Source of the DNA: Struthio camelus
Taxonomy: Eukaryota; Chordata; Aves; Struthioniformes; Struthionidae
Assembly (NCBI RefSeq): GCF_040807025.1
Contig: NC_090946.1
Span: 6,676,001-6,740,000, forward strand
Length of the DNA stretch: 64,000 bases
Direction: 5' to 3'
The position numbers were made by a program, and so were the translations under genes. The notes under the pieces were generated by a model. The model was given only the letters and a program-made list of their open reading frames with translations. It ran no database searches and was not told the origin of the DNA. Positions 1 through 64,000 of the stretch are shown here, piece after piece (the stretch's first letter is position 1; the number at the start of each line of letters is the position of its first letter).

Positions 1-235
1 TCCGCCGAGCCTAAAACCACTGCGTCGGGGCTGAAACCACTCCGCCAGGGCCAAAACCACTCGGCTGACCTTAAAACCACTCCGCCGAGCCTGAAACCAC
101 TGCGTCGGGGCTGAAACTGCTCCGTCAGGCTGAAAACCACTCCGCCGAGCCTAAAACAACTCCGTCGGCGCCAAAACCACTGCATCAGGCCGAAAACCAC
201 TCCATCGGGGCAGAAACCACTCCACCGAGCTGAGA
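1..235. repeat. 20-bp satellite, right edge of an array
   Basis: Tandem 20-bp units of the form A3-4-CCACT-CCG-CCGAGC-CT, with variants carrying GTCGGGG or CAGGGCC in the second half. The unit is the same as in the large array from 38942 to the end of the window. The repeat gives way to unrelated 31-bp units at about 235-245. The array runs off the left edge, so its full size is unknown. Confidence 0.93.
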
Positions 236-2700
236 ACGGGCAACCTGCGCGTGTCGGTGTAGGAGACTGGGGAACATCCGTGTGCCTTTTGGTGCATCGG
301 GGCAGCCTCGCAGTGTCGTAGGAGGCCGGAGAGCCTCCGCGTGCCTTTTGGTTCGGCCAGGCAGCCTCCGCGTGCCTTTGTGAGCGTCCGGGCAGCCTCT
401 GCGTGCCTTTGGGTGCGGCCGGGCAGCCTCGGAGTGTCGTTCTAGCAGGCTGGGGAGCCTCCACGTGTCTTTCTAGGAGAGCGGGCAGCCTCGCAGTGTG
501 GTTGAAGGAGAGCGGGCAGCCTCGGAGTGTGGTTGTAGGAGGCCGGGAAAGCTTCACGTGCCTTTGGGTGCAGCTGGGCGGCCTCCGTGTGCCTTTGGGT
601 GCGGCCGGGCAGCCTCTGAGTGTGGTTGCAGGAGACTAGGGAGCCTCCACTTGTCTTTTGGTCCGGCCAGGCAGCCTGCCAGTGTGATTCCAGGAGAGCG
701 GGCAGCCTCCGAGTATCGTTCGGGGAGGCCGGGGAGCCTCCGCGTGCCTTTCTGTGCGGCCGGGGAGCCTCCTCCTACCTTTGGGTACGGCCGGGCAGCC
801 TCGGAGTGTCGTTGTAGGAGGCCGGGTAGTCTCCGTGTGTCGTTCGAGGAGGCCGGGGAGCCTCCGCGTGCCTTTGGGTGCGGCCAGAGATCCTGTGCGT
901 GTCTTTAGGTGTGGCCGGGGAGGCTCCGCATATGTTTCGGTACGTCCGGGCAGCCTTTGAGCGTCATAGTAGGAGAGCGGACAACCTCCATGTGCCTTTG
1001 GGGACGTCCAAGCAGCCTCGGAGTGTCGTTGTAGGAGGCCGAGCAGCCTCGGCGTGTCGGTCTAGTGGAGCGGGCAGCCTCCGCGTGTGGTTGTAGGAGA
1101 CTGAGCAGCGTCTGAGTGTCGTTTTAGGAAGCCGGTTAGCCACTGCGTGTCTTTTGGTAGGGCCGGACAGCATCTGAATGGGGTTCAAGCAGAGCGGGGA
1201 GCCTCCGAGTGTCATTGTAGGAGGCCAGGCAGCCTCCACGTGCCTTTGTGAGCGTCTGGGCAGCCTCCACGTGCCTTTGGGTGCGGCCGGGCAGCCTCCG
1301 AGTGTTGTTCTAGGAGAGCGGGCAGCATCCTCGTGCCTTTGTGTGTGCGGCCGGGCAGCCAGGAAGCCTTGGCGTGTCGTTGTAGGAGAGCAGGCAGCCT
1401 CGGCGTGTCGTTGTAGGAGGCCAGGCAGCCTCTGAGTGTCGTTCTAGGAGAGCAGGTAGCCTCTGAGTGTCATTGTAGGAGGCCAGGCAGCCTCGGAGTG
1501 TCATTCTAGGAGAGCAGGCAGCCTCCGCGTGTTGTTCTAGGAGAGCGGGGAGCCTCCGCGTGTCGTTGCAGGAAACCGAGCAGCGTCCACGAACCTTGCA
1601 GTGTGGCCAGGGAGCCTCCGAGTATCGTTGTAGGAGAGCGGGCAGCATCTGCGTGCCCTTGGGTGCGGCCAGGCAGCCTCCGCATGTCGTTCTAGGAGGC
1701 CGGGCAGCCTCCGCGTTCCTTCTGGTGCGGCTGGGGAGCCTCTGCCTGCCTTTCAGTGCGGCCAGGGAGCCTGCGAGTGTCATCCTAAGAGGCCGAGGAG
1801 CCTCTAAATGTCGTTCTAGGAAGCTGAGGAGCCTCCGAGTGTCGTTCTAGGAGACCAGGGAGCCTCCGTGTGCCATTGGGTGCGGCCAAACAGCCTCTGA
1901 ATTTTGTTCTAAGAGACCAGGAAGCCTGTGAGTGTCTTTCTAGGAGATTGGGGAGCCTCCGTGTGCCTTTGGGTGCAGCCAGGGAGCCTCCGTGTGCCTT
2001 TGGGTGCGGCCAGGGAGCCTCCGCGTGTCGTTCTAGGAAGCCAGGAAACGTGCACGTGCGTTTGGGTGCAGCTGGGCAACCTGCGAGTGTTGTTCTAGGA
2101 GACCGGGCAGCCTCGGAGCGTCATTCTTGGAAGCCAGGCAGCCTCCGAGTGTCATTTCAGTCGACCGGTCCGGCTCCGCGTGCCTTTGGGTGCGGCCGTG
2201 CAGCCTCTGAACTTCGTTCTAGAGACCGGGGAGCCTCGGAGCGTTGTTCTAGGAAGCGGAGGATCCTCTGTGTGCTTTTTGGAGCAGCCGGGGAGCATCT
2301 AGTTTTGTTCTAGGAAGCCGGGTATCCTCCACGTGCCTTTGGGTGCGGCCAGGGAGCCTCCTCGTCCCTTTCGGTGCAGCCGGGGAGCCTGTGCATGTCG
2401 TTCTAGGAGACTGGGCAGCATCCGAGTGTTGCCTTCGAGTCAGGGGAGCATCCGCGTGTCGTCGTAGGAGACCGGGCAGCTTCCGAGGATCGTCGTAGGA
2501 GACCGGGCAGCCTCGGAGTGTCGTTGTAGGAGGCTGAGGAGCCTCCGACTGCCTTTGGGTGCGGCCAGGGAGCCTCCGAGTGTCGTTCTACAAGATCGGG
2601 GAGCGTCAGAGTGTCGTTCTGGTGAGTTGGGGATCCTCCGCGCGCCTTCGAGTGCGGCCGTGGAGCCTCCGCGTGCCTTTGGGTGCGGCCTGGACAGCTT
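236..2700. repeat. 31-bp minisatellite, regular part
   Basis: About 80 tandem units of 31 bp, each starting near GGGCAGCCTC or GGGGAGCCTCC. Two unit types are interspersed: one continues GTGCCTTTGGGTGCGGCC, the other GTGTCGTTGTAGGAGGCC or GTGTCGTTCTAGGAGACC. Three consecutive units around 795-890 measure exactly 31 bp each. Divergence between units is moderate and mainly at CpG sites. The short open frames here change frame with each unit and are not genes. Confidence 0.9.
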
Positions 2701-4600
2701 CGTATCAGGCTCTGCGTGCTCGGACGGCCTTGTGGCAGGCTCTGCAGGCTTGGGCGAGCTTGGAGGGGCTCTGCGGTCTCATTGGGGCTCTTTTGGAGGT
2801 GGCCGAGGCCCTCCGTGTGCCCTCTGGGGTGCCGCACACTCCTGGGGGTGGTTTTTGGCCCCATCCCAGCCCCCTTGGTCTGTCTGTTGTGGTGCCTCTG
2901 AGTCATTTGGTGCCTTTTGGGGCACCTGCGACCCCTCGGGGTAGCTTTGGGGGGTGCCCAGACCCCATGTTGTGCTTTTGTGTCATCCGTGACCCCTCGG
3001 TGTGCGTTTGTGCCCGCCGCAGGGCTCTTCAGGTGCCCCGTGGTGCTGCCCAGACCCGTCGCTGCCCCTCTGGGGACGCCCCAGAGCCCTCGTGGTGCCC
3101 GCTGGTGCTCCCCAGGGCATTCGGTGTGCCTCTGGGTGCTGCGCTGGCGTCTTGGGGGCCTTTGGGGGTGGCCCGGCCGTATGGGTGTGCTCCGGGAGGG
3201 CAGCGGGAGCCCTCGGTGTGCTTTGTGGTGTCCGCTGGGTGCCTTGGTGTGGGGTCGGTGGCTGCCCGGAGGCGTTTGTGGTGCCGTTAGGGTTGCCGGT
3301 GGCCCTTGGAAGGGGGTTGGGGCGCTCATCAGAGGCCTCGTTGCCCCTTTGGGGGTGTCCTGGGCCCTCGGGGGTGTCTTTTGGTGCTGGCCAGGGCTTG
3401 TGAGGTGCGTGTGGTTGCTCGCAGAGGCCTGGCTGTGCCTTGTGGTGCCTCTGCGGCCCCTGGTTGTGGCTCTCCTGGTGGCCCAGGGAGCTCGGTGGGC
3501 GTGTTGGTGTGTCGCGGGTGCCTGCCCGTGCCTTTTGGTGCGCCCAGGGCCCTCGGGGTGCGTGGAGGGGGGGCCCGCAGTGCCCTCAGGGTGTGTGGGG
3601 GTGCCGTGGAGATGTCTGGTGGGCCTCTTGGGGTGCTTAGAGGTGCTGAGGGTGCCTTTTGGTGTGCGCTGGGCCCCTTGGTGTGGCTTTTGGGGCAGCC
3701 CAGGGCTGTGGATGTGGCTTTTGGGGCACCACAGAGCCATGTCGTGTGCTTGTTGGTAGGTCCCAGGCGGGTTGTTGTGGCTTTTGGGGTGCCCCTGGCC
3801 CCGCGTTGGGCCTTTCGGAGAGGCCTGGCGCCCTCAGCAGTTTTCTCCTGCTGCCCCGGGCTCCTCGGTGGGCGTTTCGGAGCAGCCTGAGCCCCGAGTG
3901 GGGCTGTGGGTGCTCCCCGGTGCCCCCGTTGCGCGTTTGGGGCTGCCCTGGAGCCCGCGGTGTCACTTTTGGTGCCCCGCAGAGTGTTTGCCGCGTCTTT
4001 CAGGGCTTTCCTGGCCTCTCACTGTGCTGCTCGGGCCGCGCGGACCCCCCGGTGTTTCTTTTGGAGTGCCTCAGCCCCTCGGTGTGCCGTCCGGGGTGCC
4101 CGGGGCCCCTTGGTGTGCTTTTTGGGGGCCACTAGACCCCTTGGTGTGCTTTTCAGTGCCTTCTGGTCCCCTTGCTGTGCCTTTTGGTGCGCCCCAGAGC
4201 TCGGGATGCGGCTTTTGGGGCACCGCAGACCCATTTCTTGTCCTTTTAGGTACGTCCTGGACCTGTTGGTGTGTATTTTGGGGTGTCTTAGCCCCCTCGG
4301 AGTGCCTTTCCTTGCACCCCAGAGCAATGGGGGGGGTGCCTTGTGTGGTGCTCTGCTTCCCCCAAGTGCCTTTCAGGGTGCCCCTGGACCCTCAGTGTGG
4401 CTTTTGGGGCACCCTGCACCCCTAGGAGATGCCTTTTGGGGCACCCCAGAGCACTTGGGGTGCTCTGCAGGGTGCTCTAGCCACCTCGGGTGCTTTTCCT
4501 GGAGCCCCGCTGTAGCTCTTTGAGAGCTCTCTAGGCTTCGGTTTGCCTTTTGAAGCGTCTGAGATGTTTCTGCTCGCCTGTGGGGATGTGCTGGAGCCCT
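2701..4600. repeat. Diverged 31-bp-type minisatellite
   Basis: This is a continuation of the preceding repeat in a more decayed form. Units recur at roughly 31-40 bp around a core like CCCTCGGTGTGCCTTTTGG followed by GGTGCCCCAGAG. The core aligns with the CCTCCGCGTGCCTTTGGGTGCGGCC unit type further left, so the two stretches appear to share an origin. Spacing is less regular and indels are common. Overlapping long frames on both strands are low-complexity by-products. Confidence 0.75.
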
Positions 4601-4637
4601 GGGGTTTGCTTTTTGGCTCCCCAGAGCCTTGGGGGTG

Positions 4638-4660
4638 GTTTGTTTGTTTGTTTGTTTGTG
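4638..4660. repeat. (GTTT)n microsatellite
   Basis: About five uninterrupted GTTT units followed by a T-run and C-run, at the right end of the diverged minisatellite. Confidence 0.9.
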
Positions 4661-5369
4661 TTTTTTCCCCTTCCAGAGCACCTCGGAGCCCTCCGTTTGG
4701 TTCCTCGGCCCGCCGCTCGCTTCTCCGTGCGCCCCGGCTCCTCGGGTTGCCTTTCGGAGCGCCCTCGATGCTTGGATTGTCTTGTGGGGCACCCCAGAGC
4801 CCCCCCCCCCAACACTGCACCCTGCTGGCTTCACCCCAGCCAGGCGGGGAGGGGCTCGTGCAGCACCTGCAGGCAGGCAGGAGGCAGAGGAGTTTGGCAG
4901 CGATCCCCTTGCCCTGCCCAGCACCAGGAGGAGGAAGAGGAGGGAGCCGCGGTCCTGTGCCCGCGGAGCCCTCTCCGGCCGGGCAGCGCCCGGCAGCTCA
5001 GCCGTCAGCAGCCGGGCAGAGGACGGGCCACCAAGGGCTCTTGTCTTTCCCTTGCAGCCCGCCCGGCCCTGCGGCAGCGCCAGCGGAGTCAGCGAGACGG
5101 CCGGACCCAGCCCCCAGCCCCCAGGGACCCGATCCCGGAGCCCAAGGGGGAGAGCAGCCTCCTCTCCAGGGAGAGCAGCGTTGCCGGCCCTGCCGGGCCC
5201 CCAGGCGGTGGAGAAAGCAGCCACGGCCGCTGCGGGGCCATCTAGGTCCCCGGGGCCCCGACCTTTCCGCGGCTGGACGTGGGCGTTCCTCGTGACAGCC
5301 AAGGTTTGGGCGTCAACTCGGCTGGGGGCACGTGGCCGAGCAGCGAGGGCGCCCCAGGCACAGCGAGGC
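4661..5369. other. GC-rich stretch with one weak exon-like segment
   Basis: No gene recognised. The only exon-like feature is a pyrimidine-rich acceptor (ending CCCTTGCAG at about 5057) followed by an open stretch to a TAG near 5245 that would encode a Pro/Ser/Gly-rich peptide ending GRCGAI. No matching upstream exon or known domain is visible, and other frames are also open because the region is GC-rich. A C-run lies at 4801-4810. Confidence 0.35.
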
Positions 5370-6600
5370 CGCGGCGCTTTTTTGCCCCGAGCAGCTCCCT
5401 GGAGTGGGAGCGGCTCCAGTGGGGCCAGGCCTGCCCCTGCCCCCCGGGGGAGCCGGGCGGGTCGAGGCCGGCCCCCGACACCCACCCCTGCCCTTAAAGG
5501 CAGGCTTGGGAGACTGTCAGAGTCTTCAAGCCTCAGGGTGCTCTTCAAGTAGCTTGGAGTTCCTTAATTTCTTCCCAAGTCCCTCAGTGTAACTGGAAGA
5601 CCAACCTCAGGGACTCAGCCCACCTGGGAGACCTCTCTTCTGCAGGGCTCCCAGGTCAGCTGAGTTCCTTACAAGTCCCTAGGGGCTGTCAGAGTCTTAA
5701 AGTCTCTGGGGGCTCTGAAGGGAACCAGGAGGCACTGAGGAAGACATTAAGGAGCTCCAAGTACCTGGAAGACCAACCTCAGGGAGTCCGCCCACCTGGG
5801 AGACCTTTCTTCTTCAGGTCTCCCAGTTGGGCTGAGTCCCTGAGGTGGTTCTTCCAGTAACTTGGAGAGCCCCCAGAGACTTGAAGACTCTGAAAGTCTC
5901 CCAGCCCTGCCTTTAAGGGCAGTGGTGGGCGTCGGGGGCAGGCCTGGACCCAATTGGCTCCCCCGGGGGGCAGGGGCCGGCCTGGCCCAATGGGGGCCCT
6001 GGAGGCCCCTGGGCTCCCTAGCCTGAGAGACTGGTGTGGGGACAGAAATTCAGCAAGGCTTTTTTGCCCCCACACAAGTCTCTTAGGCTAGGGAGCCCAG
6101 GGGCCTCCAGGGCCCCCATTGGCTCCCGGGGGGGGGTGTGGCCCAATGGGGGCCAGGCCTGGCCCCCACGCCCCCCACTGCCCTTAAAGGCAAGGTGGAG
6201 AGGCTTTAAGGCTCTTCAAGTCTCTGGGGGCTCTTCAGGGAACTTGGAGTCCCTCAATTTCTTCCCAAGGAACTCCCAGTTACTTGGAGAGCCACCTCAG
6301 GGACTCAGCTGAACTGGGAGAACTGAAGAAGGAAGGTCTCCCAGGGGGGCTGAGTCCCTGAGGTGGTTCCTCAAGTAACTGGGAGTTCCTTGGGAAGAAG
6401 TTAAGGGACTCCAAGTTGCCTGAAGAGCCCCCAGAGACTTGAAGAGCCTTAAAGCCTCTCCACCTTGCCTTTAAGGGCAGCAGGGGCAGGCCTCAGCCCA
6501 GACCCCCCCACTCCCCAGCCTCAGGGCTTTGGTGGGGGCACAAAAACACCCTGCCCAGCGGCTGCCCCCACACAAAGCCCTGAGGCCAAGGAGCGCTCGC
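5370..6600. repeat. Chain of alternating inverted repeats (fold-back array)
   Basis: Related segments occur in alternating orientation around four dyad centres at about 5705, 6054, 6329 and 6552. Markers: CCCTTAAAGG at 5491 pairs with CCTTTAAGGG at 5910-5919; the 20-mer at 6011-6030 pairs with 6079-6098 with one mismatch; CCCTTAAAGG at 6181 pairs with CCTTTAAGGG at 6468-6477; CCTCAGGGCTTT at 6519 pairs with AAAGCCCTGAGG at 6574-6585. Arms reach about 145 bp around centre 3 and over 200 bp around centre 1. The short open frames here follow the inverted symmetry and are not genes. It could be a decayed fold-back transposon or repeated inverted duplication; I see no transposase. Confidence 0.85.
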
Positions 6601-8400
6601 TGCTCCCTCGTCGCCCCGGCCTTCCCTGCTGCCTCCCGGGCTGGAGCTGGGCTGCCAGGGCCCCTGCTCAAAGGAAGGGCCAACCTGGGGGCCAGGAGAA
6701 ACAGCCCCTTGGGACAGGAGCTCTCACCTACTGCAGCGAGATGGCCCCGGCTGCCGGCTGCCCCCTCTCCGCTCCAGCGCTGCAGCCAGGAGCTCTTCCC
6801 CGAGCAGGGAGAACGCAGCCTTCGGCAAGCTGCGAGCAGGCGTGAACAGAGACCGCGCACAGAACACAGCACGTGGCACCTCGCCTCAGCTGGGGCTCGC
6901 GACAAGTTTTATTGCCCAGAGCCCAAAAACCTTCGCGCGGTGCCACCGTGCCCGAGTCCCACTTGGCGCCTGCTGGGGAGCAGGACGAGCTGGCAGGCGC
7001 AGGCCGCCTTCCTGCTGCGGCAGCTCCTGGAGGGGTGCGTGAAGGCCAAAGCCGGATTCTTGCTCCTTCTGGTGGTGAGGGGGGTCTCTGGGAAAGCAGG
7101 TCACTTCCTCAGTGCAGCTGGAGTCTGAAGCTGGGGCCTCAAAGAGCTGCGGGAGGGGTGGGCAAGAGATGAAAGAGCAGCTCTTGCCAGCAACCAGCAC
7201 CTAGGAAAACAAAACAGAGCTCTTAAGAAAGAGCAGGAGCAGGCACTTTCCCTCTCTCAACACTCGGGCCCGACCCCGCGTCCCCCCCGGGGAGCGGGCG
7301 CTGGGGCTCTGCGCACTGCGGCTCTGCCTTCTGGCCTTCAGCGCATCCACAGAGCACGGCTCCTGCTGAAAACAGAGCAGAAACGCACACAACTAGTGGC
7401 CCCAAATATTAAAAAACAATAATGAAATAAATCAAAACCAGAGCCATAGCTTGTCTGGCACCTACCAGGCCTCAAAGGTCTCGGAAGGAGCCCGAGCGCC
7501 GCTGCTCTCTGCACGGTGCCAGGGATGGGCAAAAAGCCTCTTCCTCCCATACGCAGCTCAGGCCCATTTCTCTTCCTCCTTCGTGTGCAAGGCGACAGCG
7601 CTGAACACCAAGAGGCCTGCCTTCAGGGAGAAGGCGCCGGCACAGTACAGAAATGCCGAGGGGACACATCGTTCCTACTGCGTGGGCTGCAGGGGACGCC
7701 CAGACACCTAGAAAAGGAGAGACCCTCTCTCGAGTCTGGCACTGCACCACAGCACAGCAACAGCAGCTCTTGCACACAACTCACACTCCCTCTCCTGTAT
7801 TAGCACAGGTTGTTGGGAAGCCCAGGCCGGGAGCTTGCTAAACAACTCCAAAAAGCAAAGCCAAAGAGAAGCAAGTCCAAAGTCCTCCAGCCCCTCCTAC
7901 GCTCCAGTACACTGCAACCCAGCCAGAGCTGTCCCAGAGAGCCCCTTCCCCTGGCACGAGACATTCCCACCGGCCTTACCTGCGGAGAGGAGCCCCGGGG
8001 AGCGTAACCCAGTCGGTCATGACCTACTGGGAACTGAAACACCCCACAGCCCTCCGGCAGCGGGAGCTGCACGCCCCAGTTGCCCCCGCAGACAGACAAA
8101 GCGGCCACGTTGAACTGACCCAGGCAACAGAAAACACAACCGAGAAACACAACCGAGCTCTCAGTGAGCACATCAGCTCCCAGCGGCCACAAAGGAAGCA
8201 GACAGAGATCTTGCAGAGACAGGACACAGCTCCCACTACGCTTCTCAGCTCCCCAGGCAGCTGAAACCCCAAAACAGCCTCGCCAGTAAAACAGGCTGAA
8301 AGCTCTGCACGGGCAGAGACAGACAAGGAAGGACCCCGCGCCAGCGCCACAACACGCCGCTCCACCACCAGGCTCCAGCGGCTCCCACAGGGCTGGGAAC
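6601..8400. other. Unique sequence, possible minus-strand transcript body
   Basis: No coding gene recognised. On the minus strand there are a donor-like CCGCAG/GTAAGG (exon edge 7980), acceptor-like TTTTCTAG near 7710 and TCCCGCAG near 7150, and an AATAAA hexamer at 6908-6913. Together they suggest a spliced RNA running leftward from CpG island 1. The putative last exon is open but continues across the AATAAA, so coding potential is doubtful. Confidence 0.35.
6908..6913 (-). terminator. Candidate polyadenylation signal (minus strand)
   Basis: The plus-strand TTTATT is AATAAA on the minus strand, in the context GGGCAATAAAACTTG. It lies about 2.1 kb downstream of the minus-strand YY1-like start region of CpG island 1, so it could end a transcript starting there. 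A lone hexamer is weak evidence. Confidence 0.35.
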
Positions 8401-9320
8401 CAGCCTGCCAACACCCGCCCCCGAAGAAAGCCCGAGGGAGGGCGGCAGCCGCGCTGGAAACCTGCCGCCCCCGGCAGCGGACGAGCCCCCGGCGGGGCGG
8501 GAAGCGCCACCCGGCCGCCTCGGGGCCGCCAGGGAAGCCCTTGCCCGAGCGCTGCCCCCTCCCCGGCGCTCCGGACAGCCCGGCTGCCGGCTGCCAACGC
8601 TCCCTCCTCCGGCGCCGCCCGCAGCCCGCCGGGCACTCGCTGCACGGGCCGGCAAACAGCGCCCGCAGACACCCAGCGCTCCGCTGCCGGCGCTCGCTCC
8701 TCCGCGCCGCCCGCCGGTGCTGCCAGCAGCTCGCGGCCGGCACCATCGCGCACGTCCCGCTCGGTCCCGCCGCGCTGCCAACGGCGCTGCCACAACCGTT
8801 GCGCGTTGCCCAGGCGAGAGCGACCGGCCGCCCCGACCGCCTCCCCGCGCCCGGCCCGGCCCCCCCGCTGCGCCACGACCCGCCGCGCGTCCCGCAGCCT
8901 GCCGCTCTCCAGCAGCGCCGCGCCACCGCACCAGACAGGACGCGACGCGACGCGACGGGACCCGGCCGCCGCCGCCAGGCGCCACCACACAGCCGGCCAC
9001 CCCGCCGCCATCTTCGCCGCCGGCCGCTCGCTCCCCCCACCCCCGGCCAGAGGCGGGAGCGGGGCGCCAATCAGCGGCGGGCGGCGCGCAGGCGCCCTCC
9101 AATGGCCGAGAGGCAGCTGGCCCGGCCGGCCAATCCCCGCGGCGGCCCGGGCGGAGGGCGGGAGGGAGCGGAGAGAGGCCGGAGATGGCGTCCGGCGGCC
9201 GTGGGCGCCGCCGGGCGGGCGAGCGGGCGGCGGGTCCGGGTCCGGGTCTGCCGGCGCCAGGGACGCGGTCCCCGCTGTCCCCCCTCAGTGTCCCCCTCGC
9301 TGTCCCCCCGTCCCCGCCAA
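8400..9320. promoter_or_regulatory. CpG island 1, candidate bidirectional promoter
   Basis: Very CpG-dense. CCAAT motifs occur near 9067 (GCGCCAATCAGCGG), 9099 and 9132. A YY1-type AAGATGGCGGC lies on the minus strand at 9004-9014, and a GAGATGGCGTCC lies on the plus strand from 9183. Paired divergent start elements are typical of vertebrate housekeeping bidirectional promoters. Positions about 8865-9312 are duplicated, same orientation, at about 37545-37992. Rightward transcription could serve the MROH-like gene or a short transcript ending at the AATAAA at 10930; neither link is shown by the sequence. Confidence 0.65.
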
Positions 9321-9321
9321 G

Positions 9322-9880
9322 CTCGTGTGGGCCCTTGCCGGGCTCTATGGACTTCCATGGGCCTGCACGGGGCTCTGTGGACTCATACAGAGCTGTTCGG
9401 GGCTCTACAGGCTTGTACACCCCCATGCTGAGCACATATGGGCCCGTGCCGAGCTCTGTGGGCTGGTACCTGAGAAAAAACTTCTTCACTGTGAGGGTGA
9501 CAGAGCATTGGAACAGGTTGCCCAGAGAGGTGCTGGAGTCTCCTTCGCTGGAGATCTTCAAAAGCCGTCTGGATGTGATCCTGGGCAATATGCTCTAGGT
9601 GACCCTGCTTGAACAGGGAGGTTGCACTAGATGATCTCCAGAGGTCCCTTCCAACCTAAATGATTCTGTGATTCTGTGATTCTGTACGGTCCTGCACAGC
9701 GCTCTACGGGCTCGTACGAGCCCACGCCAGGCTCTGCGTGCTCATACAGACTTGTGCCAGGCCCTGTGGGCTGGTACGGGCCCGCACTGGGCCCTAGGGG
9801 CTCCAACGGACTCGTGCTGGGCCCTACGGGCTCCTACGGGACCGCTCTGAGTTCGTGCGGGCCCGTGTCGGGCTCTCTGA
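9322..9880. repeat. 30-bp minisatellite, split by a CR1
   Basis: Units of about 30 bp with cores like GGGCCCGTGCCGGGCTCTGT followed by GGGCTCGTAC. Copies lie on both sides of the CR1 at 9471-9685. Later units such as GGGCCCTACGGGCTCCTAC are diverged. The array starts where homology to CpG island 2 ends. Confidence 0.8.
9471..9685 (+). mobile_element. CR1 LINE, 3' fragment
   Basis: The segment contains the terminal part of CR1 ORF2 (starting AAAAACTTCTTCACTGTGAG), then GATGATCTCCAGAGGTCCC, and ends in three ATTCTGTG-type octamer repeats, the hallmark CR1 3' tail. It is 5'-truncated, as is usual for CR1. GTAC occurs at both junctions, but the host minisatellite also contains GTAC, so it is not a secure target duplication. 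Confidence 0.95.
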
Positions 9881-9885
9881 GCTAG

Positions 9886-11350
9886 TATCAGTTTGCCGTT
9901 ATCTTTGCTGCCTTACATCTGCCTTAGGCCTCCTCGTTGCAGTCTTTCTCCTTTCCCTTCCTCCCCTTAGACACGTCCTGTGTGGTTTCCAAGACATGTT
10001 AACCCCATCTTCTGTGCCCATAACTGAGGCTCGAAAGGAAGGCAGACAGCAGGAAAGGAAGGCAAAAGGAAAAAAGCGGCTTTTTGATAGGAAGCCGACA
10101 GTCTTAAAACCCATTAGGCTAGTAACTGGGGTGGAGTTATCTCATCTAACTTTAGGAAGCCAAACTTAAGGTCTGAACTGCTTCTCCAGGCTCCCTCCCT
10201 AGGCTGTGGAGAAAAACGGGCCCTTCCAGAGAGCCCTTCACCCAATCGATCCCAGAGAGCGGTGGCACTGCAGAAGGACTGCACGTCTCTAGCCGTTATG
10301 TCTGCCACCGGAGGAAAATGATAATCCTGTCTGAATGTAGTCTCACGTGTGCTAGGCATGTATCAAAGCATCTGGAAAGGACTCTCGCCACGTGGTGAGC
10401 CGAAATCCCGAATTCCAATTGTGACTCTGTGAAATACTGGGGTGCCAGAGGATTTCCTGGAACTGAGAAAGAGGTAGAAAAGCATGAGCAGACTAGTCAA
10501 AGAGATGACCCTTTCTGTTAAAGGAACGGGAGCCTGGAGGAGGGCTCTTCAGGAAGGAAAAGAGACAGCTGAGAGAGGTAGGAGAGAGCTGCCTGGAACG
10601 AAGTGCTGTGGGAAAGGGGAACAAGGCAAGTCTCGGTGTCCTTCAACAGCAGCTGGAGCTAGGAGGTGCCATACTTGAAGAGAGAAGAAAAGGAGGTATT
10701 CTTTCAGCCCCAAAGGGTTGGAGAATGGAAGCAAATTAAAGGGCGTGCTTGATTTGTGGCCTCTTGGAGACAGGAGAGCGAAGGAGAATTGCTGCTCTAA
10801 CTTGTGCTGTTGTTGTTGGTGGTGGTGCTAGAAACAGATCCCCTCAGGTGAGGCACGGTGACACGAAGAAGTCATTGCCTAGTGAGGAGAACAACAGCTT
10901 CTTTGACTACTCCCTCAAGAAAAACATAAAATAAACACACTCCTTTTATTTTGGAAACACTCTCTCTTCTTCTTTTTGCTTCGAGCCTAATTAGGAATAG
11001 TAGGAAAAAATGACATCACATTCCCCAAGAAAAAACACCGGTATTTACTGCATTTGTTCCTTTAATGATTGGAGATGGGAGGGGGGTCTTATTTAGGCTG
11101 TGTATTGGCTTTGGTACATCAGGAAAATGGCAGACCAAGCTGACCAAACAGTGTGTGTCCACTTGGCACGTTGTGAATAGCTCTCGAGATAACACTGACC
11201 TTAACGACTATGTCCCTAGTGAATAGAAAAGGGCACCTGCTCACACGCAGTTTTACACACGCACCGCCCCCCCAAATTAAGATGTAAATCTTAAATCCTA
11301 TCCTAGGGGATCATCTTAATTATCTGCATGGCAGACAGCTACAGTTATTT
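9886..11350. other. Unrecognised unique sequence
   Basis: No gene or known repeat recognised. There is an acceptor-like pyrimidine tract ending CCCCTTAG near 9970 and an AATAAA at 10930-10935. With CpG island 1 upstream these could outline a short plus-strand noncoding RNA. Open frames are at most about 100 codons and show no domain. Confidence 0.3.
10930..10935 (+). terminator. Candidate polyadenylation signal (plus strand)
   Basis: AATAAA in the context ACATAAAATAAACACAC followed by a T-rich stretch. It would end a rightward transcript from CpG island 1. There is no supporting gene model, so this is weak. Confidence 0.3.
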
Positions 11351-11364
11351 TGGATGCCTTAGTG

Positions 11365-12319
11365 CATCATAGCGAGTGGGGTACCCCAGGGGTCGATACT
11401 GGCTTCAATCGTGTTCAAGTTGTTCCTCAGAAACTTGGCTGAAGGGACAGCGTGCGCCCTCAGCGAGTTTGCGGCTGTTCTGAACTGGGAGGTATGGTTG
11501 CAACCCTGGAGGGTTGTAGCGCCGTTCAGTGGGAGCTCGACAGGCTGGAGAGATGAGCAGAGGGGAAGCTCATGAAGTTCAAGCCAAGGAAGGGCAGAGT
11601 CCTGCCCTGCAGGAGAAACACCCTGGTGCAGCAGTACAGGCTGGGGAGTGAGGTGCTGGGAGTGCAGGTGGCCAGCAAGTTGAGCACGAGGCAGCAACGT
11701 GCCCTTGTGGCCAAGAAGGCCAATGATCTCCCGGGCTGCAGTAGGCAAAGCATTGGCAGCAGGTGGAGGGCGGTCATCCTCTCCCTCTCCTCAGCCCTGG
11801 TGAGGCCTCGCCTGGAGTCCCGGGTGCAGGGGTGGGCTCCCCAATACAAGAGAGACATGGAGCTAGTGCAGTGAGTGCAGCTGAGGGTTCCTCAGATGCT
11901 GAAGGGATGGGGGCATAGGAGGAAAGGCTGCGAGAGCTGGGCCTGTTCAGCGTGGAGAAGAGAAGACTTGGGGGGGGGATCTGACCAATGGGTAGAAATA
12001 TCTGAAGGGAGGGTGTCAAGAGGATGGGGCCAGAGCCTTGTCAGAGGGGCCCACTGACAGGAGGAGAGGCAGTGAGCACAAACTGAAGCACAGGCAGGTC
12101 CGTCGGACCATGAGGACAAACGTCTTTGCTGTGGGAGTGACGGAGCGCTGGAACAGGCTGCCCAGCGAGGTCGTGCAGTCCCCATCCGTGGCCATAGTCA
12201 AAAGGCATCTGGCTAGGGTGCTGGGCAGCCCGCTCTAGGTGACCCTGCTGGAGCGGAGGGGTTGGACTAGATGATCTCCAGAGGTCCCTTCCAACCTCCA
12301 CCGCTCTGTGAGTCTGTGA
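11365..12319 (+). mobile_element. CR1 LINE, longer 3' fragment
   Basis: Carries the CR1 ORF2 C-terminal coding region, recognisable in stretches such as GGGGTACCCCAGGGGTCGAT, CTCATGAAGTTCAA, TGTGGCCAAGAAGGCCAA and CAAGAGAGACATGGAGCTAG. It ends with TAGATGATCTCCAGAGGTCC and degenerate CTCTGTGAGTCTGTGA tail repeats. The reading frame is broken by indels and stops, so it cannot encode reverse transcriptase. It is more diverged than the copy at 9471. Confidence 0.93.
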
Positions 12320-13060
12320 CCAGAGCCCCATGGAGGCGCAGAGGCAGACAGAGGTGCCCTTGAGGGGCAGGCAGCCCTGCGCCCCTGAAGGGATGTGCCC
12401 TGCCCCTCCCTAGGGCGGCGGGTCACAGCAGGGGCCTTTGTGACCCCATGGCGCCCCATGGTGTTGTTGGGCACCACTATGGCATGAGCAAGGCAGTGTC
12501 CGGGAGGACGGCAACAGGAAAGGAAGGAGCACGCAGGGCTGCTGAAGGAGCCCTTGAGCGCGCGATGTCTTTCCCTGTCGCCCCGGGCAGCCCCGCAGTG
12601 CGAGGCGTTTCCCCAAGGCACCCCCAGCTCAGACCTGGGTAAGAGGGCTGGGGCTGGGGCTGAGCAGCTCCCCAGGGCCTCAAGGGGGCCCTCGGCCATG
12701 GCCATGGCCAGGAGAGGAAGGAGCAGGCAGGGTGATGGGGTGGGGCTGGAGCTAAGGTGCAGGAGAGCTGGCGCCAGGGCCCAGCACACCTGCAGCGGGC
12801 AGGGGGATGCCAATGTCCCGCAGGGAACCACCCTCTGCTGGTGGGGTTAGCGAAAGGTTTTCCTTCCAAGAACATCTTGGCAAAGCCTGCGGGCATTTTC
12901 CAAATGACACCTTTCGCATGGAAAAGCCACAGCCGTGGGCTCGGCCTTCTCCAGCCAGGCTGTCTGCTAAGCCCAGGGGGACAGTGCAACTGTTTCCAGG
13001 TGCCAGGCCTGGCCTTAGGCTCCTCCATTCCCAACGTCCCCCTTTTCTTCCTCCCTGCAG
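12320..13060 (+). other. Upstream flank or first intron of the MROH-like gene
   Basis: No domain recognised. A possible 5' exon ends at 12638 with donor CTGG/GTAAGA, after acceptor-like CCCCGGGCAG near 12590. Joined to 13061 it would not be in the main reading frame, so it would be untranslated. The sequence just before 13061 (CCTTTTCTTCCTCCCTGCAG) is a strong splice acceptor, so at least one upstream exon should exist. I cannot place it securely. Confidence 0.4.
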
Positions 13061-13896
13061 GATGGAGAGGAGACCTCCCAGGCACCCCCGGGTGGCCTGG
13101 GAGAAGAAGGATGGCTCCATCAGCCGCCCTAGGGTGGCTTTGAAGGAGAAGGAGGAGGATGGACCCCCCAGGCACCCCAGGGTGGCCTGGGAGAAGGAAA
13201 AGAAGGATGGCTCCATCAGCTGCCCTAGGGCAGCTTTGAAGGAGAAGGATGGACCCCCCAGGCACCCCAGGGTGGCCTGGGAGAAGGATGGCTCCGTCAG
13301 CCGCCCTAGCGTGGCTTTGAAGGAGGAGGATGGACCCCCCAGGCACCCCAGGGTGGCCTGGGAGAAGAAGGATGGCTCCGTCAGCTGCCCTAGGGCGGCT
13401 TTGAAGGAGAAGGAGGAGGATGGACCCCCCAGGCACCCCAGGGTGGCCTGGGAGAAGGAAAAGGAGGATGGCTCCATCAGGTGCCCTGAGGTGGCTTTGA
13501 AGGAGGAGGACAGATCCCCCAGGCTCCCAAGGGTGGCCTGGGAGGAGGATGAGAAGGATGGCTCCATCAGCTGCCCTAGGGTGGCTTTGAAGGAGGAGGA
13601 AGAGGATGGACCTCCCAGGCACCCAAAGGAAGCCTTGGAGGAGGAGGAGGAGGACGGAGGCCCTTCAGAGAGCCACCCCAGGAGGGCCTGGGAAGAGGAG
13701 GAGGAGGAGGAGGAGGAGGAGGAGGAGGAGGAGGAGGACGAGGATGAGGACGAGGACGAGGACGAGGACGAGGAGGAGGAGGAGGGTGGACCCTCCACCT
13801 CCACCAGGGTTGCCTGGGAGGAGGAGGAGGAGGATGGAGGCCCTTCAGGGAGCAGCTCGCAGCCGGAGCAGTGCTCGCTCCAGCCATTGCAGCCAG
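13061..13896 (+). CDS. MROH-like exon 1: coding minisatellite and Glu/Asp tract
   Basis: Acceptor CTCCCTGCAG at 13060, donor CCAG/GTGAGT at 13897; ends with one base of a split codon. About seven units of roughly 30 residues each pair a PPRHPRVAWEK half with a DGSISCPRAALKE half. A Glu-rich segment follows, then an uninterrupted Glu run and an alternating Asp-Glu run (about 13690-13790), and a Ser/Pro/Gln-rich end. The segment should be disordered. I know of no equivalent in the conserved part of the family. Confidence 0.85.
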
Positions 13897-16800
13897 GTGA
13901 GTGAGTGGGCACCCCTGGGCTGGGCAGGACCGGGGGCTGCGAGCCCATAGCTGGGCACAGGCCTCAACTGGTTCCTGTCTCCTGCCAGCCCCGACAGCTC
14001 TGCCCACTCTCTTTCTTGGTCACATCTAGGGCAGCTTCTGCCAGGAGAGGAGGAAGCCCTGGGAAGCATGCGCACCTTTCTGCGAAGCGGAGGCAAGGTA
14101 ACGGCAGGCACTTGTGCCTGGGCTGTGCCTGCATCTCCTGGTGGGTGGCCCCTGCACGTGCAACGCTCAGGCGGCCCCGCAAGGGCTGCTGGCTGTGCAG
14201 AGCTGCTCCCGTAGAGGCACGCCACGCACCACTGCGTGGCCGCAAACGCTCCGGTGCTGCTGCCCATGCCTCTGGCGCACTTATGCTCTCCGTCTCTCTC
14301 GTCCTGCTGCTGCCAGGAAGAGGCCGAGAAGCTGCAGTTTCTGGCCGACGTGTGCATCCTCTGCAGAGGCGCCAGCACGGATGTCTTGCTGCGGGTCCTG
14401 CTTTTCCTGTGCAGGGTGGATCTGGCAAAGGCAATCGAGGTGAGGGCGCAGGCCGGGGCCTGGGGGAGTGGGCAAGCCTAGCCGGGCACTGGCACACCAG
14501 GGAGGCCAGGACTGGGGTGCGTGAGCGTGGGAAGGTGGGGAGCCCTTGCTCGTGAGCGCAGCCCTGCCCACTGCAGGGCTCCAGAAGCCACCGAGAGCGG
14601 GGCGACGAGGGGGCTGCCCTGGGTGCCAGCGCTGGGGTGCGACGGGGGCACCTGGGCTCTGCCAGCCTGGCAGGCTCCTCGCTGGCTGCTGACAGCTCCC
14701 ACGCCGCGTCCTCGCTGCGCTCTCCAGGTGCTGTTGCGAGAGGAGCCCGTGGAGCAGCTGAGCACTGCGGTGCGGCAGCAAGCCTTCCTCGCCATCGCTG
14801 CAATGAGGTAGCTGCCCCAGCCCCTGCCTTGCTCAAGGCCTCCACAGCCTACGGACCTGACGGCACCAGCTGCAGCTGGGCGGCATCTCCCGTTCGGGGG
14901 CAGTCTGAGCGAGGCGTCTGCGGAGCCTCTGCTCTCCCCTGCACGGGCCTTGACAGTGCTGGAGACGGGAGGGCAGAGAGGGCCCCGGGACCCTGTCCAG
15001 TGTCTCTGGACTTTGCTCACGAAGGCTGAGGCAGGAGATGCAGAGGGTATCGGGCACATGCTGCCGGACCGTCCTCTGTCCCTGGGCCAGCATCACAGGA
15101 GGAAGAGGCACCTCCCCAGGGGCCTCCCCACCTCGCAGCCCTAGCAGCATAGGCTCTGCCGCCCACGAGCTCTGGAGGTGCCACTGTCAGCCGCCGGCTC
15201 TGAGCAGCGCCTCTCCCTCCTTGCAGCAAAGCGAAGCTGGTGCTAGATGGCAACCAGAAGACAAGCCTCCTCCAGTCCTGCTTCTGCGCGGTCTTCTTCC
15301 TTCCTCCGACAGAGCACATGCAGAGCCTGCAGGCTGCCCTCTACTCCAAGGTACGCCCTGGCCGAGGGCTGCAGAGCCCGACAGTCCCCCTGGGCTGGTC
15401 CCCGGCTGCTCTGTGCCGAGAGATGAGCGCAAGCTCCAAGCCAGAGCAGCACTGCAGCGCGGCTTTCCCACCCTCGTGCCTTTTCCCCCTTGCCCTGGCG
15501 ATGGCCCCGTGTAGTGTCGCCAAGCTGGTCCTCGTGCGGCAGCTCCTCTGCCCTAAGCCTCTCCCTGGGCACCGCAGGGCCCTGGGTGGCCCCCTCAGGC
15601 TGCAGGGATTCAAGCCCCTCTCCTGCAGGCAGGGGGCTCCAGGGAAGAAGTGCCACAAGCCTCTGTCTTCCTTGCAGACGCTGGCTGCCCTGGACAGCAT
15701 GCTGCAGGCGCTGGTGCTCACATGTCTCTCGCCTGCTCTCCTGGAGCTGCAGAACATCCTGCAGGTGTGGCATTTACGCAAAGAGTGGCCTTCACAGGGA
15801 CCGACTGTTTCTCACCCCAAAACAAAGGGACTCTCTGGAGGGGACCTCCCTCTGCTCGGCCCCGCAGCGCTAGGGGCAGAGAGCATGCTGCAGGGAGAGG
15901 AGCGTCTCCCTCGGGGGAGCGAGGCTTCCCCACCGTGCTCTTCTGCAAGCCCAGTGTCTCCTGGCTGCAGTCAAGAGTCCTTTCTTGCCCACCCGACTCC
16001 TGCAGGGGAAGGCAAAGCCCTAAGCCCTGGCCCTCCGCGACAGGAGGGCCCAGCGGGCCCTTTCGGGCAAGCAGCAGAGGCTGCAGGAGCCACGGGAGCC
16101 TGCTGCCTGCCTGGCTCCAGCCGCTCAGCCGAGGGGACTTGTCCCTAGTTTGGGGGGACTCGCAAGGCAAGAACCCACTTACGGGCTTTGCTCCTGCTCC
16201 CAGGAGCTGAAGGGCAAAGCCGAGCGGGCATCAGCAGAGCTGCCTCACTTGCAGCAGCTGGCAGGTCACCGCGCAGACCAGCAGCTTTTCTCCTCCCAGG
16301 TCCTGCTGCCCTTCCTCCGGTCCAAGCAAGCAGCCACGCGCCAGAGGGCTGTGGGGCGCATTGCCGAGCTCACGCAGCTCCTGGTCATCCCTCCCTTGCT
16401 CAAGGTAAGCCGCCTCAGGTCCAGGCAACCTCCAGCCGCCCCATCACCCCTCCATGGTGCTCCGGAGCCTTCTGCAGCTCCGCGCTGCCTCCAAGGGAAG
16501 CCTGGCTACAAGGTAGGGCACTCAGCAAGGCCCTGCCCTGAAGCTATGCTCTTGGCCATGCCTCGGTGGGCTTCCTTCTGCAGGCCCTGCTCTCTCAGAC
16601 GCCACCTCTGCTCGCAGCCCTGGGCAGGGCAGCACTGCCCTGGGCACACGCTGTGGGCCCAACAGCTCTGGCAGCCCTCCCTGCCCAGCCCCTTTGGTAG
16701 GCCCTCCACAGCTCCCGCTCACCTGCGGTCCAGTCACGGCTTAAATGTGGCCTCGGGGCTTTGGTGGCAAGCAGCACCCTTCAGCCCTGCCTCCCTCCCC

Positions 16801-19800
16801 CAGGTCCGCTCGCCCTTGGAAAGAAGCAGTGACGGCCCTGACGACTGCAGAAGGAAGCAGTTCTCCATCCTGGGCGGGCTGGTGGGACACGTCATCCTGT
16901 GCTGTGCCTGCCAGGACCAAGGCACCAGTCACGGAGCTGCAGAAGCTCTTCATCACCTGTACACGTTCATCCTACAGGAAGAAAGTAAGAGAAGCGGCCG
17001 CAGGCTGAGTCCTTCCACACACGCACAGAGCCAGGCAAGGGCAGGCAAGGCACCGTGCTGCCTCAGCCACTCTCCGCAGCAGCAGCAAAGCGCCAGAAAC
17101 TCCTGCATTGTAGGCGCAGGGCAAGCACTGCGTAAAGGCCAGGGCTCACAGAGCCCAGGCTCAGTGTAGCGGGCCCGTAAGCAGGAGGCCATGGGGGATG
17201 TGACCTGTAGCCAGCTCTCTGGGGAGAGAGGGGGCATGCACACACTACTTAATAAACAGCAGCCACCTCCTAGACTTCACGCAGGGCCGTCAGCTGCCTT
17301 GCTGGAATCCCTCGCCCGCTTACCAACGGGCTGGAAAACCTTCAGCAGCCCCTGCTCCTCTTAGGGCTTGTGTCTCGCTTCCTACTAGAACGGCTGCTCA
17401 AACGCCTCTGCCTTGTGGTAGTCTTAAAAGCCGTTTCCCCTCCCACCTGCCTTGCGATAGGCCCAGGACTTCCCCGGAAAGCCTGCTCCCCATCCATTTC
17501 TGGCACGCCTGCTTTCTCTGCCAGCAACGTTTCTCGCTGAGGCCTGCAGGGTACCACCTCTGAGTCACCATCCTCCCTCCTAATTGCCGTGTGTCTCCCC
17601 TCCTGGCCAGGCATGGAGCTGTCCCACGATAGCCCAAAGCACCTGCAGATCCAAAAGGACAGGGAAGAGGCAAAAAGCCGCCTTTCGCCGCCCAACGACG
17701 TTAGGGAAATCACGGCGGTAAGGAGCGTCTCCGTTGCTGGGACTGCCAGCCGTGGGGTCAGCATGATGCTCAGATGGACAGAGGGACCCTTTGACAGGGG
17801 GACTAACGGGTGCTTGCCATCATCGGGCAGGGGGCTCACCTTGTTCTTGAGCATGGACTAGCCACAAGTTTGTGGCCTGGCCCCCTCCCCCCCCCACCAG
17901 AGCTCTGCTTCCCCACAGGAGCAGCAGAGGGGCACCCTGAGCCCAACCGCCCACTTCCTGCCTGGGGCCATCACCCAGCCCAGCTCAACCCCTGCTCCTG
18001 GCTCTCCTGGCAGCACAGAGCCAGCACTGCCACACGCTTCTCTCCAGAGCCGCTCTCACTGCTCAGCTGGGCAGCAGCCAGCAGCACGAGGGCACTGCGT
18101 GTGATGCCTCTCTCTTCCCTGCCTCCTTTCTCCTCTAGATGTTTGCAAAATACCTCCAGGCCTCGGAGAGAGCAGATCTCATTGTCGTAGCCATCAGGGC
18201 CATGAGCTGCTCCAGTGCCTTTGTCACACAGGCAGCCGCTCACATGCTGGATGTGCTGGTGACAGAGGACGCCTCTCAGCTGAAGCACGTAAGTCACCCG
18301 CGGCTGGCATGGCCAGGGCTCGAGGCCTGCAGGGCATTGTTTTTCCTCTGAACGCAGGTCTCCCTCCCAGGCACCTAAGAGCCTTTGAGGCCAGCACGGA
18401 GTGGTGGGAAGGGAAGCAGTTGTCGGTGGGAGCTGGAGAAATGCCTCCCTCCATGCCATGTGCCCTGCAGGTGGCCATCATCATGAGGTGCATGTGCAGC
18501 TGCCTGATGGCCATCAAAGAGGCATCTGCCCGGCACAGCGTGAACAGGGCTCTTCTGGAGCTGACCTGCGCACACCCTCACGAGGCAGTCCTGAGCCTCT
18601 TGTACTGTTCGCCGGCATGCAACAGGTACGGGGCTCAGCTGCCTGCAGGGCTCAGGGCCCAGCAGCCTTGGGAGCTCATGCCATGGGGGCTACCAGAGAG
18701 GTGGAGATCTCCAGGACCCCTGCTGAGGGACTGGCCCCAGTGCTGGTGCATGAGCCAGGGCTGCAGCAGGCAGAGGTGATCAGGCCTGCCTGGAGCGCTG
18801 CTCGAGTGAGCCGCAGAGCCTGGCTACCTTGGTGCCTGCCTGCGCCATAAGGAACTGCAGCTCGGCCACGTGCTGCTGGTGGGGCAGGGCGCACTGGCTG
18901 TTGCTAGCAAAGGGCAGTGGGCAGAGGCAGGGCTGGTGGCCAGCCTGGGCCCTCCAGGGCAGCCAGGCCACGGCGCGCCCAAGGCAGCCTGCTGACAGAG
19001 CGCTCGGGGCCTACAGCGCTGCCAAGGCCATGTGGCGGGTGATGGTCTCGGAGCCCGGCGCTGCAGAGAAGGTGCTGCCCGAACTACTGAGGCTGCTGGA
19101 GGACTCTGGGACCCATGCTGCTGGACCACTGGGCAAGACATCCGCCTTCATCGGGAACAACGCGGGCATCCTTTCGTGGGCTGTGAGTTTCCAGGCGAGG
19201 CCTCCATCACCTTCAGGGCTGCGCTTGCCTCCCCAGGCAAGAGGCAGCGCTCCCTTTCGCCTTCCCCATCTGCCCCCCAAGCTGGCACCTCCCACAGGGC
19301 GCACACACCTCAGGGCCATGGCCAGCAGGGCTCTGCCCAGCGTCTAGCCTCTGCTGGGCCAGTGCACTGGGCTGCCGAGCACCGCCTGGAGCCCTGCGCG
19401 CACAAGCACGAGGCCTGCCTGGGCAGCTCTCTGGCCTCCTGGGTCTCTGCATCTCCTGGCCTTCCTCAGCAGGCTGGAAGCTTGTGTGAGGGGCAGGCTT
19501 AGCGGTTGGGGCCGGGCTCAGGGCCAGGCAGGGCCCACGCACAGCCCAAGCAGGCTGCAAGGGCTGACACAGGAGATACGCGAGAGCCGCCCCCCAGGTT
19601 GATGTCCATGCCCACGCAGGGAGGCTCGATGGGCCCATGTCACAAACAGGAGCTGAGCCTCAAGAGTTTCCATGACTTAGCCCTGCCCAGACAGCCAGGC
19701 CGCGCGCACACTGCGCTGCATCTGCTGGGGCGCAGGGCAGCGCCTGAGCCTCACGCCCCAAGCTCGGCCAGGGCAACACCGTCTCATCATTGACAACCGT

Positions 19801-22800
19801 CTCTGGGGGTTTGTTGCAGGCAACCAGGGCGCTGCACGAGATTCTCCATCAGCCCCTCTGCCCCCAGGAGGTGAAGCTCTTTTTCCCCCAACTCCTCCTG
19901 GCACTGCTCTTCCGCATTTCCCTCGCTCTCGAGATGATGCCAGAGGAGGTTGCTGTCTTCTGGGGGGAATGCCAACAGCATCAGGCTGCTGCCTCCAGCC
20001 CCACCAGGTACTGCCTCCCACTTCCCCCACCTCTGCCCTGCACCTGGAGCCAAGGCCAGGGCTCCCAGGGTGACCTGGCCTTTCCTCTGCGGGCAGGTGC
20101 GCAGCGGAGGCCATGAAAGCACTGCTCTGCTGGGCTAACTACAAGAGCCAAGTGCTTGCCATGGAGAGCAAGGGCGCCTGGGACATGCTCCTCACTGCCG
20201 CCACCCACCACTGCGGAGTGGCTTTGCTGGCCATGTGAGAGCCCCCTCCTCCCCGCTCTCCCCTAGCCCTTCTCCCCACTGGTGGGACACCCTATACAAT
20301 CCCCTTCCTCGTGGCTGACAGGCCGGCCCCAGCTCTCCACAAAGGAGCTGCACTCTCAGCCCTCGTCACTGAGGGATGGCACAGGGGAACGACAAAGGGC
20401 TGGGTGTGGATTCGGGGGGTGGTCTCGCTCTGTCACAGCCCAGCTCTGAGAGCTCCTGGAGGAGAGCTGGTGTTACCAGGCACAAAAGAGGGTGATGCAC
20501 AGCAGCAGTCGCCTCCCCCACCCCCACCCCCACCCCGGGCAGCCCAGCAGGGAAGGGGCAGGAGGCACAGGGGAACACTGCAAGAGCCCGCGGGGTGGGG
20601 GCACGGGGCATGACTCCACAGTGCGCAGGACATGGGTTATGCTGCAAGGCAGACTTCAGGGCAGGAAGGGAGCTTCTCCAGCCTCCTCCACCAAAACGAG
20701 CCTCCTCATGTTGGGCACTGCCTTTCTAATGGCAAGGTGCAGCGGCAAAACAAATGCTGCTGGAGCTGAGCACAAACATGGCCTCGCCCTGCCTGGCCTG
20801 GCCTGGCCTGTGGGAGAACACCTAGACTGGGCAGTGCCATCCCACAAGAGGTTGGCCTGCCCTGCTCAAGGCCAACGCTACCTTTTTCCCCCCTGCCAGA
20901 GAGATGAGGAAGGCCCCCAGGCCCCAGCGTGCCTACATCTTCTACCACCTGCTAGAGCTGCTCAGCAGGGAGAAGCCCTCCCATGAGATCCCTGCTATGG
21001 CTTTCCTCGTCGAGGTGAGCTCAGCGGCCAGCAGTGCATCTCTGGGGTGCCTCAAACCACTCTGCTCTCTTGTGCCCACCACTGCACCGTGGGTGGCAAT
21101 GAATGGAGTAGGGTGGTGGGTGCACTCCGAGCAGTACCTCGGTCCATTTCTGGTGGGGGAACGCTTGCCACTACCTGTATTTCCTATCTATCTGCTTTGT
21201 GCCTGCTCTCCCTACTCAACTGCTCCTCAGAGGCATGACAGTAAGAGGCTGCAGCTGGTGGCCTGGCCTGGAGGAACAAGCGAGCTAGCTGCACAGCATG
21301 CCCTGAGGCACAGGACAGGGCCACAGGGGCTCTCCCAACCACTGCTGCCTTCAGGCTGGCCCTTGCCCGGGTCTGGTGGCCTTGCCCTCAGCTGGTGGTT
21401 GGATCCAGCACTGCAGGATATGGGGAGTCCTGCAGCTTTGTCAGTCTGCCACTGCTGTGTGTGTTTCAGCTGCTGGGCTGTGCTGACCTCAGAGGAGAGG
21501 ACCATCACATCCTGAACCTCTTCCTGAGATACCTGCAAAGCCAGAGCTCGGTGATGCGCAGGCTGGTGTTCAGGGGCCTCCTCAGGCTGTGGGAGAGACC
21601 TGAGATGGTGAGCGAGCGGGGACAGCCAGCTGAAGCCATGCCAGAGGCCTGGGGCTGGGCAGGAGGGGCTGGGTAACTCAGTAGCTTACAGCTCAAGAGC
21701 TGTCCTCTTCCTCTGCCCACTTTGGGAGTCCTTTGGGACAGGGCCCTGGCTCTGCTGCACAAAGAGAAAGGCACCGGTGCCGGCGGCAGACCCCAGCCCT
21801 GCACCAAGCAAGCCACCTCCAAACCACCTCAGTCACGAGAATGCTGTGCTGAAGGAAGTTGCCTTTCCCACAGGCAAGGAAAATGCAGGCCCTGGTGCCA
21901 GCCCTCATGGAGAGCCTGCAGGACGCAGACACGGACATCCGCGAGAAGGCCCTAGCTCTGCTCAGCAGCATGATCCATCTCCTGGACGGGCAGAGGGCCA
22001 GCCTCATCGTTCCGCAGCTGGCTGAGAAACTCTTGCCACTCTTCGATGATGTAAGGCTCGGGAGAGAGTCGGGGGCCCGCTGGGTCCCCCAGGATCTGAT
22101 GCGGATGGCCAGCCCAGGCTGCTCCAGCCACATTGAGCCCCTTGCCCATCGTGGTTTTGGAGCAGCCAGGGCTGAGCTCCTCTCCTCTTCCTTCCCACCA
22201 GGAGTCCGGCTGCGTCAGAAACCTCTCCATCAACCTCCTGAAAGATATGATGACAATGGTAGCGGGCACCACAAGAAAACTGATGAGGAAGCAAGTGCAG
22301 AGGAGCCTGCTCCTCCTCTTCTTCCACTTGCACGACCAGGTCCAGAGCGTGGCCCAGGTGTGGATTTCTGACCTGACCAGTCATTGCAGGAGGGCAATGC
22401 TGACCCCTTCCCCACCTTGGCTGGGCCTCAGCATCAAGAGCAAAGGCTGCCGGCAGTCGCTCCCTTTGAATGGGTGTTACCTTGAGGCCCAACCTCCGGA
22501 GGCCCTGAGCAGGGCACAGAGCCTCCTCCCTGTCTCTACCAAGCCACCCACTGCCCTGCCTTCATCCTCCTGCCATGCCTCTTCCTGCACAGATGGACAG
22601 AGAGCTGAGGTCCCCTCACAGCCCCGCTCCCTCCCTACAGCCCTCCACCAGTGCGGGCCATAGCAAGAGCCCCGGCAGGCCCAGAGAAGCTGGCCATTTC
22701 CCAGAGCTCCTCTACCTGCTCCAACAAGGCTCGGCAGCCATCCATGGCCAAAACAGCCTAAGCACTCGAGGCCCCACAGGCTTCCCAGCTGTCCTGCAGG

Positions 22801-24943
22801 AGTCAAAAAGCCAGGGTTATGCTCTCCCCATCACGGCCCTCCTCCCCTCCCGCCCCACCACGCTCTGCCCAGGGGACACACAGGTGTCTGGGCTGGGGCA
22901 CGCCCCAGCTCTCTAAGGCATGACCACCACAGCAACAGAGTTCACCCTACCCATGGCCAGGGCACTTGGCCCCTGCAGAGGGGTGCAGCACCCTCAAGGG
23001 GTTGCGAGAGCCAGCACGTTGCCCAGCCTCCCCCTGCCTGGGGAGGGCAGAGACACAGACACTTGCAATCAGGGCAGAGAACCAGCCCTGCATCCCAGCT
23101 ACCAAGCTCTGGAGCCTGGCCACAAGGCAACAGCAACTGAGCAGGACAGGGAGCCCAGCACCCTGCTGGGAAGCCCCAGGGGAGGCTCTTCTGCCCGAGT
23201 CCTGCACTGGCGTCGCTGGGACTGCAGCACTTCAGCCTCCTCCTGGCTTTGGCTACAGCTCAGCACCTCTTGGCCATCTCTGTCCTGCTGCCCTGGCAGC
23301 ATAAGGCGCCTGAGATGGTGGTTGCCTCACATCTCTGCCTGGGGCACTGAACCCAGTGGCAGACTTGGCGCCCAGCTGCGGCATCTTCCCACCACGGGCT
23401 AAGAAAGGCTCTGAGCCTCACCACAAGAACGGGGGCACAGGATCTCCTCCCCTGGGCCACGGTGGCATCTCTCACTCTCTGCTGCTGTGCAGGCCTCTCA
23501 GGAAGCCCTCCTGGGCGCTGCCAAGTTCCTGAAATGGCAGCAGCTCACCTACCTCACCGAGACAGGACAGACAAGGCGCATCAGCGAGTACCTGGTAAGC
23601 ACAGCCCCAAAGCACCCAGCCTGCATAAGGCCTGGGCCCCTCCAGGCCCAGTGTATAGTGCAGGCAGCTGTGCCCCTCGCTCACCTCTGGCATGCTCAGG
23701 CAACTCCAGCCCACCTGGCACCTCATCATCCCTGGGGAACACTGTGGCCTCTGCTCCCTCCAAACCCGAGCGCTACGCGCCTCCTGGCCGGGCACCGTGA
23801 ACGCCCTGGCAGGGGAAGGAAGGGGAGACTGCTCCTAGGTGGAGGTGCTGGCCAGCTGAGTGGGGAGGCTCGGCACCAACCACCAACCCTTGTGCTCTCC
23901 CCAGCTGGCAAAGGAGAACAACAGAGCGGAATACCTGCGCCAGAGCCTGCGCTACCTGCAGAGCCCGCAGGAGCCCTTGCAAGAGGAAGCCGTGAGGTTC
24001 CTTGGTGAGCCACAACCCCTGCTGGGGTCCCTCTCTGTCCCAGGGCAGCTTGGCCCCAGCCCTGGCTTTTGGGCTGGCAGCCACAACCAGCCCCGGGGCT
24101 GCCACAGCCCCACCTGCCCCGTGCAGGAAGCCCCGTGCCTGGCAGCTCCATGTCACCTTCTCCCAGCCTTGTCCACACCAGTGGGAATAGTGGGGGCCTT
24201 GGCCAGTCCCTTACAGCCTCCTTGAGTGTTACGCTCTGGAGAGCACCCTGCAGTCAGCCCTGCCTGCACAGAGCAGGGCCCGCGGCCACGCCAGCAGGGC
24301 TGGGAAGGAGCTCTGCTGCTGGCAGTGCGCTGGCGAGCGGGATTTGTGACAGGCTCTGTGTGTGCCTAGGGCTCATTGGACGGCAGATGAGGGAGCAGGA
24401 TGAGGAGGAGCTGCAGCACATTTGCAAGGGTGAGTGAGGGCAGTGGCAGGTCAGCCAGGGCTGACAGGGAGGAAGACACACCCTGGGCAGTGAGCACCCC
24501 ACCCCACTGCTCTGCTCCCCTTGCGCAGCAGGGGCCTTGGGGGGAGAGGAGAGAGAGTTCAGGGGCCCTTGGGACATTCCTGGCCACACACTTGCAGCTG
24601 AGCCATTTGTCCCCCCACTTCCTCCTGGCCATGGGAAGAGCTAGGTGGGACCGGCCCTGGCAGCAGGGGAGGGGAAGCCTGGGGTCTGCACAGATCCAGG
24701 GGGGGGTTGATCTCTGCTCTGGTCCTTGCTCTTTCAGCCCTTGAAACCTTGCAGAAGAGAGTCAGGCCCTCCACTTGTTCGCTGGTGGCCCAAACCATCC
24801 TGATCCTGAGAGCTTCAAGGACAAAGTCTCCAGCCAGAGCCAGCCAAGGAACCCTCTCCTCCTGGATCAGGAACAAGTGGCAGAGGTGGCAGCGGCCTCT
24901 AAGACACAGCAGCCTTTGCTGCTGCACCTCTGCTCACTTCTGA
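13062..24943 (+). CDS. Maestro heat-like repeat (MROH) family protein, 22 coding exons
   Basis: The product is an MROH-family protein: alpha-helical HEAT-repeat scaffolds, expanded in birds, with poorly known molecular roles. Coding exons: 13062-13896, 14030-14097, 14317-14439, 14728-14807, 15227-15350, 15678-15764, 16300-16404, 16804-16984, 17611-17717, 18139-18288, 18471-18625, 19017-19182, 19820-20007, 20097-20234, 20900-21014, 21470-21607, 21874-22050, 22202-22357, 23493-23594, 23905-24004, 24370-24429, 24738-24943. These total 3561 nt (1186 residues plus TGA). All junctions are GT-AG and every phase matches. Family landmarks are EPVEQLSTAVRQQA (about 348-361), ATRALHEIL (728-736), the exon 15-18 block with CADLRGED, LLPLFDD and LFFHLHDQ, and LVAQTILILR near the end. 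Residues 1-278 are repetitive and highly charged, the helical repeats follow, and no signal peptide or membrane segment is evident. The family member (MROH1, 2B, 5, 6, 7 or bird-specific) cannot be assigned by eye. The ATG at 13062 is the first in frame after the acceptor. Confidence 0.93.
14030..14097 (+). CDS. MROH-like exon 2
   Basis: Acceptor CACATCTAG, donor GGCAAG/GTAACG. Encodes residues 279-301 (core GSMRTFLRSGGK), the first part of the conserved MROH body. Starts with two bases completing a Gly codon; ends in phase 0. Confidence 0.85.
14317..14439 (+). CDS. MROH-like exon 3
   Basis: Acceptor CTGCTGCCAG, donor ATCGAG/GTGAGG. Encodes 41 residues (302-342) including FLADVCILCRGA and LLFLCRVDLAKAIE, an amphipathic helix pair typical of the family's N-terminal HEAT region. 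Confidence 0.92.
14728..14807 (+). CDS. MROH-like exon 4
   Basis: Acceptor GCTCTCCAG, donor AATGAG/GTAGCT. Encodes VLLREEPVEQLSTAVRQQAF and the start of IAAMS (343-369), one of the most conserved MROH blocks. Ends with two bases of a Ser codon. Confidence 0.93.
15227..15350 (+). CDS. MROH-like exon 5
   Basis: Acceptor CTCCTTGCAG, donor TCCAAG/GTACGC. Encodes residues 369-410, including the family-typical VFFLPPTEHMQSL segment and LYSK at the end. Confidence 0.93.
15678..15764 (+). CDS. MROH-like exon 6
   Basis: Acceptor CTTCCTTGCAG, donor CTGCAG/GTGTGG. Encodes 29 residues (411-439), TLAALDSMLQALVL to ELQNILQ, a conserved helix of the family. Confidence 0.93.
16300..16404 (+). CDS. MROH-like exon 7
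   Basis: Acceptor TTCTCCTCCCAG at 16299, donor CTCAAG/GTAAGC. Encodes 35 residues (440-474), VLLPFLRSKQAATRQRAVGR onward, a HEAT repeat. A second in-frame acceptor (CTGCTCCCAG at 16203) would add 32 residues upstream. I prefer 16300 because ILQ joined directly to VLLPF matches the family pattern. Confidence 0.88.
16804..16984 (+). CDS. MROH-like exon 8
   Basis: Acceptor CCTCCCCCAG, donor GAAA/GTAAGA. Encodes residues 475-534 plus one base, with FSILGGLVGHVILCC and EALHHLYTFILQ. Family members have a comparable helix ending in a Tyr-containing HLY motif. Confidence 0.9.
17611..17717 (+). CDS. MROH-like exon 9
   Basis: Acceptor CTCCTGGCCAG, donor ACGGCG/GTAAGG. Encodes residues 535-570, a polar, Lys/Glu-rich linker of low conservation. 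Phase 2 at the start, phase 0 at the end. Confidence 0.85.
18139..18288 (+). CDS. MROH-like exon 10
   Basis: Acceptor TTCTCCTCTAG, donor AAGCAC/GTAAGT. Encodes 50 residues (571-620), MFAKYLQASERADLIVVAIR onward, then a second helix ending EDASQLKH. Fits a HEAT pair. Confidence 0.92.
18471..18625 (+). CDS. MROH-like exon 11
   Basis: Acceptor TGTGCCCTGCAG, donor AACAG/GTACGG. Encodes residues 621-671 plus two bases, with VAIIMRCMCSCLMAIKEASA, Cys-rich helices and HPHEAVLSLL. Confidence 0.92.
19017..19182 (+). CDS. MROH-like exon 12
   Basis: Acceptor GGGCCTACAG (weak pyrimidine tract), donor GGGCT/GTGAGT. Encodes residues 672-727, including AAKAMWRVMVSEPGAAEKVL and LLRLLEDSG. The C-terminal part is less family-like. 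Phases match both neighbours. Confidence 0.88.
19820..20007 (+). CDS. MROH-like exon 13
   Basis: Acceptor GTTTGTTGCAG, donor CACCAG/GTACTG. Encodes residues 728-789, including ATRALHEILHQPLC, FFPQLLLALLFRIS and MMPEEVAVFW. A highly recognisable MROH block. Confidence 0.94.
20097..20234 (+). CDS. MROH-like exon 14
   Basis: Acceptor CTGCGGGCAG, donor GCCAT/GTGAGA. Encodes residues 790-835 plus two bases, with AAEAMKALLCWANYKS and ESKGAWDMLL. Confidence 0.92.
20900..21014 (+). CDS. MROH-like exon 15
   Basis: Acceptor CCCCCTGCCAG, donor GTCGAG/GTGAGC. Encodes residues 836-874, with EMRKAPRPQRAYIFYHLLEL and MAFLVE. The split codon with exon 14 reads Ile. Confidence 0.93.
21470..21607 (+). CDS. 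MROH-like exon 16
   Basis: Acceptor GTGTGTTTCAG, donor GAGATG/GTGAGC. Encodes 46 residues (875-920), with LLGCADLRGEDHHILNLFL and LVFRGLLRLWERPEM. Strong family signature. Confidence 0.95.
21874..22050 (+). CDS. MROH-like exon 17
   Basis: Acceptor CTTTCCCACAG, donor GATGAT/GTAAGG. Encodes 59 residues (921-979): HEAT repeat with LMESLQDADTDIREKALALL and ending LAEKLLPLFDD. Confidence 0.95.
22202..22357 (+). CDS. MROH-like exon 18
   Basis: Acceptor TTCCCACCAG, donor GCCCAG/GTGTGG. Encodes 52 residues (980-1031), with LSINLLKDMMTMVAG and LLLLFFHLHDQVQSVAQ. Confidence 0.95.
23493..23594 (+). CDS. MROH-like exon 19
   Basis: Acceptor TGCTGTGCAG, donor TACCTG/GTAAGC. Encodes 34 residues (1032-1065), ASQEALLGAAKFLKWQQLTY onward. 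The preceding intron (about 1.1 kb) is the longest inside the gene. Confidence 0.94.
23905..24004 (+). CDS. MROH-like exon 20
   Basis: Acceptor GCTCTCCCCAG, donor CCTTG/GTGAGC. Encodes residues 1066-1098 plus one base, with EYLRQSLRYLQSPQEPLQEE. Confidence 0.93.
24370..24429 (+). CDS. MROH-like exon 21
   Basis: Acceptor TGTGTGCCTAG, donor GCAAGG/GTGAGT. Encodes residues 1099-1118 plus one base, LIGRQMREQDEEELQHICK. A 60-nt exon; phases match on both sides. Confidence 0.92.
24738..24943 (+). CDS. MROH-like exon 22 and stop
   Basis: Acceptor TTGCTCTTTCAG; TGA at 24941-24943. Encodes residues 1119-1186. LVAQTILILR is the last family-like segment; the remaining 40 or so residues are basic, then Cys-rich, and look unconserved. 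No AATAAA is seen in the next 600 bases. Confidence 0.9.
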
Positions 24944-25039
24944 GCCTGGCCTGCTCGGCCCATGGCCGCCACCGGAGCGCGCAAGGAACTCTGGGGGCTT
25001 CCTGGCCTCTCTGCCGCTGCCAGGCCACCCTGTGCTTGT

Positions 25040-25565
25040 TAGAGAAGGACATGGTAACTCAGATGGTAACTAGCTTAGCACAAGTCTAACCCTTGCTTAG
25101 CACTAGCATCTCAAGTGAACAAAGCCTGCAAGCCTCCAGGCCCAACTGTCAACAAACTCGAGAATCATTGCTGACCACAAAACCACAAGGTCAGTTCAAA
25201 TCAGCTAATGAGGACACACAACTACCTAATGAGGACATACAACAGGATGCATACAGGAGACCAGACGGGATGCACCTGGGTGGTGGTTCACCTCTGAGAG
25301 GACAAGGGACCATGGAAGACAAGGACATGGCAACCAGCCCGGGATGTAGGCCAAGACCAATCAGAAAGAGAGAGACCACCAACTCAGTAGAAACTGAACG
25401 AGACCTTCCCTGGCAGGCAGGGAAATAAGACTGTAAAGAATCTCTTTGTTCGGGGTCCCTCCTTAGAGGCATCCACCTCAAGCTCTTGCTTTGCTGCACC
25501 ACCAACAAATAATCAATTCCTTTTGCTGCTAGACCTGTGCGAGACTCTGCTCCTTGGAAACCTAG
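25040..25565 (+). mobile_element. LTR-like sequence, possible solo LTR
   Basis: A block with LTR-like layout: CCAAT (GACCAATCAGAAAG near 25355), a promoter-proximal purine-rich stretch, AAATAAGACTGTAAAGAATC near 25425 as a weak polyadenylation/R-like region, then a U5-like T/C-rich tail. It begins about 100 bases after the MROH stop. I could not find convincing TG...CA ends or a flanking target duplication, so the boundaries are approximate. Confidence 0.35.
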
Positions 25566-28129
25566 GCTCAAACTGTTTCCATAGCACTGCTACACTTTCC
25601 CCAAAGCAGCAGCCCTGCCTCTTCACCACATGTCGGGATCTTTTCTTGGTGGAAACTAAACGGCAGAAAACTCAGGCCCTGAAGGAATCAGGATCATCCC
25701 GAGAGCTAGGACACGCACTCTTCCCGCCGGAACACACTCACACACACACAGTGTCTTTGCCACAAAGCGCCAGCTACTCTGCTGGGGTGCAAAACCAAGA
25801 GGCAAGGAGAAGAAAAGCTTTCGCGTCCCCTGCTCTCTCCAGAGACGTGGTGGAGCAAGAGCAGGCCTCGCGCTCTGCAGGGCTTACCTGTCCCGTCAAA
25901 GGGTCTCTGGGGTCTGAGATGCAGCTCCAGACCTTTTCTAGCACTATGGCCTACAGCGCACAGGCCCTGGCATTGCCCATTTGTTGCCTCAAGCGCTCCA
26001 TGCTGAGATGGAGGGCAACCAAGGCAGATCCCAGCGGAAAGGTCCTCCCACAGGGTCAGTCCCTGTTCTAAGGGGGTCCCCCTCACCTTAGGACATGCAA
26101 GAGCATCTTTCTCCAGCTGGCCTCTGCCTCAACGCTGGAGAGGAGAAGCTGGCAACGAATTGTAGAAGGACTTTTTCCAAAAAGGGGCCGCAGGAGCAGG
26201 TGAACTGGTCATGCTGACCTTGTTGAACCATAGCTGATCTACTATTAGCCTCTTACCTTCACTGCTACCTGGAAAGCTGAGGGCAAGACAACACAGCTCT
26301 TCAAAAGCTACCTCCTTGCTGATGTGTAGACTATCTTCAACAACAAACACAAGCTAATCAAGGTTGGTTTCCAACACTAGGGAAGAGAATCTTAGGCTCA
26401 ACATTTTCAAATGTTAGCTTAGATGTTTATTATGCTTCTGCCATCATCAGCCCCTCTCAAAGTAGGCTTATTTACAGATGTCTCCAACCACTGCCACTTT
26501 TAGGGCTTCCAATGCATGTTTCCAGGACCTAGCCCCTACAAGGACAACTCCTTAGCTGACCTTTCAGACACATCACTGCAGAGGGTATTCAGCTAGAGAC
26601 ATACATACAAATACACACCCAGAAACCAAGACAAACAACTTGAAATGAATACAGAGAGCTTGTTTTCTGCTCGTTAACATGTATCCTGGAAGAAGGACTG
26701 AGGGTGCCAGCACACTAAGCAAAGCTTCTCTACCAAGAGAGAAGTCTCAAAGCATGGCTGGGTACTAGGTCACAATATCTCTTCCAGTGCTGCCTCCTTA
26801 GCAAACAGGAGAGAATACGCCCGTTTTTCCCCCCCCCCACCCCCCCCAGGGAAGAAGCCCTGAAACAAAGAAAGTTGGATTATTTCTTACTAGAAAATTC
26901 TACCCAATGGGGCACGTTTGGCTGAGAGAGCTCAGTTCCAGGAACTCGCTTGCATTACTTTTTGGCCTTAGTACTCACGTACACTAGAGGATAACACTAT
27001 TCCTTTTCGCTTTAGGGCTAATCACCACCAATATCCTTGTATGGGTGAGAGAAATCTCATCGGAATACTTTCTACTAGTAGCACTCAAATTTCACTGCAC
27101 CTGTTACCATCTCACTACTGCCCCCTTTCCCAAAATTCCTCCACAATGCCTTCCAAAGGAGAAGGCACAAAGAAAGTTAGCTGCTTTACTTATCCCACAG
27201 CTTGGAGCCCATCTGTGAAGGATGACCAGGGGTCAGAGGATCTTCCCCCCCCCCCCCCAATACACGGGAGGAATGCTGTCAAGAGAAGCAGAGACTCTGC
27301 GCCCTTTAGGGCTCACAGGAGAGGATGGAGTGATTTACCATAGTTTTGGCCAAGGAGCTAACATCACCTCAACAACAAAGGACACTGCAAGATGCCTTTG
27401 TTCTAGACAAACTGCCTACATCAGCTAAGTGTAAACACTCCTCCTGTAACTGCCTGGCCCACTCCTTCTAGGTACAGGCAGCTATTGATGACTCTCAACA
27501 CACTGAAATATAGGCCCAGGACAACAGCAGTGGCTTCGAGAAGCAAAGGCACAGAGTACAACTTAGAGAAGTGCAGGCCTGAAGTGATAAGGCATGGGAC
27601 GCAGACTCGGCACTGGAGACCTCCTGGCTATAAACTACTCAGCCAGGCGAGGATGGGGAGCGCATACGTGGTTCAGCCCAACACGAAGTCTACAAACCCA
27701 ACAAGGAACAAAGGAACTCTGAAGAGAGCAGCAGGCTTGAGCTGCTTTCAACCCCCATTTTCCTTCCTGGCCACTGGACACACTCGGTGTCGCGACAACG
27801 AGGATATTCTAGAGACCGGTCAGGAGACTGATGCTGGGATTCAACTGGATATTGCAATTGCTGTGCTCTGCTAAGCGTATATTGTTCTTTCAGTGCACTG
27901 CTGGGACACTGTGCTCAATCAAAATCCTGTGCGACTTCAACACAATTCAAATAAGTACACTTCCTATTAAGCATTAAACCCTCCACACGTGGAATATTAA
28001 AAAAACCCAGAGCATTGGACTCTGACATGAAGTCAGAAGTGTGCAGCTGCACCCATCTACAATCCGATTCAAACACGTACTCAGGCTCAGAAATGCTCTC
28101 AGCCATGATCGGGGCCAGTTTGGAACAGG
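25566..28129. other. Unrecognised unique sequence
   Basis: No gene recognised on either strand. Contains short (CA)n near 25736-25752 and C-runs at about 26828-26847 and 27246-27258. In the orientation of the retroviral remnant to the right, RNase H, integrase and env would be expected here, but I see none of their motifs. Confidence 0.4.
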
Positions 28130-29470
28130 TTACACATCAAGTAGCACGCTCTGCAAAACCCCATTCGGCTCTAGTAGGGTCACGGGGGCATACTGGTCCC
28201 AATGACTGATATGCTTTCCATTTCTTCCGTTCCAGTTTGGACCACCTCTCTGTGTTCTCATTTCCACCCCCAGGGTTTGCCTTTCCATAAGGGCAAACAT
28301 AATGGACAAGCACTAAGAGAAAACCCAGGCACACGCTTCCTCCAGGAGCCTCAAGCTCCCATCAACTGTTGCAACCTCCTTCCTTGGTTGGGCCATTTGC
28401 AGCTCTCTCATTTTTCTGGACGCGTCTGGAGGAATCCCTGCACTGCCCACTATCCACCAAGGACCTAAACATTTGACTCCCCTCCTTGGTCCCTGACCAT
28501 TTTCAGGTGGAACCTCAATTTCTGCTTTCTGTAGTGCTTGCCACACTGCTGCTGCTGCTGCTGCTGCTTCCCCCCCCACACACACACTTTCTCAGGGGAA
28601 GGTCCTCCCATCAGAACACCATCTCTCTATTGGTGCAGTTTCCCATCTGGAGGCAGTGCGACTGTCTGTACAAGTTCAGCAAGGGCAGCAGGAGCAATCG
28701 TGGGGGAATGCTTGTCCCCCTCCTTGGGTGGGGGGTGTGTGTGTGGGGGGGAAGTCTGGTAAAGGCATATTGCATTCCCTCCCCAGGGAAGGCCAACTCC
28801 TCTTTATCCTCTTCCTGCAAGGGGACCAGAAAGAACATCTCCTTCCTGGCTAGCGCCACCATCCAGGGGTGTGCAGCTGCTTGCAATACAGCTGTTAACG
28901 CTGCACTATTTGGTCCAGCAGCTGTTAAGGGGGCCCTGATAACTCATTCCCAAACACCACTTCCCCTCTGCTTTCCCAACTGGCCACAGAGGCGGGTCAT
29001 ATGGGGAGTGGGCTTTGGAGATCATTTGTCCTTTCTCCAAATCAGCTCTGGCTTCAGAAATCCCATTGCGCGCCGCAGCAGAGACCGGCTATTGTCGTCC
29101 GCCAGCGATTTCTCAATCGGAGAGCGCAGGGCTGGGCAAAGTACACACACTACAGCCTCCCTCTTTCTACGGGGCTTAGTACCCATGTTTGAGCTGAAGG
29201 AACACACACCACCAGCCGGCAGGCACCACATTCGTCCGTTTAAAACATCGAAAGTTCAAATATATTCCAAAAAAGCAAGTAGTCAACATGCGCCTCTTGC
29301 CCGGGAGCCATGAATTAACCCTTGGCAGTTTGGCACACACAACACTCGCTCCCTTCACACCAGTAATTCTAACTCTCTGCCCTCCGGGTCACACACCCAG
29401 CTCCTAGGCACCTTGTGGGGTCAGTATTGACATTTGTGCTCCTGTATCTATTACAACTTCACCAATTGTC
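28130..29470 (-). pseudogene. Decayed endogenous retrovirus, protease and reverse transcriptase
   Basis: Read on the minus strand from 29470 down, an aspartic protease active-site motif DTGAQ lies at 29434-29448 within VVIDTGAQMSILT. Reverse transcriptase-like pieces follow: WPVGKAEGKW near 29000, PLQEEDKEELAF near 28800, ALAELVQTV near 28660, and a connection/thumb-like stretch with GIPPDASRKMRELQM in 28313-28585. The pieces lie in different frames with stops between them. At least four frameshifts, a (CA)-rich expansion near 28725-28740 and a (CTG)n tract at 28546-28568 interrupt the region, so it cannot make a working protein. The class cannot be settled by eye. Confidence 0.72.
28546..28568. 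repeat. (CTG)n microsatellite
   Basis: Seven to eight CTG/TGC units within the retroviral remnant, followed by a C-run and ACACAC. On the minus strand it reads as a Gln run inserted into the pol frame. Confidence 0.9.
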
Positions 29471-30900
29471 CCTGAGGACCAACTGCAATCTAGATACATG
29501 GGCCATTATCACTTCTCCACTCATAAGCCTCCCCTTGCCCAACAGGCAGACCCAATTGCCTTCTGGGCATTGCTTGGGGTTTTCCCCTTTTTTCGTTTTT
29601 TTCCTCTTTTCTTTTTTCTTTCATGCCCTGCAATTCCTCCCTAGGGGAGGTCTCTCTCTCTGGGAGCTGGCACTGGAGGAGTCAAAGTACACCCCCCCAC
29701 ACCTTTGGCCATTCTCTTGTTTCTGGGATGCTTCAAGCACACTCCAGACAACGCCAGTAGGCCCACCTTGAATCCTGAGGCTTTCCTCCACAGCCCATTG
29801 CTCAGTTCCCGATATCCTGTTCACGGGTCTGGAGGCTTATTTCCCTTTGACTTAGTTCTTACTCCCAGGGGGAGCCTATATCACTGGTCTCACCCTATGA
29901 GCTCTTCCCCCCGGGGCTTCAGGTTCCCTTTTTTAGCTGTTAGATCGGTCCCAGCCCTTTTCATGCCTGGGCTTAACCTTGCCATGCATGAATTCGGCCC
30001 ATGCAGGGAGTTGCCTGGGGGGGTATTCTGCAGCTGTTCAGTTGTCAAAGGCAACAACAACTCAGCTGCCTTCCTACCTTCCAGTTCTGTCTTTAGCTCC
30101 TGCTCCTTTCTACTCCTAGTCTCCCTTTCTGGATATGCAGCTTCTAAACAGATACCTCTTGCCGAGAATGCCTCTCCCTTGTCTATCCCTTGTGTGGCCC
30201 CTAGTTACCTTCAGGCATTCTTCAGCAGCTTCCCAATTCTGCTCCTTGCCACCGAGCCCATTCTTCTGAGAAGGGACTTGCGTTCACTCCATACCTCCAT
30301 CAAGAACTGGCGATACTACTGCCCCGTGCACATATTAGAAAATAGCTGAGCACACCTTCCCGCGTCTTCCCTCAACCCGGGCTTCTTGCTTCCCTGCAAT
30401 GCTAAATCACTCGGGCTCCAGCCTTGCTTAGTAAATACAGGCAGCACTGGAACGGGTGGGGGAGCTCCCCCTGCTACGCCCAGCTATAACGCTGCCAGAT
30501 TAGGTAAAACATTGGGACCCCTAGGGGAGAGTCCAGCAGCTGGCAGAGTAGAAGTAGGAGAAAGAGAGAGAGAGCAAGTGACAGATAAATCTCTAGGAGG
30601 TGAGAGCAAAGGGGCATAGGGTGGAGCGGTTGCTGTGGGTACATTGCGCGGGATACTTGCGCCTACTATGGCCAGAGTCACTCTTTGCGGGGTTCCCCTC
30701 TTCTTTTGCCTCAGGTGCTGGCGGTCCCACGCCCAGTTGTCCCACACGGACCAATCCTCCATTGGAATGAATGAAACATATGGAACAGCACTACAGACTC
30801 TTCCCATCAGTTACTCAAGGGTCGATGCAACAGATCAGTCTGGTGCTACGCTCCCCCTGCTGAGCTCACACATCCCCAACACACTACTGCCAAAACTACA
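29471..30900 (-). mobile_element. Possible 5' part (gag region) of the same retroviral remnant
   Basis: Lies upstream of the protease in the minus orientation. Minus-strand frames around 30484-30807 are Pro-rich and contain a PPYAP motif of the kind found as a late domain in retroviral Gag. No zinc-knuckle or complete capsid motif was found and no 5' LTR boundary is visible. Confidence 0.35.
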
Positions 30901-33900
30901 ACATTTGAAAAGTACTCTTACCTAATAGACATTCATATCATAACAAACAAAACTCTCAACATGATTGGCCACATCGTCTTACCATCCTTTTTTTCCCCCC
31001 AAAGAGATCCACAACTGCTTCTTCTGATAAGTTCATGCAACGAGCATCAACAAGTAGCTGGGCAACTGGACTTCACCGACAGAAGCTTGAGCATCAACAG
31101 CATATCCAATGATCTCTGCACTCCTCAGTTTCTAAAGCTGGCTATTCTGCCACACTGCAAAGACATCCATGGACAATAAGCACATACAAGTAGAAATACA
31201 GCAAAGCACACATGCTAACTCTATTGCATGGCAGCACTACAAACATTCTCAAAGGTCATCCAAGCAGCAGCAGCACAACTCACAAACTGGGCTGTAAGAA
31301 AAAAATAATTCACACCTAGAGATTACATTTCAGAGAAGGACATCACTTAGGGTAGACTCAGGACAGGTCACACGTGGAACAGAGGGAAGCCATCTTGCGG
31401 ACTCCAAAGCATACCAATTCTGCCCAACGCTTGGCATTTCAGCATCTCGAGTCGAGCTTCTCACATTACTCCCCAACTAGCCTTGCAGTGAATAAACACG
31501 GTCCCACAAAGAGACGTTAAACGTTCCTTAACCCGAGAGCTTCAGGTCTTTCAGGATAACTGAAACAAACAGAGCTGGGAAGGAGGCACTCAGAAGGTTC
31601 ACCAGGCTTACCTCAAAATCCTGCTACAGTAAAAGAAAGCTGGTATAGCAATTAATGCGCCAAGTCACACTTACAATTCCTTGCAGTGGCTTCGAGGACA
31701 GATGCCTCAAACTAGGGCATCATTTTAAAAAGCAAGCTATCGGATTCCCTGCACATAAGGAACCTTTCCTAGTTACTCTCTTATTTTATAGTCTAGTCTT
31801 CTAGCTTAAAACGTCAGTCTTGGCCACACTAACATTCTAGGAGGGAACAAAGAGTCATCGGAAGGCTGCACATAAACGCTCCCTGCATTTAGTGGTGGGG
31901 AAAAATCACCACTTCCTCTCTGAAGGACAGGTCAGGCTACTGAAGCTGAAACATCAGCATCCCGAGAATTAAACAACTCGACAGCATGGCATTAACTTCC
32001 AGTGCCAAACTCACAGCACTCTATGCTTTTCAAATCTCTTGTTTAGCTATGCCTTACTAAAACTACTAAACGGGAGCCACCTTCCTCAAAACCGACCCCG
32101 TTCCTCCTGGCCACCCCTCTACGGCCAACGGATCACCCACTGCATTTTTCCCACCAAAAGAAAACACTGATGACCCTCATGCTGAGGAAACTCCATTTCC
32201 TCCAGCACACATTCCTGGCTGAAGGCTCAGCAGCTCCTGCAGCTCCTCCATAATCCTGCAGCCTGGACCTCTCTAGCCTTTGCCTCCAGCTTCCAGCAAG
32301 GCAAGGCAAGGCAAGTTTCAGTCTCCACTTTATACACCTCGGTGGAACCATTCCCCAATTAGACAGGTAAAGGCACAGCACGAAGCTTTTATTAAGTCTC
32401 CACCTACTAACACAATACACACGTTGCCTCTGATTTACAATTACTAGCCTGCAGATTCATAGTGGCACTTCAGACAAAGCTGGAGGGCAAAAGAGGCTTC
32501 CTACATCCATTCACAGTGACAAGCACTCCTGCCTCAGACCACTGCAGGAGCAGCTACACGGACAGATGCCTTCTGCTCTAATGTTCATCTCCCACCTTCA
32601 ACAGGCACCAGAGACATGCACAGGAACCGAGGCAGGCATCTCAAAGCACTTCTCAAATTGTTATGCTCCACTTCTCCTAACATTTCACTGCACCAAGCTG
32701 AGGAGGCCTACCTGGGAAATCAACTCTCTTATCAAGCAAAGGGCAAAAGATCACTCACACTCAACTCTCTCCAGTCCTGCCTACTCAATACAACCTTCTT
32801 CAAGAAGCATCATTACAGCAGCCAGTACAAAAAATCATTAGATTTGCATGGGAAAGTACTCACGTCCTAAACGCAACCCTGTTCCACAGGGGGGGGCCAA
32901 AAAATAAAGCCTAATTGGCAACGCGTACCTATGCACATGCTCAGCCTCAAGTCCACCCAAGTATATTTCCATTACTTACGTTCACCAGCTACACTGACTA
33001 GCCAGGCAATCCCAGATGCTAGCTTGATAACAGCCAATATTTCCCTCTTCTGCCTTTCCTGCAAATATTTACCTGCTCTAATACAATTGGCACCCTGCAC
33101 ACAACTCTCTGAACTGATAAGAACCATCCTGCCATCTAGTCCTCACCTCCTCATGCACTCATACCAGCACCATATACATCTCCAACAGAGTTTCACCAGG
33201 AAGCCACAGTATTGCAGAAGTTAGTCCTTTTTTTTTTTTTGGTACCAAAATAATTTCCAGCAGAATATGAAGAATAAAACCCCCACAGGAAAGCAGGAAA
33301 CTCTCTCCTGGACAAAAATAACTACTGGTAGCTGCTGTTAAGACTCTAGCGAACCTCACCTTGTACCCCCTCCCTGACAAAGCTACTCTCATGCAACATC
33401 CATACCCTTCAACCAGCACTCACTTTCACACTACTACTCACTGAAGGACTGATCCCCTGCTGAAGGAAAGTTCTTCTAGCCCCAAACACCTGCTTTTTTT
33501 TTTTTAATTTTATTTTGTCCTGCTCAACAACTGACCCCTAGAGACCAGCAGAAACGAGGAATTTCTATCAAGCCCTTGCTGACATTACAAACAAACACTA
33601 CACAAGTTGTAAACCAAGAGAGAGCATTCAGGCAGAACTAAGGTGAAACGCAGGCATGTCACTAGTCTGCTTTCAGGCACAGTCATTTCTTCCAGAAAGC
33701 CTGCACAAATGCCTAGAACTACAACAACATGCTATTATGTCTATTACATCCAATGAACCTGAGCATCAAGTGGCAAGTCATGCATGAGGCACCTGCAACC
33801 TCTCTAGCCCATTAATAAGGCTTCACACCTCCATGTCCTCTCTCCCACGCATCATCTTCAGAAGCTGCTACAAAACTCTACTTTAAGACGATACGTGCAT

Positions 33901-36900
33901 GCAACAAGGCAGCAGTTCAAAAAGCAAGGCTCAGCCCTCAACATCCTTTCTTTTCTTTTCTCCCTCCCTACAGGTAAAGCCACTTAGGTTTCATAACTGC
34001 TAGCCAATGGAAATGAGACAACAACTACAACCACCACCACCACGAACCATGCTTTACATGGGTAACTCACAGCTTACAACCACTAAGGCAGCAACTGTGC
34101 TTTAAGGCTTCAGTCAGGTCGCTTCAAGGCCTGAGAGTCTACAGCACTACTTCCCTACTCTCCCACATCTACTAACATGTCATTTAGAAACTGCTTCCAA
34201 CCTACCTACTAGCCAAACACTGCTCTGAGAAGCTCACACTTGTCAGGCAAATCCTCCTGCATTTACTGCCCCATGACAAACCCAATATGCTACCTTGGGG
34301 TCTTGGGTCATACAAACTTTGTACTTCCACTACCATTAGGAGAGCAGGAAGAGAGGAGGGAAAAAAAAAAAAAGGGAAACATTTTAGTTTCTCTACACTA
34401 TAAAAGCTATAGAGAAACCTCTAACCCACAACAGACACCTTCAGCTATAGAAAACTCAAAGTAGCTCAAGTTCTGCCAGTGATATAGCCACACACCTCTC
34501 TTGCTAGCAGTTGACTTCCCCAGGAATCACAATTCCAAAACCAACATCTGCTAGTGTCCAAACAGGAGAAGCATCTCATGTTACACCAGGTCACACGCCT
34601 ACAGATCTCCAAGAACCTTGACCCCCTTTTTAAAGCCAGTCCTGAAACTTTTTCTTCTACCTTAGGGCAATCCAAATGTTTACTACAGAGCAATGTTTGG
34701 CAGCTCTTACTTCACTAGAACCACAGGTGAAACCACTAAAAAACATCGAGGGCAAGTATTTCATTTGTGACTCGCTAAAACTGATTTCTGTTCAACAATG
34801 ACAGCACTGGGCAATATCTTAAAGTTACTGCTTTTACACAGGCCAGTATACTCAAGTAACACCAGGAGACAACAGTCCTGTCTTTCCAAACAAAGTCTAA
34901 ATAGTTCCTGTCACATTAAAAAAGCCAAGAGGAAAAAAAAAAATTGTTGCCTAGCTACAATACTAGTTCCTTTACCATTTCAGCAGCTCTAAATCCTGAT
35001 GATAGCCTGCATTGACTCAGAACAAGAATAGTACATGCAGCTGCTAGTCATTGGCTGAGACAGAGCCAACTCTCACAGGATCTCGCCCAGCAAACCCCAG
35101 TGAAACTCCACAATGGCACAGGAGACAGGAAACACCTAACAGCAAAAGAGTTCCTCTAACATCATAAAGGGTAAACGCATTTTAACCATTCCAGATCTCT
35201 GCCTTTCATCCACGATGCCTAACACACCCTTTTTCAGGCCATTTTCACATTCCAAGCCCAAACCGCACATAATCTGTTCCAAGTTATGAACACTGACTAA
35301 CAGTCGCCAATATTCCATTCAGGTTTTCCTCGGAAAACACAAGCAACTGCTTCAGCATTGCTTCCCTTTTCACTCCTCCTTCCCATACAAGGAGCCCATA
35401 GCTAACAAACACAACATATTTGCATCATCCACTGTGTGAGTGGGTAATGTGTCAAACACAAGCCAGCTTGCTTGCCTATTAGCAAGTCATGCTCAAAAGC
35501 AGCAGATCTAGAGACCTTCATTCCACCAATATCGCAATGGAAAGCTACTCTACTCCCAAGACCTCAAGTGAAAGATCCATTTCACACCCAAACAAGCAGC
35601 AAGTTTAAGCCAGTCCAAACTGGTCCCCTACTGCAACTTCCCAAATGGACACAAGTTGCTACACATCTTCTCTTAACCTTCCAGGAAAATCAGCTGCTCC
35701 CCTCAACCCTTTCCACCCAAAACCTTCCTCCTACAAAACACAGTTCTGCAAGGATCACAAACACAAAACATGACCTAGACACACCAGGTGCAAGCAACAA
35801 CACAAAAAGACTCCCCTTAGTCATTGCCTAACTTCTTGGCCTTCAGCAGTAAACACATTGCCTCCACTTTCTTGGGCAGGCACACAAAGTTCAACTTCAG
35901 AATGGTCTTCCAGAAAACTAGTTCTAGCACAAACCCTCTCTCTAGCCTGGCCTTACTTCCCCTCTATCAGGGAACACACAACAGTAATCAAACCAGGTTC
36001 AATCCCCCCCATCCCCCCCCCAAAAAAAAAAACCCAACAGACAAAGTAACATGACCCCACATCCGGAATAAGCCTCTCGACTCCCATAGGCCAAGCACCA
36101 CTGCCCACCCCTCACTTCCAGACACAGCCACAGGGCAACCACAACTACTCCACTGCCTTCACCTACAACCTCCCTTCCCCCCCCCCCCCCACTAAACAAG
36201 GGCACCTGACCCAGCTCCCTCTCAGCTCCACCCATTTCAAGTCCACCAGCTGAAAAGCAGCCCCCCCAGACACCTTCCCCATCACTTCAGCTCACCTCCT
36301 TTGACACCCAGTCCAAAGGCATCTTCCACCACATGTACTTGCACACCCTCTCCCACAAACTCCTGCTCACTACTGCACTCGAGGGAGCAACATACACCCA
36401 GGCATGAACAAGACACAGGCTCCCAGCACCACGCTGCAAGAGCTCTTGGAGCAATCCTAGGCAGCACCCTGACAGAGCCAGTTTGAACCATTTGTTATAA
36501 GGTGCAAACACTTAGCCAGTCCCTTCCTTTCACCAGCATCCATGCAAAGCCTTGCCCAAGGCACACACCTCTCTGCCATCACTACTCCCCTCAACACCAA
36601 ACATCACATCAGCTGAAAGCACCCACTCCACTGCTGCTCCTCAACTCCCACCAGGCAACCGAGCTCAAACAATGTCATCAGGCACAGTTCAAACCAACAC
36701 ACCCCCATCACAGAAGTACACACACAAGAGGCAACACTGCTAGCACGCACCAGTCGCGCTGTGTCGACCTTCAGAGCTCGACGCACCAGCCACCGCTAAA
36801 GGTGACTAGCTGGAAAACCCACCTCTCGCTCCAGCTTACCCAGCTCTGTCTCCGGCGCACACAAACACCACTTCAACACCACCCACAGGACAGGCGAGCT
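30901..36900. other. C/A-rich unique sequence without recognisable genes
   Basis: No coding exon, RNA gene or known repeat family recognised. The plus strand is notably poor in G, increasingly so toward 36.9 kb, with CCACC/ACAACA-rich text. Equivalently the minus strand is G/T-rich, as expected for the first intron of a gene transcribed leftward from CpG island 2. Homopolymer runs occur at 33226 (T), 34359 (A), 36006-36020 (C/A) and 36178-36190 (C). Confidence 0.4.
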
Positions 36901-36904
36901 GGAG

Positions 36905-38690
36905 CCAGGCCACACACGCTCACGCCGCCCCCGCCCCGCCCCAGCAGCCCCCAGGCCGCCTCCTGCCCCCGCCCCGCCCTCCCCACCTCGCCCTTCTGCC
37001 CGCTCTCCTCCTCGCCCGCTCCGCTCCGCGCTCCGCCTGCCCGAGCTCAGCAGCTCCTCGCCACCCGCCCCCCGCCCCGCCTCGCTCTCCAGCCTCCCGC
37101 CGCCGCCGCCTCCCGCCCAGCGCCCCGCAAACGCCCCGCGCTCCCACCCCCCCGCCCCGCCCCGCCTCCGACCCTGCTCCTACTTCCCCCACCCCTTTCC
37201 CTGCCGCCCTTCAGCTCCCTTCCCCAGGCGCCGGGCGAGCAGGCGGCGGACGCAAACGCTCCCCCGTCCAGCGGCGACGCACCGGCCTCCTCAGCCGGGC
37301 GCCGGGCGACACCGAAGCCCCGCTCGGCCCCGGCCCCGCCCGACCGGCCGCCGCAAACCCTCCCCGGCCCGCCCGGCACCGACCCCGCCGCCTCCCAGCA
37401 CCAGCACCAGCACCAGCCCCGCAGCCGCCAGCACCTTCGCGCAGCCTCCCGGCGCAGGCGCCGCCGCCCTTCGGGCCCCGAAAAGCCCCTTCGCCGCCCC
37501 CCGCCCCCTTCCCCTGCCGCTACCGCCCCCGAGCCCTGCCCGCCCGGCTGCGCCACGACCCACCGCGTGTCCCGCAGCCTGCCGCTCTCCAACTGCGCCG
37601 CGCCGCGGGGCGGGGCCGGACGGGGCGGGATGGGGAGCCCTCCCCTTCCGCTCCGCCATCTTCGCCGCCAGGCGCCCCCCCACAGCCAGCCACCCCGCCG
37701 CCATCTTCGCCGCCGACCACACCCTTCCGCCCGGCCAGAGGCGGGAGCGGGGCGCCAATCAGCGGCGGGCGGCGCGCAGGCGCCCTCCAATGGCCGAGAG
37801 GCAGCTGGCCCGGCCGGCCAATCCCCGCGGCGGCCCGGGCGGAGGGCAGGAGGGAGCGGAGAGAGGCCGGAGATGGCGTCCGGCGGCCGTGGGCGCCGCC
37901 GAGCGGGCGAGCGGGCGGCGGGGCGGGGTCTGCCGGCGCCAGGGACGCGGTCCCCGCTGTCCCCCCTCAGTGTCGCCCTCGCTGTCCCCTCGACCCCGTC
38001 CACCCCTTGTGCCCGCCCGGGCCGCTCGGGCGCCTCGGCCGAGCTGCGGCTCTGGTGGGGGTGAAGGGCGAGAGCGGGCCGAGGGGCCCCTGGCAAAACA
38101 AGTGGGCCGGGAGCTGCTGGGCTCGGGGGTTGGTGGCCCTGGGCGAGGCGGCCAGGAGAGCAGGGCGGTCGGCTGTCGGTGGCGGCAGAGGGCAGCGGGG
38201 AGGGCAGGCGCCGTGCGCGGGCAGGGCAGGGGCTGCGGGCAGGGCAGGCAGGAAGCGGCGGTGGCTGGCGCGGGCCTGGAGCGGCCGGTGCCGAAGGCCA
38301 AGTGCTGGGAGCAGGTTGGGCTGTGCGCAGGGTGCCGCCAAGCGAGGCGGGAGGGTGCGTTGCGGGGGAGCGCTGCCCCCGAGGCGCTGCGGTGTCCCGC
38401 GAGGCCCGAGGGGGTGGGCTGCGCGAGGCGGGGTGTCGGCGAGGGCGGCGAGGCTGGAGGAGGCGCGGGTCGGGGGGCTGCTGTCCACGGAAAGGCCCGG
38501 CCGTGCGAGAGGGTCCCTAGGAAAGCTGCGCGTGGCCTTGTTGTGCTTGGTTTTGGCAGGCGGTGCGGTGAAGCGGAGCGCTTGGAGGGGGAAAGGCGGC
38601 GTGTGGAGCCTGTGGAGAGCGGGTGCCGGAGAGGCGGAGGCGGCGCTGGAGGTGCTGGTGCTGGCAGGGCCGCTGAGGGCAGAGGTGGCT
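36905..38690. promoter_or_regulatory. CpG island 2, candidate bidirectional promoter
   Basis: Strong CpG density. Two minus-strand AAGATGGCG (YY1-type) elements lie at 37653-37662 and about 37697-37707. A plus-strand GAGATGGCGTCC lies near 37870. CCAAT motifs occur near 37755, 37788 and 37820. Left of the centre the plus strand is C-rich; right of it (38000-38690) it is G-rich, the GC-skew pattern of divergent transcription. The core (about 37545-37992) duplicates CpG island 1 with substitutions and small indels. No first-exon donor is certain on either side. Long open frames here reflect lack of A/T, not coding. Confidence 0.7.
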
Positions 38691-38941
38691 TGAGGTGAGG
38701 TGGGAAGCAGAGGAAGAGGCTGTGGCTGGGTGTGGGACGTGTTGGGCTGTAGAGCTGCATTGCCATGTTGCCTGCTGCCTGGAGAGTGGAGGTTGGCCGT
38801 GCTGATGCGAGGGCTGGGGGGCAGGGGCAGTGTGGTGCGGGGCGTGGGGGGGCTGATGGAGCCTGGTGCCAGGCGTGGGGACTGGGGAGACATGGTACGG
38901 GCTGCTGCCGGGCCTGGTGGGCTAGGGAGAAAACTCGGCCG
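38691..38941. other. G-rich transition to the satellite
   Basis: G/T-rich sequence (GGCTGGGTGTGGGACGTG, GGGGCAGGGGCAGTG) continuing the positive GC skew from CpG island 2 up to the first satellite unit. No gene seen. Confidence 0.5.
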
Positions 38942-40350
38942 GGGCTGAAACCACTCCATCAGGACTTAAACCACTCTGCCGAGCCTAAAACCACTCCGTG
39001 AGCCCGAAAACCACTCAGTCAAGCCTAAAACCACTCAGTCAAGCCTAAAACCACTGTGTCGGGACTGAAACGACTCCGTCGGGGCGAAAACCACTCGGAG
39101 ACCTAAACCACTCTGCCGAGCATGAAAAAACACTGTCAGGGCCAAAACGATTGCGCCAAGCGTAAAAAAAATCCATCAGGTGGAAAACCACTCCGTTGGG
39201 GCTGAAACCACTGTGTCAGGCGGAAAAACACTCCGTCGGGGCCAAAAACCACTGTGTCGGGGCCAAAAACCACTGCACCGAGTCTAAAAGCACTCCGTCG
39301 GGGCAGAAACCACTCCACAAAGCCTAAAGCCACTGCGACAGTTCAAAAACAACTGCGTCGGGGCAGAAACGACTCTGCCAAGCCGAAAACCACTGCGTCG
39401 GGGCTGAAACCACTCCGCCAAGCCGAAAACCACTCGGCTCACCTTAAAACCACTGCGTCGGGGCCAAAACCAGTGCATCGGCCAAAACCACTTGGCTGAC
39501 GTTAAAGCCGCTCTGCCAAGCCTAAAACCACTGCGTCGGGGCTGAAACCACTCCATCAAGCCGAAAACCACTCCGTGGTGGCTGAAACGACTCCGCCGAG
39601 CCGAAAAGCACTCTGTCGGGGCTGAAACCACTCCGCTGAGCCTAAAACCACTGCATCAGGGCTGAAACCACTCCATTAAGCCTGAAACCACTCCGTCGAG
39701 GCTGAAACCACTCCACCAGTGCTGAAACCACTCTGCCGAGCCGAAAACCACTGCGTCGGGGCTGAAACCACTCCGCCGAGCCGAAAACCACTGCGTCGGG
39801 GCTGAAACCACTCCGCCGAGCCGAAAACCACTGCGTTGGGGCGGAAACAACTGCGCCGAGTCTAAAACCACTCCGTCGGGGCGGAAACCACTGTGCCAGG
39901 ACCAAAACCACTCCGTCGGGGTGGAAATTGCTGCGTCAGGCCGAAAAGGACTCCACCAGGGCCAAAAACACTCCGCCGATATTAAAACCACTCCGCTGAG
40001 CCTAAAACCACTGCGTCGGAGCTGAAACCACTCCGCTGAGCCGAAAAGCACTGCGTCGGGGCTGAAACCACTCCGCCAGGCTGAAAACCACCCAGCTCAC
40101 CTTAAAACCACTCCGTCAAGCCTAAAACCACTCCGCCGAGCCGAAAACCACTGTGTTGGGGCTGAAATCACTCCGCCAAGCCTGAAACCACTCCTTGGGG
40201 GCCGAAAGCACTCCGCCAAGCCTGAAACCACTCCTTGGGGGCCGAAAGCACTCCTTGGGGGCCTAAACCACTCCGCCGAGCCTAAAACAACTCCGTCGGG
40301 GCCAAAACCACTGGGCGGAGCCTTAAACTACTCCATGAGGTCGAAAACCA

Positions 40351-40680
40351 CTGCGTCGGGGCTGAAACCACTGCGTCGGGGCTGAAACCACTGCGTCGGG
40401 GCTGAAACCACTGCGTCGGGGCTGAAACCACTGCGTCGGGGCTGAAACCACTGCGTCGGGGCTGAAACCACTGCGTCGGGGCTGAAACCACTGCGTCGGG
40501 GCTGAAACCACTGCGTCGGGGCTGAAACCACTGCGTCGGGGCTGAAACCACTGCGTCGGGGCTGAAACCACTCCGTCGGGGCTGAAACCACTCCGTCGGG
40601 GCTGAAACCACTCCGTCGGGGCTGAAACCACTCCGTCGGGGCTGAAACCACTCCGTCGGGGCTGAAACCACTCCGTCGGG
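40351..40680. repeat. Homogeneous 20-bp sub-array (17 units)
   Basis: Eleven copies of CTGCGTCGGGGCTGAAACCA are followed by six copies differing only by G to C at the third base (CTCCG). The copies appear perfect, in contrast with the mixed units on both sides, so this is a recent local expansion. Confidence 0.95.
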
Positions 40681-41079
40681 GCTGAAACCACTCCTCCGAC
40701 AGTAAAACCACTACATCAAGCCTAAAACCACTCCGTCGGGGCTGAAACCACTCCGCCGAGCCTAAAACCACTCTGTCGGGGCTGAAACCACTGTGCTGGG
40801 GCGGAAACTGCTCCGTCAGGCTGTAAACCACTGCGTCAGGCCGGAAAGCACTCCACCAGGGCCAAAACCTGAAAGCGTTCCACCAGGGCTAAAACCACTC
40901 CGTCGACATTAAAACCACTGCACCAAGCCTAAAAGCACTCCGCCGAGCCTGAAACCACTGTGTCAGGCCTGAAACGACTCCGCTGAGCCTGAAACCACTG
41001 CGTCAGGCCTAAAACCACTCCGCCGAGCCGAAAACAACTCCGTCGGGGCCAAAACCACTCCACCAGTGCTGAAACCGCT

Positions 41080-41760
41080 CCGTCGGGGCTGAAACCGCTC
41101 CGTGAAGCCGAAAAGCACTGTGTCGGGGCTGAAACCCCTCCGTGAAGCCGAAAAGCACTGTGTCGGGGCTGAAACCGCTCCGTGAAGCCGAAAAGCACTG
41201 TGTCGGGGCTGAAACCCCTCCGTGAAGCCGAAAAGCACTGTGTCGGGGCTGAAACCCCTCCGTGAAGCCGAAAAGCACTGTGTCGGGGCTGAAACCCCTC
41301 CGTGAAGCCGAAAAGCACTGTGTCGGGGCTGAAACCCCTCCGTGAAGCCGAAAAGCACTGTGTCGGGGCTGAAACCGCTCCGTGAAGCCGAAAAGCACTG
41401 TGTCGGGGCTGAAACCCCTCCGTGAAGCCGAAAAGCACTGTGTCGGGGCTGAAACCCCTCCGTGAAGCCGAAAAGCACTGTGTCGGGGCTGAAACCCCTC
41501 CGTGAAGCCGAAAAGCACTGTGTCGGGGCTGAAACCCCTCCGTGAAGCCGAAAAGCACTGTGTCGGGGCTGAAACCGCTCCGTGAAGCCGAAAAGCACTG
41601 TGTCGGGGCTGAAACCGCTCCGTGAAGCCGAAAAGCACTGTGTCGGGGCTGAAACCGCTCCGTGAAGCCGAAAAGCACTGTGTCGGGGCTGAAACCGCTC
41701 CGTGAAGCCGAAAAGCACTGTGTCGGGGCTGAAACCCCTCCGTGAAGCCGAAAAGCACTC
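41080..41760. repeat. 40-bp dimer sub-array, about 17 copies
   Basis: A 40-bp dimer made of GGGGCTGAAACCCCTCCGTG and AAGCCGAAAAGCACTGTGTC is tandemly repeated. The only regular variation is CCCCTC versus CCGCTC in the first half, distributed irregularly among copies. Smaller runs of the same dimer occur at 43022, 43611, 47451, 48001, 54870, 55430, 59110, 63060 and 63690. Confidence 0.93.
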
Positions 41761-42248
41761 TGTCGGGGTTGAAAGCACTCCGCCGAGGCCAAAACCACTC
41801 GTCTGACCTTAAAACCCCTCCGCCGAGCCTAAAAGCACTGCATTGGGGCTGAAACCACTGCGCCAGGGCCAAATCCACTCCGTCGGGGCTGAAACCACTC
41901 CACCGAGCCTAAAACCACTGCGTCGGGGCTGAAACCACTCCGCCAAGCCTAAAACCACTGCGTCAGGTGGAAAACCACTCCGCCGAGCCTAGAACCACTC
42001 CACTGAGCCTAAAAGCACTGCATTGGGGCTGAAACCACTCTGCCAGGGCTAAAACGACTGCGTCGGGGCTGAAACCACTCCATCAAGCCTAAAACCACTG
42101 CGTCGGGGCTGAAACTACTGCGTCAGGCCCAAAATAACTCCGTCGGGGCCAAAACCACTCCAGCAGTGCTGAAACCACTGCGCCAAGCCTGAAACCACTG
42201 CGTCGGGGCTGAAACCACTCCGCCACGGCCAAAACCACTCGGCTGACC

Positions 42249-45200
42249 TTAAAACCACTCCATCAAGCCTAAAAGCACTGCGCCGGGGCCGAAACCGCTC
42301 CGCCGGGGCCGAAACCGCTCCGCCGGGGCCGAAACCGCTCCGCCGGGGCCGGAAACCACTGCATCAGGCCGAAAACCACTCCGTCGGGGCTGAAACCATT
42401 CCGTCGGGGCCGAAACCACTGTGCCAGGGCCGAAACCACTGTGCCAGGGCCAAAACCACTCCTCCGACAGTAAAACCACTACATCAAGCCTAAAACCACA
42501 CCGCCGGGGCAGAAACCACTCCGCCGAGCCTAAAGGCAGTGCGACAGGGCTGAAACCACTCCGCCAAGCCTAAAACCACTGCGTCAGGTGGAAAACCACT
42601 CCGCCAGGGCCGAAACCCCTCCGCTGACATTAAAACCATTCCGTCAGGGCTGGAACCACTCTGCCGAGCCTAAAACCCCTCCGTCGGGGCTGAAACCACT
42701 GTGCTGGGGCGGAAACTGCTCCGTCAGGCTGTAAACCACTGCGTCAGGCCGGAAAGCACTCCAGCAGGGCCAAAACGACTGCGTCGGGGCTGAAAGCGTT
42801 CCACCAGGGCTAAAACCACTCCGTCGACATTAAAACCACTACGCCAAGCCTAAAACCACTCCGTCAGGGCTGAAACCACTCCGCCGAGCCTGAAACCACT
42901 GCATCAGGCCTGAAACCACTCCGCCGAGCCTGAAACCACTACGTCAGGCCTAAAACCACTCCGCCGAGCTGAAAACAACTCCGTCGGGGCCAAAACCACT
43001 CCACCAGTGCTGAAACCGCTCCGTCGGGGCTGAAACCGCTCCGTGAAGCCGAAAAGCACTGTGTCGGGGCTGAAACCCCTCCGTGAAGCCGAAAAGCACT
43101 GTGTCGGGGCTGAAACCGCTCCGTGAAGCCGAAAAGCACTGTGTCGGGGCTGAAACCCCTCCGTGAAGCCGAAAAGCACTCTGTCGGGGCTGAAAGCACT
43201 CCGCCGAGCCTAAAAGCACTCCGTCGGGGCTGAAACCACAGTGCCAGGGCCAAATCCACTCCGTCGGGGCTGAAACCACTCCATCAAACCTAAAACCACT
43301 GCATCAGGCCGAAAACCACTCCGTCGGGGCTGAAACCATTCCGTCGGGGCTGAAACCACTGTGCTGGGGCGGAAACTGCTCCATCAGGCTGTAAACCACT
43401 GCGTCAGGCCGGAAAGCACTCCAGCAGGGCCAAAACCTGAAAGCGTTCCACCAGGGCTAAAACCACTCCGTCGACATTAAAACCACTACGCCAAGCCTAA
43501 AAGCACTCCGCCGAGCCTGAAACCACTCCGCCAGGGCCAAAACCACTCCGCCGAGCCGAAAACAACTCCGTCGGGGCCAAAACCACTCCACCAGTGCTGA
43601 AACCGCTCCGTCAGGGCTGAAACCCCTCCGTGAAGCCGAAAAGCACTGTGTCGGGGCTGAAACCCCTCCGTGAAGCCGAAAAGCACTGTGTCGGGGCTGA
43701 AACCCCTCCGTGAAGCCGAAAAGCACTCTGTCAGGGTTGAAAGCACTCCGCCGAGGCCAAAACCACTCGTCTGACCTTAAAACCCCTCCGCCGAGCCTAA
43801 AAGCACTGCATCGGGGCTGAAACCACTGCGCCAGGGCCAAATCCACTCCGTCGGGGCTGAAACCACTCCATCAAACCTAAAACCACTGCATCAGGCCGAA
43901 AACCACTCCGTCGGGGCTGAAACCACTCCACCGAGCCTAAAAGCAGTGCGTCAGGGCTGAAACCACTCCGCCAAGCCTAAAACCACTGCGTCAGGTGGAA
44001 AACCACTCCGCCGAGCCTAGAACCACTCCACTGAGCCTAAAAGCACTGCATTGGGGCTGAAACCACTCTGCCAGGGCTAAAACGACTGCGTCGGGGCTGA
44101 AACCACTCCATCAAGCCTAAAACCACTGCGTCGGGGCTGAAACTACTGCGTCAGGCCCAAAATAACTCCGTCGGGGCCAAAACCACTCCAGCAGTGCTGA
44201 AACCACTGTGCCAAGCCTGAAACCACTGCGTCGGGGCTGAAACCACTCCACCAGGGCCAAAACCACTCAATCGGGGCTGAAAGCGTTCCACCAGGGCTAA
44301 AACCACTCCGCCGACATTAAAACCACTGCGCCAAGCGTGAAACCCCTCCGTCGGGGCTGAAACCACTCCGCCGAGCCTAAAAGCAGTGCGTCAGGGCTGA
44401 AACCACTCCGCCGAGCCTAAAAGCAGTGCGTCAGGGCTGAAACCACTCCGCCGAGCCTAAAAGCAGTGCGTCAGGGCTGAAACCACTCCGCCGAGCCTAA
44501 AAGCAGTGCGTCAGGGCTGAAACCACTCCGCCGAGCCTAAAACCACTGCATCAGGTGGAAAACCACTCCGCCAGGGCCAAAACCACACCGCTGACATTAA
44601 AACCATTCCGTCAGGGCTGGAACCACTCCGCCGAGCCTAAAACCTCTCCTTCGGGGCTGAAACCACTCCACCAAGCCTAAAATCACTCCGTCGGGGCGGA
44701 AACCACTGCGCCAGGGCCAAAACCACTGCGTCGGGGCTGAAACCACTCCACCAGGGCCAAAACCACTCAAGCGGGGCTGAAAGCGTTCCACCAGGGCTAA
44801 AACCACCCCGTCGACATTAAAACCACTACGCCAAGCCTAAAAGCACTGCGTCGGGGCTGAAACAACTCCGCCGAGCCTGAAACCACTGCATCAGGCCTGA
44901 AACCACTCCGCCGAGCCTGAAACCACTGCATCAGGCCTGAAACCACTCCGCCGAGCCTGAAACCACTGCGTCGGGGCTGAAACCACTCCGCCAAGCCGAA
45001 AACCACTGCGTCGGGGCTGACACCACTCCGCCGAGCCTAAAACCACTGCGTTGGGGCTGAAAGCACTCCACCAAGCAGAAAAGCACTCCGTTGGGGTTGA
45101 AAGCACTCCACCAAGCAGAAAAGCACTCCGGCGGGGTGGAAATTGCTCCGTCAGGCCGATGAGGACTCCACCAGGGCCAAAAACACTCTGCCGATATTAA

Positions 45201-48200
45201 AACCACTGCGCCGAGCCAAAAACGACTCCGTCTTGGCCGAAATCACTCCACTGAGCCTAAAACCACTCCGTTGGGGCTGAAACCACTCCATCAAGCCTAA
45301 AACCAGTCTGTCGGGGCTGAAACCACTCCGCCGAGCCGAAAACCACTTGGCCGACCTTAAAACCACTCATTGAAGCCTAAAACCACTCCATCAAGCCTAA
45401 AAAAACTGCGCTGGGGACGAAAGCACTCCGCCAAGCCTTAAACCACTCCTTCGGTGCCAAAACGACTCCGCAAGGCCTAAAACGACTCCGCCGAGGCTAA
45501 AACCACTGTGTTGGGGCTGAAACCACTCCGCTGAGCCGAAAACCAGTGTGTTGGGGCTGAAACCCCTCCGCCAAGCCGAAAACCACTGCGTCGGGGCTGA
45601 AACCACTCCGCCAGGCCGAAAACCACTCCGTTGGGGCTGCGACCACTCCACCAAGCCTAAAGCCACTGCGTCGGGGCCAAAACCACTCCACCAGTGCTGA
45701 AACCACTGCGTCGCGGCTGAAACCAGTCCGCCAGGGCCAAAAACACTCTGCCAACATTAAAACCACTCCGCCGAGCCTAAAACCACTGCGTCAGGGCTGA
45801 AACCACTCCACAAAGCCGAAAACCACTGCATCAGGGCTGAAACCACTCTGCCAGGGCTAAAACCACTCGGCTGACCTTAAAACCACTCCGCTGAGCCTAA
45901 AACCACTGTGTCGGGGCTGAAACCGCTCCATCAAGCCGAAAAGTACTCCGTCGGGGCTGAAACCGCTCCATCAAGCCGAAAACCACTGCGTTGGGGCGGA
46001 AACCACTCCACCGAGCCTAAATCCACTGCGTCGGGGCGGAAACCACTGTGCCAGGACCAAAACCACTCTGTCGGGGTGGAAATTGCTGCGTCAGGCCGGA
46101 AAGGACTCCACCAGGGCCAAAAACACTCCGCCGATATTAAAACCACTGCGCCGAGCCGAAAACCACTCCGTCGGGGCCGAAATCACTCCACTGAGCCTAA
46201 AACCACTCCGTTGGGGCCGAAATCACTCCACTGAGCCTAAAACCACTGTGTTGGGGCTGAAACCACTCCGCCAAGACGAAAACCAGTCCGTCGGGGCTGA
46301 AACCACTCCGCTGAGCCGAAAACCACTCCGTCGGGGCTGAAACCACTCCGCCGAGCCTGAAACCACTCCGTCGGGGCTGAAACCACTCCGCCGAGCCTGA
46401 AACCACTCCGTCGGGGCTGAAACCACTCTGCCAAGCCTAAAACCACTCCATGGTGTCGAAAAGCACTCCGTCGGGGCTGAAACCACTCCATCAAGCCTAA
46501 AACCACTGCGTCGGGGCTGAAACTACTGCGTCAGGCCCAAAATAACTCCGTCGGGGCCAAAACCACTCCAGCAGTGCTGAAACCACTGCGCCAAGCCTGA
46601 AACCACTGCGTCGGGGCTGAAACCACTCCGCCACGGCCAAAACCACTCGGCTGACCTTAAAACCACTCCATCAAGCCTAAAAGCACTGCGTCGGGGCTGA
46701 AACCGCTCCGCCGGGGCCGAAACCGCTCCGCCGGGGCCGAAACCGCTCCGCCGGGGCCGAAACCGCTCCGCCGGGGCCGGAAACCACTGCATCAGGCCGA
46801 AAACCACTCCGTCGGGGCTGAAACCATTCCGTCGGGGCCGAAACCACTGTGCCAGGGCCGAAACCACTGTGCCAGGGCCAAAACCACTCCTCCGACAGTA
46901 AAACCACTACATCAAGCCTAAAACCACACCGCCGGGGCAGAAACCACTCCGCCGAGCCTAAAGGCAGTGCGACAGGGCTGAAACCACTCCGCCAAGCCTA
47001 AAACCACTGCGTCAGGTGGAAAACCACTCCGCCAGGGCCGAAACCCCTCCGCTGACATTAAAACCATTCCGTCAGGGCTGGAACCACTCTGCCGAGCCTA
47101 AAACCCCTCCGTCGGGGCTGAAACCACTGTGCTGGGGCGGAAACTGCTCCGTCAGGCTGTAAACCACTGCGTCAGGCCGGAAAGCACTCCAGCAGGGCCA
47201 AAACGACTGCGTCGGGGCTGAAAGCGTTCCACCAGGGCTAAAACCACTCCGTCGACATTAAAACCACTACGCCAAGCCTAAAACCACTCCGTCAGGGCTG
47301 AAACCACTCCGCCGAGCCTGAAACCACTGCATCAGGCCTGAAACCACTCCGCCGAGCCTGAAACCACTGCGTCAGGCCTAAAACCACTCCGCCGAGCCGA
47401 AAACAACTCCGTCGGGGCCAAAACCACTCCACCAGTGCTGAAACCGCTCCGTCGGGGCTGAAACCCCTCCGTGAAGCCGAAAAGCACTGTGTCGGGGCTG
47501 AAACCCCTCCGTGAAGCCGAAAAGCACTGTGTCGGGGCTGAAACCCCTCCGTGAAGCCGAAAAGCACTCTGTCGGGGCTGAAAGCACTCCGCCGAGCCTA
47601 AAAGCACTCCGTCGGGGCTGAAACCACAGTGCCAGGGCCAAATCCACTCCGTCGGGGCTGAAACCACTCCATCAAACCTAAAACCACTGCATCAGGCCGA
47701 AAACCACTCCGTCGGGGCTGAAACCATTCCGTCGGGGCTGAAACCACTGTGCTGGGGCGGAAACTGCTCCGTCAGGCTGTAAACCACTGCGTCAGGCCGG
47801 AAAGCACTCCACCAGGGCCAAAACCTGAAAGCGTTCCACCAGGGCTAAAACCACTCCGTCGACATTAAAACCACTACGCCAAGCCTAAAAGCACTCCGCC
47901 GAGCCTGAAACCACTCCGCCAGGGCCAAAACCACTCCGCCGAGCCGAAAACAACTCCGTCGGGGCCAAAACCACTCCACCAGTGCTGAAACCGCTCCGTC
48001 AGGGCTGAAACCCCTCCGTGAAGCCGAAAAGCACTGTGTCGGGGCTGAAACCCCTCCGTGAAGCCGAAAAGCACTGTGTCGGGGCTGAAACCCCTCCGTG
48101 AAGCCGAAAAGCACTCTGTCAGGGTTGAAAGCACTCCGCCGAGGCCAAAACCACTCGTCTGACCTTAAAACCCCTCCGCCGAGCCTAAAAGCACTGCATC

Positions 48201-50890
48201 GGGGCTGAAACCACTGCGCCAGGGCCAAATCCACTCCGTCGGGGCTGAAACCACTCCATCAAACCTAAAACCACTGCATCAGGCCGAAAACCACTCCGTC
48301 GGGGCTGAAACCACTCCACCGAGCCTTAAAGCAGTGCGTCAGGGCTGAAACCACTCCGCCAAGCCTAAAACCACTGCGTCAGGTGGAAAACCACTCCGCC
48401 GAGCCTAGAACCACTCCACTGAGCCTAAAAGCACTGCATTGGGGCTGAAACCACTCTGCCAGGGCTAAAACGACTGCGTCGGGGCTGAAACCACTCCATC
48501 AAGCCTAAAACCACTGCGTCGGGGCTGAAACTACTGCGTCAGGCCCAAAATAACTCCGTCGGGGCCAAAACCACTCCAGTAGTGCTGAAACCACTGTGCC
48601 AAGCCTGAAACCACTGCGTCGGGGCTGAAACCACTCCACCAGGGCCAAAACCACTCAATCGGGGCTGAAAGCGTTCCACCAGGGCTAAAACCACTCCGCC
48701 GACATTAAAACCACTGCGCCAAGCGTGAAACCCCTCCGTCGGGGCTGAAACCACTCCGCCGAGCCTAAAAGCAGTGCGTCAGGGCTGAAACCACTCCGCC
48801 GAGCCTAAAAGCAGTGCGTCAGGGCTGAAACCACTCCGCCGAGCCTAAAAGCAGTGCGTCAGGGCTGAAACCACTCCGCCGAGCCTAAAACCACTGCATC
48901 AGGTGGAAAACCACTCCGCCAGGGCCAAAACCACACCGCTGACATTAAAACCATTCCGTCAGGGCTGGAACCACTCCGCCGAGCCTAAAACCTCTCCTTC
49001 GGGGCTGAAACCACTCCACCAAGCCTAAAATCACTCCGTCGGGGCGGAAACCACTGCGCCAGGGCCAAAACCACTGCGTCGGGGCTGAAACCACTCCACC
49101 AGGGCCAAAACCACTCAAGCGGGGCTGAAAGCGTTCCACCAGGGCTAAAACCACCCCGTCGACATTAAAACCACTACGCCAAGCCTAAAAGCACTGCGTC
49201 GGGGCTGAAACAACTCCGCCGAGCCTGAAACCACTGCATCAGGCCTGAAACCACTCCGCCGAGCCTGAAACCACTGCATCAGGCCTGAAACCACTCCGCC
49301 GAGCCTGAAACCACTGCGTCGGGGCTGAAACCACTCCGCCTAGCCGAAAACCACTGCATCGGGGCTGAAACCACTCCGCCAAGCCGAAAACCACTGCGTC
49401 GGGGCTGACACCACTCCGCCGAGCCTAAAACCACTGCGTTGGGGCTGAAAGCACTCCACCAAGCAGAAAAGCACTCCGTTGGGGTTGAAAGCACTCCACC
49501 AAGCAGAAAAGCACTCCGGCGGGGTGGAAATTGCTCCGTCAGGCCGATGAGGACTCCACCAGGGCCAAAAACACTCTGCCGATATTAAAACCACTGCGCC
49601 GAGCCAAAAACGACTCCGTCTTGGCCGAAATCACTCCACTGAGCCTAAAACCACTCCGTTGGGGCTGAAACCACTCCATCAAGCCTAAAACCAGTCTGTC
49701 GGGGCTGAAACCACTCCGCCGAGCCGAAAACCACTTGGCCGACCTTAAAACCACTCATTGAAGCCTAAAACCACTCCATCAAGCCTAAAAAAACTGCGCT
49801 GGGGACGAAAGCACTCCGCCAAGCCTTAAACCACTCCTTCGGTGCCAAAACGACTCCGCAAGGCCTAAAACGACTCCGCCGAGGCTAAAACCACTGTGTT
49901 GGGGCTGAAACCACTCCGCTGAGCCGAAAACCAGTGTGTTGGGGCTGAAACCCCTCCGCCAAGCCGAAAACCACTGCGTCGGGGCTGAAACCACTCCGCC
50001 AGGCCGAAAACCACTCCGTTGGGGCTGCGACCACTCCACCAAGCCTAAAGCCACTGCGTCGGGGCCAAAACCACTCCACCAGTGCTGAAACCACTGCGTC
50101 GCGGCTGAAACCAGTCCGCCAGGGCCAAAAACACTCTGCCAACATTAAAACCACTCCGCCGAGCCTAAAACCACTGCGTCAGGGCTGAAACCACTCCACA
50201 AAGCCGAAAACCACTGCATCAGGGCTGAAACCACTCTGCCAGGGCTAAAACCACTCGGCTGACCTTAAAACCACTCCGCTGAGCCTAAAACCACTGCGTC
50301 GGGGCTGAAACCGCTCCATCAAGCCGAAAAGTACTCCGTCGGGGCTGAAACCGCTCCATCAAGCCGAAAACCACTGCGTTGGGGCGGAAACCACTCCACC
50401 GAGCCTAAATCCACTGCGTCGGGGCGGAAACCACTGTGCCAGGACCAAAACCACTCTGTCGGGGTGGAAATTGCTGCGTCAGGCCGGAAAGGACTCCACC
50501 AGGGCCAAAAACACTCCGCCGATATTAAAACCACTGTGCCGAGCCGAAAACCACTCCGTCGGGGCCGAAATCACTCCACTGAGCCTAAAACCACTCCGTT
50601 GGGGCCGAAATCACTCCACTGAGCCTAAAACCACTGTGTTGGGGCTGAAACCACTCCGCCAAGACGAAAACCAGTCCGTCGGGGCTGAAACCACTCCGCT
50701 GAGCCGAAAACCACTCCGTCGGGGCTGAAACCACTCCGCCGAGCCTGAAACCACTCCGTCGGGGCTGAAACCACTCCGCCGAGCCTGAAACCACTCCGTC
50801 GGGGCTGAAACCACTCTGCCAAGCCTAAAACCACTCCATGGTGTCGAAAAGCACTCCGTCGGGGCTGAAAACACTCCACCAAGCCGAAAA
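42249..50890. repeat. Higher-order repeat, two copies about 4.4 kb apart
   Basis: The segment about 42249-46490 recurs at about 46677-50880. The offset is 4428 bp at the left and 4388 bp from about 42904 on. The 40-bp change is one dimer fewer in the run at 47451 than at 43022. Odd units such as AAAACCTGAAAGCG (43432 and 47820) mark matching positions. Confidence 0.92.
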
Positions 50891-53029
50891 GCACTGCGTC
50901 AGGGCTGGAAGCACTCTGTCGGGGCTGACACCACTCCGCCGAGCCGAAAACCACTGCGTCGGGGCTGAAACCACTCTGCCAGGCCAAAAACCACTGCGTC
51001 GGGGCTGAAACCACTCTGCGAAGCCGAAAACCACTCCGTCGGGGCTGAAACCACTGCGTTAGGCCAAAAACCACTGGGTTGGGGCTGAAACCACTCCGCC
51101 AGGCCGAAAACCACCCAGCTCACCTTAAAACCACTCCGTCAAGCCTAAAACCACTCCATCAAGCCGAAAACCACTGTGTTGGACCTGAAATCACTCCGCC
51201 AAGCCTGAAACCACTCCGTCGGGGCGGAAACCACTCCTTGGGGGCCTAAACCACTCCGCCGAGCCGAAAACCACTCCATCAAGCCGAAAACCACTGCGTT
51301 GGGGCTGAAACCGCTCCATCAAGCCTAAAACCACTCCGTCGGGGCTGAAACCGCTCCATCAAGCCTAAAACCACTCCGTCGGGGCTGAAACCACTCCACC
51401 AGTGCTGAAACCACTGCGTCAGACCTGAAACCACTCCACCAAGCCGAAAAGCACTCCGCCAAGCCTGAAACGACTCCGCCGAGCCTAAAACAACTCCGTC
51501 GGGGCTGAAACCACTCCACCAGTGCTGAAACCGCTCCGTCGGGGCTGAAACCCCTCTGTGAAGCCGAAAAGCACTCTGTCGGGGCTGAAACCACTCCGCT
51601 GAGCCAAAAACCACTGCGTCGGGGCTGAAACCACTCTGCCAGGGCCAAAACGACTCGTCTGACCTTAAAACCAGTCCGCCGAGCCTAAAAGCACTGTGTC
51701 GGGGCTGAAACCACTCCGCCAGGGCCTAAAACCATTCCGTCGGGGCTGTAACCACTGTGCCAGGACCAAATCCACTCCGTCGGGGCTGAAACCACTCCAC
51801 CAAGCCTAAAACCACTGCATCAGGCCGAAAACCACTCCGTCAGGGCTGAAACCACTGTGCCAGGGCCAAAACCACTCCGCTGACATTAAAACCACTCCAT
51901 CAAGCCTAAAACCATTCTGTCAGGGCTGGAACCACTCCGCCGAGCCTAAAACCCCTCCGTCGGGGCTGAAACCACTGTGCTGGGGCGGAAACTGCTCCGT
52001 CAGGCTGTAAACCACTGCGTCAGGCCGGAAAGCACTCCAGCAGGGCCAAAACGACTGCGTCGGGGCTGAAAGCGTTCCACCAGGGCTAAAACCACTCCGT
52101 CGACATTAAAACCACTACGCCAAGCCTAAAACCACTCCGTCAGGGCTGAAACCACTCCGCCGAGCCTGAAACCACTGCATCAGGCCTGAAACCACTCCGC
52201 CAGGGCCAAAACCACTGCGTCAGGCCTAAAACCACTCCACCGAGCCTAAAACAACTCCGTCGGGGCCAAAACCACTCCACCAGTGCTGAAACCGCTCCGT
52301 CGGGGCTGAAACCCCTCCGTGAAGCCGAAAAGCACTGTGTCGGGGCTGAAACCATTCCGCGAAGCTGAAAAGTACTCTGTCGGGGCTGAAACCCCTCCGT
52401 GAAGCCGAAAAGCACTCTGTCGGGGCTGAAAGCACTCCGCCGAGCCTAAAAGCACTGCATCGGGGCTGAAACCACTGCGCCAGGGCCAAATCCACTCCGT
52501 CAGGGCTGAAACCATTCCATCAAACCTAAAACCACTGCATCAGGCCGAAAACCACTCCGTCGGGGCTGAAACCACTCCGTCGGGGCTGAAACCACTGTGC
52601 CAGGGCCGAAACCACTGTGCCAGGGCCAAAACCACTCCTCCGACAGTAAAACCACTACATCAAGCCTAAAACCACTCCGTCGGGGCTGAAACCACTCCGC
52701 CGAGCCTAAAACCACTCTGTCGGGGCTGAAACCACTGTGCTGGGGCGGAAACTGCTCCGTCAGGCTGTAAACCACTGCGTCAGGCCGGAAAGCACTCCAC
52801 CAGGGCCAAAACCTGAAAGCGTTCCACCAGGGCTAAAACCACTCCGTCGACATTAAAACCACTGCACCAAGCCTAAAAGCACTCCGCCGAGCCTGAAACC
52901 ACTGTGTCAGGCCTGAAACGACTCCGCCGAGCCTGAAACCACTGCGTCAGGCCTAAAACCACTCCGCCGAGCCGAAAACAACTCCGTCGGGGCCAAAACC
53001 ACTCCACCAGTGCTGAAACCGCTCCGTCG

Positions 53030-53590
53030 GGGCTGAAACCGCTCCGTGAAGCCGAAAAGCACTGTGTCGGGGCTGAAACCGCTCCGTGAAGCCGAAAAGC
53101 ACTGTGTCGGGGCTGAAACCCCTCCGTGAAGCCGAAAAGCACTGTGTCGGGGCTGAAACCCCTCCGTGAAGCCGAAAAGCACTGTGTCGGGGCTGAAACC
53201 GCTCCGTGAAGCCGAAAAGCACTGTGTCGGGGCTGAAACCCCTCCGTGAAGCCGAAAAGCACTGTGTCGGGGCTGAAACCCCTCCGTGAAGCCGAAAAGC
53301 ACTGTGTCGGGGCTGAAACCCCTCCGTGAAGCCGAAAAGCACTGTGTCGGGGCTGAAACCGCTCCGTGAAGCCGAAAAGCACTGTGTCGGGGCTGAAACC
53401 GCTCCGTGAAGCCGAAAAGCACTGTGTCGGGGCTGAAACCGCTCCGTGAAGCCGAAAAGCACTGTGTCGGGGCTGAAACCCCTCCGTGAAGCCGAAAAGC
53501 ACTGTGTCGGGGCTGAAACCGCTCCGTGAAGCCGAAAAGCACTGTGTCGGGGCTGAAACCCCTCCGTGAAGCCGAAAAGCACTCTGTCAG
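53030..53590. repeat. 40-bp dimer sub-array, about 14 copies
   Basis: The counterpart of the dimer run at 41080-41760, in a paralogous block about 11.9 kb away and shorter by three dimers. It has the same irregular CCCCTC/CCGCTC variation but in a different order, so copies have been shuffled or converted since the blocks duplicated. Confidence 0.92.
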
Positions 53591-54092
53591 GGTTGAAAGC
53601 ACTCCGCCGAGGCCAAAACCACTCGTCTGACCTTAAAACCCCTCCGCCGAGCCTAAAAGCACTGCATTGGGGCTGAAACCACTGCGCCAGGGCCAAATCC
53701 ACTCCGTCGGGGCTGAAACCACTCCACCGAGCCTAAAACCACTGCGTCGGGGCTGAAACCACTCCGCCAAGCCTAAAACCACTGCGTCAGGTGGAAAACC
53801 ACTCCGCCGAGCCTAGAACCACTCCACTGAGCCTAAAAGCACTGCATTGGGGCTGAAACCACTCTGCCAGGGCTAAAACGACTGCGTCGGGGCTGAAACC
53901 ACTCCATCAAGCCTAAAACCACTGCGTCGGGGCTGAAACTACTGCGTCAGGCCCAAAATAACTCCGTCGGGGCCAAAACCACTCCAGCAGTGCTGAAACC
54001 ACTGCGCCAAGCCTGAAACCACTGCGTCGGGGCTGAAACCACTCCGCCACGGCCAAAACCACTCGGCTGACCTTAAAACCACTCCATCAAGC

Positions 54093-57000
54093 CTAAAAGC
54101 ACTGCGCCGGGGCCGAAACCGCTCCGCCGGGGCCGAAACCGCTCCGCCGGGGCCGAAACCGCTCCGCCGGGGCCGAAACCGCTCCGCCGGGGCCGGAAAC
54201 CACTGCATCAGGCCGAAAACCACTCCGTCGGGGCTGAAACCATTCCGTCGGGGCCGAAACCACTGTGCCAGGGCCGAAACCACTGTGCCAGGGCCAAAAC
54301 CACTCCTCCGACAGTAAAACCACTACATCAAGCCTAAAACCACACCACCGGGGCAGAAACCACTCCGCCGAGCCTAAAGGCAGTGCGACAGGGCTGAAAC
54401 CACTCCGCCAAGCCTAAAACCACTGCGTCAGGTGGAAAACCACTCCGCCAGGGCCGAAACCCCTCCGCTGACATTAAAACCATTCCGTCAGGGCTGGAAC
54501 CACTCTGCCGAGCCTAAAACCCCTCCGTCGGGGCTGAAACCACTGTGCTGGGGCGGAAACTGCTCCGTCAGGCTGTAAACCACTGCGTCAGGCCGGAAAG
54601 CACTCCAGCAGGGCCAAAACGACTGCGTCGGGGCTGAAAGCGTTCCACCAGGGCTAAAACCACTCCGTCGACATTAAAACCACTACGCCAAGCCTAAAAC
54701 CACTCCGTCAGGGCTGAAACCACTCCGCCGAGCCTGAAACCACTGCATCAGGCCTGAAACCACTCCGCCGAGCCTGAAACCACTACGTCAGGCCTAAAAC
54801 CACTCCGCTGAGCTGAAAACAACTCCGTCGGGGCCAAAACCACTCCACCAGTGCTGAAACCGCTCCGTCGGGGCTGAAACCCCTCCGTGAAGCCGAAAAG
54901 CACTGTGTCGGGGCTGAAACCGCTCCGTGAAGCCGAAAAGCACTGTGTCGGGGCTGAAACCCCTCCGTGAAGCCGAAAAGCACTCTGTCGGGGCTGAAAG
55001 CACTCCGCCGAGCCTAAAAGCACTCCGTCGGGGCTGAAACCACAGTGCCAGGGCCAAATCCACTCCGTCGGGGCTGAAACCACTCCATCAAACCTAAAAC
55101 CACTGCATCAGGCCGAAAACCACTCCGTCGGGGCTGAAACCATTCCGTCGGGGCTGAAACCACTGTGCTGGGGCGGAAACTGCTCCGTCAGGCTGTAAAC
55201 CACTGCGTCAGGCCGGAAAGCACTCCAGCAGGGCCAAAACCTGAAAGCGTTCCACCAGGGCTAAAACCACTCCGTCGACATTAAAACCACTACGCCAAGC
55301 CTAAAAGCACTCCGCCGAGCCTGAAACCACTCCGCCAGGGCCAAAACCACTCCGCCGAGCCGAAAACAACTCCGTCGGGGCCAAAACCACTCCACCAGTG
55401 CTGAAACCGCTCCGTCAGGGCTGAAACCCCTCCGTGAAGCCGAAAAGCACTGTGTCGGGGCTGAAACCCCTCCGTGAAGCCGAAAAGCACTGTGTCGGGG
55501 CTGAAACCCCTCCGTGAAGCCGAAAAGCACTCTGTCAGGGTTGAAAGCACTCCGCCGAGGCCAAAACCACTCGTCTGACCTTAAAACCCCTCCGCCGAGC
55601 CTAAAAGCACTGCATCGGGGCTGAAACCACTGCGCCAGGGCCAAATCCACTCCGTCGGGGCTGAAACCACTCCATCAAACCTAAAACCACTGCATCAGGC
55701 CGAAAACCACTCCGTCGGGGCTGAAACCACTCCACCGAGCCTAAAAGCAGTGCGTCAGGGCTGAAACCACTCCGCCAAGCCTAAAACCACTGCGTCAGGT
55801 GGAAAACCACTCCGCCGAGCCTAGAACCACTCCACTGAGCCTAAAAGCACTGCATTGGGGCTGAAACCACTCTGCCAGGGCTAAAACGACTGCGTCGGGG
55901 CTGAAACCACTCCATCAAGCCTAAAACCACTGCGTCGGGGCTGAAACTACTGCGTCAGGCCCAAAATAACTCCGTTGGGGCCAAAACCACTCCAGCAGTG
56001 CTGAAACCACTGTGCCAAGCCTGAAACCACTGCGTCGGGGCTGAAACCACTCCACCAGGGCCAAAACCACTCAATCGGGGCTGAAAGCGTTCCACCAGGG
56101 CTAAAACCACTCCGCCGACATTAAAACCACTGCGCCAAGCGTGAAACCCCTCCGTCGGGGCTGAAACCACTCCGCCGAGCCTAAAAGCAGTGCGTCAGGG
56201 CTGAAACCACTCCGCCGAGCCTAAAAGCAGTGCGTCAGGGCTGAAACCACTCCGCCGAGCCTAAAAGCAGTGCGTCAGGGCTGAAACCACTCCGCCGAGC
56301 CTAAAACCACTGCATCAGGTGGAAAACCACTCCGCCAGGGCCAAAACCACACCGCTGACATTAAAACCATTCCGTCAGGGCTGGAACCACTCCGCCGAGC
56401 CTAAAACCTCTCCTTCGGGGCTGAAACCACTCCACCAAGCCTAAAATCACTCCGTCGGGGCGGAAACCACTGCGCCAGGGCCAAAACCACTGCGTCGGGG
56501 CTGAAACCACTCCACCAGGGCCAAAACCACTCAAGCGGGGCTGAAAGCGTTCCACCAGGGCTAAAACCACCCCGTCGACATTAAAACCACTACGCCAAGC
56601 CTAAAAGCACTGCGTCGGGGCTGAAACAACTCCGCCGAGCCTGAAACCACTGCATCAGGCCTGAAACCACTCCGCCGAGCCTGAAACCACTGCATCAGGC
56701 CTGAAACCACTCCGCCGAGCCTGAAACCACTGCGTCGGGGCTGAAACCACTCCGCCTAGCCGAAAACCACTGCATCGGGGCTGAAACCACTCCGCCAAGC
56801 CGAAAACCACTGCGTCGGGGCTGACACCACTCCGCCGAGCCTAAAACCACTGCGTTGGGGCTGAAAGCACTCCACCAAGCAGAAAAGCACTCCGTTGGGG
56901 TTGAAAGCACTCCACCAAGCAGAAAAGCACTCCGGCGGGGTGGAAATTGCTCCGTCAGGCCGATGAGGACTCCACCAGGGCCAAAAACACTCTGCCGATA

Positions 57001-60000
57001 TTAAAACCACTGCGCCGAGCCAAAAACGACTCCGTCTTGGCCGAAATCACTCCACTGAGCCTAAAACCACTCCGTTGGGGCTGAAACCACTCCATCAAGC
57101 CTAAAACCAGTCTGTCGGGGCTGAAACCACTCCGCCGAGCCGAAAACCACTTGGCCGACCTTAAAACCACTCATTGAAGCCTAAAACCACTCCATCAAGC
57201 CTAAAAAAACTGCGCTGGGGACGAAAGCACTCCGCCAAGCCTTAAACCACTCCTTCGGTGCCAAAACGACTCCGCAAGGCCTAAAACGACTCCGCCGAGG
57301 CTAAAACCACTGTGTTGGGGCTGAAACCACTCCGCTGAGCCGAAAACCAGTGTGTTGGGGCTGAAACCCCTCCGCCAAGCCGAAAACCACTGCGTCGGGG
57401 CTGAAACCACTCCGCCAGGCCGAAAACCACTCCGTTGGGGCTGCGACCACTCCACCAAGCCTAAAGCCACTGCGTCGGGGCCAAAACCACTCCACCAGTG
57501 CTGAAACCACTGCGTCGCGGCTGAAACCAGTCCGCCAGGGCCAAAAACACTCTGCCAACATTAAAACCACTCCGCCGAGCCTAAAACCACTGCGTCAGGG
57601 CTGAAACCACTCCACAAAGCCGAAAACCACTGCATCAGGGCTGAAACCACTCTGCCAGGGCTAAAACCACTCGGCTGACCTTAAAACCACTCCGCCAAGC
57701 CTAAAACCACTGCGTCGGGGCTGAAACCGCTCCATCAAGCCGAAAAGTACTCCGTCGGGGCTGAAACCGCTCCATCAAGCCGAAAACCACTGCGTTGGGG
57801 CGGAAACCACTCCACCGAGCCTAAATCCACTGCGTCGGGGCGGAAACCACTGTGCCAGGACCAAAACCACTCTGTCGGGGTGGAAATTGCTGCGTCAGGC
57901 CGGAAAGGACTCCACCAGGGCCAAAAACACTCCGCCGATATTAAAACCACTGCGCCGAGCCGAAAACCACTCCGTCGGGGCCGAAATCACTCCACTGAGC
58001 CTAAAACCACTCCGTTGGGGCCGAAATCACTCCACTGAGCCTAAAACCACTGTGTTGGGGCTGAAACCACTCCGCCAAGACGAAAACCAGTCCGTCGGGG
58101 CTGAAACCACTCCGCTGAGCCGAAAACCACTCCGTCGGGGCTGAAACCACTCTGCCGAGCCTGAAACCACTCCGTCGGGGCTGAAACCACTCTGCCGAGC
58201 CTGAAACCACTCCGTCGGGGCTGAAACCACTCTGCCAAGCCTAAAACCACTCCATGGTGTCGAAAAGCACTCCGTCGGGGCTGAAAACACTCCACCAAGC
58301 CGAAAAGCACTGCGTCAGGGCTGGAAGCACTCTGTCGGGGCTGACACCACTCCGCCGAGCCGAAAACCACTGCGTCGGGGCTGAAACCACTCTGCCAGGC
58401 CAAAAACCACTGCGTCGGGGCTGAAACCACTCTGCGAAGCCGAAAACCACTCCGTCGGGGCTGAAACCACTGCGTTAGGCCAAAAACCACTGCGTTGGGG
58501 CTGAAACCACTCCTCCAGGCCGAAAACCACCCAGCTCACCTTAAAACCACTCCGTCAAGCCTAAAACCACTCCATCAAGCCGAAAACCACTGTGTTGGAC
58601 CTGAAATCACTCCGCCAAGCCTGAAACCACTCCGTCGGGGCGGAAACCACTCCGTCGGGGCCTAAACCACTCCGCCGAGCCGAAAACCACTCCATGGGGT
58701 CGAAAACCACTCCGTCGGGCCTGAAACCACTCTGCGAAGCCGAAAACCACTCCGTCGGGGCTGAAACCACTGCGTTAGGCCAAAAACCACTGGGTTGGGG
58801 CTGAAACCACTCCGCCAGGCCAAAAACCACCCAGCTCACCTTAAAACCACTCCGTCAAGCCTAAAACCACTCCGTCAAGCCTAAAACCACTCCATCAAGC
58901 CGAAAACCACTCCGTCGGGCCTGAAACCGCTCCATCAAGCCTAAAACCACTCCGTCGGGGCTGAAACCACTCCACCAGTGCTGAAACCACTGCGTCAGAC
59001 CTGAAACCACTCCACCAAGCCGAAAAGCACTCCGCCAAGCCTGAAACCACTCCGCCGAGCCTAAAACAACTCCGTCGGGGCTGAAACCACTCCACCAGTG
59101 CTGAAACCGCTCCGTCGGGGCTGAAACCCCTCCGTGAAGCCGAAAAGCACTGTGTCGGGGCTTAAACCCCTCCGTGAAGCCGAAAAGCACTGTGTCGGGG
59201 CTTAAACCCCTCCGTGAAGCCGAAAAGCACTGTGTCGGGGCTGAAACCCCTCCGTGAAGCCGAAAAGCACTGTGTCGGGGCTGAAACCCCTCCGTGAAGC
59301 CGAAAAGCACTGTGTCGGGGCTGAAACCCCTCCGTGAAGCCGAAAAGCACTCTGTCGGGGTTGAAAGCACTCCGCCGAGGCCAAAACCACTCGTCTGACC
59401 TTAAAACCCCTCCGCCGAGCCTAAAAGCACTGCATCGGGGCTGAAACCACTGCGCCAGGGCCAAATCCACTCCGTCAGGGCTGAAACCACTCCATCAAAC
59501 CTAAAACCACTGCATCAGGCCGAAAACCACTCCGTCGGGGCTGAAACCACTCCACCGAGCCTAAAAGCAGTGCGTCAGGGCTGAAACCACTCCGCCAAGC
59601 CTAAAACCACTGCGTCAGGTGGAAAACCACTCCGCCGAGCCTAGAACCACTCCACTGAGCCTAAAAGCACTGCATTGGGGCTGAAACCACTCTGCCAGGG
59701 CTAAAACGACTGCGTCGGGGCTGAAACCACTCCATCAAGCCTAAAACCACTGCGTCGGGGCTGAAACTACTGCGTCAGGCCCAAAATAACTCCGTCGGGG
59801 CCAAAACCACTCCAGCAGTGCTGAAACCACTGTGCCAAGCCTGAAACCACTGCGTCGGGGCTGAAACCACTCCGCCACGGCCAAAACCACTCAATCGGGG
59901 CTGAAAGCGTTCCACCAGGGCTAAAACCACTGCGCCAAGCGTGAAACCCCTCCGTCGGGGCTGAAACCACTCCGCCGAGCCTAAAAGCAGTGCGTCAGGG

Positions 60001-63000
60001 CTGAAACCACTCCGCCGAGCCTAAAAGCAGTGCGTCAGGGCTGAAACCACTCCGCCGAGCCTAAAAGCAGTGCGTCAGGGCTGAAACCACTCCGCCGAGC
60101 CTAAAACCACTGCATCAGGTGGAAAACCACTCCGCCAGGGCCAAAACCACACCGCTGACATTAAAACCATTCCGTCAGGGCTGGAACCACTCCGCCGAGC
60201 CTAAAACCTCTCCTTCGGGGCTGAAACCACTCCACCAAGCCTAAAATCACTCCGTCGGGGCGGAAACCACTGCGCCAGGGCCAAAACCACTGCGTCGGGG
60301 CTGAAACCACTCCACCAGGGCCAAAACCACTCAAGCGGGGCTGAAAGCGTTCCACCAGGGCTAAAACCACCCCGTCGACATTAAAACCACTACGCCAAGC
60401 CTAAAAGCACTGCGTCGGGGCTGAAACAACTCCGCCGAGCCTGAAACCACTGCATCAGGCCTGAAACCACTCCGCCGAGCCTGAAACCACTGCATCAGGC
60501 CTGAAACCACTCCGCCGAGCCTGAAACCACTGCGTCGGGGCTGAAACCACTCCGCCAAGCCGAAAACCACTGCGTCGGGGCTGACACCACTCCGCCGAGC
60601 CTAAAACCACTGCGTTGGGGCTGAAAGCACTCCACCAAGCAGAAAAGCACTCCGTTGGGGTTGAAAGCACTCCACCAAGCAGAAAAGCACTCCGGCGGGG
60701 TGGAAATTGCTCCGTCAGGCCGATGAGGACTCCACCAGGGCCAAAAACACTCTGCCGATATTAAAACCACTGCGCCGAGCCAAAAACGACTCCGTCTTGG
60801 CCGAAATCACTCCACTGAGCCTAAAACCACTCCGTTGGGGCTGAAACCACTCCATCAAGCCTAAAACCAGTCTGTCGGGGCTGAAACCACTCCGCCGAGC
60901 CGAAAACCACTTGGCCGACCTTAAAACCACTCATTGAAGCCTAAAACCACTCCATCAAGCCTAAAAAAACTGCGCTGGGGACGAAAGCACTCCGCCAAGC
61001 CTTAAACCACTCCTTCGGTGCCAAAACGACTCCGCAAGGCCTAAAACGACTCCGCCGAGGCTAAAACCACTGTGTTGGGGCTGAAACCACTCCGCTGAGC
61101 CGAAAACCAGTGTGTTGGGGCTGAAACCCCTCCGCCAAGCCGAAAACCACTGCGTCGGGGCTGAAACCACTCCGCCAGGCCGAAAACCACTCCGTTGGGG
61201 CTGCGACCACTCCACCAAGCCTAAAGCCACTGCGTCGGGGCCAAAACCACTCCACCAGTGCTGAAACCACTGCGTCGCGGCTGAAACCAGTCCGCCAGGG
61301 CCAAAAACACTCTGCCAACATTAAAACCACTCCGCCGAGCCTAAAACCACTGCGTCAGGGCTGAAACCACTCCACAAAGCCGAAAACCACTGCATCAGGG
61401 CTGAAACCACTCTGCCAGGGCTAAAACCACTCGGCTGACCTTAAAACCACTCCGCTGAGCCTAAAACCACTGCGTCGGGGCTGAAACCGCTCCATCAAGC
61501 CGAAAAGTACTCCGTCGGGGCTGAAACCGCTCCATCAAGCCGAAAACCACTGCGTTGGGGCGGAAACCACTCCACCGAGCCTAAATCCACTGCGTCGGGG
61601 CGGAAACCACTGTGCCAGGACCAAAACCACTCTGTCGGGGTGGAAATTGCTGCGTCAGGCCGGAAAGGACTCCACCAGGGCCAAAAACACTCCGCCGATA
61701 TTAAAACCACTGCGCCGAGCCGAAAACCACTCCGTCGGGGCCGAAATCACTCCACTGAGCCTAAAACCACTCCGTTGGGGCCGAAATCACTCCACTGAGC
61801 CTAAAACCACTGTGTTGGGGCTGAAACCACTCCGCCAAGACGAAAACCAGTCCGTCGGGGCTGAAACCACTCCGCTGAGCCGAAAACCACTCCGTCAGGG
61901 CTGAAACCACTCCGCCGAGCCTGAAACCACTCCGTCGGGGCTGAAACCACTCCGCCGAGCCTGAAACCACTCCGTCGGGGCTGAAACCACTCCGCCGAGC
62001 CTGAAACCACTCCGTCGGGGCTGAAACCACTCTGCCAAGCCTAAAACCACTCCATGGTGTCGAAAAGCACTCCGTCGGGGCTGAAACCACTCCATCAAGC
62101 CTAAAACCACTGCGTCGGGGCTGAAACTACTGCGTCAGGCCCAAAATAACTCCGTCGGGGCCAAAACCACTCCAGCAGTGCTGAAACCACTGCGCCAAGC
62201 CTGAAACCACTGCGTCGGGGCTGAAACCACTCCGCCAGGGCCAAAACCACTCGTCTGACCTTAAAACCACTCCATCAAGCCTAAAAGCACTGCGTCGGGG
62301 CCGAAACCGCTCCGCCGGGGCCGAAACCGCTCCGCCGGGGCCGAAACCGCTCCGCCGGGGCCGAAACCGCTCCGCCGGGGCCGGAAACCACTGCATCAGG
62401 CCGAAAACCACTCCGTCGGGGCTGAAACCATTCCGTCGGGGCCGAAACCACTGTGCCAGGGCCGAAACCACTGTGCCAGGGCCAAAACCACTCCTCCGAC
62501 AGTAAAACCACTACATCAAGCCTAAAACCACACCGCCGGGGCAGAAACCACTCCGCCGAGCCTAAAGGCAGTGCGACAGGGCTGAAACCACTCCGCCAAG
62601 CCTAAAACCACTGCGTCAGGTGGAAAACCACTCCGCCAGGGCCGAAACCCCTCCGCTGACATTAAAACCATTCCGTCAGGGCTGGAACCACTCTGCCGAG
62701 CCTAAAACCCCTCCGTCGGGGCTGAAACCACTGTGCTGGGGCGGAAACTGCTCCGTCAGGCTGTAAACCACTGCGTCAGGCCGGAAAGCACTCCAGCAGG
62801 GCCAAAACGACTGCGTCGGGGCTGAAAGCGTTCCACCAGGGCTAAAACCACTCCGTCGACATTAAAACCACTACGCCAAGCCTAAAACCACTCCGTCAGG
62901 GCTGAAACCACTCCGCCGAGCCTGAAACCACTGCATCAGGCCTGAAACCACTCCGCCGAGCCTGAAACCACTGCGTCAGGCCTAAAACCACTCCGCCGAG

Positions 63001-64000
63001 CCGAAAACAACTCCGTCGGGGCCAAAACCACTCCACCAGTGCTGAAACCGCTCCGTCGGGGCTGAAACCCCTCCGTGAAGCCGAAAAGCACTGTGTCGGG
63101 GCTGAAACCCCTCCGTGAAGCCGAAAAGCACTGTGTCGGGGCTGAAACCCCTCCGTGAAGCCGAAAAGCACTGTGTCGGGGCTGAAACCGCTCCGTGAAG
63201 CCGAAAAGCACTGTGTCGGGGCTGAAACCCCTCCGTGAAGCCGAAAAGCACTGTGTCGGGGCTGAAAGCACTCCGCCGAGCCTAAAAGCACTCCGTCGGG
63301 GCTGAAACCACAGTGCCAGGGCCAAATCCACTCCGTCGGGGCTGAAACCACTCCATCAAACCTAAAACCACTGCATCAGGCCGAAAACCACTCCGTCGGG
63401 GCTGAAACCATTCCGTCGGGGCTGAAACCACTGTGCTGGGGCGGAAACTGCTCCGTCAGGCTGTAAACCACTGCATCAGGCCGGAAAGCACTCCACCAGG
63501 GCCAAAACCTGAAAGCGTTCCACCAGGGCTAAAACCACTCCGTCGACATTAAAACCACTACGCCAAGCCTAAAAGCACTCCGCCGAGCCTGAAACCACTC
63601 CGCCAGGGCCAAAACCACTCCGCCGAGCCGAAAACAACTCCGTCGGGGCCAAAACCACTCCACCAGTGCTGAAACCGCTCCGTCAGGGCTGAAACCCCTC
63701 CGTGAAGCCGAAAAGCACTGTGTCGGGGCTGAAACCCCTCCGTGAAGCCGAAAAGCACTGTGTCGGGGCTGAAACCCCTCCGTGAAGCCGAAAAGCACTC
63801 TGTCAGGGTTGAAAGCACTCCGCCGAGGCCAAAACCACTCGTCTGACCTTAAAACCCCTCCGCCGAGCCTAAAAGCACTGCATCGGGGCTGAAACCACTG
63901 CGCCAGGGCCAAATCCACTCCGTCGGGGCTGAAACCACTCCATCAAACCTAAAACCACTGCATCAGGCCGAAAACCACTCCGTCGGGGCTGAAACCACTC
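54093..64000. repeat. Further higher-order copies (offsets 7416, 3760 and 8268 bp)
   Basis: 46677-51123 recurs at 54093-58539 with a constant 7416-bp offset. 57201-58210 recurs at about 60961-62000 (3760 bp). The block marked by AAAACCTGAAAGCG at 55236 recurs at 63504 (8268 bp) and runs off the window. Copies are nearly identical over kilobases. Confidence 0.92.

Follow-up and report, generated by a model that had tools for sequence, protein, structure and literature searches.

The window analysed here, a stretch of 64,000 nt from Struthio camelus, carries a gene part followed by a long tandem array. GC content is about 63% over 2.7–24 kb of the window. Of 123 stop-to-stop ORFs, twenty belonging to the gene part were compared with Pfam: HEAT_Maestro scored above the cut-off in two, one had a sub-threshold zf-UDP match and 17 gave nothing. 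A literature text search found no papers joining ‘maestro heat-like repeat’, ‘bird’ and ‘copy number’, and Rfam gave no match in the window at the gathering threshold. The array starts directly after a CpG-island-like segment (36.5–38.9 kb, 74% GC, CpG o/e 0.75) and, judged from its sequence setting, appears to adjoin a gene promoter; it probably lies on a small gene-rich bird microchromosome of the dot type. Downstream, no exon is visible within the window. TRF finds 31-bp arrays as well as the 20-bp array.

TRF assigns a period of 20 to positions 38948–64000 (1250 copies), and a wraparound parse resolves the array into 1250 complete units, of 248 whole-unit types, and a single cut base; 1235 of the units are exactly 20 bp long. 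By both methods the array is wider than an earlier note on this DNA had stated, its start being at about 38941 and not at 40700. The array is degenerate at its edge and largely homogeneous inside: beyond the edge, units of single occurrence number 0–7 per bin of 50 units in 23 of the 24 other bins, the exception being the bin at 50976 (16 of 50). Adjacent monomers are about 64% identical and next-but-one monomers about 74.5%. The array is nested in tiers: the 20-bp unit, an alternating 40-bp dimer, a module of ∼0.6 kb (two occurrences in each of A, B, C and E) and a higher-order block of ∼4.4 kb, above which lies the larger arrangement p1-A-B-t1 / p2-C-t2 / D-E (Table 1).

The region 39000–64000 is overlapped by 153 stretches of 60 or more codons free of stops, and in the dimer-rich stretch 40929–41908 all three minus-strand frames are open; we rejected this open stretch as a gene, since it reflects stop-free repeats. 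A 29-base satellite pattern had no match among viral contigs, and six pieces of the array unit, each 12–14 letters long, occur in the text of no paper in the open-access library searched.

Table 1. Features of the 20-bp satellite array (positions within the window)
Feature	Position	Strand	Remarks
20-bp satellite array	38941..64000	+	consensus CCGTCGGGGCTGAAACCACT; continues past the window end
Degenerate array edge	38941..39952	+	32 of the initial 50 whole units have no other occurrence in the array
Homogeneous run of 17 single units	40353..40692	+	GCGTCGG.. then CCGTCGG..; unit-level alignment of p1 and p2 begins directly after
p1, flank before block A	40693..42079	+	copied as p2
Hot dimer sub-array 1	41100..41759	+	CCGTGAAGCCGAAAAGCACT / GTGTCGGGGCTGAAACC(C/G)CT, 16.5 dimers
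Block A	42080..46487	+	4408 bp
GC-rich unit run in A	42280..42360	+	4 units; 5 in B, C and E including a variant first unit
Dimer sub-array 2 in A	43041..43180	+	3.5 dimers; B 2.5, C 2.5, E 4.5
CAGT dimer sub-array in A	44368..44527	+	4 dimers; 3 in B, C and D
Block B	46488..50875	+	4388 bp, tandem to A; tail to about 51279 common to C
Two-unit insertion	49336..49375	+	in B and C; not in A or D
t1, spacer from B’s tail to p2	51280..52636	+	
p2, copy of p1	52637..53903	+	13.5 dimers at 53044–53583
Block C	53904..58291	+	4388 bp; tail to about 58695
t2	58932..59131	+	200 bp; copy of t1 51356–51555 with 1 mismatch; runs into the dimer junction
Left boundary of D	59132..59351	+	5.5 dimers; t1-like upstream, A-like downstream
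Block D, partial	59352..62091	+	A-like from the third dimer sub-array onward
Block E, partial	62092..64000	+	B-like; truncated by the window end

Exact 20- and 60-mers recur at offsets that peak at 7416, 4388, 11804, 15564, 11176 and 3760, with further prominent exact-word offsets at 4428, 11824, 11844, 11944 and 8268. The offsets from which the earlier note had proposed a mosaic of multi-kilobase blocks (4388, 7416, 3760, 8268 and a family near 11.9 kb) are thereby recovered, and three complete blocks (A, B and C), two partial ones (D and E) and the repeated flanks explain them all. Its step series omitted the intermediate offset 11824, and the families at 15.56–15.68, 11.2 and 20.03–20.07 kb are additional to it.

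As is characteristic of a higher-order repeat, the order of distinct monomer variants is repeated as a larger block. Exact sharing extends over at most 84 consecutive units; the maxima in shuffled arrays (200 shuffles each) were 4, 6 and 21 when units, pairs and groups of ten units were shuffled. The listed long diagonals (at least 300 bp) are 96.5–100% identical. The block copies are in register and differ by 0.22–0.71%, being far more alike (99.3–99.8%) than neighbouring monomers. B and C have no length difference over 4811 bp, tail included. The flanks p1 and p2 differ over the whole 1587-bp stretch by five substitutions and one 120-bp gap; beside the dimer sub-array there is one mismatch in 400 bp on one side and one in 540 bp on the other.

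A divergence of 0.22–0.71% is on the order of heterozygosity, and near-identical repeats are difficult to assemble; both points favour an artefact, in which a single shorter array was represented by its two haplotypes placed end to end, or reads were mis-joined in that way. Assemblies are known to contain false duplications, as described in PMC9516828. However, one segment of the block is present in four copies (A, B, C and D) and another likewise (A, B, C and E), and therefore two alleles are insufficient to explain the whole stretch. The junction contexts are also unlike one another (A-B, p2-C and dimer-D), and the copies carry private substitutions. We consider an artefact improbable.

In four base-level alignments the gap runs between copies measure 20, 40, 80 or 120 bp; length variants come in whole monomers, as in higher-order repeats, and the small length differences all resolve into whole units, in line with what had been proposed from the offsets alone. 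The step from 11944 to 11844 combines a difference of −120 bp in dimers (16.5 at 41100–41759 against 13.5 at 53044–53583) with one of +20 bp in GC-rich units (4 in A at 42280 against 5 in C at 54104). The steps from 11844 to 11804 and from 4428 to 4388 each equal one dimer, as 43041–43180 has 3.5 dimers and B and C have 2.5. At 44368 the offset falls to 4348 / 11764 owing to one extra dimer in A, and it returns to 4388 / 11804 through the two-unit difference at 49336. One unit of the latter insertion is of a type that occurs only there and at 56752. Block D lacks one unit equivalent to 44308 and has 3.5 dimers in place of 2.5 at 61892–62031.

Five of the seven length-variable sites lie inside sub-arrays that are repeated even in the shorter copy and that account for 19% of unit boundaries (P = 0.0036); this strict count excludes the 5.5-dimer run at the boundary of D. 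Looser counts of indels in sub-arrays (7/8, 8/9 and 6/7, P down to 1e-5) were dropped because the B/C pair at 49336 resembles a sub-array only via its own insertion, and so was a count of 6/8 (P = 0.0009), in which dimer sub-array 2 had been counted twice. Length changes concentrate in sub-arrays. On the refuting condition set in the earlier note, differences scattered and not concentrated in the named sub-arrays, the other two length sites (49336 and 44308), which lie outside, and the base substitutions, which are scattered, count against its reading. Longer runs are the more variable (16.5/13.5; 3.5/2.5/2.5/4.5; 4/3/3/3). Two runs of 2–2.5 copies are constant in all four block copies, and a third, of 2.5 copies, does not differ between A, B, C and E, the exception among short runs being the 2.5-copy dimer 6, which varies in D.

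Variability follows the copy number of a run better than it follows predicted folding, a comparison that bears on hairpin-driven slippage, the proposal that sub-arrays vary through single-strand folding and not through local identity. The GC-rich unit run ranks with the most stable of 401 unit pairs (percentile 0.017 on the top strand and 0.002 on the bottom strand), but the two forms of the most variable dimer lie between the 24th and 67th percentile over both strands; for the CAGT dimer and dimer 6 the range is the 26th–56th. Hairpin energy was accordingly rejected as the cause of variation except for the GC-rich run, and as a general account it seems to us unlikely.

CpG transitions make up 11 of the 20 polarised single changes (bases in CpG, 13.6%; P = 1.5e-5). 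Three of the four double-change units, counted without a null, are identical to a unit elsewhere. Templating of single changes is weak: in a context-matched test 7 of 20 were templated against 3.57 expected (P = 0.042), two of the seven within a hot dimer run. A first result of 12/26 (P = 3e-8) was dropped, its null having ignored sequence context and its alignment having later been corrected at the GC-rich run; in that test 6 of 37 variable sites, beyond 51200 in B and past the block end, were excluded and five more were unpolarised. To judge from their sequences, a few units look converted. The relationships among A, B and C conflict along the block. In the 5′ part A and C agree at four sites against B and E; in the 3′ part B and C have a two-unit insertion that A and D are missing, while substitution differences in about 2 kb (A-B 2, A-C 5, B-C 5) do not group B with C. 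The history of growth, described earlier as readable, is therefore partly so: the conflicting relationships, the units that look converted and a D boundary placed within a dimer sub-array limit the reading.

We think it likely that blocks were copied in register with the 20-bp unit, by unequal exchange or segmental tandem duplication, and that short homogeneous sub-arrays would afterwards have grown or shrunk by whole dimers or units, through slippage or unequal exchange. Conversion would now and then have replaced single units, and point mutations of the ordinary kind, mostly CpG decay, would have accumulated. The order proposed in the earlier note, block duplication and then whole-unit gain or loss at a few sub-arrays, is supported by the unit-multiple gaps and the five of seven sites. 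We infer the exchange mechanism, the conversion and the timing from the one assembly that supplies all array evidence; slippage and unequal exchange cannot be told apart in it. A centromeric or pericentromeric functional satellite, with blocks spread by centromere-type amplification, is the least probable reading, for although chicken CNM repeats build higher-order repeats at centromeres (as described in PMC9974502), the array begins directly after a CpG-island-like segment and its unit consensus is without the T-run of the CNM family.

Tentatively, and with more doubt than confidence, we suggest that the same 40-bp dimer sub-arrays that vary in copy number may also host the exchange and joining of multi-kilobase blocks; if so, a handful of short homogeneous runs would steer how the entire array grows next to a gene promoter. 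In many satellites, uniformity or length prevents a unit-by-unit reading. Here, with 248 kinds of unit in a near-strict 20-bp register, block copying, the local gain or loss of units, conversion and CpG decay are separately scorable in 25 kb, and if read data agree the locus would be a compact test site for the growth of gene-adjacent tandem arrays on bird microchromosomes.

The array is a satellite with higher-order-repeat evolution, a kind of process already known and seen here unusually clearly. The closest published parallel is the repeat instability of dot chromosomes. In PMC12954441, ‘sequence stuttering’ is described in GC-rich, gene-dense regions of chicken dot chromosomes, with length alleles arising from expansion or reduction of individual repeats, and its authors report that intergenic sequence is affected too. 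The array appears to share the GC-rich gene-dense setting, and it shares local repeat expansion of tens to hundreds of bp. Stuttering clusters are described there as mostly located in introns, imperfect and derived from local exons or introns, whereas the array is one 20-bp family that fills 25 kb or more, with multi-kb blocks and units of near-perfect length. As in alpha-satellite higher-order repeats, tandem units form a block repeated at high identity; for alpha-satellite, PMC11062924 names unequal crossing over, saltatory amplification and conversion as causes and describes orangutan arrays as a mosaic of expansions. Unlike alpha-satellite as presented there, the array has a unit of 20 bp (against about 171 bp), is gene-proximal and shows no centromere link, and, of its blocks, only three complete copies and two partial ones are in view. 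CNM, a galliform microchromosome repeat family with a 41-bp unit in chicken (PMC6435179, PMC9974502), is, on those descriptions, similar in its short unit, bird host, higher-order repeats and length of roughly 40 bp when the array is read as dimers. CNM units carry A3-5 and T3-5 reiterations 6–7 bp apart (PMC6435179), whereas CCGTCGGGGCTGAAACCACT has one A-tract per 20 bp, no T3-5 run and a unit of 20/40 and not 41 bp, so that the array consensus falls outside the CNM family as defined by its 41-bp unit and its A3-5 and T3-5 reiterations.

Wraparound parsing of the satellite array gave 1250 whole units plus one cut base; 1235 units are exactly 20 bp long, and there are 248 unit kinds (249 counting the cut base) with the consensus CCGTCGGGGCTGAAACCACT. 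Units two apart are more alike (~74.5%) than neighbouring units (~64%), so that the working period is the 40-bp dimer. The marker unit GTGCTGGGGCGGAAACTGCT occurs twice in each of blocks A, B, C and E, spaced 620–700 bp, and the next tier over this spacing is the ~4.4-kb block. Self-alignment of the array resolved three complete block copies (A, B and C), two partial ones (D and E), copied flanks preceding A and C (p1 and p2), and a spacer (t1) partly copied as the 200-bp t2. The 20-bp register is rarely broken by a 27-bp unit, whose six copies (at 40853, 43421, 47809, 52797, 55225 and 63493) fall in flanks p1 and p2 and in blocks A, B, C and E.

Features of the window and the evidence used to place them
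Feature	Position	Strand	Basis or remark
31-bp GC-rich minisatellite	324–2694 (~2.7 kb)		TRF; also called at periods 62, 93, 124, 186; after left satellite piece
~90-bp tandem repeat, 6 copies, then GGAGGA run	13072–13785		Also called at period 261
HEAT_Maestro matches, two stop-free stretches	16855–17004, 18468–18641	+	Pfam, above cut-off
CpG-island-like segment	36.5–38.9 kb		74% GC, CpG o/e 0.75
20-bp satellite array	~38941 to window end (64000)	+	TRF 38948–64000, period 20
p1	40693–42079	+	Self-alignment
Block A	42080–46487	+	Self-alignment
Block B	46488–50875, plus tail common to C	+	Self-alignment
t1	Between B's tail and p2	+	Self-alignment
p2	52637–53903	+	Self-alignment
Block C	53904–58291, plus tail	+	Self-alignment
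t2	Between C's tail and D	+	Self-alignment
Block D, partial	59132/59352–62091	+	Self-alignment
Block E, cut by window end	From 62092	+	Self-alignment

The copies are very similar. Pairwise unit-level differences among A–E range from 0.22% (A–D, 6/2720) to 0.71% (D–E, 2/280, with only 280 bp compared), with 0.38% for B–C (18/4728). Substitutions for A–B, A–C and B–C number 12, 10 and 18 at the unit level, and 10, 10 and 16 when the three blocks are aligned separately at base level. Outside their dimer run p1 and p2 differ at 1/400 and 1/540 bp, and the longest exact shared run in the array, 84 units, is far above that in shuffled arrays.

The earlier note had proposed block duplication followed by whole-unit slippage or unequal exchange at a few sub-arrays. 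Its unit arithmetic on the offset steps is borne out by copy counts at the compared sites and by base-level MAFFT alignments (A/B/C; A–D, B–E, p1–p2), in which gap runs are solely 20, 40, 80 and 120 bp; one 40-bp gap of the A–D pair falls at the edge of the aligned segment, on the D/E side. Dimer sub-array 1 has 16.5 dimers in p1 versus 13.5 in p2; the GC-rich run has four units in A and five in B, C and E. Counts are 3.5 (A), 2.5 (B, C) and 4.5 (E) for dimer sub-array 2, 4.0 (A) and 3.0 (B, C, D) for the CAGT dimer, and 3.5 (D) and 2.5 (A, B, C) for dimer 6, another short run. A two-unit stretch at 49336 is found only in B and C among the copies compared, and unit 44308 is absent from D. Five of the seven length-variable sites fall in runs that are repetitive even in the shorter copy (p=0.0036, such runs making up 18.9% of unit boundaries). 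Scattered differences, which the note had named as contrary evidence, appear among length changes only as the two exceptions outside such runs. Runs of 2–2.5 copies are mostly invariant, dimers 4 and 5 each being constant in 4/4 copies and dimer 3 in A, B, C and E.

Sites 46691 (on a corrected alignment of the GC-rich run), 47369, 47398 and 47812 unite A and C against B and E, while the unit pair at 49336 is common to B and C and missing from A and D; one unit of the pair is of a kind otherwise absent from the array. Upstream C carries the p flank, as A does, and downstream the tail, as B does. The simplest reading, for which these patterns argue weakly to moderately, is that unequal exchange in an ancestral p-A-B-t arrangement may have produced C, with its front taken from A and its back from B. 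Differences and copy numbers back this origin only partially: the 5′ part has 6 differences for A–B and 4 for A–C (~1.46 kb each) and 7 for B–C (1.56 kb), and the 3′ part 2, 5 and 5, so that a B–C grouping sought in the 3′ substitution counts of A, B and C was not found; the number of copies that C has in the GC-rich run and in dimer sub-array 2 resembles that of B, not A.

The A–B junction recurs as the D–E junction at ~15.6 kb offset. The left end of D falls within a dimer run: 200 bp copying t1 with one mismatch are followed by 5.5 dimers, after which the sequence becomes A-like, beginning with a unit that otherwise occurs only in p1. A 17-unit homogeneous run lies in p1, and the p1/p2 alignment begins immediately after it. 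These two starts, the sole pointers, hint that homogeneous runs may act as joining points; the other junctions (A–B, D–E) are close to such runs yet outside them. On the minus strand of the dimer run (40929–41908) all three frames are open for 281–299 codons, which probably just reflects a repeat lacking stop codons.

Among 236 unit columns 26 are variable, four of which could not be polarised, and 10/24 polarised changes give a unit present elsewhere in the array. Single-base changes do so in 7/20 cases (two within a hot dimer run) versus 3.57 expected under a context-matched null (P=0.042). As a raw count, three of the four double-change units equal an existing unit; such matches are the pattern that would be expected of conversion. 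CpG transitions make up 11/20 single changes (one of the 20 recoded) versus 13.6% of bases in CpG (p=1.5e-5), and CpG o/e is 0.83 in the array versus 0.42 (2.7–24 kb) and 0.26 (24–36 kb). We infer germ-line methylation and decay of the array CpGs, with turnover keeping their number high.

The same satellite family lies at 1–228 in the orientation of the main array; of 10 in-frame units scanned (leaving out the unit at 102 and one misframed row), seven are identical to main-array units and three are one base off. Stretches of one 20-bp family thus flank the gene part on both sides. The two HEAT_Maestro matches suggest a maestro heat-like repeat gene. The CpG-island-like segment stops ~40 bp ahead of the array, which could occupy the first intron of a plus-strand gene if one starts in this segment. 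With 63% GC over 2.7–24 kb, the repeats, these matches and the CpG-rich segment, the setting appears to resemble a bird dot-type microchromosome.

In published work, chicken dot chromosomes are rich in GC and in satellite (PMC9974502), their introns have unstable repeat lengths, intergenic sequence being said to vary too (PMC12954441), and alpha-satellite higher-order repeats grow through unequal crossing over and amplification (PMC11062924). The array differs from the CNM satellite in having no CNM motif; it fits with chicken dot-chromosome satellite, dot-chromosome repeat instability and alpha-satellite higher-order growth, and its unusual trait is mainly its legibility.
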